A stretch of DNA of 64,000 nucleotides, taken from assembly GCF_000184745.1 (NCBI RefSeq), contig NC_014931.1:3286001-3350000 (forward strand). The letters are read 5' to 3'. Shown here in pieces: positions 1 to 64,000 of this stretch. The stretch's first letter is position 1; the number at the start of each line of letters is the position of its first letter. The stretch is from Variovorax paradoxus EPS (lineage in GTDB: Bacteria; Pseudomonadota; Gammaproteobacteria; Burkholderiales; Burkholderiaceae_C). The notes below the pieces were generated by a model, which did no database searches, was not told the origin of the DNA, and worked only from the letters and a program-made list of their open reading frames with translations. The position numbers and the translations under genes were made by a program.

Positions 1-109
1 GCGTAGGAAGAGCGCTGATGCGCTCGTCGGTCCTGCATGCGATGCGCCGCGCCGTCCGTAGGCACGCGCGTTGCTCCGCCGTCTGCACACCAATGCAGAG
101 GAGACCGCC

Positions 110-406
110 ATGAACACCGCCGCCTGTCTGTCGCAGCTTGCAAAAGGGCCGCTGCCCCACGTCGAAGACAACCCCGAGCGGGTCGCGATGCTGCAGACGA
201 TGCAGCGCATGGGACACATCCGCGCGCATACCGAGCAGCGCGAGGGGCGAACGGTCGTGGTCGTCGAGGCGCTGACGCCCCTGGGTCGCAAGATCGAGAG
301 CTGCCTGGACGGCGGCGTGCCCCGCCGTCTCACGACCGCGTTCTGGGCTTTCAAGGTTCAGGAGACCGTGCCGCGCGAGCCGACGAAGCTCGCCGGGCTT
401 GCATGA
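110..406 (+). CDS. Small hypothetical protein, possible winged-helix fold
   Basis: This 98-residue protein is of unknown function. The start at 110 is chosen because GAGGAG lies just upstream; an in-frame extension to 71 lacks a ribosome site. The second half has a strand-turn-strand look (GHIRAH, then TVVVVEALTPLGRK), like the wing of a small winged-helix protein. The same general pattern (hydrophobic helix, LR/MG turn, basic strand, T-P-x-G-R near the end) recurs in the small proteins at 18017-18250 and 39951-40259, so the three may be paralogues. It is transcribed towards, but not with, the next gene. Confidence 0.6.
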   Translation: MNTAACLSQLAKGPLPHVEDNPERVAMLQTMQRMGHIRAHTEQREGRTVVVVEALTPLGRKIESCLDGGVPRRLTTAFWAFKVQETVPREPTKLAGLA

Positions 407-460
407 AAGCGCGCCATCGCAGGTAAAACTTGCGGCAGCGATGCCCGCACGGGTTGCCGG

Positions 461-2224
461 TCAGCGCGGCGGCTGTGGGAGGCGGGCCTGCAGCGCGCCG
501 GTGAGTTGACGCAACCGACGCTCCAGGCGCTCACGGTCCGCTGCATCCGCGGTGTCGCGCGACGCAAGGCTTGCATGGCCGAGCTGGAAGGCCGGATAGG
601 CGACCGAATAGACGTCGAGCAGCGCGGCGTCCACCTGGCAACCGCGCGCAGCCAGAGCCTGCAGCAACTCCCCGAGTTCATCGTCGCCGAGCGCGAATTC
701 GATTCGCGCACCGGCCACGTCCCAGGCCACGTCCTGGCAGCCGACGAGGTCGTGGCCGGCGTGGTGGTCGATGGCGTCGGTCTTCAGCAGGCGGACGCCG
801 TCGTCGAGCCATTCCCAAGGCTGCAGGCGGCTGTCGGTGCGCACCGGGCGCACGCTCGCCTGCAGCCGTGCGGCCGCGGCGAGATGCCGTTCCCAGGGCG
901 CATCCGATCCGGCGCCGAGCGCTTCGACGGTGTTGTGCCGGCCCATGTCGCACAGCGCGCGCAATGAAGCCCCGCCGCTCTGCGGCATGGCCAATGTGCG
1001 TGCGCGGAATGCGAGGTAGTCGGCGACGCGCGCGAGCAGCCGCGTGCGCAAAGCCGGCTCATGCAGCCGCTCTTGCGAGAGCGGCCTCATGCCGCCATGC
1101 CAGCGTTCGATGAGAAAGCCGTGGCAGGCCCCCGCGACCTCGGGGCAGAAACCCGCGCGGGCCAACGCCTCGGCGCATGCGATCCGCTCTTCCGCGCGAT
1201 GGCCGAGGCCCGCGAACTTGACGAGCCAGGTGCCGCTCTCGGCCTCTGCGAGGAACTTGCGCCGCTCCTGCCAGGGATGGACCGGCGGCCACGATGCCAT
1301 GGCCATGCGGTGCGCCTGGCGCCAGCCGCCGCCATCGATTGCGCGAAGCGGTGCGCGCAACGATCCCACGCACGCCTCCACCCAGGTCTGCAACCGGTGC
1401 GCAGGCTCGGCGGCATTCAGGATCACCGCATCGAAATCCGCCGCATGCGAAGTGGCCTGCGCCCACAGCGCACGCACCTGCGGGCTCGCCTCTGCACCGG
1501 GGCCGCGCGCGTGCGCCGTGAGCAGGTGGATGCGCTGCGGCGCCACGCCTTCCTCTTCGCGCAGCAGCCGGATCACCGCCGCCATCGAGGAGCCCGAGAG
1601 GCCCGGCCCTTCATCGACGATGGCGTGGTGCAGCGAAGGTTCGGTGCGCGGCGCGGCGCGCCATGCCACCCGGCGCCCGAAGGGATGGCCCACCGGCCGC
1701 AGCGTGACCGGCCGCGGATCGCCGAGCGCCGCGGCCGCGATGGCGGCGAGGCTGGTGCCGATGCTGCGGAGGCCAATCACCCGCCACGGCCCGGCACCGA
1801 GCCGGCATGCGGCCGCGAGATAGCACTCGGGATAAAGCGCATAGAACGCATAGCCCTCGGGCTGCCGCACCTCGATGTCCATGGCCGGCAGGTGCGCCGC
1901 CCAGCCTTCGATCGACGGCATGCGCGAAGGGAGCGCACCGCGCAAACCGCTGTGCCAGGAGTGCGCGCACAGGCGCGCGAGCATCAGTGCGATGGCCATG
2001 GCCGCGTCCACCTCCTGCGCGGGCGCGTCGTGTTCGCCGTTCGCGTGGAAGCGCGCATCGGCGATGCCCTGGGCAAGCTCGCCGGCCTCGATGAGCGCGG
2101 CGACCAGACATGCATGGCGCCCGATGCCGGGCGGCGAGCCCTGCGCCTGCGCCAGCATCGTGCGCAGCCGGTCGAGCTTGCACGCGACGGTTTCGCGCTG
2201 CGTGGCATCGCCGAAGACCAGCAT
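461..2224 (-). CDS. Phosphoribosyltransferase-like / kinase-like fusion protein
   Basis: This 587-residue protein seems to join two domains. Residues about 140-290 resemble a type I phosphoribosyltransferase: a loop RSIGTSL at about 153-159, followed by a hydrophobic strand and an acidic, glycine/serine-rich PRPP-binding loop (VDEGPGLSGSS, about 203-213). Residues about 330-520 look like a remote aminoglycoside-phosphotransferase/choline-kinase fold. There is a lysine in TWLVKF near 336, and a late HDLVGCQDVAWDVAG segment like the metal-binding and GDPAWDLA region of that family. The canonical HGDxxxxN loop is not obvious. The ATG follows the stop of the phosphatase gene by one base, so the two are probably translationally coupled. 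Substrate unknown; fold assignments come from motifs only. Confidence 0.6.
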   Translation of the reverse strand: MLVFGDATQRETVACKLDRLRTMLAQAQGSPPGIGRHACLVAALIEAGELAQGIADARFHANGEHDAPAQEVDAAMAIALMLARLCAHSWHSGLRGALPSRMPSIEGWAAHLPAMDIEVRQPEGYAFYALYPECYLAAACRLGAGPWRVIGLRSIGTSLAAIAAAALGDPRPVTLRPVGHPFGRRVAWRAAPRTEPSLHHAIVDEGPGLSGSSMAAVIRLLREEEGVAPQRIHLLTAHARGPGAEASPQVRALWAQATSHAADFDAVILNAAEPAHRLQTWVEACVGSLRAPLRAIDGGGWRQAHRMAMASWPPVHPWQERRKFLAEAESGTWLVKFAGLGHRAEERIACAEALARAGFCPEVAGACHGFLIERWHGGMRPLSQERLHEPALRTRLLARVADYLAFRARTLAMPQSGGASLRALCDMGRHNTVEALGAGSDAPWERHLAAAARLQASVRPVRTDSRLQPWEWLDDGVRLLKTDAIDHHAGHDLVGCQDVAWDVAGARIEFALGDDELGELLQALAARGCQVDAALLDVYSVAYPAFQLGHASLASRDTADAADRERLERRLRQLTGALQARLPQPPR

Positions 2225-2225
2225 C

Positions 2226-2756
2226 TCAGCCGGTCCGCAGGTGCCGGTAGGCGATGGCCTGGAAGGCGTCGAAGTCGGGCACGCGCCATGCGGTGCGCAG
2301 CCGCGTGCGGTGCCGTTCGAGCCAGCCGCACCAGCAGGCGAACTGCTCGGGCGAGGGCGACACCAGCGCGCGCCGCGTCTTCATGCGCTCCAGCGCATCG
2401 AGCGGCGTGTCGCCCCGGCTCACCATCACGCAGAGCGCAAGCGTGGCCGAGCGGCCGATGCCGTGCTCGCAGTGGATGAGCACCCGCTCCCCGCGGTTGA
2501 TCCATTCGCAGGCGAAGGCCACGCCGTCGTCCAGGTGCGCCGGCGCCACGCCGCACATGTCGGGCGTGGGCAGGTGCAGCAGCGCGATGCCGTGGCGGCG
2601 CATGAGCACCTCGTCGTCCTGTGCTTCGCCGCGCAGGTCGACCACCGCGCGGATGCTGTGCTCGGTCGCCAGGCGCTCGGCATGCGCCGCGGGAAAGCTG
2701 CCGCCCACCGCGAGCTGCGGCGTGATCCAGCTGAAGTTGGGTGTCCAGGTGTCCAT
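2226..2756 (-). CDS. Dual-specificity protein phosphatase
   Basis: This is a 176-residue cysteine-based phosphatase. The signature HCEHGIGRS at residues 95-103 fits HC-x5-R-S, with the catalytic Cys and phosphate-binding Arg both present, and Asp66 in PTPDMCG is a plausible general acid. The length suits a single compact DSP/Cdc14-like domain. The start at 2756 is chosen because the domain begins immediately (MDTWTPNFSW). An extension to 2837 adds 27 low-complexity residues, and neither start has a strong Shine-Dalgarno site. It is the first gene of a two-gene unit with the PRTase/kinase-like fusion, so the phosphatase may act on that protein or on its product. Bacterial DSPs also act on phospho-sugars or inositol phosphates. 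Confidence 0.8.
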   Translation of the reverse strand: MDTWTPNFSWITPQLAVGGSFPAAHAERLATEHSIRAVVDLRGEAQDDEVLMRRHGIALLHLPTPDMCGVAPAHLDDGVAFACEWINRGERVLIHCEHGIGRSATLALCVMVSRGDTPLDALERMKTRRALVSPSPEQFACWCGWLERHRTRLRTAWRVPDFDAFQAIAYRHLRTG

Positions 2757-2985
2757 CGATGGTGTGTTCGTCGCAGGCAAACGGGATGCCCGCGTGCGCG
2801 CCGCGCCTCTGTGTTGCGCCGATGCCGCGCTCATCAATGCGAACCCGAGCGCGCGAAGGCACCGTCCTGCTTGCCGCGAGATTTTTTTCTGCTAGGTTTT
2901 TTCCATCGCGGCACAACTGCAACGCAGATGCGGTTTTGCCGGCGCAACGAATGCATCGCAACCTCTTGTCCAGGCATTGTTCTTC

Positions 2986-4371
2986 ATGAAAATCTCGGTA
3001 CTCGGCACCGGCTATGTCGGCCTCGTCACAGGCAGCTGCCTCGCGGAAATCGGCAACGAAGTGGTCTGCTTCGATGTGGACGAGCGCAAGGTCGACATCC
3101 TTCGCTCGGGCGGCGTCCCGATCCACGAGGACGGGCTGCCCCAGCTCATCGAGCGCAACGTGCGCACCGGCCGGCTGCACTTCACCACCGACGTGGCGCG
3201 CGCGGTGCACCACGGCGACCTGATCTTCATCGCCGCGGGCACGCCGCCCGGCGAAGACGGCAGCGCCGACCTGCAGTACGTGCTCGCGGCGGGCCGCAGC
3301 ATCGGGCGGCACATGCAGGGCTTCAAGGTGGTGGTCGAGAAATCCACCGTGCCGGTGGGCACCGCCGGCAAGCTGCGCGCGGCCATCGAGGAAGAACTCT
3401 CGAAGCGCCGCAGCGACGGCGACCATGCCGCGGGCAGCGGCCTGCTCGCGCTGCCGGTGGCCCTCGTGTCGAACCCGGAGTTTCTGAAGGAGGGCGCGGC
3501 GGTGGACGATTTCATGCGGCCCGACCGCATCGTCGTCGGCACCGAACCCGGCGAAGCGGGCCAGCAGGCGCGCGAGGTGATGACGCGGCTGTATGCGCCG
3601 TTCAATCGCCAGCGCGACCGCATGATCCACATGGACGTGAAGGCCGCGGAGTTCACCAAGTACGCCGCCAACGCGATGCTGGCCACGCGCATCAGCTTCA
3701 TGAACGAACTCGCCAACCTCGCGGAGAAGGTCGGCGTCGACATCGAGCAGGTGCGCCGCGGCGTCGGCTCGGACCCGCGCATCGGCTACAGCTTTCTCTA
3801 TGCGGGCCTGGGCTATGGCGGCAGTTGTTTCCCGAAGGACGTGCAGGCGCTGGTGCACACCGCGGCCGTGCACGGCCAGCGCCTGAAGGTGCTGGAGGCG
3901 GTGCGCGCTGTCAACGATGCGCAGAAGCACGTGCTGGTCGACAAGATCGTGCAGCGCTTCGGCCAGGACCTGCGCGGCCGGCGCTTCGGCGTGTGGGGCC
4001 TGGCCTTCAAGCCCGACACCGACGACATGCGCGAGGCGCCCAGCCGCGTGGTGGTGAAGGCGCTGCTGCAGCGCGGCGCCGAGGTGGTGGCGCACGACCC
4101 GGTGGCGATGGCGCAGGCCCGCGAGGCGCTCGCCGGCGACCTCGACGGCATGCCCGAGCTGCTTGCGCGGCTGCGCTATGTCGATGCCCCGATGGAGGCG
4201 GTGGCCGACGCCGATGCGCTGGTGATCCTCACCGACTGGAAGGTCTTCAAGAGCCCGAGCTTCAGCGCGCTCAAGGCGGCGCTGCGCCAGCCGGTGATCT
4301 TCGACGGCCGCAACCTCTACGAGCCCGAGATCCGCACCCAGGGTTTCGACTACCTGGCCATCGGCCGCTGA
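2986..4371 (+). CDS. ugd: UDP-glucose 6-dehydrogenase
   Basis: This 461-residue cytoplasmic enzyme oxidises UDP-glucose to UDP-glucuronate with two NAD+. The N-terminal Rossmann motif GTGYVG (residues 7-12) and the catalytic cysteine in GGSCFPKD (Cys281) are intact, and the length is normal for the family. Translation is placed at ATG 2986 (MKISVLG), which begins directly at the Rossmann strand; an upstream in-frame TTG at 2977 is less likely. Its product feeds the decarboxylase encoded 58 bases downstream, giving a two-gene route from UDP-glucose to UDP-xylose. The promoter should lie in the AT-richer gap 2838-2985, shared with the divergent phosphatase gene. Confidence 0.95.
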
Positions 4372-4429
4372 CGCGACGCACACACCCGGCCTCACTCGCA
4401 ACACACACCAACAAGAAGGAGCAAACACC

Positions 4430-5482
<1,053 letters not shown>

Positions 5483-6353
5483 CGCCGCACCATCCGCGCG
5501 CAGAACTCAGCGAACTCTTCGGGCAACTGCGGCGGGCTCGTGTGGTGCGGCGCGATGCCGCGGTGCTCGGGCGTGAAGCAGAAGGTGAGCGTCACGTCGA
5601 AGCCTTCGAGCGCGCGCATCTGGCGGTCGAACCAGCGGTCGGCATCGGGGCGGAAGCTGTCGGCCCAGCTGAGGCCCGTGCGCAGGCGCCGCACACCGAG
5701 CTGGTTCAGCCAGCGCACCGCGTCGTCGAGCCGGTGGTCCTCGAAGTGGAACCACTGGCAGATGCCGAACTCAGGCGTGAAGGCCGCAAACTGGTCGCAG
5801 GCCAGCTTGGGCGTGCCGTCCTCGCGCAGCAGGCCCATGTGGAAGTGGCGGTAGTAGCTCGAGCCCTCGGCCTCGCGGTGCCGCGTGGTCGCGGGCCAGG
5901 CCGCGGGCAGGTCGTAGAGCGAATACCAGAAGATGCGAGGCACGCGGCCCATCAGCAGTTGCGCTGTGCGGCGCAGGCCGAACTCCTGCACCTCCTCGGC
6001 GCCGAAGGTCGACACGCCCACCTCGGTCACCCACACCGGCAGGTGCGTGACCGCCTCGATCTCGGCAATGCGTTGCGGCCATTCGTCGATCGGCCAATGG
6101 TTCCAGTCGAGCGGAAAGCCGTGCACCGCCACCGCATCGAGCCCGTCGAGCACGCCGCGATCGCGCAGGCTGGCCATGAACACCGCATCGATCGGCGAGA
6201 TGCCGCCCAGCACCTGCGTGAGCGTGCTGTTCTCCGCGCGCACCGCGGCGGAGGCGAGCGTCACCATGCGCGCGTAGGCCGACCAGTCGGGGTCGAGCTC
6301 CAGGTCCCAGTGCGACTTGTTGTTGGGTTCGTTCCAGAACTTGACGGCTTCGA

Positions 6354-7508
6354 TCATGCGACCTTGCTCCTGCGGCGGGCATGGGCGGCGGGTGCGACGG
6401 TGGCAGCCGGACGGCCCGAGGCCGCACCCTGGCCGGCCGCATCGCCGCGGATGAAGGCCTCGACCAGCTCGCGCGCCTCGTCATCGGTGAACTGCTGCGG
6501 CGGCGACTTCATGAAGTAGCTCGACGGCGCAAGCACCGCGCCGCCGATGCCGCGGTCGAGCGCGAGCTTCGCGCAGCGCACCGCATCGATCACCACGCCC
6601 GCGGAGTTGGGCGAGTCCCACACCTCCAGCTTGACCTCGCACTGCAGCGGCACGTTGCCGAAGGTGGTGCCCTCCATGCGGATATAGCACCACTTGCGGT
6701 CGTCCAGCCACGGCACATGGTCGCTCGGACCCACGTGCACATCGCTCGCGCGCATCGGGTGGCCGAGCTGGCTGGTCACCGCCTGGGTCTTGGAGATCTT
6801 CTTGGAGAGCAGCCGCTCGCGCTCCAGCATGTTGAGGAAGTCGGTGTTGCCGCCGAAGTTCAGCTGGTAGGTGCGGTCCAGCCGCACGCCGCGCTTGCGG
6901 AAGAGGTCGGTGAGGATGCGGTGCACGATGGTCGCGCCCACCTGCGACTTGATGTCGTCGCCGATCACCGGCAGGCCGCGCTGTGCAAAGCGCTGCTCCC
7001 ACGCGGGGCGGGAAGCGATGAACACCGGCACGCAGTTGACGAAGGCGCAGCCCGCCTCGATGACCTGCCCGGCATACCACTCGGTGGCCTTTTGCGAACC
7101 GACCGGCAGGTAGGAGACCACCACGTCGGTGCCGGTGTCGCGCAGGATCTTCGCCACGTTGCCCGCCTTGCCGCGTGCGACAGGCACCACGTTCTTCAGG
7201 TACGCGCCGATGCCGTCGTGCAGCGCGCCGCGCTGCACCGTGACGCCGAGCGGCGGCACGTCGGCGAAGCGCATCGTGTTGTTGGGGGCGGTGTAGATGG
7301 CTTCGCCGAGGTCGCGGCCCACCTTCTCTGCATGCACATCGAAGGCGGCGCTGAACTCGATGTCGCCGGGGTGGTAGCCAGCGAGATCGGGGTGCATCAG
7401 GCCCGGAATGAAGTCGGTGCCCTTGGCATCGCCGTAGAAGTGAACGCCCTGCACGAGGGACGAGGCGCAGTTGCCCACACCGATGATCGCGACGCGTATC
7501 TTGCTCAT
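6354..7508 (-). CDS. ino1: myo-Inositol-1-phosphate synthase
   Basis: This 384-residue enzyme converts glucose-6-phosphate into 1L-myo-inositol-1-phosphate using NAD. The N-terminal signature [16 protein letters not shown] and the internal [21 protein letters not shown] and KPxVE-like blocks are those of the short bacterial/archaeal class, as in actinobacteria. The start at 7508 has AAGGG eight bases upstream; the reading frame runs further upstream without a good start. It heads a two-gene unit with the glycoside hydrolase and is divergent from the epimerase operon. Inositol synthesis is uncommon in betaproteobacteria, so it probably supplies an inositol moiety or inositol-derived sugar to the product of this cluster. 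Confidence 0.9.
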
Positions 7509-7796
7509 GTTGAAGACCCTTGGTGATGCCGCGGCGCGGAGCGCGCGGCGTGGTGCCGTGGAGAAAAAAGGAAGCTTTGTTCCTTGGCAATCTACGCGCC
7601 TGCGCGCACAAATCCGGCACTGATGCAAAGACCCAACTCAGCCGTGGCGTAACAGGGAAAAGGACCTACACACAGGTAAGTACCTTCGCACATGCGTGCT
7701 CGATGACGGCTGCGAATTTGAAGCTTCGCCGCCGTCACAACGACTCGTTTTTCTTCCGATGGCCACGACGGCGAACTCAAAGCACGAAGGGGTTCC

Positions 7797-8915
7797 ATGT
7801 CTCAGCACATTCTCATCACCGGCGGGGCCGGTTTCATCGGCTCGCACCTTGCGGACGAGCTGCTCTCCCATGGCTACCGCGTCCGCGTTCTGGACAACCT
7901 CGCGCCGCAGGTGCACGGCGAAGACGCGAAGCGGCCCGACTACCTGGAGCCCGACGTCGAGCTGGTGACCGGCGACGTGTGCGATCCCGCGGCGGTGCGC
8001 AACGCGCTGCGCGGCATCGACGCGGTCTACCACCTGGCGTCGGCCGTGGGCGTGGGGCAGAGCATGTACGAAGTGGCGCACTACACGCGGGTGAACAACC
8101 TCGGGACCGCGGTGCTGATGGAAGCGCTGATCGAGCGGCCGGTCAAGCGCCTGGTGGTCGCATCGAGCATGAGCCTCTACGGCGAAGGCCTCTACCGCAC
8201 CGCCGGCGGCGAGCTGCGCACGGTGCAGGAGCGCAGCCTGGAGCAACTGCGCCGAGGCGACTGGGAATGGCGCGACGAAGACGGCATCGCGCTGCAGCCC
8301 GCGCCCACGCCCGAGGACAAGGCGCCCGCGCTCGCCTCGGTGTATGCGCTGTCCAAGTTCGACCAGGAGCGCATGGGCCTCATGACCGGCCGCGCCTACG
8401 GCATTCCGACGGTGGCGCTGCGCTTCTTCAACGCCTACGGGCCGCGCCAGGCGCTCTCGAATCCCTACACCGGCGTGCTCGCGATCTTCGCGGCGCGCCT
8501 GCTCAACGACAGCCCGCCGAAGATCTTCGAGGACGGACACCAGCAGCGCGACTTCGTGAGCGTGTACGACATCGCGCGCGCCTGCCGCCTCGCGCTGGAA
8601 ATGCCCGCCGCCGCGGGCGAGGTCTTCAACGTCGGCAGCGGCGAGGCGCGCAGCGTGCGCGACATCGCGCAGCGCGTGGCGCAGGCCGTCGGCAAGGAGC
8701 ACCTCGCGCCCGAGATCACCGGCAAGTACCGCGTCGGCGACATCCGCCATTGCTATGCCGACATCGCCAAGGCGCGCAAGGTGCTCGGCTACACGCCGCG
8801 CGTGACGCTGGAGGACGGCCTGGCCGAACTCGCCGCCTGGCTCGAAGGCCAGGCCGCCGTGGACCGCGTGGCGCAGGCCAGCGCCGAACTCACCGCACGC
8901 GGGCTCGCCATATGA
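7797..8915 (+). CDS. NAD-dependent sugar epimerase/dehydratase (extended SDR)
   Basis: This 372-residue extended SDR has GGAGFIGSH at the N-terminus and the catalytic Y-x3-K (Tyr183, Lys187). It resembles UDP-glucose 4-epimerase and dTDP-rhamnose 4-epimerase-like enzymes of polysaccharide clusters. It acts on a nucleotide sugar; which one cannot be told from sequence alone. It is the first gene of a tight operon running to about 18 kb in which most junctions overlap by four bases (ATGA). The ATG at 7797 is followed directly by the Rossmann strand. Transcription should start in the 288-base gap shared with the inositol synthase gene. Confidence 0.85.
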   Translation: MSQHILITGGAGFIGSHLADELLSHGYRVRVLDNLAPQVHGEDAKRPDYLEPDVELVTGDVCDPAAVRNALRGIDAVYHLASAVGVGQSMYEVAHYTRVNNLGTAVLMEALIERPVKRLVVASSMSLYGEGLYRTAGGELRTVQERSLEQLRRGDWEWRDEDGIALQPAPTPEDKAPALASVYALSKFDQERMGLMTGRAYGIPTVALRFFNAYGPRQALSNPYTGVLAIFAARLLNDSPPKIFEDGHQQRDFVSVYDIARACRLALEMPAAAGEVFNVGSGEARSVRDIAQRVAQAVGKEHLAPEITGKYRVGDIRHCYADIAKARKVLGYTPRVTLEDGLAELAAWLEGQAAVDRVAQASAELTARGLAI

Positions 8916-10063
8916 ACGGCCGCGATGCAATCGACTCGGCGGCGGCTTCGCGGCGGCGTGCGCTGAACGGCGGCGGGCGCGCCACGCTCATCACCGGCGG
9001 CGCCGGCTTCGTGGGCGCGAACCTGGCGCACCGGCTCTTGTCCGAAGGGCAGCGCGTGCTGGTGTTCGACAACCTCTCGCGGCCCGGCGTGGAACGCAAC
9101 TTGGCGTGGCTGCAGCAGACGCATCCGCACGGCCTGGACGTGATGGTGGCCGACGTGCGCGATGCCGACGCGGTCGAGCGCGCCGTGGCCCGCGCCGACC
9201 ACGTCTTCCACTTCGCCGCGCAGGTGGCGGTGACCACCAGCCTGGACGATCCGCGCGAGGACTTCGCCGTCAACGCGCTGGGCACGCTCAATGTGCTGGA
9301 GGCCGCGCGCGCGCAGCCGGTGCCGCCCTCGCTGGTCATGACCTCGACCAACAAGGTGTATGGCGGCCTGGACGACGTGGCGCTGGAACTGGACGGCCAG
9401 CGCTACGGCCCGGCCGATGCGGACATCGCCGCGCACGGCATCGCCGAGACGCGCCCGCTGGACTTCCACAGCCCCTACGGCTGCTCCAAGGGCACCGCCG
9501 ACCAGTACGTGCGCGACTACGCGCGCAGCTACGGCCTGCGCACCGTGGTGTTCCGCATGAGCTGCATCTACGGCTGGCGCCAGTTCGGCACCGAGGACCA
9601 GGGCTGGGTCGCGCACTTTTTGCTGCGCGCGCTGGCGGGAGAGCCGATCACGCTGTTCGGCGACGGCCGGCAGGTGCGCGACATCCTCTTCGTCGACGAT
9701 CTGGTCGATGCCTTCCTGCGCGCACGGCGCGGCATCGATGCGCTCGCGGGGCGCGTGTTCAACATCGGCGGCGGGCCGGGCAACGTGGTGAGCCTGCTCG
9801 AACTCATCGACATGATCGGTGCGCTCGAAGGGCACAGGCCCGAGACCGCGCACGAGGGCTGGCGCACCGGCGACCAGCGCTACTACGTCTCGGACACGCG
9901 CGCTTTCCAGGCGGCCACCGGCTGGCGGCCGGCGGTCGATGCGCGCCAGGGCGTGGAGCGGCTGCATGGCTGGCTGCGCGAGATGCGTGCACAGCCGGTG
10001 CCGCAGGCGGCGTTGCGCCAACCCGCGTCGCGGCGGCCGACGCTGGCTGTCACGGGGAGGTGA
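8912..10063 (+). CDS. NAD-dependent epimerase, CDP-paratose 2-epimerase-like
   Basis: This is a 383-residue extended SDR with GGAGFVGAN and Y-x3-K (Tyr189, Lys193). The segments TSTNKVYGG, RMSCIYG, WVAHF and a long insertion before the active-site Tyr recall CDP-tyvelose/paratose 2-epimerases. It starts inside the stop of the previous gene (ATGA). The first 25 residues are a polar extension before the Rossmann strand. With the preceding SDR it supplies a modified nucleotide sugar to the glycosyltransferases downstream. The exact sugar is unknown. Confidence 0.82.
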   Translation: MNGRDAIDSAAASRRRALNGGGRATLITGGAGFVGANLAHRLLSEGQRVLVFDNLSRPGVERNLAWLQQTHPHGLDVMVADVRDADAVERAVARADHVFHFAAQVAVTTSLDDPREDFAVNALGTLNVLEAARAQPVPPSLVMTSTNKVYGGLDDVALELDGQRYGPADADIAAHGIAETRPLDFHSPYGCSKGTADQYVRDYARSYGLRTVVFRMSCIYGWRQFGTEDQGWVAHFLLRALAGEPITLFGDGRQVRDILFVDDLVDAFLRARRGIDALAGRVFNIGGGPGNVVSLLELIDMIGALEGHRPETAHEGWRTGDQRYYVSDTRAFQAATGWRPAVDARQGVERLHGWLREMRAQPVPQAALRQPASRRPTLAVTGR

Positions 10064-10065
10064 GC

Positions 10066-11019
10066 ATGTACGCAAGCGTCATCACCTCGCCGCGCCAAGT
10101 TGCGCTGCAACGCGTGCCGGTGCCCGAGCCCGGACCCGGCCAGTTGCTGCTCAAGCTGGAAGGCTCGGGCGTCTGCGCATCGAGCCTTCCGCTCTGGGAA
10201 GGCCGCGAATGGTTCGACTATCCGCAACCCGCCGGCGCGCCGGGCCACGAAGGCTGGGGCCGCGTGGCCGCGGTGGGCGAGGGCGTGCAGGGCGTCGCGG
10301 TGGGCGACCGCGTGGCCGCGCTCACCTACCGCGCGCATGCGGAGTACGACATCGCCGATGCGGGCGCCTTCGTGCCGCTGCCCGCCGCGCTGGCCGATGC
10401 CGCGATGCCTGGCGAGCCGCTGGGCTGCGCGGTCAACATCTTCCGGCGCAGCGACATCCGCGCGGGCCAGACGGTGGCGATTGTCGGCATTGGTTTCCTG
10501 GGCGCGATCCTCACGCGGCTCGCCGCGCGCGCCGATGCGCGGGTCATCGCGATCTCGCGGCGGCCGTTCTCGCTGGAGGTGGCGCGCAGCATGGGCGCGG
10601 CGCACACCATCGCGATGGAAGACCACCACCGCATCGTCGAGGAAGTGCGGCGCCTCACCGGCGGCGCGATGTGCGAGCGCACCATCGAGGCCGTGGGCCT
10701 GCAGTGGCCGCTCGACCTCGCGGGCGAGATCACCGGCGAGCGCGGCCGCCTCGTGGTCGCGGGCTACCACCAGGACGGCAAGCGCGAAGTCAACATGCAG
10801 ATGTGGAACTGGCGCGGCATCGACGTCATCAATGCGCACGAGCGCGATCCGCGCGCCTACGTGCAGGGCATCCGCGAGGCGGTCGACCTGATGGCATCGG
10901 GCGTGCTCGACCCAGCGCCGCTGTTCACGCACCGGCTGCCGCTGGACCGCCTCGGCGAAGCGCTCGAACTCACGCGCACGCGGCCCGATGGTTTCCTCAA
11001 GGCGGTGGTGACCGCATGA
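10066..11019 (+). CDS. Zinc-type alcohol dehydrogenase (MDR family)
   Basis: This 317-residue medium-chain dehydrogenase has an N-terminal GroES-like domain with Cys in GVCASS and the metal/active-site GHEGWG. Its Rossmann nucleotide-binding motif is VGIGFLGA. The structural-zinc four-cysteine loop is absent and the protein is shorter than typical alcohol dehydrogenases (about 340-370). It starts two bases after the previous stop. In this operon it may oxidise or reduce a hydroxyl of a sugar or cyclitol, perhaps together with the Gfo/Idh/MocA protein next to it. The substrate is inferred only from context. Confidence 0.85.
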   Translation: MYASVITSPRQVALQRVPVPEPGPGQLLLKLEGSGVCASSLPLWEGREWFDYPQPAGAPGHEGWGRVAAVGEGVQGVAVGDRVAALTYRAHAEYDIADAGAFVPLPAALADAAMPGEPLGCAVNIFRRSDIRAGQTVAIVGIGFLGAILTRLAARADARVIAISRRPFSLEVARSMGAAHTIAMEDHHRIVEEVRRLTGGAMCERTIEAVGLQWPLDLAGEITGERGRLVVAGYHQDGKREVNMQMWNWRGIDVINAHERDPRAYVQGIREAVDLMASGVLDPAPLFTHRLPLDRLGEALELTRTRPDGFLKAVVTA

Positions 11020-12071
11020 GCGCCGATCCGATCGCGGTGATGGAAGCCGCACCACACACCACAAGCTCGCCCCGCACGCGCATGCCGCACCGCCCGCGCC
11101 TGGGCTTCCTCGGCGTCGGTTGGATCGGCCGCAACCGCATGGAGGCGATCGCGATGGACGGCGCCGCCGAAATCGTCGCCATCGCGGACGCGGATGCGCA
11201 GATGCGCGATGCGGCGCGCGAACTCGAACCGGGCGCCGCATCGCTCGCCTCCATCGACGCGCTGCTCGACCTGCCGCTGGACGGCCTGGTCATCGCCACG
11301 CCGAGCGCGCTGCACGCGCAGCAGGCCGAGGCGGCGCTCGCGCGCGGCATCGCGGTGTTCTGCCAGAAGCCGCTCGCGCGCACCTCGGCCGAGACGCGCA
11401 GCGTGATCGATGCCGCGCGGCGCGCCGACCGGCTGCTGGGCGTGGACCTGTCGTACCGGCGCACGCAGGCGATGCAGCGGGTGCGCGAATGCGTGGAGGC
11501 CGGCACGATCGGCGAGGTGTACGCGGTCGACCTGGTCTTTCACAACGCCTACGGGCCCGACAAGCCCTGGTTCCGCGACCCAAAGCTCTCGGGCGGCGGC
11601 TGCGTCATCGACCTGGGCATCCACATGGTGGACCTCGCGCTGTGGACGCTCGGGTTCCCGCGCGTGCAGTCGGTCTCCAGCTCCCTGCACGCCGGCGGCC
11701 GCAAGCTCGTGCTGCCCAGCGCGGAGGTCGAGGACCATGCGGTCGCGCAGCTCGAACTGGCCAACGGCTGCGTGGTGCGGCTCGCGTGTTCGTGGAACCT
11801 GCCGGCGGGGCGCGATGCGGTGATCGAGGCGCACTTTCATGGCACCCGCGGCGGCGCCGCGATGCGCAACATCGATGGGTCGTTCTACGACTTCATCGCC
11901 GAGCGCTTCGAGGGCACGCGCGCGCTGCCGCTCGCCGTGCCGCCCGATGCCTGGGGCGGCCGCGCGGCGGTGCACTGGGCGCGCGTGCTGGCGGCGGGCG
12001 GGCGCTTCGATCCCGAAGTCGCGCGGCTCGCGCAGGTCGCCGAGGTGCTGGATGCGATCTATGCGCGCTGA
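11016..12071 (+). CDS. Gfo/Idh/MocA family oxidoreductase
   Basis: This is a 351-residue NAD(P)-dependent sugar/inositol dehydrogenase-like protein. The N-terminal motif GVGWIGRN follows a 28-residue polar leader. The usual EKP loop is QKP here (FCQKPLART), a conservative change in the cofactor/active-site loop. GGGCVIDLGIHMVDLALW matches the catalytic Asp/His helix of the family. It overlaps the preceding dehydrogenase gene by four bases. The family includes inositol 2-dehydrogenases, notable because inositol-phosphate synthase is encoded nearby; UDP-sugar 3-dehydrogenases are an alternative. Confidence 0.85.
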   Translation: MSADPIAVMEAAPHTTSSPRTRMPHRPRLGFLGVGWIGRNRMEAIAMDGAAEIVAIADADAQMRDAARELEPGAASLASIDALLDLPLDGLVIATPSALHAQQAEAALARGIAVFCQKPLARTSAETRSVIDAARRADRLLGVDLSYRRTQAMQRVRECVEAGTIGEVYAVDLVFHNAYGPDKPWFRDPKLSGGGCVIDLGIHMVDLALWTLGFPRVQSVSSSLHAGGRKLVLPSAEVEDHAVAQLELANGCVVRLACSWNLPAGRDAVIEAHFHGTRGGAAMRNIDGSFYDFIAERFEGTRALPLAVPPDAWGGRAAVHWARVLAAGGRFDPEVARLAQVAEVLDAIYAR

Positions 12072-13236
12072 ATCCACCGGACATGTGCTGATGACGGTCG
12101 ACACCGTCGGCGGCGTCTGGCACCAGGGGCTGGAGCTTGCGGCGGGCCTGGCGCGGCGCGGCATGCGCGTGTCGCTCGCGACCATGGGCGCGCGGCTCAC
12201 GCCGGCGCAGCGCGCGCAGGCGGCCGCGCTGCGCGGCGTGGCGCTGCACGAGAGCAGCTGGCGCCTCGAATGGATGGACGATGCCCGCGACGACGTGTGC
12301 CGTGCGGGCGACTGGCTGCTGGGCCTGGAAGCGCGGCTGCGGCCCGACGTGGTCCACCTGAACCAGTTCGCGTTCGGCGCCTGGCCCTTCGTGGCGCCCA
12401 CGCTCGTGGTCGCGCATTCGTGCGTGCTCTCGTGGTGGCGCGCGGTGCACGGCGAGCGCGCGCCCTCGTCATGGGACGCCTACCGCGACATCGTGCGCCG
12501 TGGTCTCGCCGGTGCCACGCTGGTGGGCGCGCCCACGCAGGCGATGCTCGATGCGCTGGCCTTCGAGCACGGCCATGTGCAGGGCGGCGTGGTGCTGCCC
12601 AACGGACGCAGCCCCGCGGACTTCCGGCCGGGCGAGAAGCAGCCCGTGATTCTTGCGGCCGGCCGCCTCTGGGACCCGGCCAAGAACCTCGCCGCGCTGG
12701 AAGCGGTGGCGCCGCGCCTGCCGTGGCCGGTGCGCGTGGCGGGCGCGTGCGTGGAGCCGGGGCGCATGGCGCCATGCACCACGGCGGCGGTACAGGCCTC
12801 GGCCGTGCAATGGCTCGGCGAACTCGCGCCGACGGAGCTGGCCGCGCAGTTCGCCGAGGCATCGATCTATGCGCTGCCGGCGCGCTACGAACCGTTCGGC
12901 CTCTCGGCCCTCGAAGCGGCGCTGTCGGGCTGCGCGCTGGTGCTCGGCGACGTGCCCAGCCTGCGCGAGGTGTGGGGCAATGCCGCCGTGTATGTGCCGC
13001 CCGGCAATGCCGGCGCCTTGCGCGCGGCGCTGATGCAGCTCATCGACGGCCCGCGGCAGCGCGAACAGATGGCGCACCGCGCCCGCATCCGCGCCCGTTG
13101 CTTCACGCCCTCGCGCATGGTGCAGGCCTACCTCGGCGCCTATGCGCGGCTGTGTGCGCCGAAGCACACAGTGGCCGATGCGGCAGTGCAGGCGCCAGTG
13201 CAACGACAACCGGAGGCGATCCCATGCGATTCGTGA
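12061..13236 (+). CDS. Glycosyltransferase family 4
   Basis: This is a 391-residue GT-B glycosyltransferase. The N-terminal domain opens with the donor/acceptor loop VDTVGGVWHQ. The C-terminal domain carries ILAAGRLWDPAKN and the retaining E-x7-E motif inside EPFGLSALEA. There are no membrane segments. ATG 12061 lies 11 bases before the stop of the previous gene; another in-frame ATG occurs at 12052. It is the only clear GT4 in the cluster and probably adds the first or branching sugar. Confidence 0.85.
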   Translation: MRAESTGHVLMTVDTVGGVWHQGLELAAGLARRGMRVSLATMGARLTPAQRAQAAALRGVALHESSWRLEWMDDARDDVCRAGDWLLGLEARLRPDVVHLNQFAFGAWPFVAPTLVVAHSCVLSWWRAVHGERAPSSWDAYRDIVRRGLAGATLVGAPTQAMLDALAFEHGHVQGGVVLPNGRSPADFRPGEKQPVILAAGRLWDPAKNLAALEAVAPRLPWPVRVAGACVEPGRMAPCTTAAVQASAVQWLGELAPTELAAQFAEASIYALPARYEPFGLSALEAALSGCALVLGDVPSLREVWGNAAVYVPPGNAGALRAALMQLIDGPRQREQMAHRARIRARCFTPSRMVQAYLGAYARLCAPKHTVADAAVQAPVQRQPEAIPCDS

Positions 13237-14345
13237 TCTTCTGCCATTCGCTCGTGTCCGACTGGAACCACGGCAACGCCCATTTCCTGCGCGGCATCTG
13301 CAGCGAGCTGATGGCGCGCGGCCACGAGGTGGCTGTGTACGAGCCGCGCGGCGCATGGAGCCGCGTGAATCTCGAAGCCGAGCACGCCCATGCAGTGGAA
13401 GGCTTCGCGCGCGCCTATCCGGAGCTGCACAGCACCGTGTTCGATCCCGACATGCTCGACCTCGACGAGGCGCTGGCTGGCGCCGACATGGTGCTCGTGC
13501 ACGAATGGAACCCGCATGCGCTGGTGCGCCGCATCGGCCTGCACCGCCGCGACGGCGGCCGCTACCGGCTGCTGTTCCACGACACGCACCACCGCTCGGT
13601 GAGCGACGCCGAGGGCATGGCCGCCTACGACCTCTCGCACTACGACGGCGTGCTCGCCTTCGGCGAAGTGATCCGCGAGCTCTACCGCCGCCGCGGCTGG
13701 GGCCGCCGTGCGTGGACCTGGCATGAGGCGGCCGACGTGCGGCGTTTCCATCCGTTGGACGACGTGGCGCCCGAGAGCGACCTGGTGTGGATCGGCAACT
13801 GGGGCGACGACGAGCGCGCCGCCGAGCTGGAGGAGTTTCTGTTCGCGCCCGTGCGCGCGCTCGGCCTCAGCGCCTGCGTGCACGGCGTGCGCTATCCGGC
13901 GGAGGCGCTTGCGCGGCTGAAGAGCGCCGGCATCGACTACGGCGGCTGGCTCCCCAACTACCGCGTGCCGCAGGTCTTCGCGCGCCACCGCGTCACCGTC
14001 CACGTGCCGCGCCGGCCGTACGTGCAGGCGCTGCCGGGCATACCGACGATCCGCGTGTTCGAGGCGCTGGCCTGCGGCATTCCGCTGGTGAGCGCGCCGT
14101 GGCGCGACAGCGAAGGCCTGTTCGCGCCGGGCCGGGACTTCCTGGTGGCGAACGACGGCGCCGCGATGCAGCGCCACCTGCGCGACCTTTTGAACGACCC
14201 GGCGCTCGCACGCGCGCTCATCGCGCAGGGCCTGGACACCGTGCGTGCCCGCCACACCTGCGCCCACCGCGTCGACGAACTTCTCGCCATCCATGCGCAG
14301 CTGGACGGCGAACGCACCCACAACCTCCGGAGCATTCCCGCATGA
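13224..14345 (+). CDS. CgeB-like glycosyltransferase (copy 1)
   Basis: This is a 373-residue soluble GT-B protein of the CgeB / Glyco_trans_1_2 type. The N-terminus has the nucleotide-sugar fold opening FVIFCHSLVSDWNHG. The C-terminal donor domain ends with IPTIRVFEALACGIPLVS and a characteristic EGLF-PGRDFL stretch. GGAGG precedes the ATG, which lies 13 bases inside the GT4 gene. It shares layout with the next two genes, so the three look like a tandem series derived by duplication. The acceptor is unknown. Confidence 0.8.
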   Translation: MRFVIFCHSLVSDWNHGNAHFLRGICSELMARGHEVAVYEPRGAWSRVNLEAEHAHAVEGFARAYPELHSTVFDPDMLDLDEALAGADMVLVHEWNPHALVRRIGLHRRDGGRYRLLFHDTHHRSVSDAEGMAAYDLSHYDGVLAFGEVIRELYRRRGWGRRAWTWHEAADVRRFHPLDDVAPESDLVWIGNWGDDERAAELEEFLFAPVRALGLSACVHGVRYPAEALARLKSAGIDYGGWLPNYRVPQVFARHRVTVHVPRRPYVQALPGIPTIRVFEALACGIPLVSAPWRDSEGLFAPGRDFLVANDGAAMQRHLRDLLNDPALARALIAQGLDTVRARHTCAHRVDELLAIHAQLDGERTHNLRSIPA

Positions 14346-15463
14346 CCCAGCCAGCAAGCCCGCCCATGAACATCGCCTTCTTCGCCTCCAGCCTGGTCTC
14401 GGCCTACTGGAACGGCGCGGCCACCTACTACCGGGGCATCGTGCGCGCGCTGCATGCGCGCGGCCACCGCGTGCGCTTCTACGAACCCGATGCCTTCGGC
14501 CGCCAGCAGCACCGCGACATCGACGATCCGCCCTGGGCCGAGGTGATCGTCTATCCGGGCGAGGGCGACGCGAACGCGCGCCGCATGGTCGAGCATGCGC
14601 GCGGTGCCGACCTCGTGGTGAAGGCCAGCGGCGTGGGCGTGTTCGACGAACTGCTCGAAGAAGCCGTGCTCGACCTGCGCGGCCCGAACACGCGTGTCGT
14701 GTTCTGGGACGTGGACGCGCCCGCCACGCTCGATCGCCTCGCGGCCGACTTCGCCGACCCGTTCCATGCGCTGGTGCCGCGCTACGACATGGTGCTCACC
14801 TATGGCGGCGGCGATCCGGTGGTCGAGGCCTACCGGCGCTTCGGCGCGCGCGACTGCGTGCCCATCTACAACGCGCTCGATCCCGACACCCACCATCCGG
14901 TCGAGGCCGATCCGCGCTTCGCAGCCGACCTGGGCTTTCTCGGCAACCGGCTGCCCGACCGCGAAGCCCGCGTCGATGCCTTCTTCCTGCGCGCGGCCGG
15001 GCTCCTGCCCGAGCGGCGCTTCCTGCTCGGCGGCAGCGGCTGGGACGACAAGCCCTTGCCCGCGAACGTGCGCAACCTCGGCCATGTCTACACCGCCGAC
15101 CACAACGCCTTCAACCGCTCGCCGATGGCGGTGCTCAACGTGAGCCGCGACAGCATGGCGCGCTACGGCTTCTCGCCGGCCACGCGCGTCTTCGAAGCCG
15201 CGGGTTCGGCCGCCTGCCTCATCACCGATGCATGGGAAGGCATCGAGCTTTTCCTGGAGCCGGGGCGCGAAGTGCTGGTGGCGCGCAACGGCGAGGAGGT
15301 CGCGGCGCACGTCGAGCGGCTCGATCCGGTGCGCGCCCGCCGCATCGGCGAGGCCGCGTACCGGCGCGTGCTGTCCGAGCACACCTATGCGCACCGCGCC
15401 GCGCAGCTCGAAGCGCTGCTCGAAGGCCGCGACGCCGCGCGCGCGGTGGAGGTGGCGGCATGA
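14342..15463 (+). CDS. CgeB-like glycosyltransferase (copy 2)
   Basis: This is a 373-residue soluble GT-B protein. It opens NIAFFASSLVSAYWNGAATY, closely paralleling copies 1 and 3, and ends with the donor-domain block RVFEAAGSAACLITDAWEGI followed by LEPGREVLVA. A YNALDPDTHHP segment between the domains is typical of CgeB-like proteins. Its ATG overlaps the stop of copy 1 (ATGA). It has no signal or membrane segment and is inferred to elongate the same glycan as its neighbours. Confidence 0.8.
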   Translation: MTQPASPPMNIAFFASSLVSAYWNGAATYYRGIVRALHARGHRVRFYEPDAFGRQQHRDIDDPPWAEVIVYPGEGDANARRMVEHARGADLVVKASGVGVFDELLEEAVLDLRGPNTRVVFWDVDAPATLDRLAADFADPFHALVPRYDMVLTYGGGDPVVEAYRRFGARDCVPIYNALDPDTHHPVEADPRFAADLGFLGNRLPDREARVDAFFLRAAGLLPERRFLLGGSGWDDKPLPANVRNLGHVYTADHNAFNRSPMAVLNVSRDSMARYGFSPATRVFEAAGSAACLITDAWEGIELFLEPGREVLVARNGEEVAAHVERLDPVRARRIGEAAYRRVLSEHTYAHRAAQLEALLEGRDAARAVEVAA

Positions 15464-16578
15464 GCGCGGCATCGACCGAACCGCTGAAGATCGTCGTCCT
15501 CGGGCTCTCGATCACGTCCTCCTGGGGCAACGGCCACGCGACCACCTACCGCGGCCTCGTGCGCGAGCTGGCGCGGCGAGGTCACGACGTGCTGTTCCTG
15601 GAGCGCGACGTGCCCTGGTACGCGAGCCACCGCGACCTGCCCGAGCCGCCAGATTCGAGCCATGGACGCACCGTGCTCTATGCGGACCTGCCGGCGCTGC
15701 AGCGCGCGCATGCACGGGACGTTGGCGAGGCCGACCTCGTGATGGTCGGCTCCTTCGTGCCCGACGGCATTGCGGTCGGCGACTGGGTGCAGTCGCAGGC
15801 CTCGGGCTGCACCGCCTTCTACGACATCGACACGCCCGTCACGCTCGCGGCACTCGGCCGCGACGGCACGAGCTACATCGAAGCGCGGCAGATCGCGGGC
15901 TACGACCTCTACCTGTCGTTCACCGGCGGTCCGACGCTGGAGCGGCTGCAGCGCGAGTTCGGTTCGCCGGCCGCGCGGCAGCTCTATTGCTCGGTCGATC
16001 CTGCCCTGTATTTCCCCGAGCCGGTGGCGCAGGACTGCGACCTCGGCTACATGGGTACCTACAGCGACGACCGGCAGCCCACGCTGGAGGCGCTGCTGCT
16101 GGAGCCCGCGCGCCAATGGCCCGAGGGCCGCTTCGAGGTGGCCGGCGCGCAGTACCCGGACGGCATCGTGTGGCCCGCCAACGTGCGCTACACCGCGCAC
16201 CTTCCGCCCGCGCAGCACCGCGCGTTCTACAACCGCCAGCGCTTCACGCTCAACGTGACGCGCGCCGACATGATCCGCGCGGGCTGGTCGCCGAGCGTGC
16301 GGCTCTTCGAGGCCGCGGCCTGCGGCACGCCGATCGTGAGCGACCGCTGGGACGGCATCGAGTCGTTGCTGGTGCCGGGCCGCGAGATCTTCCTGGCCGA
16401 TTCGCCGCGCGAGGTGACGCGGCTGCTGCGCGAGCTGCCCGAGGAAGAGCGGCGCGCGGTGGGCGAGCGCGCGCGGCAGCGCATCCTGGCCGAGCACACG
16501 GCCGCGCACCGCGCCGCCGAGCTGGAAGCGCATGCGCGCATGGCGCTGTTGCGGATGCCGGTGCGCGAGGCGGCATGA
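15460..16578 (+). CDS. CgeB-like glycosyltransferase (copy 3)
   Basis: This is a 372-residue protein of the same type as the two preceding ones. The N-terminus is IVVLGLSITSSWGNGHATTY, and the C-terminal block VRLFEAAACGTPIVSDRWDG is followed by LVPGREIFLA. The start overlaps the stop of copy 2 by four bases. The similarity to copy 2 in the C-terminal domain is the clearest of the set. Acceptor and sugar unknown. Confidence 0.8.
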   Translation: MSAASTEPLKIVVLGLSITSSWGNGHATTYRGLVRELARRGHDVLFLERDVPWYASHRDLPEPPDSSHGRTVLYADLPALQRAHARDVGEADLVMVGSFVPDGIAVGDWVQSQASGCTAFYDIDTPVTLAALGRDGTSYIEARQIAGYDLYLSFTGGPTLERLQREFGSPAARQLYCSVDPALYFPEPVAQDCDLGYMGTYSDDRQPTLEALLLEPARQWPEGRFEVAGAQYPDGIVWPANVRYTAHLPPAQHRAFYNRQRFTLNVTRADMIRAGWSPSVRLFEAAACGTPIVSDRWDGIESLLVPGREIFLADSPREVTRLLRELPEEERRAVGERARQRILAEHTAAHRAAELEAHARMALLRMPVREAA

Positions 16579-16592
16579 AAGAAGGAGACCGC

Positions 16593-17432
16593 ATGCAGCA
16601 TCCATCGTCCGTTTCCCTGTCCGACACGGTGGCCGCCTTCGATGCGGCCGGCCGCGAGCCCTCGGTGCGCGAGCAGATCGAGGCGCTCGGCCCGTGGTTC
16701 CACAACCTGCACCTGCCGGGCGGCGTGCAGACGACGCCCGAGCACTTTCTGGGTGGCGATTTCCCGAACTTCAAGTGGCAGGAGATCCGGCCCTTCGTGC
16801 CCGAGGACCTGAGCGGCTGGCGCGTGCTCGACGTGGGCTGCAACGCGGGCTTCTACAGCTTCGAGCTCGCGCGGCGCGGCGCCTCGGTGCTCGGCATCGA
16901 TGTCGACGAGCACTACCTCGCGCAGGCGCGCTGGGCGGCCAGGCAGCTCGGGCTGGGCGCGCAGGTGGAGTTCCGGAAGATGCAGGTCTACGACCTCGCG
17001 CGCACCGATGCGAGCTTCGACCTCGTCTGGTTCATGGGCGTCTTCTATCACCTGCGCTATCCGCTGCTCGCACTCGACCTGTTGGCCGAGCGCACCCGCC
17101 GCATGCTGATGTTCCAGACGCTCACCATGCCGGGGGATTCGGTCTACGGGCCGTTAGAGGACTGTTCCATCGACGATCGCGCGCCGCTGCTGGAAAGCGG
17201 CTGGCCGCGCATGGCCTTCATCGAGCACCGGCTGGCCGGCGATCCGACGAACTGGTGGGCGCCCAACCATGCGGGCGTCGAGGCGATGCTGCGAAGCAGC
17301 GGCTTGCGTGTGGAGGCGCGCCCGGGCCACGAGATCTACCTGTGCGTGCCCGATGCGGAGGCGCGACGCGGCCGGGCGATGTTCGAATCGCAGTACGCCG
17401 CGGCCACGGGAGCCATCGGTGAAGGAAGCTGA
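16593..17432 (+). CDS. SAM-dependent methyltransferase of a glycan cluster
   Basis: This is a 279-residue class I methyltransferase. Motif I is VLDVGCNAGFYS, followed by the acidic strand end GIDVDEHY. FNLHLPGGVQTTPEH-like and NWWAPNHAG segments are distinctive of a family I recall as named after a Ramlibacter gene (Rta_06860); this was not verified. AAGGAG lies six bases before ATG 16593, so that start is preferred over ATG 16575, which overlaps the preceding stop. It probably O-methylates the glycoside made by the cluster, but a tRNA-type or small-molecule acceptor cannot be excluded. Confidence 0.8.
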   Translation: MQHPSSVSLSDTVAAFDAAGREPSVREQIEALGPWFHNLHLPGGVQTTPEHFLGGDFPNFKWQEIRPFVPEDLSGWRVLDVGCNAGFYSFELARRGASVLGIDVDEHYLAQARWAARQLGLGAQVEFRKMQVYDLARTDASFDLVWFMGVFYHLRYPLLALDLLAERTRRMLMFQTLTMPGDSVYGPLEDCSIDDRAPLLESGWPRMAFIEHRLAGDPTNWWAPNHAGVEAMLRSSGLRVEARPGHEIYLCVPDAEARRGRAMFESQYAAATGAIGEGS

Positions 17433-17994
17433 CCGCGAGCGCGAAGCAGACCAAGAGAAAGAAAAGAGAGAAGGGCGGGCACGCGAATCGCCGGTCGCCC
17501 AGGTGGTCGACCGCAACATCGCCGCGCTGATGCGCCGGCGGCGCGAAAAGACCCAGGCCGCGAGCCTGCAGGACCGCGCCGCCGATGCCATCACCTCGTT
17601 CGCGGGCAGCATGAAGTTCGTGTACCTGCACCTCCTCGTCTACGGCGGCTGGATCGCGGTCAACCTCGGCTGGCTGCCGCCGCTGCGGCCCTTCGATCCG
17701 ACCTTCGTGGTGCTGGCGATGGTGGCCTCGGTGGAGGCGATCTTCATCTCGACCTTCGTGCTCATCAGCCAGAACCGCATGGCCGCGCTGGCCGACCAGC
17801 GCGCCGACCTCGACCTGCAGATCAGCCTGCTCGGCGAGCACGAGATCACCAAGATCATGTCGCTGGTGACAGAGATCGCCCAGCGCATGGACATCCCGGC
17901 CGCGAACGATCCCGAGCTGGGCGAGTTGCGGCGCAACGTGTCGCCCGAGCGCGTGCTCGACCGCATCGAGGAGCCCGGCGCCGACGCGCCTTGA
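17419..17994 (+). CDS. DUF1003 membrane protein
   Basis: This 191-residue inner-membrane protein begins at GTG 17419, preceded by GGGAG at good spacing, 14 bases inside the methyltransferase gene. A highly charged N-terminus (residues 1-45) is followed by two hydrophobic segments (about 67-90 and 97-120) and a cytoplasmic C-terminal helix region. The core FAGSMKFVYLH...WI and LDLQI..L.E.E..K are DUF1003 hallmarks. Function unknown. It is the last gene of the glycan operon. Confidence 0.8.
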   Translation: MKEADREREADQEKEKREGRARESPVAQVVDRNIAALMRRRREKTQAASLQDRAADAITSFAGSMKFVYLHLLVYGGWIAVNLGWLPPLRPFDPTFVVLAMVASVEAIFISTFVLISQNRMAALADQRADLDLQISLLGEHEITKIMSLVTEIAQRMDIPAANDPELGELRRNVSPERVLDRIEEPGADAP

Positions 17995-18016
17995 AGTGCC
18001 GGGCGTGGGCTGCAGT

Positions 18017-18250
18017 TCAGCCGTCGCAAGTACTGCTGCGGCTGCCGTCGGCCAGCGCCGCGCGGCCCGTCGGCGTCACCGCGAGAAAGCGGCCCCACTC
18101 GCGGGACTCGCCATCCCGCACGGAGCGCAAGGTGAATGCGGCGACAAAGCCGGCCGCGCGCAGCACCACGAGGTTGTTGATCTCGTCGGGCTGCGTGAGC
18201 GTGAGCGGTGCCTTGGAGCGGCTCAGCCGGTCGAGGAATTCGATGCACAT
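18017..18250 (-). CDS. Small hypothetical protein, possible winged-helix paralogue
   Basis: This 77-residue protein lies 36 bases downstream of rpoN on the same strand. ATG 18250 is preceded by a purine-rich AAGAAG; an upstream GTG at 18280 would add ten residues. The order of features (LxxxxxPL, a helix with LRAAGFVAA, a basic strand, VTPTGRAAL) parallels the small proteins at 110-406 and 39951-40259. No known family recognised. It may be co-transcribed with the sigma-54 gene. Confidence 0.55.
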   Translation of the reverse strand: MCIEFLDRLSRSKAPLTLTQPDEINNLVVLRAAGFVAAFTLRSVRDGESREWGRFLAVTPTGRAALADGSRSSTCDG

Positions 18251-18286
18251 GGTCTTCGCGTCTTCTTTCTGCGGTTGCACACCTTG

Positions 18287-19714
18287 TCAGGCTGCTGCGG
18301 CCGCGAGCCGGGCGCCGCGCGCGCGGCGTCGCTCCACCGGGTCGATGTCCAGCGTCTGCCGGTACTTGGTGATGGTGCGGCGGGCGATGTGAAAGCCCTG
18401 CTGCGCCAGTTGCCGAGCGAGCGCGGCGTCGCTCAGCGGCGCGGTCGGCGGCTCGATCGCAATGAGCTCGCGAATGAGCTGCTGCACCGCCACCGGCGCG
18501 CTCGCGCCGCCGGCCGTGTGCTGCAGGCCGCGCGAGAAGAAGTACTGCAGCTCGAACACGCCCGCGGGCGTGGCGATGTACTTGTTGTTCACCGTGCGCG
18601 AGACGGTCGAGGCATGCACGCCCACCTCGTCGGCGATTTCCTTCAGGCCCAGCGGCTTCATCGCGAGCGGCCCGTGCTCCAGGAACATCTGCTGGCGCGC
18701 CACGATGGCACGCGCCACCTCCAGGATGGTCGAGGTGCGCTGCGCCACGGTACCCACCATCCAGCGCGCCTGTTCGAGGTAGGCCTTGAGCGCGCCGGTG
18801 TGGGCCCCGCGCCGCGTGTCGAGCAGTTGCGCACAGGCGGTGTTCAGCCGCACGCGCGGCACCGCATGCGGGTTGAGCGTGGTGCGCCACGCGCCGCGCA
18901 CCTTCTTCACGGTGACGTCGGCGACGACGAGGCGCGCGCCGGTCTCGCCATGGCCCCAGCCCGGGCGCGGGTTCAGCCGCCGGATGCCGGCGACTGCGCA
19001 CTGCACCTCGGCGAGCGGCGCGCCGGCTGCGCGCGCGATGCCGGCGAAGTCCTGTGCGGCGAGCAGGTCGATATGGCGCTCCAGGATGCGCTGCGCGAGC
19101 GCGCGCACCGGCACCGGCTCGATCGCATCGAGCTGCAGGCAGAGGCATTCGGGCACGCTGCGGGCCCCCACGCCGGCCGGGTCCAACGCCTGCACGCGGC
19201 GCAGCGCGGTGCGCATCTCGTCTTCGGTGTCGTCGGGGTTTTCACCGAGGGCGAGAGCGATGTCGCCGAGCGGCATGCGCAGGTAGCCGTCGTCGTCCAG
19301 CGCCTCGACCACCGCATGGGCCAGCGCCGCATCGCGCTCGTCCAGGCGCAGCACGCCGAGCTGCGCATGCAGGTGCGCCGACAGCGACTCCGGCAGCGCC
19401 AGGCGCTGCATCGCATCGAGGCTTTCGTCGTGCGAGAGGTGGCGCGTGCCCGCGGGCGGCGCCGCGGTGATGCGGTCGAACGCGGCCTCGGCTTCAGAGC
19501 TCGCTTCAGACCGTACCGGCTCCGCCAGCGCTTCGGGCGTGCCGCCCACCGAGGGTTCGTCGATTTCGAGAAAGGGGTTCAGCTCCGCCGCGTCGCGAAG
19601 AGCCTCTGCATATTCCTGCGAAGAAAGCTGGAGCAGCCGTACGGCATGCTGCAGCCGGGGAGAGAAGATCGCGGCCTGCGCCTGCCGCGCCTGCATGGCA
19701 ATGGATGAATTCAT
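18287..19714 (-). CDS. rpoN: RNA polymerase sigma-54 factor (RpoN paralogue)
   Basis: This 475-residue protein has the three regions of sigma-54. Region I is an activator-interacting, Gln/Leu-rich N-terminus (SPRLQHAVRLLQLSSQEY). The core-binding domain follows, then the HTH block LKEIADEVGVHASTVSRTVN and the C-terminal RpoN box ARRTITKYRQ (consensus ARRTVAKYRE). The neighbours are not the usual lptB/hpf genes, so this is probably a second copy. An exact -24/-12 element sits at 19729-19743 on the same strand, only 15 bases from ATG 19714. The transcript would then be nearly leaderless, or translation starts at ATG 19696. The sigma-54 activator encoded 0.7 kb away is a likely partner. Confidence 0.9.
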   Translation of the reverse strand: MNSSIAMQARQAQAAIFSPRLQHAVRLLQLSSQEYAEALRDAAELNPFLEIDEPSVGGTPEALAEPVRSEASSEAEAAFDRITAAPPAGTRHLSHDESLDAMQRLALPESLSAHLHAQLGVLRLDERDAALAHAVVEALDDDGYLRMPLGDIALALGENPDDTEDEMRTALRRVQALDPAGVGARSVPECLCLQLDAIEPVPVRALAQRILERHIDLLAAQDFAGIARAAGAPLAEVQCAVAGIRRLNPRPGWGHGETGARLVVADVTVKKVRGAWRTTLNPHAVPRVRLNTACAQLLDTRRGAHTGALKAYLEQARWMVGTVAQRTSTILEVARAIVARQQMFLEHGPLAMKPLGLKEIADEVGVHASTVSRTVNNKYIATPAGVFELQYFFSRGLQHTAGGASAPVAVQQLIRELIAIEPPTAPLSDAALARQLAQQGFHIARRTITKYRQTLDIDPVERRRARGARLAAAAA

Positions 19715-19728
19715 GGCGATGGACACGC

Positions 19729-19743
19729 GCAATGGTCGTGCCA
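19729..19743 (-). promoter_or_regulatory. Candidate sigma-54 (-24/-12) promoter of rpoN
   Basis: Read on the minus strand this is TGGCACGACCATTGC, an exact match to the TGGCACG-N4-TTGC consensus with the required GG-N10-GC spacing. It lies directly upstream of and facing the rpoN paralogue, suggesting positive autoregulation by sigma-54. With uniform bases only about 0.03 exact matches would be expected in 64 kb on both strands (simple 4^-11 estimate). Confidence 0.65.
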
Positions 19744-19885
19744 GGAAAAAATCCGAAAAGCGCGCGCAAAACGAGGTTGAAAGTGTGCAATTCGATGCAC
19801 GAGACACGGCACCCAGAACGCCTTGCAGCAATTCTTGCAACGCCGTCCGACTGACAAGGCTGCTTCGTTGGCCCACACTGGCGGT

Positions 19886-20266
19886 ATGAAAAACATTCGA
19901 AACGGCATGCGAGCGCCCGCGGGGCGATGGACTGCAGGCGTGTTGGCCGGTGCGTTTGCAAGCATCGTCGGCGTGGCGCTCGGTTCGGGCCTGCGGCGGC
20001 AAGGCGGAGCGCGCGGGCGCGTCTCGGTGGAGCGGCAACTGGCCGCGCTGCGCGCGCACACGGCGCGCCAGGCGCAGGCGGCACGGCAACTCGACCACGA
20101 CCTGCGCGCACCGGTCGGTGCGATGGCGGTGGCGCTCGAACTCATGAGCACCACCGACGATCCCTCGTTGAAGCAAGAGGCGATGCAGGTGCTCGAGCGG
20201 CAGATCGCGCGTATGAATACGCTGACACATCGAGTGCACGAATTCTCACGCGAGTTCAACGGTTGA
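19886..20266 (+). CDS. Membrane-anchored DHp-only protein (histidine-kinase dimerisation domain without ATPase)
   Basis: This is a 126-residue protein. A basic N-terminus and one hydrophobic segment (about residues 16-35) form a probable membrane anchor. The remainder resembles the dimerisation/phosphotransfer helices of histidine kinases, with an H-box LDHDLRAPVGAM around residue 70 and a second helix ending in RVHEFSREF. No N, G1 or G2 ATP-binding boxes follow, so it cannot be a complete kinase. It could be a phosphotransfer or kinase-dimerisation partner. It lies between rpoN and the sigma-54 activator gene. Confidence 0.65.
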   Translation: MKNIRNGMRAPAGRWTAGVLAGAFASIVGVALGSGLRRQGGARGRVSVERQLAALRAHTARQAQAARQLDHDLRAPVGAMAVALELMSTTDDPSLKQEAMQVLERQIARMNTLTHRVHEFSREFNG

Positions 20267-20378
20267 ACCGTCGGCCGCGAGTGCCGGGCAGGAGAACCAT
20301 CGACTGAATCGGGGAGCATCGGAAAGAGCGCGAAAAACACGCAAGAAGCACGCGCCTGTTTTTGTATCTGGAGTCGGT

Positions 20379-21821
20379 TTGGCGCACGCATTGATCGTTG
20401 AGGACGACGAAGATTCGGCCCGCATGATGGCCGCGCTCGTCGCGCGGGAGGGGCACTCGGTGATGTGCGCGAATTCGCTCGTCGCCGCGCGCCGGCTGAT
20501 GGTGATGCAGCGGCCCGACCTGCTCTTGCTCGACCTGCACCTGCCCGACGGCGACGGCTTCGAGCTGCTCGACGACAAGAACGAGGCCTTGAGCGACACC
20601 GTGCTGGTGCTCATGACCGGCCAGGCGAGCCTGGAGACATCGATCCGCGCCATGCGCCTGGGCGCGGCCGACTACCTCGTGAAGCCCATCAACCCGCAGC
20701 ACCTGAAGGGCCTGCTATCGCGCCTGATCGCACCGTCGCAGTTGCGCGCCGAGTTCGACGAGGTCGAGGAACTCTGGCGCGAGACCGGGCGCTTCGGCCC
20801 GCTGATCGGCCGCTCGCAGGAGATGCAGCGGGTGTACAGGCAGATTTCGCGCGTGGCGCGCACCGCGGTCACCGTGTTCATCCACGGCGAGAGCGGCACC
20901 GGCAAGGAACTGGTGGCGCGCGCGGTGCACGACATGAGCCGCCGGCGCGAGCAGCCCTTCCTGGCGGTGAACTGCGGCGCGCTCTCGCCCAGCCTGATCG
21001 AGAGCGAGATCTTCGGCCACGAGCGCGGCAGCTTCACCGGTGCCGAACGCCAGCACCAGGGCTTTTTCGAACGCGCGCACGGCGGCACGCTGTTCCTGGA
21101 CGAAGTGACCGAGATGCCGCTGGAGCTGCAGGTGAAGCTGCTGCGGGTGCTGGAGACCGGCACCTTCATGCGCGTGGGCTCCACGCAGGTGCAGCAGACC
21201 GATGTGCGCGTGATCGCGGCAACCAACCGCGATGCGGCCGCGGCGGTGGCGAGCGGCCGCATGCGCGAAGACCTGCTCTACCGGCTCAACGTATTCCCCA
21301 TCGCCTTGCCGCCGCTGCGCGAGCGCGGCGACGACATCGGGCTCATCGCGAGCGACTTCCTGCAGGACATGGCGCGCCAGGAAGGCGGCGGCGCCAAGCA
21401 CCTGAGCCAGGGTGCGCACGCGCGCCTTGCGGCCTGGCGCTGGCCGGGCAATGTGCGCGAGCTGCGCAATGTGCTGCAGCGCGCCTGGGTGATGGCGAGC
21501 GGATCGGAGATCGACGAGGAATGGCTGCCCGCGCCGTCCGCACAGCCTTTGCGCGAGACACCGGAGGCGCCGCGCAATGGCGGGGCCTTCGCCATGCCAT
21601 CGACGACCGCATTCGACACCGGGCGCGACAGCGCGCCCGCGCCGCTCGTGCCGGGCGGCCAGCAGCTCGTGGTCGAGGTCGGAACGCAGCTTGCCGATGT
21701 GGAGCGGCAGCTCATCCTCGCCACCTACGAGCGCTGCGGGCGCCACAAGGAGCGCACCGCCGCGCTGCTGGGCATCAGCATGAAGACCCTCTACAACCGG
21801 CTCAAGGAATACCAGCAGTAG
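20379..21821 (+). CDS. Sigma-54-dependent response regulator (NtrC family)
   Basis: This 480-residue regulator has a complete receiver domain (acidic pair at residues 8-10, phospho-acceptor Asp52, Lys102). An AAA+ domain follows with Walker A GESGTGKE (170-177) and Walker B TLFLDE. The sigma-54-contacting loop GSFTGA (217-222) has Ser in place of the usual Ala. A Fis-type HTH lies at the C-terminus (HKERTAALLGISMKTLYNRL). Translation appears to start at TTG 20379, preceded by GGAG. Its place beside an rpoN paralogue and the large hybrid kinase suggests a dedicated pathway. Confidence 0.9.
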   Translation: MAHALIVEDDEDSARMMAALVAREGHSVMCANSLVAARRLMVMQRPDLLLLDLHLPDGDGFELLDDKNEALSDTVLVLMTGQASLETSIRAMRLGAADYLVKPINPQHLKGLLSRLIAPSQLRAEFDEVEELWRETGRFGPLIGRSQEMQRVYRQISRVARTAVTVFIHGESGTGKELVARAVHDMSRRREQPFLAVNCGALSPSLIESEIFGHERGSFTGAERQHQGFFERAHGGTLFLDEVTEMPLELQVKLLRVLETGTFMRVGSTQVQQTDVRVIAATNRDAAAAVASGRMREDLLYRLNVFPIALPPLRERGDDIGLIASDFLQDMARQEGGGAKHLSQGAHARLAAWRWPGNVRELRNVLQRAWVMASGSEIDEEWLPAPSAQPLRETPEAPRNGGAFAMPSTTAFDTGRDSAPAPLVPGGQQLVVEVGTQLADVERQLILATYERCGRHKERTAALLGISMKTLYNRLKEYQQ

Positions 21822-21863
21822 CCCGCGCGGCCGCCGGGCCGCGCAAACCACGCAAGGATTGCA

Positions 21864-24800
21864 TTGAACGATTCCACGCCCGACAGGGCCGAAGAAGAAG
21901 GCGCCACGCAGTTGGACGATGCGGTGCCGTCGTTCGGCTATGGCCTCCTGCCCCTGGTGGGCCTGGCCGGCGCCGCGGGGAGCGTCGAGGCGCTGTGCGC
22001 GTTCCTGCAGGGCACCGCGTCCGATTCGGGCATGGCCTTCGTCGCCGTGCTGAACCTGTCCGACCGCGGGCCGAAGGCATTTGCCGATCTCGTCCAGACG
22101 CTGCGCGCGGCGACGGCGCTGCCTGTGGTGCCGGTCGACCAGCGGGTGCGCCTCGCACCCGACACCCTCCATGTGCTGCCGCCCGGCAGGCCGCCGCACA
22201 TGCGCGGCAATTTCATCGAACCGGCCGAGCTGCCGGCGGGCGGCGGGCGCCACCTGCCGGCGGACCTTTTCTTTCGCACGCTCGCGGATTCGCATGGCCC
22301 GCATGCGACGGCGGTGGTGCTCTCGGGGCCGGACGGCGACGGCACCATCGGCATCAAGCGCGTCAAGGAGCGCGGGGGCCTGACCATCGTTCAGGACCCG
22401 CGCGAGTCGGCCGAGGGGGGCATGGCGCAGACGGCCCTCGCGACCGGCATGGTCGACTGGGTGCTGCCGGCGCGCGAGATGGGCACGCGCATCGCCGCGT
22501 ACTACCGCCTCGAATCGCAGCTGCGCCTGCCGCCCGAACAGCCGCCGGCGCACGACGCCGCGCTCGCCGAGGCCGCGCTGACGGACCCCGGCGAAGCGGC
22601 CTTGCGCGAGGTGCTGGCCTTCGTGCGCGACCGCACCGGCCGCGATTTCGACGACTACAAGCGCGCCACGGTGCTGCGGCGCCTCGGCCGGCGCATGCAG
22701 GTGAACGGCGTGGGCAACCTGCAGGCCTACCTCGACTGCCTGCGCACGCGGCCCGGCGAGGCGGGCGCGCTGGTGCACGACATGCTCATCAGCGTGACCA
22801 ACTTCTTTCGCGACAGCGACAGCTTCGCCGCACTGGAAGCGCGCGTGCCGGAGCTCTTTCGCCACAAGGGCCCGGACGACACGCTGCGCGCCTGGGTGGT
22901 GGCCTGCGCCACTGGCGAGGAGGCGTATTCGATCGCGATGCTGCTGAGCGAACACGCGCGCACGCTGGAGAGCCCACCGTCCATCCAGGTCTTCGCGACC
23001 GACCTGGACGAGGAGGCGGTGCGAGCCGCGCGCGACGGCATCTACCCGCTGGCGGCCGAGGCCGACCTGGGCGAAGAGCGCATCCGGCAGTTCTTCGTGC
23101 GCGAGCCGCGCGGCCTGCGGGTGCGGCGCGAACTGCGCGAGATGGTGCTGTTCGCGGTGCACGACGTGCTGCGCGACGCGCCGTTCGCGCGCATCGACCT
23201 GGCGACCTGCCGCAACCTGCTCATCTACCTGAACCGCGATGCGCAGACGCGCGTGCTGGAGACGCTGCACTTCGCGATGTACCCGGGCGCGCCGCTGTTC
23301 CTCGGCGTCTCGGAGGCGGCGGACGGCGACGGGCGCCTGTTCGCCGTGGCCGACAAGCCGCACCGCATCTACCTGCGCTGCCAGTCGCGCGCGGGCGCAC
23401 CGGTGCCGCCCCGGCCCGTCGGCCCGCCAAGAGCGGCCGCGGCGCGGCACTCGCAGGCGGTGATCCCCCTGGCGGCGATTGCGCCGCCCGTCGCACCGCA
23501 GGCCATGCTGCCGACCCTGCGCGGCGGGCAAACCATGACCTGGGCCGAAATGCACCTGCAGCTGGTCGACCTGCTGGCGCCGCCCTCGATCCTGGTGGAC
23601 GCCGGGCACGAGATGCTGCACATCTCGCCCGCGGCCACGGCGTTCCTGTACTTCGGCGGCGGCGAGCCTTCGCGCAACGTGATGCAGGCCATCGTGCCCG
23701 ACCTGAAGGCCGAACTGCAGACGGCGCTCCATCACGCGCACGAGCGGCACGAGCCTGTGGAGGTGGCGCCGGTGCGGGCGCGCATCGCCGGCGGCGAGGT
23801 GGAGGTGACCGTCAGCGTGCGGCCGGTGGAGGCGTTCGGCGGCGGCTTCCTGGTGCTGCTGCGCCGCCAGGACTTGCGCCAGGACGCGCTCGAGGGGAAT
23901 TCCGGCGAAACCGCCCCTGCGGCCGGCGACGCCTTCGCCGTCCTGCCGCGTATGAAGCCCGAGCCCATCGCCAGCCACCTGGAGCGCGAGGTCGGACGCC
24001 TGAAGGCGCGCCTGCGCCAGACGGTGGAGCAGTACGAGGTCTCGACCGAGGAGCTCAAGGCGAGCAACGAAGAGCTGCACGCCATGAACGAGGAACTGCA
24101 TGCGGCCGCCGAGGAGCTGGACACCAGCCGCGAGGAGCTGCAGTCGATCAACGAAGAGCTGACCACGGTCAACCAGGAACTGAAGAACAAGGTCGACGAC
24201 CTGGGCCATGCCAACAGCGACATCGTGAATCTGATGGACGCGACGGCCATCGCCACCGTGTTCCTGGACCGGAACCTGCGCGTGATGCGCTTCACGCCGA
24301 GCGCGGCGACCATCTTCAAGCTGATCGCGAGCGACACGGGGCGCCCGCTCTCGGACCTGGTCACCGGGCTGGACTACCCCGAGCTCTCGGACGATGCGCG
24401 CGCCGTGCTGCGCTCGCTGCAGCCTTCGGAGCGCGAAGTGGGCGACGCGCGGGGCAACTGGTATCTGGCGCGCGCGCGGCCCTACCGCACCATCGAGGAC
24501 GTGATCGCCGGCGTGGTGCTGAGCTTCGTGGACATCACCGAGCGCAAGGTCGCACAGGAATCACTCAGGCAATCTCAGGAGCGCTTCAGCGCCATCGTGA
24601 ACCAGGCCTCGGTGGGCGTGGCGCAGATGCGGCTGGACGGCGAGATCACCTTCGCCAACACCTGCTACCGCGCGCTCACCGGCTACGGGGACGACGAGCT
24701 CCTGGGCCGGCGTGTGCTCGATTTCGTGCACCCGGCGGACCTTCCGGCGACGCAGTCGCTCTTCGAGCAGCTCGCCGCGCAGGGCAAGCCGTTCCAGGCC

Positions 24801-26534
24801 GAGAACCGCATCGTGCGCAAGAACGGCGAGGTCATGTGGCTGCACAAGAGCGTGACGGTGCTCACCGACGGCGGCGGCCGGCCCGACTCGGCGCTGATCG
24901 TCTGCACCGACGTGAGCGAGCGCAAGTTGGCCGAGGAAGCGCTGCGCGAGAGCCAGGAGCGCATGCGGCTGATGCTGGAGAACGCGATCGAGTACGCCAT
25001 CTTCTCGGTCGACATGGAACGCCGCGTGACGAGCTGGAACGCCGGCGCCGAGCGGCTGCTGGGCTACAGCGAGCAGGAGATCCTCGGCCGCTCGGCCGAC
25101 CTGATCTTCACCGAGGAAGACCGCGCCGCCGGCGCACCGGTCGAGGAGGCCCGCACCGCGCTCGCCGAAGGCCGCGCGGCGGACGACCGGCTGCACCAGC
25201 GCAAGGACGGCTCGCGCTTCTGGGCCAGCGGTGCGCTCATGCCAATGCACGACGGCGAGGGCAGGTCGATCGGACTGGTGAAGGTGCTGCGCGACCAGAG
25301 CAAGCAGCGCGCCGCGCAGCAGGAACTGGAGCAAAGCCGCGGCGAGCTGCTCTCCGCGCTGCGCGCCAACGAGGCCGCGCGCCGCGCGCTGGAAACGGCC
25401 GACGCGGCGAAAGACCGCTTTCTGGCGGTGCTCTCGCACGAGCTGCGCAACCCGCTCGCCTCGATCAGCGGCGCGGCCGAGCTGCTCGCGCCCGAATCGC
25501 TCGCCACGCAGGACCAGGCACGTGCCGCCCGCGTGATCCGCCGCCAGGCCTCGGTCATGAAGGTCATGCTGGGCGAGCTGCTCGACGTGTCGAGCCTGCG
25601 GCAGGGCCGGCTTGCGCTCAGCCGCGAGCGCATCAGCGCGCAGGCCATTGCGGATGCGGCGCTGGAGACGGTGCGGCCGCTCATCGAGCACGGGCGCCAC
25701 ACGCTCGATCTGGACATCGCCGAGGAAGAGATCGCGCTGGACGCCGACCCGATCCGGCTCAGCCAGGTGCTGTCGAACCTGCTGTCGAACGCCGCCAAGT
25801 ACACGCCCGCGCCGGGGCGCATCGCGCTGTCGGTGCGGGCCGAGGCGCGCGACGCGGTGTTCGAGGTGACCGACGACGGCATCGGCATGGAGCCCGAGTC
25901 GATCGAGACGATGTTCGAGATGTTCGTGCAGAGCGAGCATGCGCACGCGCGCGCCAACGGCGGCCTGGGCATCGGTCTGGCGCTGGTGCGCAACATCGTG
26001 GAGCTGCACGGCGGCACCGTCACCGGCCACAGCGAAGGGCTGGGTCGGGGCTGCCGCTTCACGGTGCGGATTCCCACCGCGCGGCCGGCCGCGGCCATGT
26101 CGACGCTCGCGCCCGAAGCCGGCGGCGAGGCGCCGGTGCGGCTGCAGCGGCTTCTGCTCGCCGACGACAACGTCGATGCGCTCTGGGGCCTGGAGCAGAT
26201 GCTCTCCAGGGCGGGCTTCGAGGTCGAGACAGTGAACAACGGCATCGATGCGCTGCGCGTGGCACAGGCGCTGCGCCCCGATGCGGCGGTGCTCGACATC
26301 GGCATGCCCGGCATGGACGGCCACGAGGTGGCGCGCCGCATCCGCGCCGAACCCTGGGGCCGCGAGCTCGTGCTGATCGCCGCCACCGGCTGGGGCCAGC
26401 CGGCCGACCGGGCCGCGGCGCTGGCGGCGGGGTTCGACGAGCATGTCGCCAAGCCGGTGACGGCCTCCGACCTGCAGCGGCTGCTGCGCGCGCACGAGGC
26501 GGGCCGCCAGGCACGCCGTTTGCCCGATGCATGA
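21864..26534 (+). CDS. CheB-CheR-PAS hybrid sensor histidine kinase with receiver
   Basis: This is a 1,556-residue cytoplasmic fusion. The domains run CheB-like (about 25-220), CheR methyltransferase (about 240-510), a long Glu/Leu-rich coiled coil (about 700-780), three PAS domains (about 785-1155), HisKA (His1192 in SHELRNP), HATPase (about 1290-1410, N-box NLLSNAAKYTP) and a receiver (about 1430-1550, Asp1478). In CheR, TNFFRD, ACATGEEAYS and CRNLLIYL are intact. In CheB the catalytic Ser and His are replaced (Ala37 and Asn64 by alignment to GASAGG and VQHL), so the methylesterase is probably inactive. TTG 21864 is the start, with AAGGA five bases upstream. The likely target is the sigma-54 activator encoded 42 bases upstream. 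Confidence 0.9.
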   Translation: MNDSTPDRAEEEGATQLDDAVPSFGYGLLPLVGLAGAAGSVEALCAFLQGTASDSGMAFVAVLNLSDRGPKAFADLVQTLRAATALPVVPVDQRVRLAPDTLHVLPPGRPPHMRGNFIEPAELPAGGGRHLPADLFFRTLADSHGPHATAVVLSGPDGDGTIGIKRVKERGGLTIVQDPRESAEGGMAQTALATGMVDWVLPAREMGTRIAAYYRLESQLRLPPEQPPAHDAALAEAALTDPGEAALREVLAFVRDRTGRDFDDYKRATVLRRLGRRMQVNGVGNLQAYLDCLRTRPGEAGALVHDMLISVTNFFRDSDSFAALEARVPELFRHKGPDDTLRAWVVACATGEEAYSIAMLLSEHARTLESPPSIQVFATDLDEEAVRAARDGIYPLAAEADLGEERIRQFFVREPRGLRVRRELREMVLFAVHDVLRDAPFARIDLATCRNLLIYLNRDAQTRVLETLHFAMYPGAPLFLGVSEAADGDGRLFAVADKPHRIYLRCQSRAGAPVPPRPVGPPRAAAARHSQAVIPLAAIAPPVAPQAMLPTLRGGQTMTWAEMHLQLVDLLAPPSILVDAGHEMLHISPAATAFLYFGGGEPSRNVMQAIVPDLKAELQTALHHAHERHEPVEVAPVRARIAGGEVEVTVSVRPVEAFGGGFLVLLRRQDLRQDALEGNSGETAPAAGDAFAVLPRMKPEPIASHLEREVGRLKARLRQTVEQYEVSTEELKASNEELHAMNEELHAAAEELDTSREELQSINEELTTVNQELKNKVDDLGHANSDIVNLMDATAIATVFLDRNLRVMRFTPSAATIFKLIASDTGRPLSDLVTGLDYPELSDDARAVLRSLQPSEREVGDARGNWYLARARPYRTIEDVIAGVVLSFVDITERKVAQESLRQSQERFSAIVNQASVGVAQMRLDGEITFANTCYRALTGYGDDELLGRRVLDFVHPADLPATQSLFEQLAAQGKPFQAENRIVRKNGEVMWLHKSVTVLTDGGGRPDSALIVCTDVSERKLAEEALRESQERMRLMLENAIEYAIFSVDMERRVTSWNAGAERLLGYSEQEILGRSADLIFTEEDRAAGAPVEEARTALAEGRAADDRLHQRKDGSRFWASGALMPMHDGEGRSIGLVKVLRDQSKQRAAQQELEQSRGELLSALRANEAARRALETADAAKDRFLAVLSHELRNPLASISGAAELLAPESLATQDQARAARVIRRQASVMKVMLGELLDVSSLRQGRLALSRERISAQAIADAALETVRPLIEHGRHTLDLDIAEEEIALDADPIRLSQVLSNLLSNAAKYTPAPGRIALSVRAEARDAVFEVTDDGIGMEPESIETMFEMFVQSEHAHARANGGLGIGLALVRNIVELHGGTVTGHSEGLGRGCRFTVRIPTARPAAAMSTLAPEAGGEAPVRLQRLLLADDNVDALWGLEQMLSRAGFEVETVNNGIDALRVAQALRPDAAVLDIGMPGMDGHEVARRIRAEPWGRELVLIAATGWGQPADRAAALAAGFDEHVAKPVTASDLQRLLRAHEAGRQARRLPDA

Positions 26535-27637
26535 ATGCCGCATCCATACCGGCGCCGACCGCGCACGGGGCCTCCACCCACTTCGCGTTCACGGCCATGA
26601 CAACGAACAACGAAAAACCTCTGCCCCCCACCCGCACCCCGGCGCGCGCCATCTTCATCGGTGCCTCGTCGGGCGGCGTGTACGCGATGCTCGAACTCGC
26701 GGCGGCGCTGCCCGCGAACTTTCCGGTGCCGGTGTTCCTCGTGCAGCACATCGGCGCGCACCGCAGCCAGCTCGCGCAGCTCCTGAGCGCGCGCGGGCCC
26801 AACCCCGCCGTGGCGGCGAACGACGGCGATGCGCCGGCCGCCGGCACCATCCACGTCGCGCCGCCCGACCACCACATGCTGCTCGAAGGCGGTGTGATCC
26901 GCGTGACCCGCGGCCCGAAGGAACACCATGCACGCCCCGCCATCGACCCCCTGTTTCGTTCGGCCGCGCTGGAGATGGGCGCGGGCGCCATCGGCGTGGT
27001 GCTCACCGGCATGCTCGAAGACGGCAGCGCGGGCCTGCGCGCCATCAAGGACTGCGGCGGCACGGTCGTCGTGCAGGACCCGGCCGACGCCTTCGAGCCG
27101 GGCATGCCGCGCGCCGCCCTGTCGGTGGTGCGCGCCGACCACGTGGTGCCGCTGTCGCAGATGGCGGACCTGCTCCTTGCGCTGGCCCGCGAAGAACGCG
27201 TTGTACCCGCCGACCGGAACCTCGCGCCATTGCCCGCGCTGCGCCGCGAGCATGCCTTGGGCAAGGGGGGGCACACCGTGGAAAACCTGAAGGAAATCGC
27301 GACGCCTTCGACCTTCAGCTGCCCCGACTGCGGCGGCGTGCTGTTCGAACTGGACGACAAGCGGCCGGTGCGCTACCGCTGCCACACCGGCCACGCCTTC
27401 GGCCTCCGCAGCCTGGCCGCGACCCAGGAGCAGGTGACCGATGCCGCGCTGTGGACGGGCCTGCGCGTGCTGCAGGAAAAAGAAGCGATCCTCCGGCGCC
27501 TGGCCGAAGTGCAGCGCGAGAGCGACGCCGCGGCAGCCGCGGATTGCGATCGCGAAGCCGATGAAATCGCGCAGGTCGCCAACGCGATGCGCAAGCTCAC
27601 GGTGAAGGCGCCCAGCCCCGCGAGCTTCGAGGCGTAG
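26531..27637 (+). CDS. cheB: Stand-alone CheB-type protein-glutamate methylesterase
   Basis: This 368-residue protein has a CheB catalytic domain without an N-terminal receiver. Ser46 in FIGASSGG, His73 in LVQHIGAH and an Asp in LTGMLEDGSAG form an intact triad. The C-terminal third carries a zinc-ribbon-like pattern (CPDCGG then CHTGHAF) and a helical tail, as in chemosensory-like CheB proteins outside flagellar operons. Its ATG overlaps the stop of the hybrid kinase gene (ATGA); an internal ATG at 26597 would remove a 22-residue leader. It could supply the esterase activity that the fused CheB domain has lost. Confidence 0.88.
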   Translation: MNAASIPAPTAHGASTHFAFTAMTTNNEKPLPPTRTPARAIFIGASSGGVYAMLELAAALPANFPVPVFLVQHIGAHRSQLAQLLSARGPNPAVAANDGDAPAAGTIHVAPPDHHMLLEGGVIRVTRGPKEHHARPAIDPLFRSAALEMGAGAIGVVLTGMLEDGSAGLRAIKDCGGTVVVQDPADAFEPGMPRAALSVVRADHVVPLSQMADLLLALAREERVVPADRNLAPLPALRREHALGKGGHTVENLKEIATPSTFSCPDCGGVLFELDDKRPVRYRCHTGHAFGLRSLAATQEQVTDAALWTGLRVLQEKEAILRRLAEVQRESDAAAAADCDREADEIAQVANAMRKLTVKAPSPASFEA

Positions 27638-27660
27638 CCGCGAAGGCGGGGCGCGTTGCT

Positions 27661-27720
27661 CTACGCGTTGATCTACGCGTTGATCTACGCGTTGATCTAC
27701 GCGTTGATCTACGCGTTCTG
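27661..27720. repeat. 12-bp tandem repeat at the 3' ends of convergent genes
   Basis: Four exact copies of CTACGCGTTGAT (at 27661, 27673, 27685 and 27697) are followed by a diverged fifth, CTACGCGTTCTG. A fragment (GCGTTGCT) lies just before. On the minus strand the fifth copy contains the last codons and the TAG stop of the gene at 27709-28122, and every further unit repeats an in-frame TAG. Copy-number change would therefore not alter the protein. It looks like replication slippage in the gap after cheB. Confidence 0.9.
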
Positions 27721-28122
27721 AAGAAAGCGCTCCATGCGGGCAGCCTCCGCCACGCGGCCGGGCTCTGCATCGAGCAACGCGAGCGGCGTGCGGTCGTCCA
27801 GCGCGCAGTGCGGCCGAACGAACCACTGCACGCGCTCCCAGTCGTCGGTCCACCCCGCCAGTTCGGCCGCGATCCGCGCAACGGCGCCGCGCTGCGACAT
27901 GTCCGCCTTGTCGAACTGGAACACCGGAAACCACAGCGCCTCCTGCCAGGTGAAGAACAGCAGGCCGCGGCAGGCGATCTGGCGCGAAAGCCACACGCAG
28001 CCGCCCGGATGCCGGTCGGCCACGCGCGGCACGATCTCGCTGTCGCGCGCCAGCCCGCCGGCGGTGCGATAACCGGCGAGCAGTTCGGTGAAGCGCCGGT
28101 CCAGAGGCTCGATCTCGTTCAC
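27709..28122 (-). CDS. Hypothetical protein with a DUF2384-like C-terminal region
   Basis: This 137-residue protein starts at GTG 28122, overlapping the stop of the Mn-catalase gene (GTGA). The C-terminal half (LAGW...VQWFVRPHCALDDRTPLALLD...GRV) resembles the toxin-binding domain of Xre/MbcA/ParS antitoxins (DUF2384): a W-x-P turn, an RTPLALLD strand and a terminal helix. No toxin of the RES type lies beside it, so a plain toxin-antitoxin role is not supported. It is probably co-expressed with the catalase. Its stop codon is inside the 12-bp repeat. Confidence 0.6.
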   Translation of the reverse strand: MNEIEPLDRRFTELLAGYRTAGGLARDSEIVPRVADRHPGGCVWLSRQIACRGLLFFTWQEALWFPVFQFDKADMSQRGAVARIAAELAGWTDDWERVQWFVRPHCALDDRTPLALLDAEPGRVAEAARMERFLQNA

Positions 28123-29069
28123 TTGCGCGGTTTGCCCTTGGCGGGGTCCAGGCCTTCGGGCTGGGGGCCCAGGCCCGCGGCATCGGCAAGCAGCGCCTGC
28201 TCGCCCATGCCGAGTTCGGCGCCGGTCGTCGGATCGATGTCGCGGCGCGACTGGGTGCGTGCCGCCATCTGCTGCACCACGGGCGCCTCGGCATCGGAAA
28301 GCGTGACGCTGGCCAGGCCGTCGCCTTCGTCCACCGGCGCATCGCCCTCTGCAAGCGTGCGGAAGTCCCAGCGCTCGCCCTGGTTCCACGGGCCGCGCAG
28401 GTCGGGGTCGCCCTTGGACATGTCGAAGTACACATTGGTGAAGCGCGGATCGCCCGGCAGCTTGCCCGGCGGGAAGTTCGGCTCGATGGCGTAGAGCGCC
28501 TTCTCGAACGACTTCTGGTGCGCGATCTCGCGCGTCATGAGGAAGGTCAGCGCGTCCTTCACGCCGGGGTCGTCGGTGAGGTTGATGAGGCGCTCGTAGA
28601 CGATCTTGGCGCGCGCCTCGGCCGCGATGTTCGAGCGCAGGTCTGCGGTGGGCTCGCCGATGGTGTCGATGTAGGCGGCCGTCCACGGCACGCCGGCCGA
28701 GTTGACCAGCGGCGGCCCGCCGCCGTAGAGCACCTGCGTGATGTGGCTGTCGTTGCCCGCACCGGTGATGGTGCGGTACATCTCGCCTTCTTCCTCGACG
28801 CCTTCGGCCAGCCGGCCCTTGGCGCCCTTGTTGAGCATGCCGACGATGGTGCCGATGATCTCCAGGTGGCTCAGCTCCTCGGTGGAGATGTCGAACAGCA
28901 TGTCCTTGCGGCCGGCATCGTCCTCGCCGAGCGCCTGGGTGAAGTAGCGGCAGGCCGCGGCGAGCTCGCCTTGCGGGCCGCCGAACTGCTCGAGCATGAG
29001 GTTGGCGAGGCCGGGATTGCACTCGCTCACGCGCACGGTGTATTGAAGTCGCTTGTTGTGAGAAAACAT
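28119..29069 (-). CDS. Manganese (non-haem) catalase
   Basis: This is a 316-residue ferritin-like di-manganese catalase that dismutates hydrogen peroxide in the cytoplasm. Ligand positions are visible: Glu in MLEQFGGPQGEL, Glu and His in STEELSHLEIIG, Glu in AEARAKIVYERL and His in REIAHQKSFEKAL. Length and C-terminal tail fit the family. The ATG at 29069 has AGGAGC seven bases upstream. A GG-N10-GC element on the same strand (29179-29193) may be its promoter. It is followed by the small DUF2384-like gene. Confidence 0.93.
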   Translation of the reverse strand: MFSHNKRLQYTVRVSECNPGLANLMLEQFGGPQGELAAACRYFTQALGEDDAGRKDMLFDISTEELSHLEIIGTIVGMLNKGAKGRLAEGVEEEGEMYRTITGAGNDSHITQVLYGGGPPLVNSAGVPWTAAYIDTIGEPTADLRSNIAAEARAKIVYERLINLTDDPGVKDALTFLMTREIAHQKSFEKALYAIEPNFPPGKLPGDPRFTNVYFDMSKGDPDLRGPWNQGERWDFRTLAEGDAPVDEGDGLASVTLSDAEAPVVQQMAARTQSRRDIDPTTGAELGMGEQALLADAAGLGPQPEGLDPAKGKPRK

Positions 29070-29178
29070 GAAATAGCTCCTGGGTCTTGAGTGGGTTGAT
29101 GAAAAGGGAAATGCGTCGGGGGCGACGGGCGCCGCTCGGCGCATTCGTGCGCATCGCGGCCGCCCGATGGAAGTCGCG

Positions 29179-29193
29179 GCAAGCGGCATGCCG
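29179..29193 (-). promoter_or_regulatory. Possible sigma-54-like promoter of Mn catalase
   Basis: On the minus strand this reads CGGCATGCCGCTTGC, with GG-N10-GC spacing and nine of eleven consensus bases. It lies 110 bases before the catalase start and points towards it. Matches of this quality occur by chance in a 64-kb window, but the extended form GGCATGCCGnTTGC is shared with the elements at 31276 and 40317. Confidence 0.35.
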
Positions 29194-29288
29194 GGCGGCG
29201 CATGAAGGGCGCCTCATGCGCGGCGACTCCCCACAGGATCAGTCCTCGTCCGACATGGCGCGGCAGGGCACGTCCCTAAGTTGATTGC

Positions 29289-29804
29289 ATGACTGCGAAC
29301 AACACCGCGCCCGGCCATCGCGAGACCGTCGACTACCTGAAGCGGCACACGCTCGTGGTGGTCACGGCCGAGTCGTGCACCGCGGGCCTCATCGCCTCCC
29401 GCCTGGCCGCCGCCCCGGGCGCGGGCGAGGTGCTGGAGTGCGCTTTCGTCGTGTACGACCCGAAGGCCAAGCGGCGGTGCCTCGGCGTGCCCGCCGAGGT
29501 GCTGGAGCGCAATAACCTCACGAGCGAGCCTGTGGCACTGGAGATGGCGCGCGGCGCATTGCGCCACAGCGATGCGAACGTGGCCGTGTCCAACACCGGC
29601 GTGGCCGACGACTCGGACCCCGAGATCACGCCGGGCACCCAGTGCTACGCATGGCTGTTCCGCGATGCGCGGGGCGTGTGCGAGTTCACCGAGACGCGCG
29701 TCTTCGAGGGCGAACGCAACCAGATCCGCGAGGCCAGCGCGGACTACGCGCTCGGCCGCATCGCCCACTACCACGCGCAGTGCGGCGCGCAACACCGCGC
29801 CTGA
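29289..29804 (+). CDS. pncC: Nicotinamide-nucleotide amidohydrolase (CinA C-terminal domain type)
   Basis: This is a 171-residue stand-alone CinA C-terminal domain. It deamidates nicotinamide mononucleotide to nicotinate mononucleotide in NAD salvage. The family signature AESCTAGLIASRLAAAPGAG and the SNTGVA block are present. It lacks the N-terminal MoCF-like domain of full CinA. Several stress islands carry such short copies. It is divergent from the catalase gene across 219 bases. The sequence around the ESCTAG serine fits catalysis. Confidence 0.85.
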   Translation: MTANNTAPGHRETVDYLKRHTLVVVTAESCTAGLIASRLAAAPGAGEVLECAFVVYDPKAKRRCLGVPAEVLERNNLTSEPVALEMARGALRHSDANVAVSNTGVADDSDPEITPGTQCYAWLFRDARGVCEFTETRVFEGERNQIREASADYALGRIAHYHAQCGAQHRA

Positions 29805-29868
29805 CATCAGGCCGCGAACAGCGCCGCACTTTCATGCGGACAACAGAGCGAAAGAAAAAGGAACACCC

Positions 29869-30330
29869 ATGACCTCGATCACCAATACCAATACCAATAC
29901 CAATACCAATACCGATACCGATACCGATACCGACACCGAACGCGAGCGATGGCGCAGCACGCTCGATGCGCGCGAGGCCGTTCTCGCGGCCGATCTGCGC
30001 ACCGCCGCCGCCGAACTGCCCGATGCGCGCAACACCGACGACACCGAACGTGCGCGCGCTCCGGCCCGCGACCCCATCGACATCGCCGACGAGCGCCTGC
30101 AGAACGGCCTGCGCTATGCGGAGGCCGAGCGCGACATGGCCGAACTGCGCGACATCGATGCGGCCCGCATGCGGCTGGAGAACGGCGAGTTCGGTTTCTG
30201 CATCGATTGCGGCACCGAGATCCCGCGTGCGCGGCTGGAGGCGATGCCCGCCGCCGCGCGCTGCATCGCATGCCAGGAGCGCCACGAAGAGGCGCATCCG
30301 GCCGAGGTGCGGCTGCCGCCGGACCTCTGA
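29869..30330 (+). CDS. DksA/TraR-type zinc-finger protein with NT/DT repeat
   Basis: This 153-residue protein has a C-terminal zinc finger of the DksA/TraR family (CIDCGTEIPRARLEAMP...CIAC, spacing C-x2-C-x17-C-x2-C) and an upstream helical region rich in Glu, Arg and Ala. Such proteins bind the RNA polymerase secondary channel or act as small stress regulators. The N-terminus is unusual: residues about 6-23 are an Asn-Thr/Asp-Thr dipeptide repeat encoded by a 6-bp tandem repeat. AAGGA precedes ATG 29869. The canonical acidic coiled-coil tip of DksA is not obvious, so the role is uncertain. Confidence 0.82.
   Translation: MTSITNTNTNTNTNTDTDTDTDTERERWRSTLDAREAVLAADLRTAAAELPDARNTDDTERARAPARDPIDIADERLQNGLRYAEAERDMAELRDIDAARMRLENGEFGFCIDCGTEIPRARLEAMPAAARCIACQERHEEAHPAEVRLPPDL
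29884..29937 (+). repeat. Hexanucleotide tandem repeat inside the DksA-like gene
   Basis: Five copies of AATACC (29884-29913) are followed by three of GATACC and one GACACC (to 29937), encoding five NT and four DT dipeptides. The unit is two codons, so slippage changes tail length without a frameshift. Confidence 0.95.
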
Positions 30331-30354
30331 TTCGTCCTGCGCTCGTCCTGCGCC

Positions 30355-31257
30355 ATGTACGACGCCCTCGTCGTCGGAGGCGGGCCCGCGGGCCTGCTGG
30401 CCGCCGTCTACCTCGCGCGGTTCCGGCGCTCGGTGGCGCTCCTCGATGCCGGGCAGAGCCGCATCGCGCGCATTCCGCAATCGCACAACTACCCCGGCTT
30501 CGGCGACGGCGTTTCCGGCGCCGCGGTGCGGGACATGCTCCGTGAGCAGGTGGGCCGCTATCCGGTGGACCGGATCGACGGTTTCGCGGAACACGTCGAG
30601 CGGCGCGAGGAGGGCGGCTTTCGCCTGCACATGCGCAGTCGCGCCCTCGATGTCGATGGCCGATTGCTGCTGCTCGCCACGGGCGTGACCGACATTCCGC
30701 CTCCGATGCCGCATCTGCGCGAAGCGCTCGAAGCGGGCCTGCTGCGCTATTGCCCGGTGTGCGATGCCTACGAGGTCATAGGGCAGGCGGTCGGCGTGTA
30801 TTCGGATGGCGAGGCAGGCATCGGCGAGGCGCTGTACCTGCGCCACTTCAGCGCCGACATCACGCTCTTCATGGCCTCCGGCGGGCAGGCGCTGTCGCCG
30901 CCGCAGCGCCGCCGCCTTGCCGACGCGGGCATCCGCTGGAACGATGCGCCCATCGAGGCGATCCGCCGCGAGGGCGGGCGTGTGGCCGTCGTGCACGCGG
31001 GCGGCACCGCCTGGTGCGACACGCTCTACTGCGCGCTCGGCGTGGCGGTGCATTCGCGGATGGCCGAGAGCCTGGGCGCGGCGCTCGATGCGACCGGATA
31101 CGTCGAGGTCGATGCGCACCATGCGACGGCCGTGCCGGGCCTCTATGCCGCCGGCGACGTGTGCACGGGGCTGAACCAGATCGCGGTGGCGCTCGGCGGC
31201 GCGGCGATCGCGGCCTCGGCGATGCACCGCGCACTGCCGCCCGACTGGCCGCGCTGA
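30355..31257 (+). CDS. FAD/NAD-dependent oxidoreductase, thioredoxin-reductase-like
   Basis: This 300-residue flavoprotein has the FAD motif VVGGGPAGLLAA at the N-terminus, a redox pair CPVC near residue 136 (thioredoxin reductases usually have CATC) and the C-terminal FAD block GLYAAGDV. The NADPH-binding GxGxxA motif is degenerate (VYSDGEAGIGEA), so the electron donor is unclear. It follows the DksA-like gene by 24 bases and may share its transcript. It probably takes part in thiol or peroxide defence. Confidence 0.85.
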   Translation: MYDALVVGGGPAGLLAAVYLARFRRSVALLDAGQSRIARIPQSHNYPGFGDGVSGAAVRDMLREQVGRYPVDRIDGFAEHVERREEGGFRLHMRSRALDVDGRLLLLATGVTDIPPPMPHLREALEAGLLRYCPVCDAYEVIGQAVGVYSDGEAGIGEALYLRHFSADITLFMASGGQALSPPQRRRLADAGIRWNDAPIEAIRREGGRVAVVHAGGTAWCDTLYCALGVAVHSRMAESLGAALDATGYVEVDAHHATAVPGLYAAGDVCTGLNQIAVALGGAAIAASAMHRALPPDWPR

Positions 31258-31275
31258 TCGTCTTCTGGCTGTGCC

Positions 31276-31290
31276 GGGCATGCCGGTTGC
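31276..31290 (+). promoter_or_regulatory. Possible sigma-54-like promoter of the KGG gene
   Basis: GGGCATGCCGGTTGC has GG-N10-GC spacing and nine of eleven consensus bases, 70 bases before ATG 31361. The same 15-mer recurs at 57038-57052 without a gene downstream on that strand, which weakens the promoter reading. Confidence 0.35.
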
Positions 31291-31360
31291 CTCGCACGCG
31301 GTGGCGGGCATTCCGGCCCGCGCCAGCACCGCGCTGCATTCGCGGACACCGAAGAGACCC

Positions 31361-31570
31361 ATGACGACGATCGATCACGACGCACCCTTGCGCCCGCGGC
31401 GCGGCTTTGCAGGCATGGACCCCGAGCGCCGGCGCGAGATCGCGCGGCTCGGCGGCCGTGCCGCCCACGAACTGGGCCGAGCGCACGAGTTCACGCCCGA
31501 GGAAGCCCGCGAGGCGCGCGCCAAGAGCCTGCGCGGGCAGGATGCGGATGGCGGCGCGTCCGGTCCCTGA
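31361..31570 (+). CDS. KGG-type general stress protein
   Basis: This is a 69-residue hydrophilic protein of the con-10/KGG family. GFAGMDPERRREIARLGGRAAH, then HEFTPEEAREA, matches the repeated motif of the family with Arg for Lys in KGG. It has a single repeat block and a polar tail. Family members accumulate under desiccation, osmotic or stationary-phase stress; the biochemical role is unknown. GAGACCC precedes the ATG, a weak ribosome site. Confidence 0.85.
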   Translation: MTTIDHDAPLRPRRGFAGMDPERRREIARLGGRAAHELGRAHEFTPEEAREARAKSLRGQDADGGASGP

Positions 31571-31615
31571 TGTCGTCGGCCGTGCGGGTGGGGGTACCGG
31601 TGCGGGTGCGCGGCG

Positions 31616-32215
31616 TCAGTCGAAAGGAATCGCCGCGCGCAGCACCTTCAGCTCGAAGGAGCGCGCCAGCACCGCGTCGAAACCCGCGGCGCTGCTGGTG
31701 GCCGGCAGGCCCCGCGTGGCCACCGCATCCTCGATGGCGATCAGCCGCCCATCGAAACCGGCGCCGCGTGCCAGCCGGCCCAGCGAGCGGGCTTCGCCGG
31801 CCGAGGTGCGCAGATCGATCACCGCGAAATCCGGCTGCTCGCGCACCAGCGCTTCATAGCCGGTCACGGTATTCACCGCGAGATCGATCCGGTAGCCCGC
31901 ATGCGAGAGCAGTCCGGCAAGGCGTGCGAGGAGGTGCATGTCGTCCGAGACCACGAGCGCGCGCTCGCTCTCGGCGGTGCCGTGCCGCGCGTGGGTCATG
32001 AGCTCGCCGATGCGCTCGGCGAGTTCGTGCGCCTGACGCGCGACCACCGCGCCGGCCTTGTGCAGCACCGCGGGCGGCGCATCGTCGCGCGCCAGCACCT
32101 CGGTGGCGGCGGAAATGGCGGCGAGCGCATTGCGCGCATCGTGCGCACAGCGATCGAGTCGGGTGGGAGCGCGAAGAGACATGGACGGATTCATGGCGGA
32201 GGGAATGGCGGACAT
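31616..32215 (-). CDS. DHp-like plus degenerate receiver protein
   Basis: This is a 199-residue protein. Residues about 15-75 resemble the dimerisation/H-box helices of a histidine kinase (CAHDARNALAAISAATEVL). Residues about 85-199 look like a response-regulator receiver with a candidate phospho-acceptor Asp in FAVIDLRT, but the conserved Lys before the last strand is Arg (VLARSF). There is no ATPase domain. AGGAGC stands before ATG 32215. It could be a phosphorelay intermediate in the stress signalling of this region. Confidence 0.6.
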   Translation of the reverse strand: MSAIPSAMNPSMSLRAPTRLDRCAHDARNALAAISAATEVLARDDAPPAVLHKAGAVVARQAHELAERIGELMTHARHGTAESERALVVSDDMHLLARLAGLLSHAGYRIDLAVNTVTGYEALVREQPDFAVIDLRTSAGEARSLGRLARGAGFDGRLIAIEDAVATRGLPATSSAAGFDAVLARSFELKVLRAAIPFD

Positions 32216-32482
32216 GGCGCGATGCTCCTGCACGCGGTGTGCCTGCCGGTCGCGAAGTCGCAGAGGGCGCACCGGGTGCGCGGGCGTCAGTCTTGCGGCA
32301 AGTTTTGCCGGCACGGAAAAGACTTACAGCGGCCGTGCAGCGTGGATGACACGCGCGGCGCCGCGAGTGCCCACCATGGGATTTCAGCGGGCACCTTGCG
32401 GCACAGATCCAAAGACACAGCCGCGGGCCTCGTTGCCGATCCGGCATTTGCAAGCAATCCATTTTTTGAAGGAGTCCACCCC

Positions 32483-32986
32483 ATGCCCACCTACACCACT
32501 GGCGGCACCCCCGTTTCCACCGGCGCCACGCTCGAAGCCGACGACGTGGTCGACGTGCTCGACGACCTCTTGGAGAACGCCCGCGACGGCGAATACGGCT
32601 TCAAGGCCTGCGCCGACGAGGTCGAGTCGGCGCAGCTCAAGCAGGTGTTCCGCGACCGCGCCGCGGCCTGCGCGACCGCCGCGACGGAGCTGGGAAGGAT
32701 GATCGAGCGCTTCGGCGGCAAGGTCGACGACGGCGGCAGCGTGAGCGGCGCAATGCACCGCGGCTGGGTCCATGTGAAGGGCTCGCTCGGCGCCGACAGC
32801 GCGCTCTCGATGCTCGAGGAATGCGAGCGCGGCGAAGACGCCGCGGTGGCGCGCTACCGCAAGGCCCTGAAGGAGCCGCTGCCGGCCGACGTGCGCGCGC
32901 TGGTCGAGCGCCAGGCCGAGGGCGCGCAGCGCAACCACGACCAGATCAAGGCGCTGCGCGACCAGTTCCGCAGCAGCAAGGGCTGA
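32483..32986 (+). CDS. DUF2383 ferritin-like protein (PA2169 family)
   Basis: This is a 167-residue four-helix-bundle protein. The segments VLDDLLENARDGEYGFKAC, ELGRMIERFGG and LEECERGEDAAVARYRKAL match the PA2169/DUF2383 family, related to ferritins and rubrerythrins and often stress-induced. Glu residues that could bind metal recur in helices 1 and 3. GAAGGAG precedes the ATG. It heads a three-gene unit with the small proteins at 33003 and 33215. Confidence 0.85.
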   Translation: MPTYTTGGTPVSTGATLEADDVVDVLDDLLENARDGEYGFKACADEVESAQLKQVFRDRAAACATAATELGRMIERFGGKVDDGGSVSGAMHRGWVHVKGSLGADSALSMLEECERGEDAAVARYRKALKEPLPADVRALVERQAEGAQRNHDQIKALRDQFRSSKG

Positions 32987-33002
32987 TGAGGAGGATCGCG
33001 CC

Positions 33003-33218
33003 ATGGCCGAGACACCCAAGCAGTCGCCAGTGAACATCGACCAGAACCGCGCGGTCGGGCAGGACAGCCCGGCCGAGGGCAGCCACATGGGCCGCGAGGC
33101 CGACAAGAAGACGGGCTATCCCGGCTCGCCCGACATCGGCACCAACGCGGCGCAGAAGGCGCAGGTCGGCGAGAAGCTGCCGCCGTCCAAAGACCGAAAG
33201 GGAGCAAGTACGCCATGA
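33003..33218 (+). CDS. Small hydrophilic hypothetical protein
   Basis: This 71-residue, highly polar protein (rich in Gly, Lys, Pro, Asp and Gln) has no hydrophobic core, so it is probably disordered. GAGGA lies eight bases before the ATG. It overlaps the start of the next gene by four bases. No family recognised; it resembles the many small hydrophilic proteins of this region. Confidence 0.6.
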   Translation: MAETPKQSPVNIDQNRAVGQDSPAEGSHMGREADKKTGYPGSPDIGTNAAQKAQVGEKLPPSKDRKGASTP

Positions 33219-33469
33219 AGGATTCGATCCGCCAGATCAAGCCCGGCGCGTTCCAGCAGTCGGTCGCGGGCGAGGAAGACCCGGGCGCCTCGATCGACCT
33301 GCCGCCCACCGCCGCGCCCCGGCGCGGCGACGAAGCGCCCGCCGGCACACCCGGCACCGGCGAAGTGCAGTGCCCCGCGTGCGGCGGCAGCGGCCGTGGC
33401 ATCGGGGATGCGACCTGCCCGGAATGCAACGGCACCGGCAAGGTGAACCGCGGCATCGGCGGCGGTTGA
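33215..33469 (+). CDS. Small DnaJ-type zinc-finger protein
   Basis: This is an 84-residue protein. The C-terminal part has two CxxCxGxG repeats (CPACGGSG and CPECNGTG), as in the DnaJ central zinc domain; the N-terminal half is polar. One such pair can form a single zinc centre. No J-domain is present, so it is a lone cysteine-rich domain. It overlaps the preceding gene (ATGA). A perfect 9-bp inverted repeat (33483-33508), shared with the end of the convergent gene, follows it. Confidence 0.7.
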   Translation: MKDSIRQIKPGAFQQSVAGEEDPGASIDLPPTAAPRRGDEAPAGTPGTGEVQCPACGGSGRGIGDATCPECNGTGKVNRGIGGG

Positions 33470-33493
33470 GCAAGGCGGCCGTGCGGGAAGCCA

Positions 33494-34906
33494 CTACGTG
33501 CTTCCCGCCGTCCGCGCAATGCGCGCGAACCACGCGCCGAGCTTGCCGCGTGAGTACGCAAGCGCGTGATAGAGCGTGAGTGCGGCGCGCGCCCAACCCA
33601 GGTAGAGCCACGGCGCGCGTGCAGCCCGCGACACCGCGAAGAGCCGCCGGCTCCAGGTGCTGATCGCGGCGCGTGTGCGGTACACCAACTTGCGCTGCCA
33701 TGCGATGCCGGTGTCGGCCTGCACGCGCTTGACCGGGCGCACGCTGCCGGCACGGGCGCGTTGCCAACTGAGGCGATAGGCGAGCCCTTCGCGCCGGTGC
33801 CGCAGGCCCGCCGCTTGCGTGCGCGCCACGAACGCCGCATCGACCGGCGCCAATGCGAGCCGCCCTTCGTCGATGGCGCGCGCGACCATCGCCTGCATGC
33901 GCGCACTGCGCACGATCACGACATTGGTGCCGCGCCCGTCAGACGTATACGGCTCCACCCACGCGTCGCCGAAAGCGATGTCGGCGGTCTCGCTCACCAC
34001 GTCGTCGCAGAAATTGCAGGCCTCGTTCTGGAAGAAGCCGGAACCCCAGTCGCCTTCGGCCAGGTGAAACCAGTCGCGCTGCACCGTGCGGCCGTCGCGC
34101 AGTTCGAAGTGCGCGGTGTACCAGTTGGCCGGGCGCTGCGCGTTCTTCAGCCGGAAGTCCACGCCGCGCACTTCGGCCATCGGCACGGCCATCTGGAGCG
34201 CGAAGCTCTCGATGAGGCGCGTGCTCTTCATGTGGCCGCAGAAGAGGCCCAGCGTGGCGACGATGCGCTCGCGCATCACCGGGTCTTCGCGCCGCAGCAA
34301 CTGCACCGCCTTCACGAAGCAGGGCACGCCGACCACGGCGTAGCGCCCGGGTTCGCGGCGGATCGTCTCCAGCACCTCGGACATTTCCACCGGGTAGTAG
34401 CGCGACTTGGCGCCCGCCGCCAGCTCGTCGGGTGTGCGCGAGAGGCGGTAGCGAAAGAGGCGTTCGCCATCGGCTGGCGCCACGTGTGCGACCGCATCGA
34501 CCGCGCCGGTGCGCAGCAGCTCGCCGGCGGTCCAGCTCACCATGCCGCCCGAGCTGCCGCGTTCGCGAAAGCCGGGTTCCGCGACATGGCCGACATAGGC
34601 GGCGCGGAAGCGCCCGACCTCGCCGTCGGCATGTGCCGTGTCCGCGAACAAGTCGTCGGCCAGTTGCGACTCGTTGGCCGCGACCGGCGAGAACGGACAG
34701 GTGCGCGCAAACGGTGCCGGCCCCTCGCGCAGCCATGCCGGCGAGCCGCGTGGCCTGAGCTCGCCGTAGCGGTCGAGCGCCATGTCGACCCTGTGCGCAT
34801 CGAGCCGGCCCTGCGCAACGCAACTGCCGCAGCCGATGCACAGCCCCGCGCGCACGATCGCATCGGGCCCCGCCGGGTTCGCGTGTTCGAGGCGGCGCTC
34901 AGGCAC
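33494..34906 (-). CDS. FrhB/FdhB-type iron-sulfur oxidoreductase (F420 hydrogenase beta-subunit family)
   Basis: This is a 470-residue protein. The N-terminus has a 4Fe-4S motif (CIGCGSC, then a later CP), followed by the FrhB N- and C-terminal domains (RERGSSGGMVSWTAGELL, GVPCFVKAVQLL, GLFCGHMKS). A second cysteine cluster EACNFCDDV lies at about 290. GTG 34906, with GAGG upstream, is preferred over ATG 34924. The start overlaps the stop of the pyruvyltransferase gene by eight bases. This family pairs with pyruvyltransferases in polysaccharide loci and is not evidence for coenzyme F420, which this lineage is not known to make. Flavin use is likely. Confidence 0.85.
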   Translation of the reverse strand: MPERRLEHANPAGPDAIVRAGLCIGCGSCVAQGRLDAHRVDMALDRYGELRPRGSPAWLREGPAPFARTCPFSPVAANESQLADDLFADTAHADGEVGRFRAAYVGHVAEPGFRERGSSGGMVSWTAGELLRTGAVDAVAHVAPADGERLFRYRLSRTPDELAAGAKSRYYPVEMSEVLETIRREPGRYAVVGVPCFVKAVQLLRREDPVMRERIVATLGLFCGHMKSTRLIESFALQMAVPMAEVRGVDFRLKNAQRPANWYTAHFELRDGRTVQRDWFHLAEGDWGSGFFQNEACNFCDDVVSETADIAFGDAWVEPYTSDGRGTNVVIVRSARMQAMVARAIDEGRLALAPVDAAFVARTQAAGLRHRREGLAYRLSWQRARAGSVRPVKRVQADTGIAWQRKLVYRTRAAISTWSRRLFAVSRAARAPWLYLGWARAALTLYHALAYSRGKLGAWFARIARTAGST

Positions 34907-36098
34907 GGCGCGCCTCGCGCGCATCGAGCACTGCAGTCGAAGCCAGCGGCGCCAGCGCGTCCTGCAGGTAGGCCATCGACGTGGTGCGCAGCGCGGCGAT
35001 GCGCGCATGCACCGCGGCCGCGACCGGCACCGAAAGCCCGACCTCCCAGTTCCCCGGCGCCGTGGCCGCATCGACCAGGTGCCGCCGAGCGCCGAGCGTG
35101 ACGAGCAGGTCGTCGATCTTGATGGCGCGGTAAGGCGACTGCTCGCAGACGAAAGGCTTGCCGTGGCGCAGTGCGAACACGCAGCCATGGAAAAAATTGG
35201 TGGCCACCGCGCCCGCGAGCGCCATGAAGCGGGCGAAGTCTTCCGGGCCGGCGGTGAGCCATTGCACGTCGGCCCAGTCGTTGCGGTAGCCGATGCTCAC
35301 GATGTGCAGGCCGTGCCGCCGCGCATGCGCGCGCACCCGCTCGGCGAACCAGCCGCTGAAGTTGTGGCCGTACAGCGCGATGCAGCGCGACGCGGGGTTG
35401 TCGTCCCCATCGGTCTCCGGCGGCCGCAGCGCCGAAGCGAACTGAAGGCAGGGGTCGAGCACCAGCGCCGGCACATCGCCCAGGCTCTGCGCGATGAGCG
35501 CGCGCGAATTGCCGTCGCGCACCGAAAGCGCATCGAAGCGGCGCAGCGCCGCGGCCCGGTGCGGCGGCACGCCTCGCGCCACCGGGTGGTTGCCGAAGCT
35601 GGCCGCATAGGCCACGAGGCGACCGGCGCGCAGGCCTTCGCCGAAGAAGGGCGGGCAGTCGCGGAACCAAGGATGCGCGAAGTTCCAGACCTCGTCGCTG
35701 CCGACCACCACCGCATCGCAGTGCGGCATGTCCTGCGGGCTTTCGAGTTCGAAGGGGCGCGTCAGCGGCAACGCCTCGATGGCGTCGAGAAAGCGCCGCG
35801 TCTTGCGGGCATACACGCGCCGGTCGGCGGGCGGCGTGGCGCCGGGCTGCGCCGGCTGCAGCGCGCAGCGCCACTCGGCGAGGTCGATGCGGCGCGAACG
35901 GTGGTCGAGCACCACCGCGCGGTACCCCAGGCCGCGCAGCCCTTCGGCCAGGCAGCGGGCCTGCCAGTACGAGCCGTAGTTGATGCAGCGGTGGAAGGTG
36001 AGCACGCCGACCTGCGGCATCGGCGCGGGCTCCGGCAAGCGCGGCAGGTGGCGCCCGGAGCCATCGCGGGGAGGAAGGAGCAGTGCGGGCATTTGCAT
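34899..36098 (-). CDS. Polysaccharide pyruvyl transferase family protein
   Basis: This is a 399-residue protein of the CsaB/WcaK type, which transfers a pyruvyl ketal from phosphoenolpyruvate to a sugar. GVLTFHRCINYGSYWQARC opens the domain. VVGSDEVWNF and ATNFFHGCVFALRHGKPFV are the other hallmark blocks. The conserved domain starts at Met27 (36020), which has GGAG nine bases upstream, so that start is a serious alternative to 36098. It forms an operon with the FrhB-type gene. Together they are likely to modify a surface or storage glycan. Confidence 0.85.
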   Translation of the reverse strand: MQMPALLLPPRDGSGRHLPRLPEPAPMPQVGVLTFHRCINYGSYWQARCLAEGLRGLGYRAVVLDHRSRRIDLAEWRCALQPAQPGATPPADRRVYARKTRRFLDAIEALPLTRPFELESPQDMPHCDAVVVGSDEVWNFAHPWFRDCPPFFGEGLRAGRLVAYAASFGNHPVARGVPPHRAAALRRFDALSVRDGNSRALIAQSLGDVPALVLDPCLQFASALRPPETDGDDNPASRCIALYGHNFSGWFAERVRAHARRHGLHIVSIGYRNDWADVQWLTAGPEDFARFMALAGAVATNFFHGCVFALRHGKPFVCEQSPYRAIKIDDLLVTLGARRHLVDAATAPGNWEVGLSVPVAAAVHARIAALRTTSMAYLQDALAPLASTAVLDAREARRA

Positions 36099-36178
36099 GA
36101 CGGACAACGCTAGCGGCGCACGCACGGCACGGCGTCGGACGATGCGCCGTGGCCCGGTGCGTGCCGCACGCGGTGCGC

Positions 36179-36193
36179 GGGCACGTCGATTGC
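36179..36193 (+). promoter_or_regulatory. Candidate sigma-54 promoter of the small gene at 36209
   Basis: GGGCACGTCGATTGC matches TGGCACG-N4-TTGC at ten of eleven positions with GG-N10-GC spacing. It lies 15 bases before ATG 36209, the same distance as the rpoN element from its start codon. The transcript would be almost leaderless for that ATG, or have a 20-base leader to ATG 36224. Confidence 0.5.
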
Positions 36194-36208
36194 CCGTGGA
36201 CCCCGGCC

Positions 36209-36445
36209 ATGAACCACGTCCCCATGCAGGTGCAACTCGGCAACGGGTGGGCCTGCCAGATCGAGGTTCACTGCAAGCAAAACGGTTCTTGCAACGGCCG
36301 TGCGGAGGTCTCATGCAACGGCACTCGGCGCTGCGTGCTGATGGCATTGAACATCGAAGGCTCCGACGACGTGCTCGAAAACCTGATGCAGCGCGTGCGC
36401 CTCTACATGGCGCACGCGGCCTGCCCCGAAGACGACGGCGATTGA
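36209..36445 (+). CDS. Small hypothetical protein with several cysteines
   Basis: This 78-residue protein has five Cys, mostly in its first half (WACQIEVHCKQNGSCNG, then VSCNGTRRC), and an amphipathic C-terminal helix. The Cys/Asn-rich pattern could bind metal but matches no family I know. ATG 36224 is an alternative start. It is divergent from the pyruvyltransferase gene and is preceded by a strong sigma-54-like element. Confidence 0.6.
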   Translation: MNHVPMQVQLGNGWACQIEVHCKQNGSCNGRAEVSCNGTRRCVLMALNIEGSDDVLENLMQRVRLYMAHAACPEDDGD

Positions 36446-36457
36446 CCGATCGGTCGA

Positions 36458-37228
36458 TCAGCGTGCGGCACCCGCAGGCGGGTGCGCATGCGGCGTGGCC
36501 GTCGGGTCGGCGAGCTGCACGGCCTGGCCCTTCTGCCAGGCATCGGCGCCGGGCGCGATGGACGGCGCGGCGATGTCTTCGCGGTTCTTGCGCTTCTCGG
36601 CGCTCTGCACGCCGAAGCGGCGGTCGCGCTCTTCCACCATGGCGGCGTTCGCCTGCCCATCGGCGGTGAAGCCCATCATGAGCTGCGGCGTGCCGAGCGG
36701 CAGTTCCTTCTGCTGGTCGGTGTGCCAGGTGTGGAAGGTCTTGCCGTAGGTGCCGACCAGCTTCTTCATGAGCGCATGCTCGGCCGCCTGCGGAATCCCG
36801 GGTGCGATGAGCTGGCCCGACTTCACCTCGTGCACATGGCTGTGCCAGAGAGCCTTCTCGGCATCGGGCAGCGTGTTGAACAGGCGCTCGCTCACGATGT
36901 ATTCCACGCCCATGAGCTTGGCCGACTTCTGGTTGCCGTCGAAGATCACGCACTGGATCACTTCGTCGTTGAGCACGGCGCAGTAGTGGTGCGCTTCCAT
37001 CTGCGCATCCATCCGGCCGCTGTAGAAGTGGAAGCCGTCGAGGTAGGCGTTGAGCGCTTCGATGGGCGGCTTGTCCTGCAGCAGCGCCGCGCCGGTTTCC
37101 AGCACCGCGGTGCCGGCGCGCTTGTCCGCGCCGGGCGCCTGGACGTTCGACGGGCTGGGCTTGTCGCCGCAGGCCGCGATGGCGGTCGCGAGCGCCAGCA
37201 GCGCCGCCCCTTGCAGCAGATGCCGCAT
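36458..37228 (-). CDS. OBAP/DUF1264 family lipoprotein
   Basis: This is a 256-residue lipoprotein. A signal peptide ends in the lipobox AIAAC-G, so Cys20 should be acylated and the protein membrane-anchored. The core (YLDGFHFYSGRMDAQMEAHHYCAVLN, WHSHVHEVKSG, TWHTDQ) matches the oil-body-associated protein family (DUF1264), which also occurs in bacteria. Histidines are conserved, but no activity is known. It lies 13 bases downstream of the SDR gene at 37242 and probably shares its transcript. Confidence 0.85.
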   Translation of the reverse strand: MRHLLQGAALLALATAIAACGDKPSPSNVQAPGADKRAGTAVLETGAALLQDKPPIEALNAYLDGFHFYSGRMDAQMEAHHYCAVLNDEVIQCVIFDGNQKSAKLMGVEYIVSERLFNTLPDAEKALWHSHVHEVKSGQLIAPGIPQAAEHALMKKLVGTYGKTFHTWHTDQQKELPLGTPQLMMGFTADGQANAAMVEERDRRFGVQSAEKRKNREDIAAPSIAPGADAWQKGQAVQLADPTATPHAHPPAGAAR

Positions 37229-37241
37229 CGCGTGGCCCGCC

Positions 37242-38114
37242 TCAGATGAAGGGCACGCCGCCCGTCACCGGGATCGTCGCGCCCGAGATGTAGCTCGCCT
37301 GGTCGGAGGCCAGCAGCACGTACACCGCCTGCAGTTCAGCCGGCTGGCCGGGCCGCTTCATCGGCGTCTGCTTGCCGAACTCCTTCACCTTCTCGGGTGG
37401 CATGGTCGAGGGAATGAGCGGCGTCCAGAACGGGCCGGGCGCTACGCAGTTCACGCGGATGCCTTTCTCGGCGAGCAGCTGCGCCATGCCGCCGGACATG
37501 TTCTGGATCGCGCCCTTCGTTGCCGCATAGGCCACCAGCGTGGCGTTGGGCTTGTCGGCATTGACGGAGGCGGTGCTGATGACCGAGCCGCCGGGCTTCA
37601 TGCGCGCGGCGGCGGCCTTGCAGAGGAAGAAGTTCGCATAGACGTTGGTGCGGAAGGTGCGGTCGAACTCCTCGGCAGATATCTCGTCGAGCGACTTGTG
37701 CGACATCTGGAAGGCCGCGTTGTTCACCAGCACGTCGAGCCGGCCGAAGGCGTCGAAGGCCTGGTCCACGAGCTTGCGGCAATGCGCTTCCTCGCAGATG
37801 TCGCCGGGCACCGCCACGCAGCGGCGGCCCGCGCGCTCGATCCACTCGCGAGTGACCTTTGCGTCTTCCTCTTCCTCGGCGAGGTAGGAGATGAGCACAT
37901 CGGCGCCTTCACGCGCGAAGGCGATAGCGACCGCGCGGCCGATGCCGCTGTCGCCGCCGGTGATGAGGGCGGCCTTGCCCTCGAGCTTGCCGCTGCCGAC
38001 GTAGCTCTCTTCGCCGAAATCGGGTGGCGGCGACATCTTCGATTCGAGGCCGGGCGGCTGCTGGGCGGGTGTGGAAAAGGGTGGTTGGGGGCCGGTCTGG
38101 CGAGGGTCTGTCAT
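37242..38114 (-). CDS. SDR oxidoreductase, general-stress GSP39/YhxC type
   Basis: This is a 290-residue classical SDR with a 45-residue polar N-terminal extension, then TGGDSGIGRAVAI (NAD(P) binding), NNAA, catalytic Ser in STASVNA and YAATK. The extension FGEESYVGSGKLEGK is typical of stress-induced bacterial dehydrogenases close to B. subtilis YdaD/YhxC. Substrate unknown (glucose or ribitol dehydrogenase-like). It is expressed with the OBAP lipoprotein gene. Confidence 0.88.
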   Translation of the reverse strand: MTDPRQTGPQPPFSTPAQQPPGLESKMSPPPDFGEESYVGSGKLEGKAALITGGDSGIGRAVAIAFAREGADVLISYLAEEEEDAKVTREWIERAGRRCVAVPGDICEEAHCRKLVDQAFDAFGRLDVLVNNAAFQMSHKSLDEISAEEFDRTFRTNVYANFFLCKAAAARMKPGGSVISTASVNADKPNATLVAYAATKGAIQNMSGGMAQLLAEKGIRVNCVAPGPFWTPLIPSTMPPEKVKEFGKQTPMKRPGQPAELQAVYVLLASDQASYISGATIPVTGGVPFI

Positions 38115-38176
38115 GGCGGGTCCTGTCTGGGATCGGTGGAGTTCAGTGGAGGGTTGGAATGGATCGGCGCGGCCGT

Positions 38177-38425
38177 TCAGGCGCCCGCATCGTTCTCGCG
38201 CGGCGTGCCGCGTGCGGCCCGGCGCTTCTGGGTGTCCTGGCTGTCGGCCTCCGGTGCTGCGGCGTCGCGGTCGGCGGCTTTCTTCATGCCGCGCTCGAGG
38301 TCCTGCGTGCTGGCGTTGCCGCCGATGGCGGGCTCCTCACCGTTCACCGCGTCGGGCGCCTGCACGCGCTGGCCGCCAGAGGCGGGATCAGGGGCTGAAC
38401 GGGCTGGATTGCGGGGCGTGTTCAT
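38177..38425 (-). CDS. Small hydrophilic hypothetical protein
   Basis: This 82-residue protein is rich in Ala, Asp, Glu, Gly and Arg, with no hydrophobic segment, and is probably disordered. AAGGAGC lies six bases before ATG 38425, which overlaps the stop of the upstream SDR gene. Composition is like that of hydrophilins, but no motif is recognised. Confidence 0.6.
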   Translation of the reverse strand: MNTPRNPARSAPDPASGGQRVQAPDAVNGEEPAIGGNASTQDLERGMKKAADRDAAAPEADSQDTQKRRAARGTPRENDAGA

Positions 38426-39489
38426 CGTGTGCTCCTTGCGTTTCTCGAGAAAAGGGCAAATGCGGTAACGGCGGCGATCGCGCCAAGGCCGAGCCATACC
38501 GCATCGGTGGGCTTTGTCTTCCTTTCGCTGCGGAAGCCGCCGTCGATGGCGCAGCCGCGCGAGGGTTCGAAGAGATTGCCGTCGCTGTGCGCGGCGGGCG
38601 CGGCACGGCGCATCGCGGCGCCGCCGACCCAGCCGAGCACGCGCGCCATCAGGTTTGGCGCGAGCGCATGCATCAGGATGCCCGGCCGCGCCGGTGCGCC
38701 GATGTAGGTGCGAGCGCGCGGCCGCGTGGCCAGCGAAACGAGCGAGGCGGCCACGCGGCGCGGATCGAGCACCGGCGGCGGCGGCGCGACGCGGTGCCCG
38801 CTGTAGTTCGCGCCATGCGACATGCCGGGCGAATCGACGAAGGTCGGGAACACCTCGCAGACATGGATGCCCGGAAATTCGGCGAGCTCCGCGCGCAGCG
38901 ACTCCGAGAACCCGCGAATGCCGAACTTGCTGGCGGTGTAGGCCGTCGCGTAGGGCGTGGCGACCCAGCCGCCGAGCGAGATCATGTTGACCAGCGTGCC
39001 GCGCCCGCGCTCGCGAAAGTGCGGAACGATGGCGTAGGCGCCGTGCATGTGGCCCAGCAGGTTGGCCTCGACCACGCGCCGGTGCGAGGCGAGCGGCGTC
39101 TCCTCGAAGCGTCCGACGGCGCCGACGCCCACGTTGTTGATCCACATGTCCACGTGGCCGAAATGGGCGATGGCCGATTCGGCGAGCGCCGCCATCGCGG
39201 CGGGGTCGGTCACATCGGTCGGTACGGCGAGCGCGCGTGCGCCGGCCGCTTCGCACTCGGTGGCCAGCGACTGCAAGGCCTCCTGGTTGCGCGCGGCCAG
39301 CGCGAGCGAGGCGCCTTGCGCGGCGAAGGCGAGGGCGGTGGCGCGGCCGATGCCGCTGGAGGCGCCGGTGAGCACCACCACCTGCGAGCGCAGCGTGTGC
39401 GGGGTGGCATCGGCCGGGCCGTCATGGGCCGACGAAGGTGTGGATGGCGTGGTTCCTGCGGGGGATTTCGCGGCGGAAATGGGGGACAC
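38422..39489 (-). CDS. SDR oxidoreductase with C-terminal membrane segment
   Basis: This is a 355-residue SDR. TGASSGIGRATAL binds NAD(P), NNVG and YTASK supply the core, and Ser of MISLGGW the third catalytic residue. A C-terminal extension ends in a hydrophobic stretch (VWLGLGAIAAVTAFALF), a probable membrane anchor. Such long SDRs occur in stress and redox loci. It overlaps the small gene downstream by four bases. Confidence 0.87.
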   Translation of the reverse strand: MSPISAAKSPAGTTPSTPSSAHDGPADATPHTLRSQVVVLTGASSGIGRATALAFAAQGASLALAARNQEALQSLATECEAAGARALAVPTDVTDPAAMAALAESAIAHFGHVDMWINNVGVGAVGRFEETPLASHRRVVEANLLGHMHGAYAIVPHFRERGRGTLVNMISLGGWVATPYATAYTASKFGIRGFSESLRAELAEFPGIHVCEVFPTFVDSPGMSHGANYSGHRVAPPPPVLDPRRVAASLVSLATRPRARTYIGAPARPGILMHALAPNLMARVLGWVGGAAMRRAAPAAHSDGNLFEPSRGCAIDGGFRSERKTKPTDAVWLGLGAIAAVTAFALFSRNARSTR

Positions 39490-39687
39490 GGGGCAGCTCC
39501 TGCGGGCAAGTAAGGCCCCTACCTTTCGACCTGTAGCGCGGCGCGTGCGCGCGAGGCTTGCGCATCCGGGCGTCGGACAAAGCCCACGGGTTTCCCGCTT
39601 GTTGCGTGCATGCCGCAGCCGTGCAGGAACCGAGAAAAGGTCGCGGCGCCAAGCGCACTCAAGGCGGCGTTCTGTCCTTGCGTTCAG

Positions 39688-39954
39688 TCAGTCGTGGCGC
39701 CGCCGCGTCAATGCCTCCAGCGCAATCAGCGCGGCATCGAGCTTGTCCGCACAGGCGCGCCACTGGTTGCGCGCGCCCGGCGAAGGCAGCGGGCCGCCGT
39801 CGCGCACGGCCACCCGCACGGCGTCGAGCCACACATCGACCTGCTCGCGCGCGACCGCCTCTTCGGCGCCCTGGTGTGCGAGCGTGCTCTCCAGCCGCTC
39901 GATGCGCGCGAGCCAGTCCGCCGCGTCCGCCGCCTGGTCGTTGGTGCGTGTCAT
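39688..39954 (-). CDS. Small hypothetical helical protein
   Basis: This 88-residue protein is predicted mainly helical, with two acidic amphipathic helices (WLARIERLESTLAH, QWRACADKLDAAL). Its ATG overlaps the stop of the gene at 39951 (ATGA), so the two are co-translated. No family recognised. Confidence 0.6.
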   Translation of the reverse strand: MTRTNDQAADAADWLARIERLESTLAHQGAEEAVAREQVDVWLDAVRVAVRDGGPLPSPGARNQWRACADKLDAALIALEALTRRRHD

Positions 39955-40259
39955 GCGCGCTGCACGGAGGAGGGCGCCCGCGGAAACGACGGCACGGCCC
40001 GGGCGCTCCGGGCGAGCGCATTGCGGCCCTCGGCCGTGATGGCTGTGACCACGGCGCGCGCGATGCGCCGCTCGCCGGTGCGCAGCAGCTCGGGCGGCTC
40101 GGTCAGTGCTTCGAGCAGCGAGGCGCTGCGCAGCGCGAGGATGCGGTGGATGTCTTCCGGCGCGGAGCACACCACCGGCAACTGCCGGCGCGACAGGAGT
40201 TCGAGCAGTTGGTAGTACTCGGCCACGCGGAGGTCTCGGGGCGTCGTCTTTTTTCTCAT
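39951..40259 (-). CDS. Small hypothetical protein, possible winged-helix paralogue
   Basis: This is a 102-residue protein. A basic N-terminus (MRKKTTPRD) is followed by a helix YYQLLELLSRRQLPVV, a second helix ending in LRSASLLEAL and a strand pair AVVTAITAEGRNAL. This order parallels the small proteins at 110-406 and 18017-18250. A GGCATGCCGTTTGC element lies upstream on the same strand (40317-40331). It could be a DNA-binding regulator, but this is untested. Confidence 0.6.
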   Translation of the reverse strand: MRKKTTPRDLRVAEYYQLLELLSRRQLPVVCSAPEDIHRILALRSASLLEALTEPPELLRTGERRIARAVVTAITAEGRNALARSARAVPSFPRAPSSVQRA

Positions 40260-40316
40260 GCGGATACCTGGAAGGAGAAGGAAGGTCGATGAAGGGAACC
40301 GGACCCGCTTCTCCCG

Positions 40317-40331
40317 GCAAACGGCATGCCT
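40317..40331 (-). promoter_or_regulatory. Possible sigma-54-like promoter
   Basis: On the minus strand this reads AGGCATGCCGTTTGC, nine of eleven consensus bases with GG-N10-GC spacing, 58 bases before the start of the gene at 40259. It shares the GGCATGCCGnTTGC core with the elements at 29179 and 31276. Confidence 0.35.
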
Positions 40332-40468
40332 GCGCTCCGGGTGTGCCGAGCGCGACGGGCACTTCCTTGGCGATTGGGTGGCGTCCGACACCTCTGCGGC
40401 ACCGTGCGTTCAGCCTTGGCGGCAAGCCCGCTCGCGCACGGCGCGCACAACCGAAAGGAGCACACACG

Positions 40469-40672
40469 ATGACCAAGCCAAGGAAGCTCGAGGTACCCAC
40501 ATCGCCGCAAGAAGCGCAGGCGCCGTTGGGCGATGCGAACGCAACGCAAAAGGCACCTGCGAAGAAAGAAGGACCGACCGCCACGCGCACCACGCGCGAA
40601 GGCGCGTCGGTCGGCAAGGCCGGCAATTCGACCGTCGGCGGCGCGGCCGGCCAGCTCACGCCGAAGGACTAG
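40469..40672 (+). CDS. Small hydrophilic hypothetical protein
   Basis: This 67-residue protein is rich in Lys, Thr, Ala, Gly and Pro (KKEGPTATRTTREGASVGKAG), has no hydrophobic core and is probably disordered. AAAGGAG precedes the ATG. Its character is similar to the proteins at 33003 and 38177. Two weak GG-N10-GC elements occur upstream (about 40357 and 40416), too degenerate to call. Confidence 0.6.
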   Translation: MTKPRKLEVPTSPQEAQAPLGDANATQKAPAKKEGPTATRTTREGASVGKAGNSTVGGAAGQLTPKD

Positions 40673-40693
40673 CGTGGCCGGCGCGGCCGGGGC

Positions 40694-40993
40694 TCAGCCC
40701 TTGCGGCCGTCGACCTGCGATTCGGCGTCGAGCCAGTCCTGCACCTCGTCGCCGGGTTCGCCGCCGCGGCGCACGTAAGCGTCGTAGGCGGCATTGCGGA
40801 TGCGCTCTTCCCTGGCGGCCGGGTCCTCGCCATGCATCGACTGCTGTTGCTGCTGCTGGCCGGACCCATCGGATGCATTGGACGCAGCGGACGAAGGCTG
40901 CGTGGCCGTCTCGCTCGCGGCTCCCGCGCCTTGCGCGCTCGTGCCCAGGGGCTGCTGGTTCTCTGGATTGCTGCTGCTGCTGGTCTTCGGCAT
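40694..40993 (-). CDS. DUF2934 family protein
   Basis: This 99-residue protein has a Ser/Gln-rich disordered N-terminal half, including a run of Gln. A C-terminal helix-turn (RIRNAAYDAYVRRGGEPGDEVQDWLDAE) fits DUF2934, a short domain common in stress-related proteins of proteobacteria. GAGGTGA stands close to ATG 40993. Function unknown. Confidence 0.75.
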   Translation of the reverse strand: MPKTSSSSNPENQQPLGTSAQGAGAASETATQPSSAASNASDGSGQQQQQQSMHGEDPAAREERIRNAAYDAYVRRGGEPGDEVQDWLDAESQVDGRKG

Positions 40994-41213
40994 GGTCACC
41001 TCTTGTATGTACGCCGTTGAACACGCCGGCCAACCTACGCCGTTGCGGTGGCGCCGCCGTCGGACAAGTGCCCGATTTCGCTCGATGAATGCGAAAAGTT
41101 CGAGGCGCGGCGCGAGAGAATTCTTGGCACATGGTTTTGATCTTTTTCCTACAGCGAACGCGTCGGCGTGCGTGCGAGCCTGCGGCCTTCGATCAACTTT
41201 GTGGAGCGCACCC

Positions 41214-41744
41214 ATGACCCTGTCTTCCCGCCATCTCGCAGCAACATTTGCAGTCAGCTTTTCGCTGCTGGCCGCCTCGTCCGCCTGGGCCGCGGACAAG
41301 CTCGCGGCCGCCGACGCCTCGATGCTCAAGGACATCGCCCAGGCCAACATGGCAGAGGTCGAGACCGGCAAGCTCGCGCTCGAGAAAAGCACCAATCCCG
41401 AGATCAAGAAGTTCGCCCAGATGATGGTCGACGACCACAGCAAGGGCCTCGCCGACGTGAAGACGCTCGCATCGGCCAAGGGCACCGAGTTGCCCGACGG
41501 ACCGGACGTCAAGCACAAGGCGACGGCGCTCGAATTCAAGGCGCTCTCGGGCGACATGTTCAACAGCCGCTATGTGAAGCAGGCCGGCGTCGGCGACCAT
41601 GAGGCCACCGAGAAGCTGCTGAAGAAGACGCAGGCCGAGGCGAAGGACGCCGACCTCAAGGCGCTGGCCGGCAAGATGCTGCCGATCGTGCAGGGGCACC
41701 TGCAGCATGCGCGCCAACTGGTCGCCACCACCGACAAGAAGTAG
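41214..41744 (+). CDS. DUF4142 periplasmic ferritin-like protein
   Basis: This is a 176-residue exported protein. The signal peptide is cleaved after SAWA (about residue 26). The mature part is helical, with AQANMAEVETGKLALEKS, IKKFAQMMVDDH and LPIVQGHLQHARQL matching DUF4142 (ferritin-like fold). A TTGGCAC box lies about 90 bases upstream (41124), but its -12 half is TTTG, not TTGC. GGAG precedes ATG 41214. Function unknown; often co-found with oxidative and envelope stress genes. Confidence 0.87.
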   Translation: MTLSSRHLAATFAVSFSLLAASSAWAADKLAAADASMLKDIAQANMAEVETGKLALEKSTNPEIKKFAQMMVDDHSKGLADVKTLASAKGTELPDGPDVKHKATALEFKALSGDMFNSRYVKQAGVGDHEATEKLLKKTQAEAKDADLKALAGKMLPIVQGHLQHARQLVATTDKK

Positions 41745-41782
41745 CAACCGCAACCGCACCGCATTGCGGTGTCGGAACGAAG

Positions 41783-41816
41783 ATCGAGGGCGCGAGCTTG
41801 AAGCTCCGCCCTCGAT
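41783..41816. terminator. Strong hairpin between convergent genes, possible bidirectional terminator
   Basis: ATCGAGGGCG pairs with CGCCCTCGAT, with an inner GAGC/GCTC stem, between the DUF4142 gene and the convergent gene at 41865. No good T-run follows on either strand, so Rho-independent termination is likely weak. Confidence 0.45.
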
Positions 41817-41864
41817 TCGCTTTGCGCGTCTGCGCAATCAGTGCAGTCCGTGCAATCAATGCAA

Positions 41865-42140
41865 TCAGTGGAGAAGGGGAGGCCTCTGCATCTCGGTGTC
41901 GGTGAGGCCGGCCACGTCGGAGGGCTCCAGCACCACGCGCTCGGCGCCGGTCTGCGCGTGCACGAGCAGGGCGCGCTCGCGCAGCAGGCCCATGCAGGCG
42001 GTCAGCGTCGAGAGCTGGTCGACCGGCTCGCCGCCGGCCAGGAACTCCAGCGTGGCGCGGGGCACATGCACGAACAGGCGCCGGTGGTCGAGCAGCCGGA
42101 TGCTGAACTCGTAGCCGTCGCCTTCGTAGCAGTCGGTCAT
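41865..42140 (-). CDS. Small hypothetical protein
   Basis: This 91-residue protein alternates strand-like stretches (YEFSIRLLDHRRLFVHVP, RALLVHAQTGAERVVL). No known family recognised. It lies 22 bases downstream of the YciE-type gene and may be co-transcribed. Near its 3' end the DNA has a run of imperfect GCAATCA repeats (about 41834-41873). Confidence 0.6.
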   Translation of the reverse strand: MTDCYEGDGYEFSIRLLDHRRLFVHVPRATLEFLAGGEPVDQLSTLTACMGLLRERALLVHAQTGAERVVLEPSDVAGLTDTEMQRPPLLH

Positions 42141-42162
42141 GCGAACCCGCCCCTGCAGCCCG

Positions 42163-42654
42163 TCAGGCTGTCGCTTCCTCGATCTGCGCGGCTTCGGCCA
42201 GCAGGCCCAGCCGCTGGTCGGTGGCCTGTTCCTCCGAGAGGCTGGTCTGGAGCAGCGGAAGGGCGTCCGCAAAGCCCAGCTTCTTCGCGAGCAGGCACAG
42301 CGACGTGTAGCCGGCGATCTCGTAGTGCTCGGCCTTCTGCGCGGCGCCGATGAGCGCCGCATCGAGCACCGGGCCCTTCTCGATCAAGTCGACCAGTGAC
42401 ATCGTCTCTTCGACCAGGCCTTCCATGCCGTCGCACTTGATGCGCTTGAGCTTGAAGCCGCACTGCTCGGCGACCTGCTCCAGGCGCTCGACCTGGTTGC
42501 GCGTTTCCTGCAGATGGTCTTCGAACGCCTGCTGCAGATCGGGGTCGGTGGCCGCGCGCGCGAGCTTGGGCAGCGAGCGCGTCATCTGCTTCTCGGCGTT
42601 GTAGGTGTCCGAAATTTCGTGCACGAAAAGGTCCTTCACGGACTTGACTGGCAT
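42163..42654 (-). CDS. YciE/DUF892 ferritin-like protein
   Basis: This is a 163-residue four-helix protein. DLFVHEISDTYNAEKQMTRSLPKLA opens the domain. EDHLQETRNQVERLE and AAQKAEHYEIAGY provide the Glu/His pattern of a ferritin-like di-metal site. AAGGAG lies six bases before the ATG. YciE-type proteins are stress-induced; E. coli yciE is in a RpoS-controlled operon. The upstream gap (42655-42772) has a near sigma-54 element with spacing one base too long. Confidence 0.9.
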   Translation of the reverse strand: MPVKSVKDLFVHEISDTYNAEKQMTRSLPKLARAATDPDLQQAFEDHLQETRNQVERLEQVAEQCGFKLKRIKCDGMEGLVEETMSLVDLIEKGPVLDAALIGAAQKAEHYEIAGYTSLCLLAKKLGFADALPLLQTSLSEEQATDQRLGLLAEAAQIEEATA

Positions 42655-42772
42655 GGATGGCTCCTTCGTTGAAGTGGGTTGAAAAGTGCAAAGGTGGTGG
42701 CCGTTTCGCGGCGTCCATGTAGGCCATTTGCGATTCGATTCGCCAGTGCCGCGGCATCGGGTGCCGCCGTCG

Positions 42773-43690
42773 TCAACGCGCGTTCTTGCTGCGTGATTCG
42801 GTTGCTGCTGCAGCGGCTGCGGCACGGCCCTCGCCGAGGAACTCGACGAGCAGCGCATTCACCTCGTCGGGCTCTTCGTGGTGCAGCCAGTGCGAGGCCC
42901 GCGGCAGCCGCACGACGTGGCCGTTGCGGCAGTAGCGCAGCGCGGCTTGCGCGAGGCCGGGCTCCAGCGCGGAATCGGCATCGCCCCAGACGATGCGCAC
43001 CGGCGCCTCGATCTTCTCGGCGCGCGGCCGCGCGAGCGGCATGGCGCGGTACCAGTCGAGCATCGCGCGCAGCGCATCCGGCTCGGCCCAGGCGGCGCGG
43101 TAGCCCGCAAGCTTGTCTTCGCCGAAGGTGCCGGGGCGGCTCGAATGCGTGAGCGCCGCCTGCAGCAGCGCGAAGTTGTTGGCGCGTAGCAGCGTTTCGG
43201 GAATCCACCGCAGCTGGAAGAAGCCGACGTACGTGCTGCGCAGCATCTGCAGCGGATGAGTCAGCGCGTACGAGAAGAAGGTGGCGGGGTGGGGCGCATT
43301 GAGGATCGCCAGGCGCTCCACCGCCGCCGGCTCGCGCGCCGCGAGGTGCCACGCCACCATGCCGCCCCAGTCGTGGCCGACGAGGCAAAAGCGCGGCGCG
43401 TGCAGCGCCTGCGCGATGCCCATCACATCGTCGGCCAGCGTGTCGAGCGTGTAGGCGCCGGTGCCTTCGGGCTTCTGCGATTCGCCGTAGCCGCGCTGGT
43501 CGGGAACGGCCACGCGCCAGCCCGCATCGACCAGCGGCTGCACCTGCTGGCGCCATGCGCCCCAGTACTCGGGAAAGCCGTGCAGCAGCATCACGAGCGG
43601 CGCGCCTTCGGCGCCCGCGGTGGCGACATGGAGCGACACGCCGTTCGTGTCGAGGGTCCGGTGCATCAGCGTGGCTTCCATCGTGTTCAT
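42773..43690 (-). CDS. Alpha/beta hydrolase, epoxide hydrolase-like
   Basis: This 305-residue hydrolase has the oxyanion segment HGFPEYWGAWR, a nucleophile elbow GHDWGG with Asp (as in epoxide hydrolases and haloalkane dehalogenases), an acidic residue in WGDADSAL and a late His in SHWLHHEEP. The Asp nucleophile rules out a simple serine esterase. ATG 43690 overlaps the stop of the ZIP transporter gene (ATGA). Natural substrate unknown. Confidence 0.88.
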   Translation of the reverse strand: MNTMEATLMHRTLDTNGVSLHVATAGAEGAPLVMLLHGFPEYWGAWRQQVQPLVDAGWRVAVPDQRGYGESQKPEGTGAYTLDTLADDVMGIAQALHAPRFCLVGHDWGGMVAWHLAAREPAAVERLAILNAPHPATFFSYALTHPLQMLRSTYVGFFQLRWIPETLLRANNFALLQAALTHSSRPGTFGEDKLAGYRAAWAEPDALRAMLDWYRAMPLARPRAEKIEAPVRIVWGDADSALEPGLAQAALRYCRNGHVVRLPRASHWLHHEEPDEVNALLVEFLGEGRAAAAAAATESRSKNAR

Positions 43691-44586
43691 CCCAAGGCGG
43701 TGTCCAGGACCATCATCAGCACGAAGCCGAGCATCAAACCGGTGGTCGCATGAGCCTCGTGGCCCTTGCGGTGCGACTCCGGAATGATCTCGTGGCTGAT
43801 GACGAACAGCATCGCGCCCGCCGCCATCGCAAGGCCCCAGGGCAGCAGCGCGGCGGTGAGCCCGATGACGGCCGCGCCGAGCACGGCGGCGAGCGGCTCG
43901 ACCAGCCCCGACAGCACGCCGAGCCCGACCGCCGTCAGCTTTCCGTAGCCCACGCTGCGCAGCGCGAGCGCGACGACCAGGCCCTCGGGCACGTCCTGGA
44001 TCGAGATGCCGGTGGTGAGCGCGGTCGCGCCCACCGCATCGGTGCCCGCGAACGCGACGCCGATGGCCAGCCCCTCGGGCAGGTTGTGCAGCACGATGGC
44101 CAGCACGAAGAGCCACACGCGCTTGAGCGCGCGCGACTCGGGCCCTTCGAGGCCCTTGACGAAATGCTCGTGCGGCACGGCGCGGTCGATCGCCAGCAGC
44201 ACCATCGCGCCGAGCAGCACGCCCCCGCCCACCAGCGTGCCGCTGCCCCAGGCGCCGGCGCCTTGCGACTTCGCCGCCGCGAGCGCGGGAATGACGAGCG
44301 AGAACGAGCTTGCGGCCAGCATCACGCCCGCGCCGAAGCCCAGCATGCTGTCGTAGGCGCGCTGCGAGAACTGCTGAGACAGCAGCACCGGCACCGTGCC
44401 GAGCGCGGTCGCCAGCGCGGCGATGCAGCCGCCGGTGAGCGCCGCGCCTACCGGCGAGCCCGAGCGCGCGAGATTCGCGCCTTCGATCAACAGCAGCAGC
44501 AAGCCGGCGCACGCGATGCCGGCGCCGAGCCAGCGCCGGGCGGTGCGGGCCGAGAGGGCGGTCTTTGGGAAGCGGATATCAGCCAT
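43687..44586 (-). CDS. ZIP family metal transporter (ZupT-like)
   Basis: This 299-residue inner-membrane protein has about eight hydrophobic segments. HNLPEG and QDVPEG are the metal-binding motifs of transmembrane helices 4 and 5 in ZIP transporters, and a late HE-x3-E (SHEIIPES) is also present. The likely role is uptake of divalent Zn, Mn or Fe. It is transcribed with the epoxide-hydrolase-like gene. The upstream gap contains an 8-base inverted repeat (44604-44611 and 44654-44661) that could fold in the leader. Confidence 0.88.
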   Translation of the reverse strand: MADIRFPKTALSARTARRWLGAGIACAGLLLLLIEGANLARSGSPVGAALTGGCIAALATALGTVPVLLSQQFSQRAYDSMLGFGAGVMLAASSFSLVIPALAAAKSQGAGAWGSGTLVGGGVLLGAMVLLAIDRAVPHEHFVKGLEGPESRALKRVWLFVLAIVLHNLPEGLAIGVAFAGTDAVGATALTTGISIQDVPEGLVVALALRSVGYGKLTAVGLGVLSGLVEPLAAVLGAAVIGLTAALLPWGLAMAAGAMLFVISHEIIPESHRKGHEAHATTGLMLGFVLMMVLDTALG

Positions 44587-44828
44587 GCCGGGTACGGGTT
44601 AAAGAGTGAGCGAGCAAGACACAACAGGCTCGCAGCGTGTTGGCTCGTTGCCGGCTCACTCGTAGGACCCATGCCCGCCGCCTTGGGAAAACCGCCTACT
44701 TGGTGTTGTTTGTTTCGCGCCGGCGTCTGGTGTCCGCGCCGCTACGCCGTCGGGCCCGTTGGCACAGCTGAGCATCACCGCCTGCTTCATCTGAAATTTT
44801 CAAATGGAATTGTGGCCCGTAGAAGACT

Positions 44829-45257
44829 TCAGTCGCCGCGATTTTCCTTTTCCCTGAGCGCAGCCCATCGCGGATCGGTGTGGCGACCGCTGTATTCCTG
44901 GTCGATTTCGTCGATCACACGGTCGGCGTTCTTCGGGTCGACCGCCGCGAGGATCGCGTCGATCTTGGCTTCGACGCGGTCATCGCCTTCCTTGGACTGC
45001 GGCGAGCCGAGGTACAGCAGGAAGGCGAGGCCGCCCACCTGCCAGAGCAACTGCAGGAACTCGGACTGCCAGTTCTCCAGCGTGTCCCGCATCATCTCGA
45101 TGAGGTAGCCGTTGACTTCCACCGGATGGCCGAACTGCGTCTGTTCGTTCGCATAGGCGAACCAGCCGAAGACCCAGTGGCCGATCAGCGAGATGAGGAA
45201 AAAGCCGGCCGTGACCCAGGCGAAGCCGTAGAGCTTCCAGATCGATTTCTTCTTCAT
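44829..45257 (-). CDS. DUF6766-like membrane protein
   Basis: This is a 142-residue inner-membrane protein with two hydrophobic segments (residues about 9-30 and 70-85) and an acidic C-terminal tail. GWFAYANEQTQFGHP and WQSEFLQLLWQVGGLAFLLYLGSPQSKE are the recognisable parts. AAGGGGTG precedes ATG 45257. Function unknown. Confidence 0.75.
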   Translation of the reverse strand: MKKKSIWKLYGFAWVTAGFFLISLIGHWVFGWFAYANEQTQFGHPVEVNGYLIEMMRDTLENWQSEFLQLLWQVGGLAFLLYLGSPQSKEGDDRVEAKIDAILAAVDPKNADRVIDEIDQEYSGRHTDPRWAALREKENRGD

Positions 45258-45463
45258 GAGCGAGCACCCCTTGTTTGTTGTTCGACGAGGGGGAAATTCG
45301 GCGCGCGCGGCAAGCAAGGGGCAGAAGGAGAAAACCGGCGTTGCATCGCCGGAGAGTCCTACGCGTGTGCTGGTGCTCTCACTAGGTCATTTAACATAAC
45401 GCACATTGTGTGATCGTCATATGCCAGATGAGCCCATTCTGGAAACCGCCCAAGAAAGTGAGC

Positions 45464-45946
45464 TCAGGACCCCATCGGACTGACCGATGCCAACGAAGGA
45501 TCGAAATCCGCTTCCACGCGTCCGATGTCCGGCACGCGCTGATACCGCAGCACGCGATATCCGGCTTCGATCAGCATCGCATCCCGATCCGGATCGCGCC
45601 GGGCCTTGTCCTTTTGATTCTTGTCGCCGAGCTCGACCACGGCCACGACCTTGAACGAGCGGTCGCACACGACGAAGTCTGCGATCCTGCGGCTGAACGT
45701 GCTGCGCGCCGCGCGCGTGCGGGCGGTGAGCAAGGCACCGAAACTGACCTGCGGCAGCACCACGAGGTCCGGGAGCGTTTGCACGAGGCGGTTGTACATC
45801 GCCTGCTCGCGTGCAGTGAGCGGTGCCCGGGCCTTGGGTTTGTCGACGAAGTTGCTGGTGTTTTGCTCGGACCTTTTCTTGGCCACCAACAGAAACACCA
45901 GCACGCCAACAACCAGCAAAACGACCATGAATAGGAACGTATTCAT
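45464..45946 (-). CDS. DUF2726 protein with N-terminal membrane anchor
   Basis: This 160-residue protein has one N-terminal membrane segment (about 4-22) and a cytoplasmic DUF2726 domain. The domain has TAREQAMYNRLVQTLPDLVVLPQVS, then a restriction-nuclease-like core: a basic FSRRIADFVVCD, an acidic VVAVVELGDK and YRVLRYQ. The D-x(n)-E-x-D/K pattern recalls PD-(D/E)xK enzymes, but activity is unproven. It is transcribed on its own from the 93-base gap before it. Confidence 0.8.
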   Translation of the reverse strand: MNTFLFMVVLLVVGVLVFLLVAKKRSEQNTSNFVDKPKARAPLTAREQAMYNRLVQTLPDLVVLPQVSFGALLTARTRAARSTFSRRIADFVVCDRSFKVVAVVELGDKNQKDKARRDPDRDAMLIEAGYRVLRYQRVPDIGRVEADFDPSLASVSPMGS

Positions 45947-46039
45947 CTCTGCTTCTCCTTCTCCACAGAGTCTCGCACGAGTGCGCAGGCGCCCTTTTTT
46001 TGACCTTTTGCCGGGCCTGCAAGGCGACGAAATCAGCCC

Positions 46040-46252
46040 TCAACGCTTGGGCGAATTTCCAATTCCTCTGCCTTCGTAGTTCACTCCCTTGGTCTGCTTG
46101 ATCTCGATCTTCTTCGCGTCAGGACAGGGCTCGTTCGAATACACGACCTTGCCGCCTTGCACGCATTTGTAGATCGAGTGCTGGGCCGCGGCATCGAACC
46201 CGGCGGTCGTCAGCAAACCCAGCGTGAACGCAAGGCCGCCCCATCTCACCAT
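46040..46252 (-). CDS. DUF4124 small exported protein
   Basis: This 70-residue secreted or membrane-anchored protein has an N-terminal signal-like segment (GLAFTLGLLTTAGF). IYKCVQGGKVVYSNEPCP is the DUF4124 core, typical of betaproteobacteria. Its start lies inside the 3' end of the ankyrin gene (7-base overlap), making it the last gene of the mltG operon. Function unknown. Confidence 0.8.
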   Translation of the reverse strand: MVRWGGLAFTLGLLTTAGFDAAAQHSIYKCVQGGKVVYSNEPCPDAKKIEIKQTKGVNYEGRGIGNSPKR

Positions 46253-46923
46253 TTGCCGTCCTTGGGCGGCGGCTTCGGACCGGCCTTGGCGTTCATTGCG
46301 GCCGTGATGAGCTGCGCCGCTTCCGCACGGTTCACCTTGTTCGCGAAGTCGACCGCCGTCATGCCCAGCTGATTTTTCATCGTCGTGTCAGCGCCTTCGT
46401 CCAGCAGCAGCTTCACGGCTTCGCCCGAGCCGTACATGGCGGCCATCATCAGCGGCGTGGTGCCGTTGGGCGACTGCGCATCGATGAACGCGTAGTTGTC
46501 GAGCAGCACTTTCATGATCGTCAATTGGCCGCTGGTGGCCGCGTAATGCAGCGGCGTCCAGCCGGTCTTGTTGACCGCGGCATCGCGCTTGAGCAGCTGC
46601 TTGACCAGGTCCTGCTGGCCCTTGATCGCAGCCAGCATCAGCGGCGTTTCGTCCTTGGCATTGGGCAGGTCGACATTGAGCTGGGGCGATTCGAGCAGCA
46701 CCTGGATGACCTTGGGCGACGGCTCGCGCAAAGCGATCATCAAGCCGGTCTGGCCGTGCTCGTCGAGCGTGTTCGGGTCAAACCCGCGTTGCAGCAGGGT
46801 GCGCACGCCGCTGGCGTTGTCGCCGCGCACGGCACGGAAAAAGTCTTCGAACGAGCCTGCATGCGCTGCAAAAGATGCAGCAATGACAAGGAGATAAAGC
46901 GACTTCTTGAAGTAGTTTTTCAT
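46246..46923 (-). CDS. Exported ankyrin-repeat protein
   Basis: This 225-residue protein has a signal peptide (residues 1-22, ending AAHA) and about five ankyrin repeats (TGLMIALREPS, TPLMLAAIKG, TPLHYAATSG, TPLMMAAMYG, TAVDFA). It is therefore periplasmic and likely a protein-binding scaffold. It overlaps tatD by four bases and the DUF4124 gene by seven, so all three are translationally coupled. Confidence 0.88.
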   Translation of the reverse strand: MKNYFKKSLYLLVIAASFAAHAGSFEDFFRAVRGDNASGVRTLLQRGFDPNTLDEHGQTGLMIALREPSPKVIQVLLESPQLNVDLPNAKDETPLMLAAIKGQQDLVKQLLKRDAAVNKTGWTPLHYAATSGQLTIMKVLLDNYAFIDAQSPNGTTPLMMAAMYGSGEAVKLLLDEGADTTMKNQLGMTAVDFANKVNRAEAAQLITAAMNAKAGPKPPPKDGKW

Positions 46924-47732
46924 GATCTGACGTCCCTGAATAATGTGTCGAAGTTGTCGCTCGTCGCCTTGGCGATGGCCTCTACGGGCACATTTCGAAG
47001 CTCGGCGATCTGTTGTGCCACGTAGGGCACGTACGACGGATTGTTGGTCTTGCCGCGGTACGGCACGGGCGCCAGATACGGGCTGTCGGTCTCGATCAGC
47101 ATGCGGTCGAGCGGCACGAAGGCGGCCACGTCGCGCAGGTCCTGAGCCTTCTTGAAGGTCAGGATGCCCGAGAAGGAAATGTAGAAGCCCAGGTCGAGCG
47201 CCGCGCGCGCCACTTCGGCGGTTTCGGTGAAGCAATGGAACACGCCGCCTGCCGCACCCGTACCGGTTGAGCCGTCTTCGCCCTCCTCCTTGAGGATCGC
47301 AATCGTGTCGGCCGAGGCTTCGCGGGTGTGAATGATGAGCGGCTTGCGGGTCTGCTGCGCCGCGCGGATGTGCACGCGGAAGCGGTCGCGCTGCCACTCC
47401 ATGTCGGCGATGCTGCGGCCGCCCTTACGTTCTTCCATCTGGTAGTAGTCGAGGCCGGTCTCGCCGATGGCCACCACGCGGGGCCGGGCCGAGAGGCGCA
47501 CCAGGTCTTCGACGCTGGGCTCGGCGATGTCCTCGTTGTCGGGGTGCACGCCCACGCTGGCCCAGAAGTTGTCGTAGCTGGCGGCGAGCGCCTGCACGTC
47601 GTCGAACTCCTCGAGCTTGGTGCAGATGCAGAGGGCCCGGTCGACCTTGGCGGCGGCCATGGCGGCGCGGATCTGCGGCATCTGGTCCGCGAACTCAGGG
47701 AAGGTCAGGTGGCAATGGGAGTCTGTGAACAT
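46920..47732 (-). CDS. tatD: TatD-family metal-dependent hydrolase
   Basis: This is a 270-residue TIM-barrel hydrolase. SHCHL gives the N-terminal metal HxH, GETGLDYY a second metal site, IIHTREA and FHCF further His ligands, and ETDSPYLAPVPYRGK the catalytic Asp. Family members are 3'-5' DNases; YcfH/TatD-type genes often sit beside holB as here. ATG 47732 is used because it begins the domain (MFTDSHCH); an upstream GTG at 47765 is possible. Confidence 0.9.
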   Translation of the reverse strand: MFTDSHCHLTFPEFADQMPQIRAAMAAAKVDRALCICTKLEEFDDVQALAASYDNFWASVGVHPDNEDIAEPSVEDLVRLSARPRVVAIGETGLDYYQMEERKGGRSIADMEWQRDRFRVHIRAAQQTRKPLIIHTREASADTIAILKEEGEDGSTGTGAAGGVFHCFTETAEVARAALDLGFYISFSGILTFKKAQDLRDVAAFVPLDRMLIETDSPYLAPVPYRGKTNNPSYVPYVAQQIAELRNVPVEAIAKATSDNFDTLFRDVRS

Positions 47733-47819
47733 CGGAAATGACGGTGAAGTCGGCGCACCTGTCACCTGTGTGAGGTGGCGCCGTACACGGAGTTCCGCGT
47801 CACGAGGACGACGGAAAAC

Positions 47820-48209
47820 TCAGATGGTTTGGGTGGGACGGTCCGACGCCATCGAACCACCGAGGGCTGCCTCGATGCGCGCCTTCAGTTGCCGCGATTT
47901 TTCGTCCGAAGGAAAACGGATGCCGACACCGGGCGCCCGGTTGCCGGCGGCGCGTGCCGGCGTGATCCAGGCGACCTTGCCGGCCACCGGATAGCGCTGT
48001 GGGTCTTCGGGCAGCGTCAGCAGCACATAGACGTCGTCGCCCAGCCGGTATTCGCGCGTGGTCGGAATGAAGATGCCGCCCTCGGCAAAGAGCGGGATGT
48101 ACGCCGCATAGAGCGCCCCCTTTTCCTTGATGGCGAGCTGGATGACGCTCGGCCTGGCGGGCGTGGAGGCTGCGGACGCAGCGGGGGCGGGGGCGACAGG
48201 TTGGTTCAT
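47820..48209 (-). CDS. PilZ domain protein (type IV pilus / c-di-GMP type)
   Basis: This is a 129-residue single PilZ domain. The N-terminal 18 residues are Ala/Pro-rich. GGIFIPTTREYRLGDDVYVLLTLPED and VAWITPARAAGNRAPGVGIRF match the PilZ protein encoded next to holB in beta- and gammaproteobacteria, where it is required for twitching motility. The RxxxR c-di-GMP motif is absent, as in P. aeruginosa PilZ. It overlaps the holB stop by four bases. Confidence 0.88.
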   Translation of the reverse strand: MNQPVAPAPAASAASTPARPSVIQLAIKEKGALYAAYIPLFAEGGIFIPTTREYRLGDDVYVLLTLPEDPQRYPVAGKVAWITPARAAGNRAPGVGIRFPSDEKSRQLKARIEAALGGSMASDRPTQTI

Positions 48210-49222
48210 GGGCGGCGAGCGGCTGAGTTTAGGGTGCTTCGCGCTTCGCTCACAAGCGCTTCGAGCATGAGACCTGCATTGAACGGATGCTCCGCGGTTC
48301 TCGCGGCATTCGCGAGCGACTTCGACCAACGCGCCAAAGCCAGCCGCGACGGCGCCGCCGGCAGGTCGGCCGCCTCGAAGAAACGTGGCTCGGCGCCGTT
48401 GCCGACAGCCATCAAGTCGTGGCAGAGCTTCTGCAGCGCGCCAACGGCTTGAGCCGGTGCATGGTCCGACAGCGCACCCACATCACCGCGCGAAATGGCC
48501 TTGGGAAACAACGACCACGCCTTGGGCGATTGGCCGGACCGCGCGAGCCGCAAGGCATCGCTGGGCCGTCCGCCGGCAGCGCGCAACAGGGCGGCCGCAT
48601 CGGCGGCCGGCACGTCCTGCGCCACAAGCCAGGCCTCGGCCTCGGCCGTTTCGGGCCACGGCAGCGTGAAGCCCAGGCAACGGCTGCGAATCGTCGGCAG
48701 CAATTGCCACGCCGCCTCGCTGGCCAGCACGAAGCGCACGTCGCCGACGGGCTCCTCGAGCGTCTTGAGCAGCGCGTTCGCGGTGATGGTGTTCATGCGC
48801 TCAGCCGGATACACCAGCACCACCTTGCCGCGCCCGCGCGCACTGGTGCGCTGGGCAAAGCCGACCGCATCGCGCATCGCCTCGACGCGGATCTCGCGGC
48901 TCGCCTTGCGCTTCTTGTCGTCGATGTCGGCCTGCGCCTTTTCGTCGAGCGGCCAGCCCAGTTCCTGCATGGCGACTTCGGGCATCAGCACGCACAGGTC
49001 GGCGTGGGTGCGGACCTCGATGGCGTGGCAGCTGGCGCAATGGCCGCAGGCAGTACCGCCCTCTTCCGCCGGCTGCTCGCACAGCCAGGCGGCGGCGAGC
49101 GCCAACGCGAGTTCGTATTGGCCGATGCCCGACGGCCCTTGCAGCAGCCAGGCATGACCGCGCTGGCGCAGCAGCTCGGCCAGCGGCTGGCGCAGCCAGG
49201 GCGTGAGGGGTGGCACGCTCAT
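48206..49222 (-). CDS. holB: DNA polymerase III subunit delta'
   Basis: This 338-residue clamp-loader subunit has the degenerate P-loop [15 protein letters not shown], the zinc-binding CGHCASC (with a nearby upstream Cys) and [11 protein letters not shown] from the AAA+ sensor region. IRSRCLGF follows. Length is normal. The start overlaps the stop of tmk (ATGA). It opens the sliding clamp within the DnaX complex. Confidence 0.93.
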
Positions 49223-49875
49223 CGCGCAACTCCGCTTTGAGGTGCCAGCACGCCGCGCGCCACCAACGCCGTTTCGATCTGCTGCCAGACCTGGTCGCGC
49301 GCCTGGCTGGCGTCGATGCGAATGAAGCGCTGCGCGTCGGCGTCGGCGCGGTCTGCGTAGCCTTGGGCCACGCGGCGAAAGAACTCGACCGGCTGCGCCT
49401 CGAACTTGTCGGGTACGCGCGCACCGGCCAGCCGCTGCGCCGCGATCTCGGGCGCCAGGTCGAACCACAGCGTGATGTGCGGCTGCAGCAGCCCTTCCGC
49501 CCTGCCCCCTTGCGCCCACTGTTCCAGCGTCGACAGCACGGCTGCATCGAAGCCGCGCCCCGCGCCCTGATAGGCGAAAGTGGCGTCGGTGAAGCGGTCG
49601 CACAGCACCAGGTCGCCGCGCGCGAGTGCCGGCTCGATGACCTGCACGATGTGATCGCGCCGCGCCGCGAACACCAACAGCGATTCGGTCAGCGGGTCCA
49701 TCGGCTGCTCCAGGATCAACCCGCGCAGCGTTTCCGCCAGCGGCGTGCCGCCGGGTTCGCGCGTGCGCACGACCGTGCGGCCCTGCGCCTTGAACAGCGC
49801 TTCCATCGCATCGAGATGGCTCGACTTGCCCGCGCCATCGATGCCTTCCAGCGTCAGAAAAAGCCCTTCGCTCAT
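49219..49875 (-). CDS. tmk: Thymidylate kinase
   Basis: This 218-residue enzyme phosphorylates dTMP to dTDP. The P-loop is [11 protein letters not shown] (residues 10-20), [12 protein letters not shown] is the second signature and [13 protein letters not shown] replaces the usual DRY/S-type motif with DRF. Its start overlaps the stop of mltG by four bases, so translation is coupled in the mltG-tmk-holB unit. Confidence 0.94.
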
Positions 49876-50987
49876 TGCGTTGCCTTGGGTTTGGGTTCGC
49901 TGCTGCTGCTGCCACCACCGCGCTGGTAGCGATTGACCGCGCGGTTGTGGTCATCGAGCGAGCTGCTGAACTGGCTCGTGCCGTCGCCGCGCGAAACGAA
50001 GTACAGCGATTTGCTCTGCGCCGGCTGCACCGCCGCCAGCAGCGCCGCCTTGCCCGGCATCGCGATCGGCGTGGGCGGCAGGCCACCGCGGGTGTAGGTG
50101 TTCCAGGGGCTGTCGGTCTGCAGGTCTTTCTTGCGCAGGTTGCCGTCGAAGGCGGCGCCGAGGCCGTAGATCACCGTCGGATCGGTCTGCAGCGGCATGC
50201 CGATGCGCAGGCGATTGGTGAAGACGGCGGCGATTTCGGCGCGGTCGTTGGCTTTGCCTGTCTCCTTTTCGACAATGCTGGCCAGAATCAGCGCGTCATC
50301 GGCCGATTTCAGGGGCAAGTCGGCGGCCCGCGCCGCCCAGGCGGCTTCGAGCTTCTTGTCCATGGCCCGCATGGCGCGCTGCAGCAGGGCGATGTCGGTC
50401 GAGCCCTTCGAATAGGTATAGGTGTCCGGGAAGAAGCGGCCTTCGGGGTGCACGCCGGGCTTGCCCAGCTTGGCCATCAGGGCGTCGTCGGTCAGGCCCA
50501 CGCTTTCGGGCTTGAGCTGATCGGCCTTGCCGAGCGCCGCGCGCACCTGCCGCATGTTCCAGCCCTCGACCAGCACCAGGCTGCGCGTGGCTTCCTCGCC
50601 GCGCACCAGGATGTTGAGCAGCAGCTTAGGCGTGACACCGCGCTCCAGCTCGTAACTGCCGGCGCGCATCTGGCGGTCCTGGCCCGAAATCCGGAACCAC
50701 CAATAGAGCAGTTGCGGCTGCACATCGACGCCGGCATTGGCCACGGCCTGGGCAATGCCGCGCGGCGTGGTGCCGGGCTCGATGGAAAGATCGGCGCTGG
50801 GCGCCGACATCTTGAGCGGCTGGTGCACCCACCAGAGTCCGCCGGCGCCGAGCGCGAGCGCGATCAGGGCGGCGAGCAGGAAGAGGGTAAGAAAGAAGCT
50901 GCGCACGAATCCGATGGGAAGCGGTGGGTCGATGGGGATGGGAAAAGGGAGGGAGTCCCTGACGCCGGAAGGAACAGGCCCGGCCAT
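49872..50987 (-). CDS. mltG: Endolytic transglycosylase MltG (YceG family)
   Basis: This is a 371-residue inner-membrane murein transglycosylase that terminates nascent glycan strands. One membrane segment lies near residues 28-52, followed by a LysM-like part ([19 protein letters not shown]) and the catalytic domain with [20 protein letters not shown], where Glu is catalytic. The first about 27 residues are Pro-rich, and GTG codons inside them could be the true start. It heads the operon and is divergent from ygfZ with only 12 bases between start codons, so the promoters must overlap the coding starts. Confidence 0.92.
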
Positions 50988-50999
50988 GATAATTCAGCG

Positions 51000-51926
51000 A
51001 TGACCACAGTCGTTCTCAACGGGGTAGCCACCCTCTCGCACCTCGGCGTGATCCGCGCCGAAGGCCCCGATGCCGCCAGCTTCCTGCACGGACAGCTGAC
51101 CCAGGATTTCTCCCTGCTCGGCGCCACCGAAGCCCGTCTGGCCGCGCTCTGCACCGCCAAGGGCCGCGTGATCGCAAGCTTCATCGGTATCCGGCCGCAA
51201 CCCGAGTCGATCCTTCTTGTGTGCAGCCGCGACATCCTCGCAGCGACGCTCAAGCGCCTCTCGATGTACGTGCTGCGCGCCAAGGCCAAGCTGACCGACG
51301 CCACCGACCAGTTCGCGCTCTACGGCCTGGCCGGCACCGCGCTCACCGCCAACGGCCTGGATGCGGCCACGCCACCCGGCAAGCGCACCGCCATCGGCGA
51401 CGACATCAGCGTGGTGTCGCTCTACCCGGCCGACGGCGTGCCGCGCGCCTTGTGGATCGCCCCCGCCCACCATGCCGCGCCGGCCGGCCCGAAGCTCGAT
51501 GCCGATCTCTGGCAATGGAGCGAAGTTCGCAGCGGCATCGTGACCGTGACCACGCCCATCATCGAAGCCTTCGTGCCGCAGATGATCAATTACGAATCGG
51601 TGGGCGGCGTGAACTTCAAGAAGGGCTGCTACCCCGGCCAGGAGATCGTGGCGCGCAGCCAGTTCCGCGGCACGCTGAAGCGCCGCACCTACCTCATGCA
51701 GGCCGATGCGCCCGTGGCGGTGGGCCAGGAAGTGTTCGCAGCCAGCGATGGCGAACAGCCCGTCGGCACCGTGGCCCAGGCTGCACAGGCGCCCGGCGGC
51801 GGCTGGTCGGCGCTGGTCTCGATGCAGATCTCGGCGCTCGAAGCCGGCGCCCTGCATGCCGGCGCGGCCACCGGCCCGGCCTTGACGGTCGAGCCGCTCC
51901 CTTACGCCTTGCTCGAAGACATCTGA
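51000..51926 (+). CDS. ygfZ: tRNA-modifying / Fe-S assembly protein YgfZ
   Basis: This 308-residue folate-binding protein is related to GcvT and is needed for Fe-S enzymes such as MiaB. The hallmark K-G-C-Y-x-G-Q-E is intact as FKKGCYPGQEIVARSQFRG. It begins 12 bases from the divergent mltG start. A clear terminator follows at 51964. Confidence 0.92.
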   Translation: MTTVVLNGVATLSHLGVIRAEGPDAASFLHGQLTQDFSLLGATEARLAALCTAKGRVIASFIGIRPQPESILLVCSRDILAATLKRLSMYVLRAKAKLTDATDQFALYGLAGTALTANGLDAATPPGKRTAIGDDISVVSLYPADGVPRALWIAPAHHAAPAGPKLDADLWQWSEVRSGIVTVTTPIIEAFVPQMINYESVGGVNFKKGCYPGQEIVARSQFRGTLKRRTYLMQADAPVAVGQEVFAASDGEQPVGTVAQAAQAPGGGWSALVSMQISALEAGALHAGAATGPALTVEPLPYALLEDI

Positions 51927-51963
51927 TCTTTCTTCCCCCAACGCCCGGACCAAGAGGGCGTTC

Positions 51964-51995
51964 GGCGCCATCGAAAAAGATGGCGCCATTTTTTT
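51964..51995 (+). terminator. Rho-independent terminator of ygfZ
   Basis: A perfect 9-bp stem (GGCGCCATC / GATGGCGCC) with the loop GAAAAA is followed by an A-T7 tract, 38 bases after the ygfZ stop codon. It is the clearest intrinsic terminator in the window. Confidence 0.93.
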
Positions 51996-52071
51996 GCGCG
52001 ACGCTTAACCCCGCCGTCGATGCTGCGCCGTAGAAGCCTGCATCGACCCACTCCTGGCAAGGAAGAGCACC

Positions 52072-52989
52072 ATGAAGCGCAGACTTTTTTCCACCGTCCT
52101 GGCCCTGACCGCCCTCACCACCGGCCTGGCGGCCGCTGCCGAAAGCCCGGCCCGCCCGTTCGCGCCGCCCTCTTCTTCGAGCCGCATCGGCTCGATCATG
52201 CAGATCGCCATTGTCGATCGCACGACGGGCGCCGAACTCCCGATCTACCGCCACCGCGGCGAATACTGGGTGGCCGGCCGCCCCGGCGCGCGCTACGCCA
52301 TCCGGGCGCGCAACGCGATGGGCGAACGCATCATGGCCGTGATGTCGGTGGACGGCGTCAACGTCGTCAGCGGCGAAACCGCGGGCATCGGGCAGACGGG
52401 CTACGTGTTCGGCGCGCGCGAAAACAGCGACATCACCGGCTGGCGCAAGAGCGATTCGCAGATCGCGGCCTTCGAATTCGCCTCTGCCGGCAACTCCTAC
52501 GCAAGCCGCACCGGCCGGCCCGACGACGTCGGCGTGATCGGTGTCGCGCTGTTCCGCGAGAACGTGCCGGTGCCGCCGCCTCCCCCGATCGCGCCCTATC
52601 CGAGCCGCGACGAGTACAGCTCGCGCGACCGCGAATTGCGGAGCGAATCGTCTGCGCTGGGCGATGCCAAGGCCAAATCGGCGCCCGCCGAGGCCGCGGC
52701 CTCTGGCGACGCACCCGCCGGCAGCATGGCGCGCCGCCAGGCACCGGCTCCAAGCCTGGGCACGGCCCACGGCCGCCGCGAAACCTCGTACGTCGGCAAG
52801 ACGAACTTCGAGCGCGCGCAGTCGACGCCCGACGAAGTGGTCCGCATCCGCTACGACAGCCGCGACAACCTCATTGCGGCGGGCGTGATTCCGGTGCCGC
52901 CGACGCCGCGCTGGCCGCGTCCCGCGGGCCCGTCGCCGTTCCCCGGTTCGGACTCCGGCTACGTGCCGGATCCGCCCAGCCGCTACTGA
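52072..52989 (+). CDS. Exported hypothetical protein, Comamonadaceae type
   Basis: This 305-residue protein has a signal peptide ending near residue 22 (AAAA-ES). The middle (IAIVDRTTGAELPIYRHRGEYWVAG, GERIMAVMSVDGVNVVSGETA) looks like a beta-rich ligand domain. The C-terminal half is Pro/Arg/Ser-rich and probably disordered. AAGGAAG precedes the ATG. No function is known. Its stop is directly adjacent to the stop of the convergent gene at 52990. Confidence 0.75.
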   Translation: MKRRLFSTVLALTALTTGLAAAAESPARPFAPPSSSSRIGSIMQIAIVDRTTGAELPIYRHRGEYWVAGRPGARYAIRARNAMGERIMAVMSVDGVNVVSGETAGIGQTGYVFGARENSDITGWRKSDSQIAAFEFASAGNSYASRTGRPDDVGVIGVALFRENVPVPPPPPIAPYPSRDEYSSRDRELRSESSALGDAKAKSAPAEAAASGDAPAGSMARRQAPAPSLGTAHGRRETSYVGKTNFERAQSTPDEVVRIRYDSRDNLIAAGVIPVPPTPRWPRPAGPSPFPGSDSGYVPDPPSRY

Positions 52990-53877
52990 TCAGCGCAGCG
53001 AGCGGCGCATCTCGACGTGCGGGATGCCGGCTTCTTCGAACGGCTCGCCGTGCACCGCATAACCGAGCCGCGCATAGAACCGCTCGGCGCTGCGCTGCGC
53101 ATTGAGCGCCACTTCGCGGTCGCCGCGCGCCCGCGCCGCTTCTTCCAGCGCCTGCATCACGGCCGCGCCATGCCCGCCGCTTCGCAGCGTGCGGTGCACC
53201 GCCATGCGGCCGATGTGGGAGACGCCGTCTTCCGCATCGAGCAACCGCCCGGTCGCGATGACTTGCCCGAGGCGATTGCGCGCCACCGCGTGCAGCACGA
53301 CGGCATCGTGCGCGTCCCACTCCAGTTCCTTCGGAATGTTCTGCTCCTCGATGAACACCGCGCGCCGCAGGGCGCCCGCGCCTTCGCCGAGCGCGTCCCA
53401 TCCGCCGGTCTCCACGGTCCGCATCGCTTCACCGGCCTCGAAGCCCAGCAGCACTTCTCGCAGCCCCGCGGGCACCGCCTTCGAAGTCTGCGTGGCCGGA
53501 TCGGCGAACACATAGACCAGTTCGCAGCCGACCAGGTACTGGTCCTGCCGGAACAGCGCGCCCTCGAACACGATCGACGAATTGCCGATGCGCGCGCACT
53601 TCATGCCCACGTCGATCACATCGTCCATGCGCGCCGAGGCACGGAAATCGATCGTCGCCTTGCGCACGTACAGGTCGCCGCCCAGCGAATGCATCGCCTC
53701 TTCGTACGGCAGCGCCATCGCGCGCCAGTAGTCGGCGATGGCGGTGTCGAAGTACATGAGGTAGTGCGCGTTGAAGACGATCTTCTGCATGTCCACCTCG
53801 GCCCAGCGCACGCGCAGGCGGTGGAAAAAGCGGAAGTCCTCGCGTCGGTTCGCTGCGGTTCTTGTCTCTGTCGTCAT
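52990..53877 (-). CDS. Acyl-CoA thioesterase (YbgC-like) fused to GNAT acetyltransferase
   Basis: This is a 295-residue two-domain protein. Residues about 15-145 are a hotdog-fold thioesterase (RVRWAEVDMQKIVFNAHYLMYFD; the Asp before QK is the catalytic position). Residues about 155-295 are an ElaA-like GNAT domain (RRAVFIEEQNIPKELEWD; acetyl-CoA loop RTLRSGGHGAAV). Each domain normally occurs alone, so this is an uncommon fusion; it could act on acyl-CoA thioesters and amines. The start overlaps the stop of the upstream esterase gene (ATGA). Confidence 0.85.
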   Translation of the reverse strand: MTTETRTAANRREDFRFFHRLRVRWAEVDMQKIVFNAHYLMYFDTAIADYWRAMALPYEEAMHSLGGDLYVRKATIDFRASARMDDVIDVGMKCARIGNSSIVFEGALFRQDQYLVGCELVYVFADPATQTSKAVPAGLREVLLGFEAGEAMRTVETGGWDALGEGAGALRRAVFIEEQNIPKELEWDAHDAVVLHAVARNRLGQVIATGRLLDAEDGVSHIGRMAVHRTLRSGGHGAAVMQALEEAARARGDREVALNAQRSAERFYARLGYAVHGEPFEEAGIPHVEMRRSLR

Positions 53878-54839
53878 GGTGCCAATGCTTCCTTGAGTGC
53901 CCGGGCCGCGTCGCCTTGCGCCTGCAGCGCTTCGGGCAATGCGCGGCCCATCTTGATGAATTCGTGGATCACGCCGCGGTAGATCTCCAGGTCGACTTGC
54001 ACGCCCGCGGCGCGCAGCTTGTCGGCGTAGGCGATGCCTTCGTCCACCACCGGGTCGCATTCCGCGAGGCCGATCCACGCGGGCGCCACGCCGTCGACGT
54101 CGTCGGCCAGCAGCGGCGCAAAGCGCCAGTCGTCGCGGTCGGCCGGCGTGCGGACGTACTGCGCGAAGAAGAAATCGATCATCGCCTTCGTGAGCAACGG
54201 GCCGTGCTCGAAGCGCTGGTGCGATGGTGTGTCCTGGTGCGCCGTCATGCCGGGGTAGATCAGCATCTGCAGCGCGAGCGGCAGCCCCGCATCGCGCGCC
54301 ATGATCGCGCACACCGCGGCCAGCGTGCCGCCGGCGCTGTCGCCGCCGACCGCGAGGCGGCTGCCGTCGAGCCCGAGGCTCGCGCCTTGCGTGGCGACGA
54401 ACTGGAACGCGTCCCACGCGTCGTCGGATGCGGTCGGAAACTTGTGCGCGGGCGCGAGCCGGTAGTCGACCGACACCACCGCGCAGCCGCTCTTGCTGCT
54501 CAGCACGCGGCACAGCGTGTCGTGCGTGCGGACGTTGCCGACCGTGAAGCCGCCGCCATGGAAGTACACCAGCACCGGCAGCACGTCCGATGAGGGCGCG
54601 TAGAGCCGCGCGGGTATCGCAAAGCCGTCACGCGCGGCGATGGTGAAGTCTTCGATGCGCGCCAGTTCTGGCTTGGGCACTTCGAGCACGCCCGCGCCTT
54701 TTTCATAAGAGGCCTTGGCCTCGTCGGGCGAGAGCTGATCGAGCGTCGCATGGCCGGCGCGCGCCATGCGCTCGACCACGCTGGCCATCTTCGCGGTCAG
54801 CGGGTGCGGGGGGAATGTCGTGGGAGGGTTGCCTGTCAT
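53874..54839 (-). CDS. Alpha/beta hydrolase, hormone-sensitive-lipase (HSL) family esterase
   Basis: This 321-residue esterase has the oxyanion motif HGGGFTVG, a nucleophile elbow GGDSAGG, Asp in AECDPVVDEG and a late His in IHEFIKMG. All catalytic residues are present. ATG 54839 is used; a GTG six bases upstream is in frame. It is cytoplasmic and acts on short-chain esters by family. Confidence 0.9.
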   Translation of the reverse strand: MTGNPPTTFPPHPLTAKMASVVERMARAGHATLDQLSPDEAKASYEKGAGVLEVPKPELARIEDFTIAARDGFAIPARLYAPSSDVLPVLVYFHGGGFTVGNVRTHDTLCRVLSSKSGCAVVSVDYRLAPAHKFPTASDDAWDAFQFVATQGASLGLDGSRLAVGGDSAGGTLAAVCAIMARDAGLPLALQMLIYPGMTAHQDTPSHQRFEHGPLLTKAMIDFFFAQYVRTPADRDDWRFAPLLADDVDGVAPAWIGLAECDPVVDEGIAYADKLRAAGVQVDLEIYRGVIHEFIKMGRALPEALQAQGDAARALKEALAP

Positions 54840-54885
54840 GCGCACTTGGTCGATCGATCGATGGATTGTTTGTTTGTTTATTTAT

Positions 54886-55761
54886 CTACTTGCTGAACGT
54901 CACGACCACGGGCTGCATGCGCGACAAGCCTTCGTAGGTCACCAGCACGGTCTGCCCCGCCTTGGGCGGCAGCAGCGGAGAGAACGAACCCAGGCTCACG
55001 AGATCGCCGGCCTTCAGCGCCAGGCCCTCTTTCGCGAGCGCCCCGGCCAGCCACACGACCGCGTTGAGCGGATGCTCCAGGATGTCGGCGCCCTTGCCGC
55101 GCGCCAGCTCGGCGCCCTGCCCGTCCTTCATCACCACCGTCATGTCGCGCAGGCTCTCCAGCAGCCAGGCCTGTCCGCCGGCCGTGGTGGGCACATCGAC
55201 CGGCAAGCCCTTCACGCCGAGGCGCGCCGCCACGTTGATGGCCGCGAGGCCCGGCCCGTTGAGTTTGGGCGGCGTCTGCACCACAAGGTCGGGCAGTTCG
55301 ATGAAGGGAATGACCTGGTCGATGTTCGCCAGCACATCGGCCGACGTCTTCGCGCTGTTGATGTCGGCGCTCTTCACGCGCACCAGCATGTCAGCCTCGA
55401 AGAGCGGCCGCGCGCCGAAGGCGGCATTGACCACCGCGCCGCTGTCCAGCAGCATGCCCTGGTAGAGCACGCCCCACACCGGCTTGTCGTAGTTGAAGCG
55501 CTTCTGCACCGCGGGGTTCGTGAGGCCGGCCTTGTAGCCGATGACCGCGCCGTGCTTGCGCGCGAGCAGCGCGTTGAGCTTGGCACGGGTGCACGCGGCA
55601 TCGGCTTCATCGAGGTTCTCGATGTCGGCGGCGGGCGTGCGGGCTTCGCGGGCGGCGAAGAAATCGGCCACCTGCGCATCGCCGAGGCAGGCAGCGTGCG
55701 CTCCCGCGGACGCTGCCGCCACGAGTGTGCCGAGCGTGACAGCGGCAAGGGTTTTGTTCAT
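54886..55761 (-). CDS. Exported 2-keto-4-pentenoate hydratase / FAH-like protein
   Basis: This 291-residue protein is closely related to MhpD-type hydratases and the fumarylacetoacetate hydrolase fold (IGYKAGLTNPAVQKRF, VWGVLYQGMLLDSG, VIPFIELPDL, DILEHPLNAVVWLAG). Unlike the cytoplasmic enzymes it begins with a clear Sec signal (TLAAVTLGTLVAAASAGAHA) and Cys25 follows the signal. A periplasmic hydratase is unexpected, so a binding or structural role is possible. It is close to the esterase gene. Confidence 0.83.
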   Translation of the reverse strand: MNKTLAAVTLGTLVAAASAGAHAACLGDAQVADFFAAREARTPAADIENLDEADAACTRAKLNALLARKHGAVIGYKAGLTNPAVQKRFNYDKPVWGVLYQGMLLDSGAVVNAAFGARPLFEADMLVRVKSADINSAKTSADVLANIDQVIPFIELPDLVVQTPPKLNGPGLAAINVAARLGVKGLPVDVPTTAGGQAWLLESLRDMTVVMKDGQGAELARGKGADILEHPLNAVVWLAGALAKEGLALKAGDLVSLGSFSPLLPPKAGQTVLVTYEGLSRMQPVVVTFSK

Positions 55762-55871
55762 GTGCAAGGCTGTCCCCTGTTGTTAGATTCGGATGGTCGG
55801 CAATCGTACTTCCCCGACGCTTTTCCCTGCGTCCGGGCACCCACCCACCACGTCCACACGTCCCACGATCC

Positions 55872-57008
55872 ATGGCACTCATCCAGTACCTCACCCAGAT
55901 CCAGTTCGAATTCGGCGCCATCAAGCTCCTGTCCAGCGAATGCGCGCGCATCGGCATCCACCGCCCGCTGATCGTGACCGACGCCGGCGTGCGCGCGGCC
56001 GGCGTGCTGCAGAAGGCGCTCGACGCCATCGCCGACCTGGAGGTCTCGGTGTTCGACCAGACCCCCTCCAACCCCACCGAGGCCGCGGTGCGCGCCGCCG
56101 TCGAGCTCTACCGCAGCGGCCGCTGCGACGGCCTCATCGCCGTGGGCGGCGGCTCGGCCATCGACTGCGCCAAGGGCGTGGCGATTGCCGCCACGCACGA
56201 AGGCCCGCTCAAGACCTACGCGACCATCGAAGGCGGCTCGCCGAAGATCACCGACCGCGCGGTGCCGCTCATTGCGGTGCCCACCACCAGCGGCACCGGC
56301 AGCGAAGTGGCGCGTGGCGCGATCGTCATCGTGGACGACCACCGCAAGCTCGGCTTCCACAGCTGGTTCCTGATGCCCAAGGCCGCGATCTGCGACCCCG
56401 AACTCACGCTCGGCCTGCCGCCCAAGCTGACGGCCGCCACCGGCATGGACGCGATTGCGCATTGCATGGAAACCTTCATGTCGGCCGCGTTCAACCCACC
56501 GGCCGACGGCATCGGCCTGGACGGCCTGGAGCGCGCCTGGCTGCACATCGAGCGCGCGACCAAGGACGGCAGCGACCGCGAGGCGCGCCTGAATCTCATG
56601 AGCGCCTCGATGCAGGGCGCGATGGCGTTCCAGAAGGGCCTGGGCTGCGTGCATTCGCTCAGCCACAGCCTGGGCGGCGTCGATCCGCGCCTGCACCACG
56701 GCACGCTCAACGCCCTCTTCCTGCCTGCGGTGATCCACTTCAACGCGGGCGCCGAGTCGGTTCAGAAGGACCAGCGCCTGCAGCGCATGGCGCAGGCCAT
56801 GCACCTGGATTCGCCCGGCGATCTCGGCGAAGCGATCCGCGACATGAACGCGCGCCTCGGACTGCCGAAGGGCCTGGCGGAAGTCGGCGTCACGCCCGCG
56901 CTGTTCGAGCAGATCATCGACGGCGCCATGGCCGACCACTGCCACAAGACCAATCCGCGGCTCGCTACGCGCGACGACTACAAGGCGATGCTCGAAGCGT
57001 CGATGTAA
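55872..57008 (+). CDS. Iron-containing alcohol dehydrogenase
   Basis: This is a 378-residue group III dehydrogenase. GGGSAIDCAKG binds the nucleotide. Metal ligands come from DPELTLGLPP, AHCMETFMS (His), HSLSHSLGG and HHGTLNALFLP. The family includes 1,3-propanediol and maleylacetate reductase-type enzymes; the substrate cannot be told. It is divergent from the hydratase gene. Confidence 0.9.
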   Translation: MALIQYLTQIQFEFGAIKLLSSECARIGIHRPLIVTDAGVRAAGVLQKALDAIADLEVSVFDQTPSNPTEAAVRAAVELYRSGRCDGLIAVGGGSAIDCAKGVAIAATHEGPLKTYATIEGGSPKITDRAVPLIAVPTTSGTGSEVARGAIVIVDDHRKLGFHSWFLMPKAAICDPELTLGLPPKLTAATGMDAIAHCMETFMSAAFNPPADGIGLDGLERAWLHIERATKDGSDREARLNLMSASMQGAMAFQKGLGCVHSLSHSLGGVDPRLHHGTLNALFLPAVIHFNAGAESVQKDQRLQRMAQAMHLDSPGDLGEAIRDMNARLGLPKGLAEVGVTPALFEQIIDGAMADHCHKTNPRLATRDDYKAMLEASM

Positions 57009-57062
57009 GTGGCCCGGCGCCGGCTGCCCGCGCCGTTGGGCATGCCGGTTGCGCGATCTGGA

Positions 57063-58538
57063 TCAATGGGATGCGGCCAGGCATCCCCATGCGCTCAATG
57101 CCTGATCCGCGGGAATTCCGCCCGAGGCATTTCTCGCAAGCGACGGTGCGCCGGCCGGAGCGTTGTCGTCGTGCACCCATTTGTCGAGGTCGGACACCGC
57201 ATTCCAATTCAATTGCAGGGGGCTCAATCCCAATCTATTGAGCAATGAATTGGTGTTGTAAAACCCGTGGCTGTAGTTCTCGATGAAATAGGCACGCACC
57301 GAATTATTTACTTCGTCCGCAGCTGCCTTTTGGGTCAATTTACTGACAAATCCACCAGCCTGGGTGCAAGGGACCAGAAAATCGGATGTCCCCTGATAAA
57401 TGATGATCTTCTTTCCTTTCTTGCCGGCCTTTTTCTGGTTCGAGGCTGCATTGAAGAAATTGGCAAGATCACCCGGCTTGACATTCCATACAGGCGCAAA
57501 TTCATCCAATAGCTTGCTATATCCATCGTAATTCGCACCCGATTCAATAGCGACATTCGCCAGATGCCGGGATGTCGCGCCCAGCCCATCGCTCAAGGTT
57601 TGCTCGGATACATCGCCGCCGAACAAGCTGGTCAACATGGCCGCACCGCTGTTCCAGTTGACCACCCAATCATTGACGACCGCCGGCACCTCCAGCGTCT
57701 TGAGCAGATTGGTTTCGTCAACGGGAGGCGCGCCCGCCACAACGCCGTCGTAAGCGTCCGGCCAATTGGCAATGGCTTTCAATGCCTGCCTGCCGCCGGT
57801 GGAAATACCTACGAAATAGGTATCGCTGGGCGCAATTCCTGTCAGTTTTTTAACCAGATATAACCCGACATCAAGCGATTTCTTGATGGAATCCTGCCCG
57901 AAATTCTTTACCGCTTCCTGCTTGGGAACATCACTGAGTTGCCTGCCGGGCCGCACGAATTGTGGATCGAAGGCTTTGGACGATTCACCAGCGCCCGCAT
58001 CACTTAGAACGACCGCGTAATTCGCCAGCGCCGATCCCTGAAATGAAGGTGAGAATTGCTGATTGCTTTGCTGGCCCGCCGCCACGACGTCGGAACTCCA
58101 GGCAAATCCGCCGCCACCCAGTTGGACGAATTTCCCATTCCATTGCGACGGAATATAGATTTGATAATTGATATCGGGAATCCGATAATCGGGCGCCTTG
58201 ACTGCTGGATCAATTCCTCCAGGAGAGGTGGGCTGAATTGTTCCCTTGATCAGGCAATAGGAAGGAAGCGCGAGCCAGATCTGTTGCACCGATGTGATCT
58301 TGAATCCGCCGGTCTTTGGCGAAGGAAATTTGTAATTGCGGAAATCATTCAATACGGCATCGCCGTATGTCGATCCATTCAGCTGGTTGGAACATGTCCG
58401 GATAAGGGTGCTGGAAATATCGCTGGCCGCATGAGCGGATGAAAAAATGCCCCCGCAAGCCATTGCCAAAAAAGACGACTTGCGCAACCAAAGCGAATGA
58501 TGCCGCCCCAAAGACCCGCTATTTTCTGTCTTGGTCAA
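57063..58538 (-). CDS. Tannase/feruloyl esterase family protein
   Basis: This 491-residue exported esterase has a signal peptide ending about residue 37 (SSAHA). GISTGGRQALK is the Ser elbow. A late YSHGF gives the His. WPDAYDGVVAGAPP and CTQAGGF are further family blocks. It hydrolyses esters of gallate or hydroxycinnamates by family. The gene is clearly richer in A and T than its neighbours (many AAT, ATT and GAA codons), suggesting recent acquisition. Confidence 0.85.
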   Translation of the reverse strand: MTKTENSGSLGRHHSLWLRKSSFLAMACGGIFSSAHAASDISSTLIRTCSNQLNGSTYGDAVLNDFRNYKFPSPKTGGFKITSVQQIWLALPSYCLIKGTIQPTSPGGIDPAVKAPDYRIPDINYQIYIPSQWNGKFVQLGGGGFAWSSDVVAAGQQSNQQFSPSFQGSALANYAVVLSDAGAGESSKAFDPQFVRPGRQLSDVPKQEAVKNFGQDSIKKSLDVGLYLVKKLTGIAPSDTYFVGISTGGRQALKAIANWPDAYDGVVAGAPPVDETNLLKTLEVPAVVNDWVVNWNSGAAMLTSLFGGDVSEQTLSDGLGATSRHLANVAIESGANYDGYSKLLDEFAPVWNVKPGDLANFFNAASNQKKAGKKGKKIIIYQGTSDFLVPCTQAGGFVSKLTQKAAADEVNNSVRAYFIENYSHGFYNTNSLLNRLGLSPLQLNWNAVSDLDKWVHDDNAPAGAPSLARNASGGIPADQALSAWGCLAASH

Positions 58539-58695
58539 GATTTGTCTCCAATTGATTGAATTGAATATTCACGGGCATCCATTTCCCAATGGCGCCATAC
58601 CTTCTGTGAGGCCGTGAAATTCTCAATCGCCTGGCGACGGGCCGCGCTATCCCTGCGGCGCCATTCGAATGACCTTCAGTGCACGCGCAGGTGCG

Positions 58696-59685
58696 TTATT
58701 CCGCCTTCACCCCCGCCGTCCGGATGACCTTCCCCCACTTCGCCGTCTCCGCGGTGATGAACGCATCGAACTCCTCGGGCGTGCTGCCCGCCGGAATCGT
58801 GCCCATCGCGTCGAGCTTGGCGCGCGTCTCGTCGCTCTTGATGATCCGCGCGACTTCCTCCGACATGCGCTTGACGACGTCGCGCGGCGTGCCCGCCGGC
58901 GCCAGCATTCCGGCCCAGGTGCTGCCGGTGAAGCCCGCGAAACCCTGCTCGATGAAGGTCGGCACGTCGGGCGCGGCCGCGAGGCGCTTGTCGCCCGCCA
59001 CGCCGATCAGCCGCACCTTGCCGGCCTTGGCCTGGTTGATGAGGCCGGTGGGCGCATCGAAGAAAAGCTGAATCTGCCCGCCCATGAGGTCGGTCAGCGC
59101 AGGCACCGCGCCGCGGTACGGGATGTGGATCATGTAAGTCTGCGTGAGCGACTTCCACAGCTCGGTCGTCAGGTGCGCGGCCGAGCCGTTGCCCGAGGAG
59201 CCGAAGCTCACCTTGCCCGGGTTGGCGCGTGCGTAGTCGATGAGTTCGCGCGCGGTCTTGAACGGCGCGTTGATGTTCACCGCGGCCAGCAGCGGCGAGA
59301 CGCCCATCAGCGAGACGCCCGTCAGGTCCTTCTGCGGGTCGTAGGGCAGCTTGGGGTACAGCGTGGTGTTGGCCGCATACGCCGCGATGACGACGCCGAA
59401 AGTGCTGCCGTCGGCCGGCGCCTTGGCGATGGCGTCGACGCCGATGAGGCTGTTGGCGCCGGGCTTGTTGTCGATGAGCACCGGCTGGCCGAGGCGCGTC
59501 TGCAGGCCGATCTGCACGAGCCGCGCCATCTGGTCGGTGAAGCCGCCGGGCGTGTAGGGCACGACGATGCGGATCGGTTTGCTCGGCCACGCGGTCTGTG
59601 CGAAGGCCGGAACGGCGAGGCTGGATGCGGCGGCGGCGAGCGTGAACTGGCGGCGGGTCAGCGTGGGAGGCTGGGGATGGGGCAT
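58696..59685 (-). CDS. Bug-type tripartite tricarboxylate transporter binding protein
   Basis: This 329-residue periplasmic binding protein has a twin-arginine signal (TRRQFTLAAAASSLAVPAFA). WPSKPIRIVVPYTPGG and PGANSLIGVDAIAKAPADG are signatures of the Bug/TctC family. The membrane components TctA and TctB are not beside it, as is common for Bug proteins in Comamonadaceae. Ligand unknown. Confidence 0.92.
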   Translation of the reverse strand: MPHPQPPTLTRRQFTLAAAASSLAVPAFAQTAWPSKPIRIVVPYTPGGFTDQMARLVQIGLQTRLGQPVLIDNKPGANSLIGVDAIAKAPADGSTFGVVIAAYAANTTLYPKLPYDPQKDLTGVSLMGVSPLLAAVNINAPFKTARELIDYARANPGKVSFGSSGNGSAAHLTTELWKSLTQTYMIHIPYRGAVPALTDLMGGQIQLFFDAPTGLINQAKAGKVRLIGVAGDKRLAAAPDVPTFIEQGFAGFTGSTWAGMLAPAGTPRDVVKRMSEEVARIIKSDETRAKLDAMGTIPAGSTPEEFDAFITAETAKWGKVIRTAGVKAE

Positions 59686-59783
59686 GGCGGCTTGTCTCTT
59701 TCTTGAATGGATCGATCCATTCTCGAAGCGCAAACAGCCGCGCCAGTCAGGGTTTGTCCCGGCGGACGAGCGCCCTCGCCTGC

Positions 59784-60869
59784 TCAGAGCGGCAGAACGT
59801 CGGGCACGCGCCCCTTCACAAACCCATCGGCGAGCCACCCTTCGAACTCATCCGACAGCCGCTGTGCCTCACGCGTCGCCTTACCCCACGCCGTGATACG
59901 CGCCTGCGCATCGTTCTGGAAATGAATGAAGTCCTTGCGGTCCGGCAGCTTGCCGTTGGGCAGCGACTTCACCCATTCGGGATCGGGCGCGAGCACCACC
60001 ATGCGGTCGAGGAAACCCGTGGACTTGTGGCGCCAGCGCAGGCCCTTGTCGAGCCAGCCCGGCACCACCGCGCGCTGGAAGTGCGGGTACAACACGATGC
60101 CTTCGTCGGCAGGCTGGTAGTCCAGGTGCAGGTGGTAGTCGGTGATGCCGCCGTCCCAGTACGCACCGCGCGGCGCGCCGGGGATGTCGTGCACCGCGGC
60201 CAGCAGGAACGGGATCGAGCACGAGGCTTGCAGCACCAGGTTGAAGTTGGCTTCGCTCAGCGCGTGCTGGCGGGTGCGGAAGTCCTGCGTGCCGAAAGGC
60301 AGCGCCGCGCCCGGCGTGGAGAACACGCAGCGCTCCAGCCACGCGCCCAGGCTCTTGCGGTAGACGCTGTTCGAGGCAAAGGCGCCCAGGTAGCCGAACG
60401 GCGTGCGCGCCCTGCCCTCGCGCCCGAGGATGTGGCGGCCGCGCGAGGTCACCACATGCAGCCGGTAGCGCGGATGGTTCAGCACCTCGCCGATGCGGCC
60501 GCCGTAGAAATCGACCAGGCTTTCGGCGAATCGCTCGCTGAGCTGCCGCGGACTCAGGCGCTTCTGCCCCGGCGGCACTTCGAACTGCTGGCGAACGTAG
60601 TCGTGCTCGAAACGCTGAAAGGCGGCCTCGGGGTCGGAGAGGCACGCCGTCGCGAGCCGCCACGCGCCGATCGACGCGCCCACCAGGTGCACTTGCTGGC
60701 TCGACTGCGTGAGCCAGCGGCCGAAGATGAAGCGATCGAGCGGTCCGAGGATCAGGCCCTTGGGGCCGCCCGCCGCGCCGGGGACGGTGCGAACGTCCTC
60801 GGCGCGGAGGCCGTGCTGCTCGATGTGCTTGCGGGCCGCGGGGCCGGCGTAGATGCGCAGGGCTTTCAT
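59784..60869 (-). CDS. Patatin-like phospholipase
   Basis: This 361-residue cytoplasmic protein has a nucleophile motif GASIGAW (G-x-S-x-G), the DGG dyad motif in YWDGGITDYH and a glycine-rich oxyanion segment PGAAGGPKG, so the Ser/Asp dyad is intact. The length is compact for patatins. Lipid substrate unknown. It lies 33 bases downstream of tex and may be part of its transcript. Confidence 0.85.
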   Translation of the reverse strand: MKALRIYAGPAARKHIEQHGLRAEDVRTVPGAAGGPKGLILGPLDRFIFGRWLTQSSQQVHLVGASIGAWRLATACLSDPEAAFQRFEHDYVRQQFEVPPGQKRLSPRQLSERFAESLVDFYGGRIGEVLNHPRYRLHVVTSRGRHILGREGRARTPFGYLGAFASNSVYRKSLGAWLERCVFSTPGAALPFGTQDFRTRQHALSEANFNLVLQASCSIPFLLAAVHDIPGAPRGAYWDGGITDYHLHLDYQPADEGIVLYPHFQRAVVPGWLDKGLRWRHKSTGFLDRMVVLAPDPEWVKSLPNGKLPDRKDFIHFQNDAQARITAWGKATREAQRLSDEFEGWLADGFVKGRVPDVLPL

Positions 60870-60902
60870 GCCGGATGCGTCAGCAAGAACCGTGCGGCAC
60901 GG

Positions 60903-63278
<2,376 letters not shown>

Positions 63279-63358
63279 GTCTTGAGCGCATCCCGGGCAA
63301 AGCGCGGAAGTTTGCCATAGGCGCGGACGGGCTCCGGCGGCAGCGGCCCCGCGCGTTG

Positions 63359-64000
63359 TTACAGGCTGCTCGCAGTGTCCAGCCCCGCGCTGGCCGGCGC
63401 GGCTTCGGCGTCCGACACCACGAGGCGCACGCGCAGCCCGTGCGGCTCGGTGTCCATGACGGCCAGCTCGCCGCCCAGCGCATCGGCCCGCGCACGCATG
63501 CTGCGAAGCCCCTTGCCCAGTTGCTCCAGCGGCATGGGCGCCGATGCCTGGAGGCCGCGGCCGTTGTCCTGCACTTCGAGCACGAGCCCGCGCGCGCGTC
63601 CCAGCGGGCCGAAGCGCACCTCGACGATGCTCGCGTGGGAGTGGCGCAGCACATTCGACAGGGCCTCTTGCGCGATCCGGCAGATCTGCATCGCGGATTC
63701 GGCGGACAGCGTGCGGGCGAGCGGCACGTCCTGCACATGCCACACGAGGCCGATGCCCAGCCGGTCGAACGCTGGCTGCAGCCGGTAGCGCAGGTGGGCC
63801 AGCCGCTCGACGATGGTGGCCGAGGCCTCGTCGTCCAGGGAATCGACGGTCATCTGCAGTTCGAGCAGGCAGGCCTGCAGCGCCCTCGACAGCTCGCTGG
63901 GCTCGGCCGCGCGCGGGTCCTGGCTGGCCAGGAGCGCCATCAGCCGGGAGCCGACGCCGTCATGCAGGTCACTGGCGATGCGGCGCCGCTCGGCCAGCAC
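63359..64000 (-). CDS. NarX/DegS-type sensor histidine kinase, C-terminal part (cut by window edge)
   Basis: The 213 residues visible are the end of a longer protein; the 5' part lies beyond position 64000. A HisKA_3 segment (RRRIASDLHDGVGSRLMALL, His in DLHDG) is followed by a HATPase with QEALSNVLRHSHAS (N-box) and EVQDNGRG (G1). Such kinases pair with LuxR/NarL response regulators, whose gene should lie nearby outside the window. The last about 20 residues are a polar tail. Confidence 0.85.
   Translation of the reverse strand: MLAERRRIASDLHDGVGSRLMALLASQDPRAAEPSELSRALQACLLELQMTVDSLDDEASATIVERLAHLRYRLQPAFDRLGIGLVWHVQDVPLARTLSAESAMQICRIAQEALSNVLRHSHASIVEVRFGPLGRARGLVLEVQDNGRGLQASAPMPLEQLGKGLRSMRARADALGGELAVMDTEPHGLRVRLVVSDAEAAPASAGLDTASSL

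Follow-up and report, generated by a model that had tools for sequence, protein, structure and literature searches.

Genes for a second sigma-54 factor that stand behind sigma-54 promoters are already known, as are pairs of an RpoN copy and its activator (PMC11999139). In R. solanacearum, rpoN2 is listed with the sigma-54 site TGGCACAGCCTTTGCA at 63, and mutation of rpoN1 abolishes expression of rpoN2 (PMC4371752). Like the gene described here, it is the second rpoN of a betaproteobacterium and has a sigma-54 site upstream; it differs in lying on a megaplasmid, and the comparison covers its published description. The rhizobial rpoN2 genes of R. etli and M. loti are likewise second rpoN genes, but their context is symbiosis. 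The M. loti prxS-rpoN2 promoter is discussed together with NifA (PMC3538637). The neighbors of R. etli rpoN2 are nifQ and a gene for a peroxiredoxin instead of one for an NtrC-type regulator, and we take the rhizobial parallel as an analogy only.

Two alphaproteobacterial systems offer further points of comparison. In Cereibacter sphaeroides, RpoN3 and AprX likewise pair a specific RpoN copy with a REC-bearing enhancer-binding protein, and the measured target is xrpA (PMC11999139). In Bradyrhizobium DOA9, fewer targets are predicted for the accessory RpoN, and both RpoNs bind rpoN promoters in EMSA; the accessory copy is megaplasmid-borne, and the comparison with ours is by description (PMC13207237).

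The locus studied here lies in a window of 64 kb (bases 3286001-3350000) in the single 6,550,056-base contig of a Variovorax genome. The nearest named relatives are Variovorax sp. J22G73 (80% identity over the best segment) and V. boronicumulans (76%). We propose, with a probability of about 0.7, that rpoN2 would be switched on by a divergently encoded regulator acting through an upstream motif on a -24/-12 element, with RpoN1 serving first and the resulting rpoN2 mRNA being leaderless. The features involved are collected in the table.

Features of the rpoN2 locus and of a possible second target in the window
Feature	Position	Strand	Basis or remark
Small ORF, 87 aa, possibly in the rpoN2 operon	18017..18280	-	Just downstream of rpoN2
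rpoN2, second sigma-54 gene, 475 aa	18287..19714	-	Three sigma-54 Pfam domains and RpoN2 clade
Predicted 3-nt leader, +1 at 19717	19715..19717	-	Spacing from the -12 C
-24/-12 element TGGCACGACCATTGC	19729..19743	-	Read directly; 10/11 or 11/11 in 26/26 loci
Candidate enhancer (UAS) GCAAGAATTGCTGCAA	19823..19838	-	Exact motif, kept at 25/26 loci within one mismatch
Degenerate counterpart of second upstream half-palindrome	19867..19877	-	4/11 mismatches in the window, weak
HisKA-only protein, 126 aa, no ATPase domain	19886..20266	+	PF00512 8.8e-08, above cut-off
NtrC-type response regulator, proposed activator	20379..21821	+	REC, Sigma54_activat, HTH_8
CheB-CheR-PAS hybrid histidine kinase ending in a receiver	21864..26534	+	Pfam domains
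HisKA-like protein, 199 aa, candidate second target	31616..32215	-	PF00512 21.0 versus 26.9 bits, below cut-off
Weak sigma-54-like site AGGCACACCGCGTGC, 8/11	32230..32244	-	64 nt past the second motif
Second exact motif copy	32293..32308	-	Genome motif search

The 6.55-Mb genome holds two sigma-54 (rpoN) genes. The canonical setting of rpoN1 has lptB directly upstream and, read by eye, rpoN1 (C1:523341-524525) lies directly 3' of the end of an lptB-like ORF; the ORF downstream of it is phospholipase-D-like and not hpf. No lptB adjoins rpoN2 in the window. A preliminary description of this DNA had judged the window's gene to be probably a second sigma-54 outside the lptB context, as the two loci bear out; of the lptB and hpf neighbors that it regarded as usual, lptB was found at the other copy and hpf was not.

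The rpoN1 product is 41% identical to the window's RpoN2 over residues 86-465. RpoN2 itself belongs to the sigma-54 family, with the domains PF00309, PF04963, and PF04552 all above cut-off (E-values of 1e-10 for the AID, 8.5e-50 for the CBD, and 3.7e-54 for the DBD). By hand count, RpoN2-type matches occur in 31 of 101 genomes of the genus, this one included, with at most 16 candidates scored per genome. We read the window and 25 relatives (L042-L066) over 15-20 kb as a set of 26 loci, in which G036 was kept though its RpoN2 groups with other genera; the remaining RpoN2 genomes were represented by short loci only (G074, G075, G076, and G099) or by a 6-kb piece (G044).

The phylogenetic tree was built from 38 chosen rows, several outer ones being long, with RpoN2 of G079 and R. 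solanacearum not among them. The Burkholderiales RpoN2 clade comprised 33 rows (support 100/99), in which the window's gene grouped with RpoN2-type proteins from other genera; the RpoN1 of the same genome, a long row, lay outside. Within this clade, the Variovorax-type copies formed a group of 15 rows (support 100/100), and the Burkholderia cenocepacia copy was sister to the clade on a long branch. A grouping with the rhizobial-type RpoN2 of R. etli was not recovered among these 38 rows: the R. etli row fell outside the Burkholderiales clade, with an unsure placement on a very long branch (3.96). By its domains and its place in the tree, the window's gene is a true sigma-54 paralogue of the Burkholderiales RpoN2 clade.

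The 87-aa ORF that follows rpoN2 has no Pfam match; ORFs 54-60% identical to it occur downstream of rpoN2 in 11 of the 25 relatives. In G061, a C-terminal rpoN2 remnant (L067, G061:C11:134215-134526) covers residues 371-474 at 90% identity and adjoins a copy of this ORF (75%), which suggests that the rest of rpoN2 was lost in that genome.

Upstream of rpoN2, the minus strand reads TGGCACGACCATTGC (19743-19729), followed by 14 nt and then ATG 19714. The element has the GG-N10-GC spacing and matches all 11 fixed positions of TGGCACG-N4-TTGC. The exact -24/-12 element described earlier is thus present, points at rpoN2, and is conserved; its closeness to the ATG also holds, at 14 nt instead of the 15 bases given before. 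The next base is G, whereas the longer consensus given in PMC4371752, TGGCACRNNNNTTGCW, ends in W.

TGGCACGACCATTGC is the sole 11/11 site in the 64-kb window. The genome-wide count of TGGCACG-N4-TTGC, which the preliminary description had suggested as a check, gave 7 exact sites versus 2 for the backwards pattern, and one-mismatch sites (90+88 versus 80+73 backwards) were near background. Sequence alone is therefore modest evidence only, and these counts would also suit an element that is no working promoter, in which case an upstream promoter of the ordinary kind would serve rpoN2 and the match would be due to chance or to some other purpose. Conservation of the element argues against this explanation. 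Indeed, a sigma-54-type element lies at most 300 bp upstream of rpoN2 in all 26 loci, 22 of them at 11/11 and 4 at 10/11, versus 0.7% of Markov-resampled sequences reaching 10/11 or better. On the opposite strand of the same 26 stretches, the best score was 9/11, in a single case. The distance from element to start codon differs among the loci.

An earlier scoring gave 23 loci at 11/11 and 6 at 10/11 among 29 of 32 loci, a set in which L003/L007 and L004/L008 are the same loci and the three unscored ones were covered by a separate reading. Furthermore, a family-level search gave RpoN2-type loci in other genera, of which we examined the 30 that ranked highest. The element reached at least 10/11 in 21 of them and 9/11 in the remaining 9, compared with 0.8% (at least 10/11) and 11% (at least 9/11) in the resampled control. 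There, the best element stood at varied distances, about 50-280 bp upstream, and 3 of the 30 opposite strands also reached at least 10/11. These results confirm that rpoN2 is preceded by a conserved sigma-54-type element.

The spacing between element and start codon bears on the same question. Sigma-54 transcription is taken to start 12 nt past the -12 C. With start points predicted in this manner, five loci have leaders of 0-3 nt (G083 0, G063 1, G026 2, G079 2, and the window 3), and none of these five carries a Shine-Dalgarno-like motif. The predicted leaders of the other 21 loci measure 15-53 nt, and a Shine-Dalgarno motif is found in 19 of them. That five genes without a Shine-Dalgarno motif have their start codon at or within 3 nt of the predicted +1 also speaks against a promoter elsewhere, and we consider it highly improbable that the element is no promoter.

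In the tree, the window and G026 form a pair with G008 (31-nt leader) as sister, and G063 and G083 form another pair in a group completed by G029 and G093, whose leaders measure 15-16 nt. This pattern suggests two or more losses of the leader, in every case down to at most 3 nt from the predicted start point. Such a repeated cut-back to the predicted +1 is expected if transcription starts there and translation is leaderless.

The preliminary description had offered a choice between a nearly leaderless mRNA and a true start at ATG 19696. G026, a close relative, has CTG in place of the latter codon, whereas both G026 and G079 retain ATG 19714, and we discarded 19696 as the start; the leaderless alternative stands as a prediction. 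In the stretch read, G026 and G083 have no other in-frame start, and further in-frame ATGs lie downstream in the window and in G079. Taken together, the pattern of leader lengths and Shine-Dalgarno motifs favors a leaderless rpoN2 mRNA starting at ATG 19714.

Between rpoN2 and the divergent regulator gene stands the palindromic motif GCAANNNTTGCNGCAA (GCAA-N3-TTGC-N-GCAA), which begins 85-108 bp before the -24 T in 25 of the 26 loci. It is exact in 19 (in reverse orientation in G036) and has one mismatch in 6. We defined the motif on the 26 sequences themselves. Its core TTGCNGCAA is exact in 20 of them, whereas 100 resamplings gave 0.33 on average and never more than 2; the motif also occurs at the rpoN2 genes of G044, G074, G075, and G099, which lie outside the definition set. 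A second upstream half-palindrome is present in some relatives.

The window holds the only two exact copies of the motif in this genome, and the backwards control gave none; motif and element occur together once in the genome, at rpoN2. Allowing one mismatch gave 27+27 motif matches versus 16+10 in the backwards control, and many such matches are thus due to chance. Across the 101 genomes, motif and element together gave 55 matches. By eye, from their coordinates, 21 of these lie upstream of rpoN2 and 1 upstream of an rpoN2 fragment; 33 lie elsewhere, versus 6 in the backwards control.

The NtrC-type regulator is divergent from rpoN2 in 24 of the 25 relatives, where it is 68-88% identical, RpoN2 being 52-81% identical. 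At E <= 1e-120, with at most 15 candidates scored per genome, it was found in 36 of 101 genomes. Cross-tabulated by hand, these are 30 of the 31 genomes with RpoN2 versus 6 of the 70 without it. Among those 6 is G061, the carrier of the rpoN2 remnant; the RpoN2 genome without the regulator is G044, whose rpoN2 lies at a contig edge. A second regulator, 78% identical, is encoded elsewhere in this genome and in G008.

A genuine sigma-54 promoter could also be driven by some other enhancer-binding protein, without the motif and the neighboring regulator. Three observations would suit such an arrangement. The locus L059 lacks the motif at its rpoN2, though element and regulator are there; in G036, both element and motif are present, but the regulator is not adjacent and lies at a distance of about 7.8 kb; and the recognition helix of the regulator, KTLYNRLKEY, is identical in L102, the one comparable locus without rpoN2, so that the helix does not tie the motif to the regulator. 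Divergent linkage and co-occurrence of regulator and RpoN2 point the other way, and at 7 of the 8 regulator loci without an adjacent rpoN2 (L100-L107) no motif is found within one mismatch, L106 being the one that has it. On balance, we regard activation by another protein as unlikely, and the neighboring regulator as the probable activator.

Two further signaling genes flank this regulator. The H-box of the HisKA-only protein was found by regular expression in 17 of the 26 loci. The hybrid kinase is a possible source of phosphate for the regulator, and the two proteins could form a phosphorelay.

Under the reading that we prefer, the NtrC-type regulator, once phosphorylated in response to a putative signal, would bind the palindromic motif about 95 bp upstream and, so bound, activate the sigma-54 RNA polymerase at the -24/-12 element. 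RpoN1, which is independent of the rpoN2 promoter, would serve in the initial rounds, after which RpoN2 may keep up its own production. The mRNA would begin about 3 nt before ATG 19714 and be translated as a leaderless message.

RpoN1 should fire first because a sigma-54 gene behind a sigma-54 promoter needs either another sigma-54 or a second promoter. The alternative, put forward in the preliminary description on the model of some rhizobial rpoN2 genes, is strict autoregulation, in which RpoN2, and not RpoN1, would transcribe rpoN2 from the element. The element does adjoin its own gene and is conserved with it, and in Cereibacter each RpoN copy studied works with its own activator (PMC11999139). 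However, a gene that requires its own product has no way of being switched on in the first place. In M. loti, mutation of rpoN2 leaves the prxS-rpoN2 promoter active (PMC3538637), and both Bradyrhizobium DOA9 RpoNs bind both rpoN promoters in EMSA (PMC13207237). Since rpoN2 of R. solanacearum has such a promoter and needs RpoN1 (PMC4371752), by analogy an RpoN1-to-RpoN2 cascade appears more likely than autoregulation, with self-reinforcement by RpoN2 as a possible addition; in its strict form, we judge autoregulation quite improbable.

The second exact copy of the motif directs attention to a gene for a HisKA-like protein. Among 14 chosen sequences, the spacing of 64 nt between motif and weak sigma-54-like site also occurs in L043 and L055 (with one mismatch in the L055 motif) and measures 52 nt in L051, 104 nt in L050, and 110 nt in L042. 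Products similar to the HisKA-like protein lie behind the site in L042, L043, L050, and L055. This gene is therefore a plausible second target, judging from the arrangement of sites.

Among 30 of the 54 one-mismatch motif matches, a sigma-54-like site of at least 9/11 follows downstream at three places: rpoN2, a galE-like gene (two overlapping motif matches), and a place without a convincing gene (also two overlapping matches). The galE-like gene and its 9/11 site are preceded, at C1:3283738-3283797 just outside the left end of the window, by two near-motif copies with 44 bp between them. Among the matches read in a genus-wide search for tandem motifs, this pair did not recur at galE, and the galE-like gene is a weak lead as a member of the regulon.

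Other genes near rpoN2 deserve mention. A sugar-nucleotide and glycosyltransferase-like cluster (2986-17432) includes UDP-glucose dehydrogenase and myo-inositol-phosphate synthase, its other names having been read from the ORFs. A methyltransferase and DUF1003 gene from this cluster lie at most 20 kb from rpoN2 in 12 of the 25 relatives, a mere hint concerning targets. Stress-type genes (28119-32986) encode a manganese catalase, a CinA-like protein, a pyridine-nucleotide-disulphide oxidoreductase, and a DUF2383 protein.

A broader version of the proposal is a self-contained switch. In this genome, the exact enhancer motif of the regulator would serve only rpoN2 and one nearby signaling gene; RpoN2 would take over its own promoter, lock the state, and control the neighboring surface-sugar and stress genes; and on two occasions in Variovorax the message would have lost its leader, shortened in both cases to the sigma-54 start point. 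We hold this extended version to be doubtful, though conceivable.

In the literature searched, with most subscription journals outside its scope, we found no account of Variovorax rpoN2 or of its sigma-54 with an enhancer-binding protein. The conserved divergent pairing with the motif, together with the repeated loss of the leader, appears to be new, as we have seen neither described. The two classes of leader length provide an evolutionary reading of the sigma-54 start point that does without RNA data. More generally, the authors of the R. solanacearum work called the role of the second sigma-54 enigmatic (PMC4371752), and the present locus bears on why many Betaproteobacteria keep one. As candidate activator, enhancer motif, and promoter are all visible and conserved, this question becomes testable in Variovorax.
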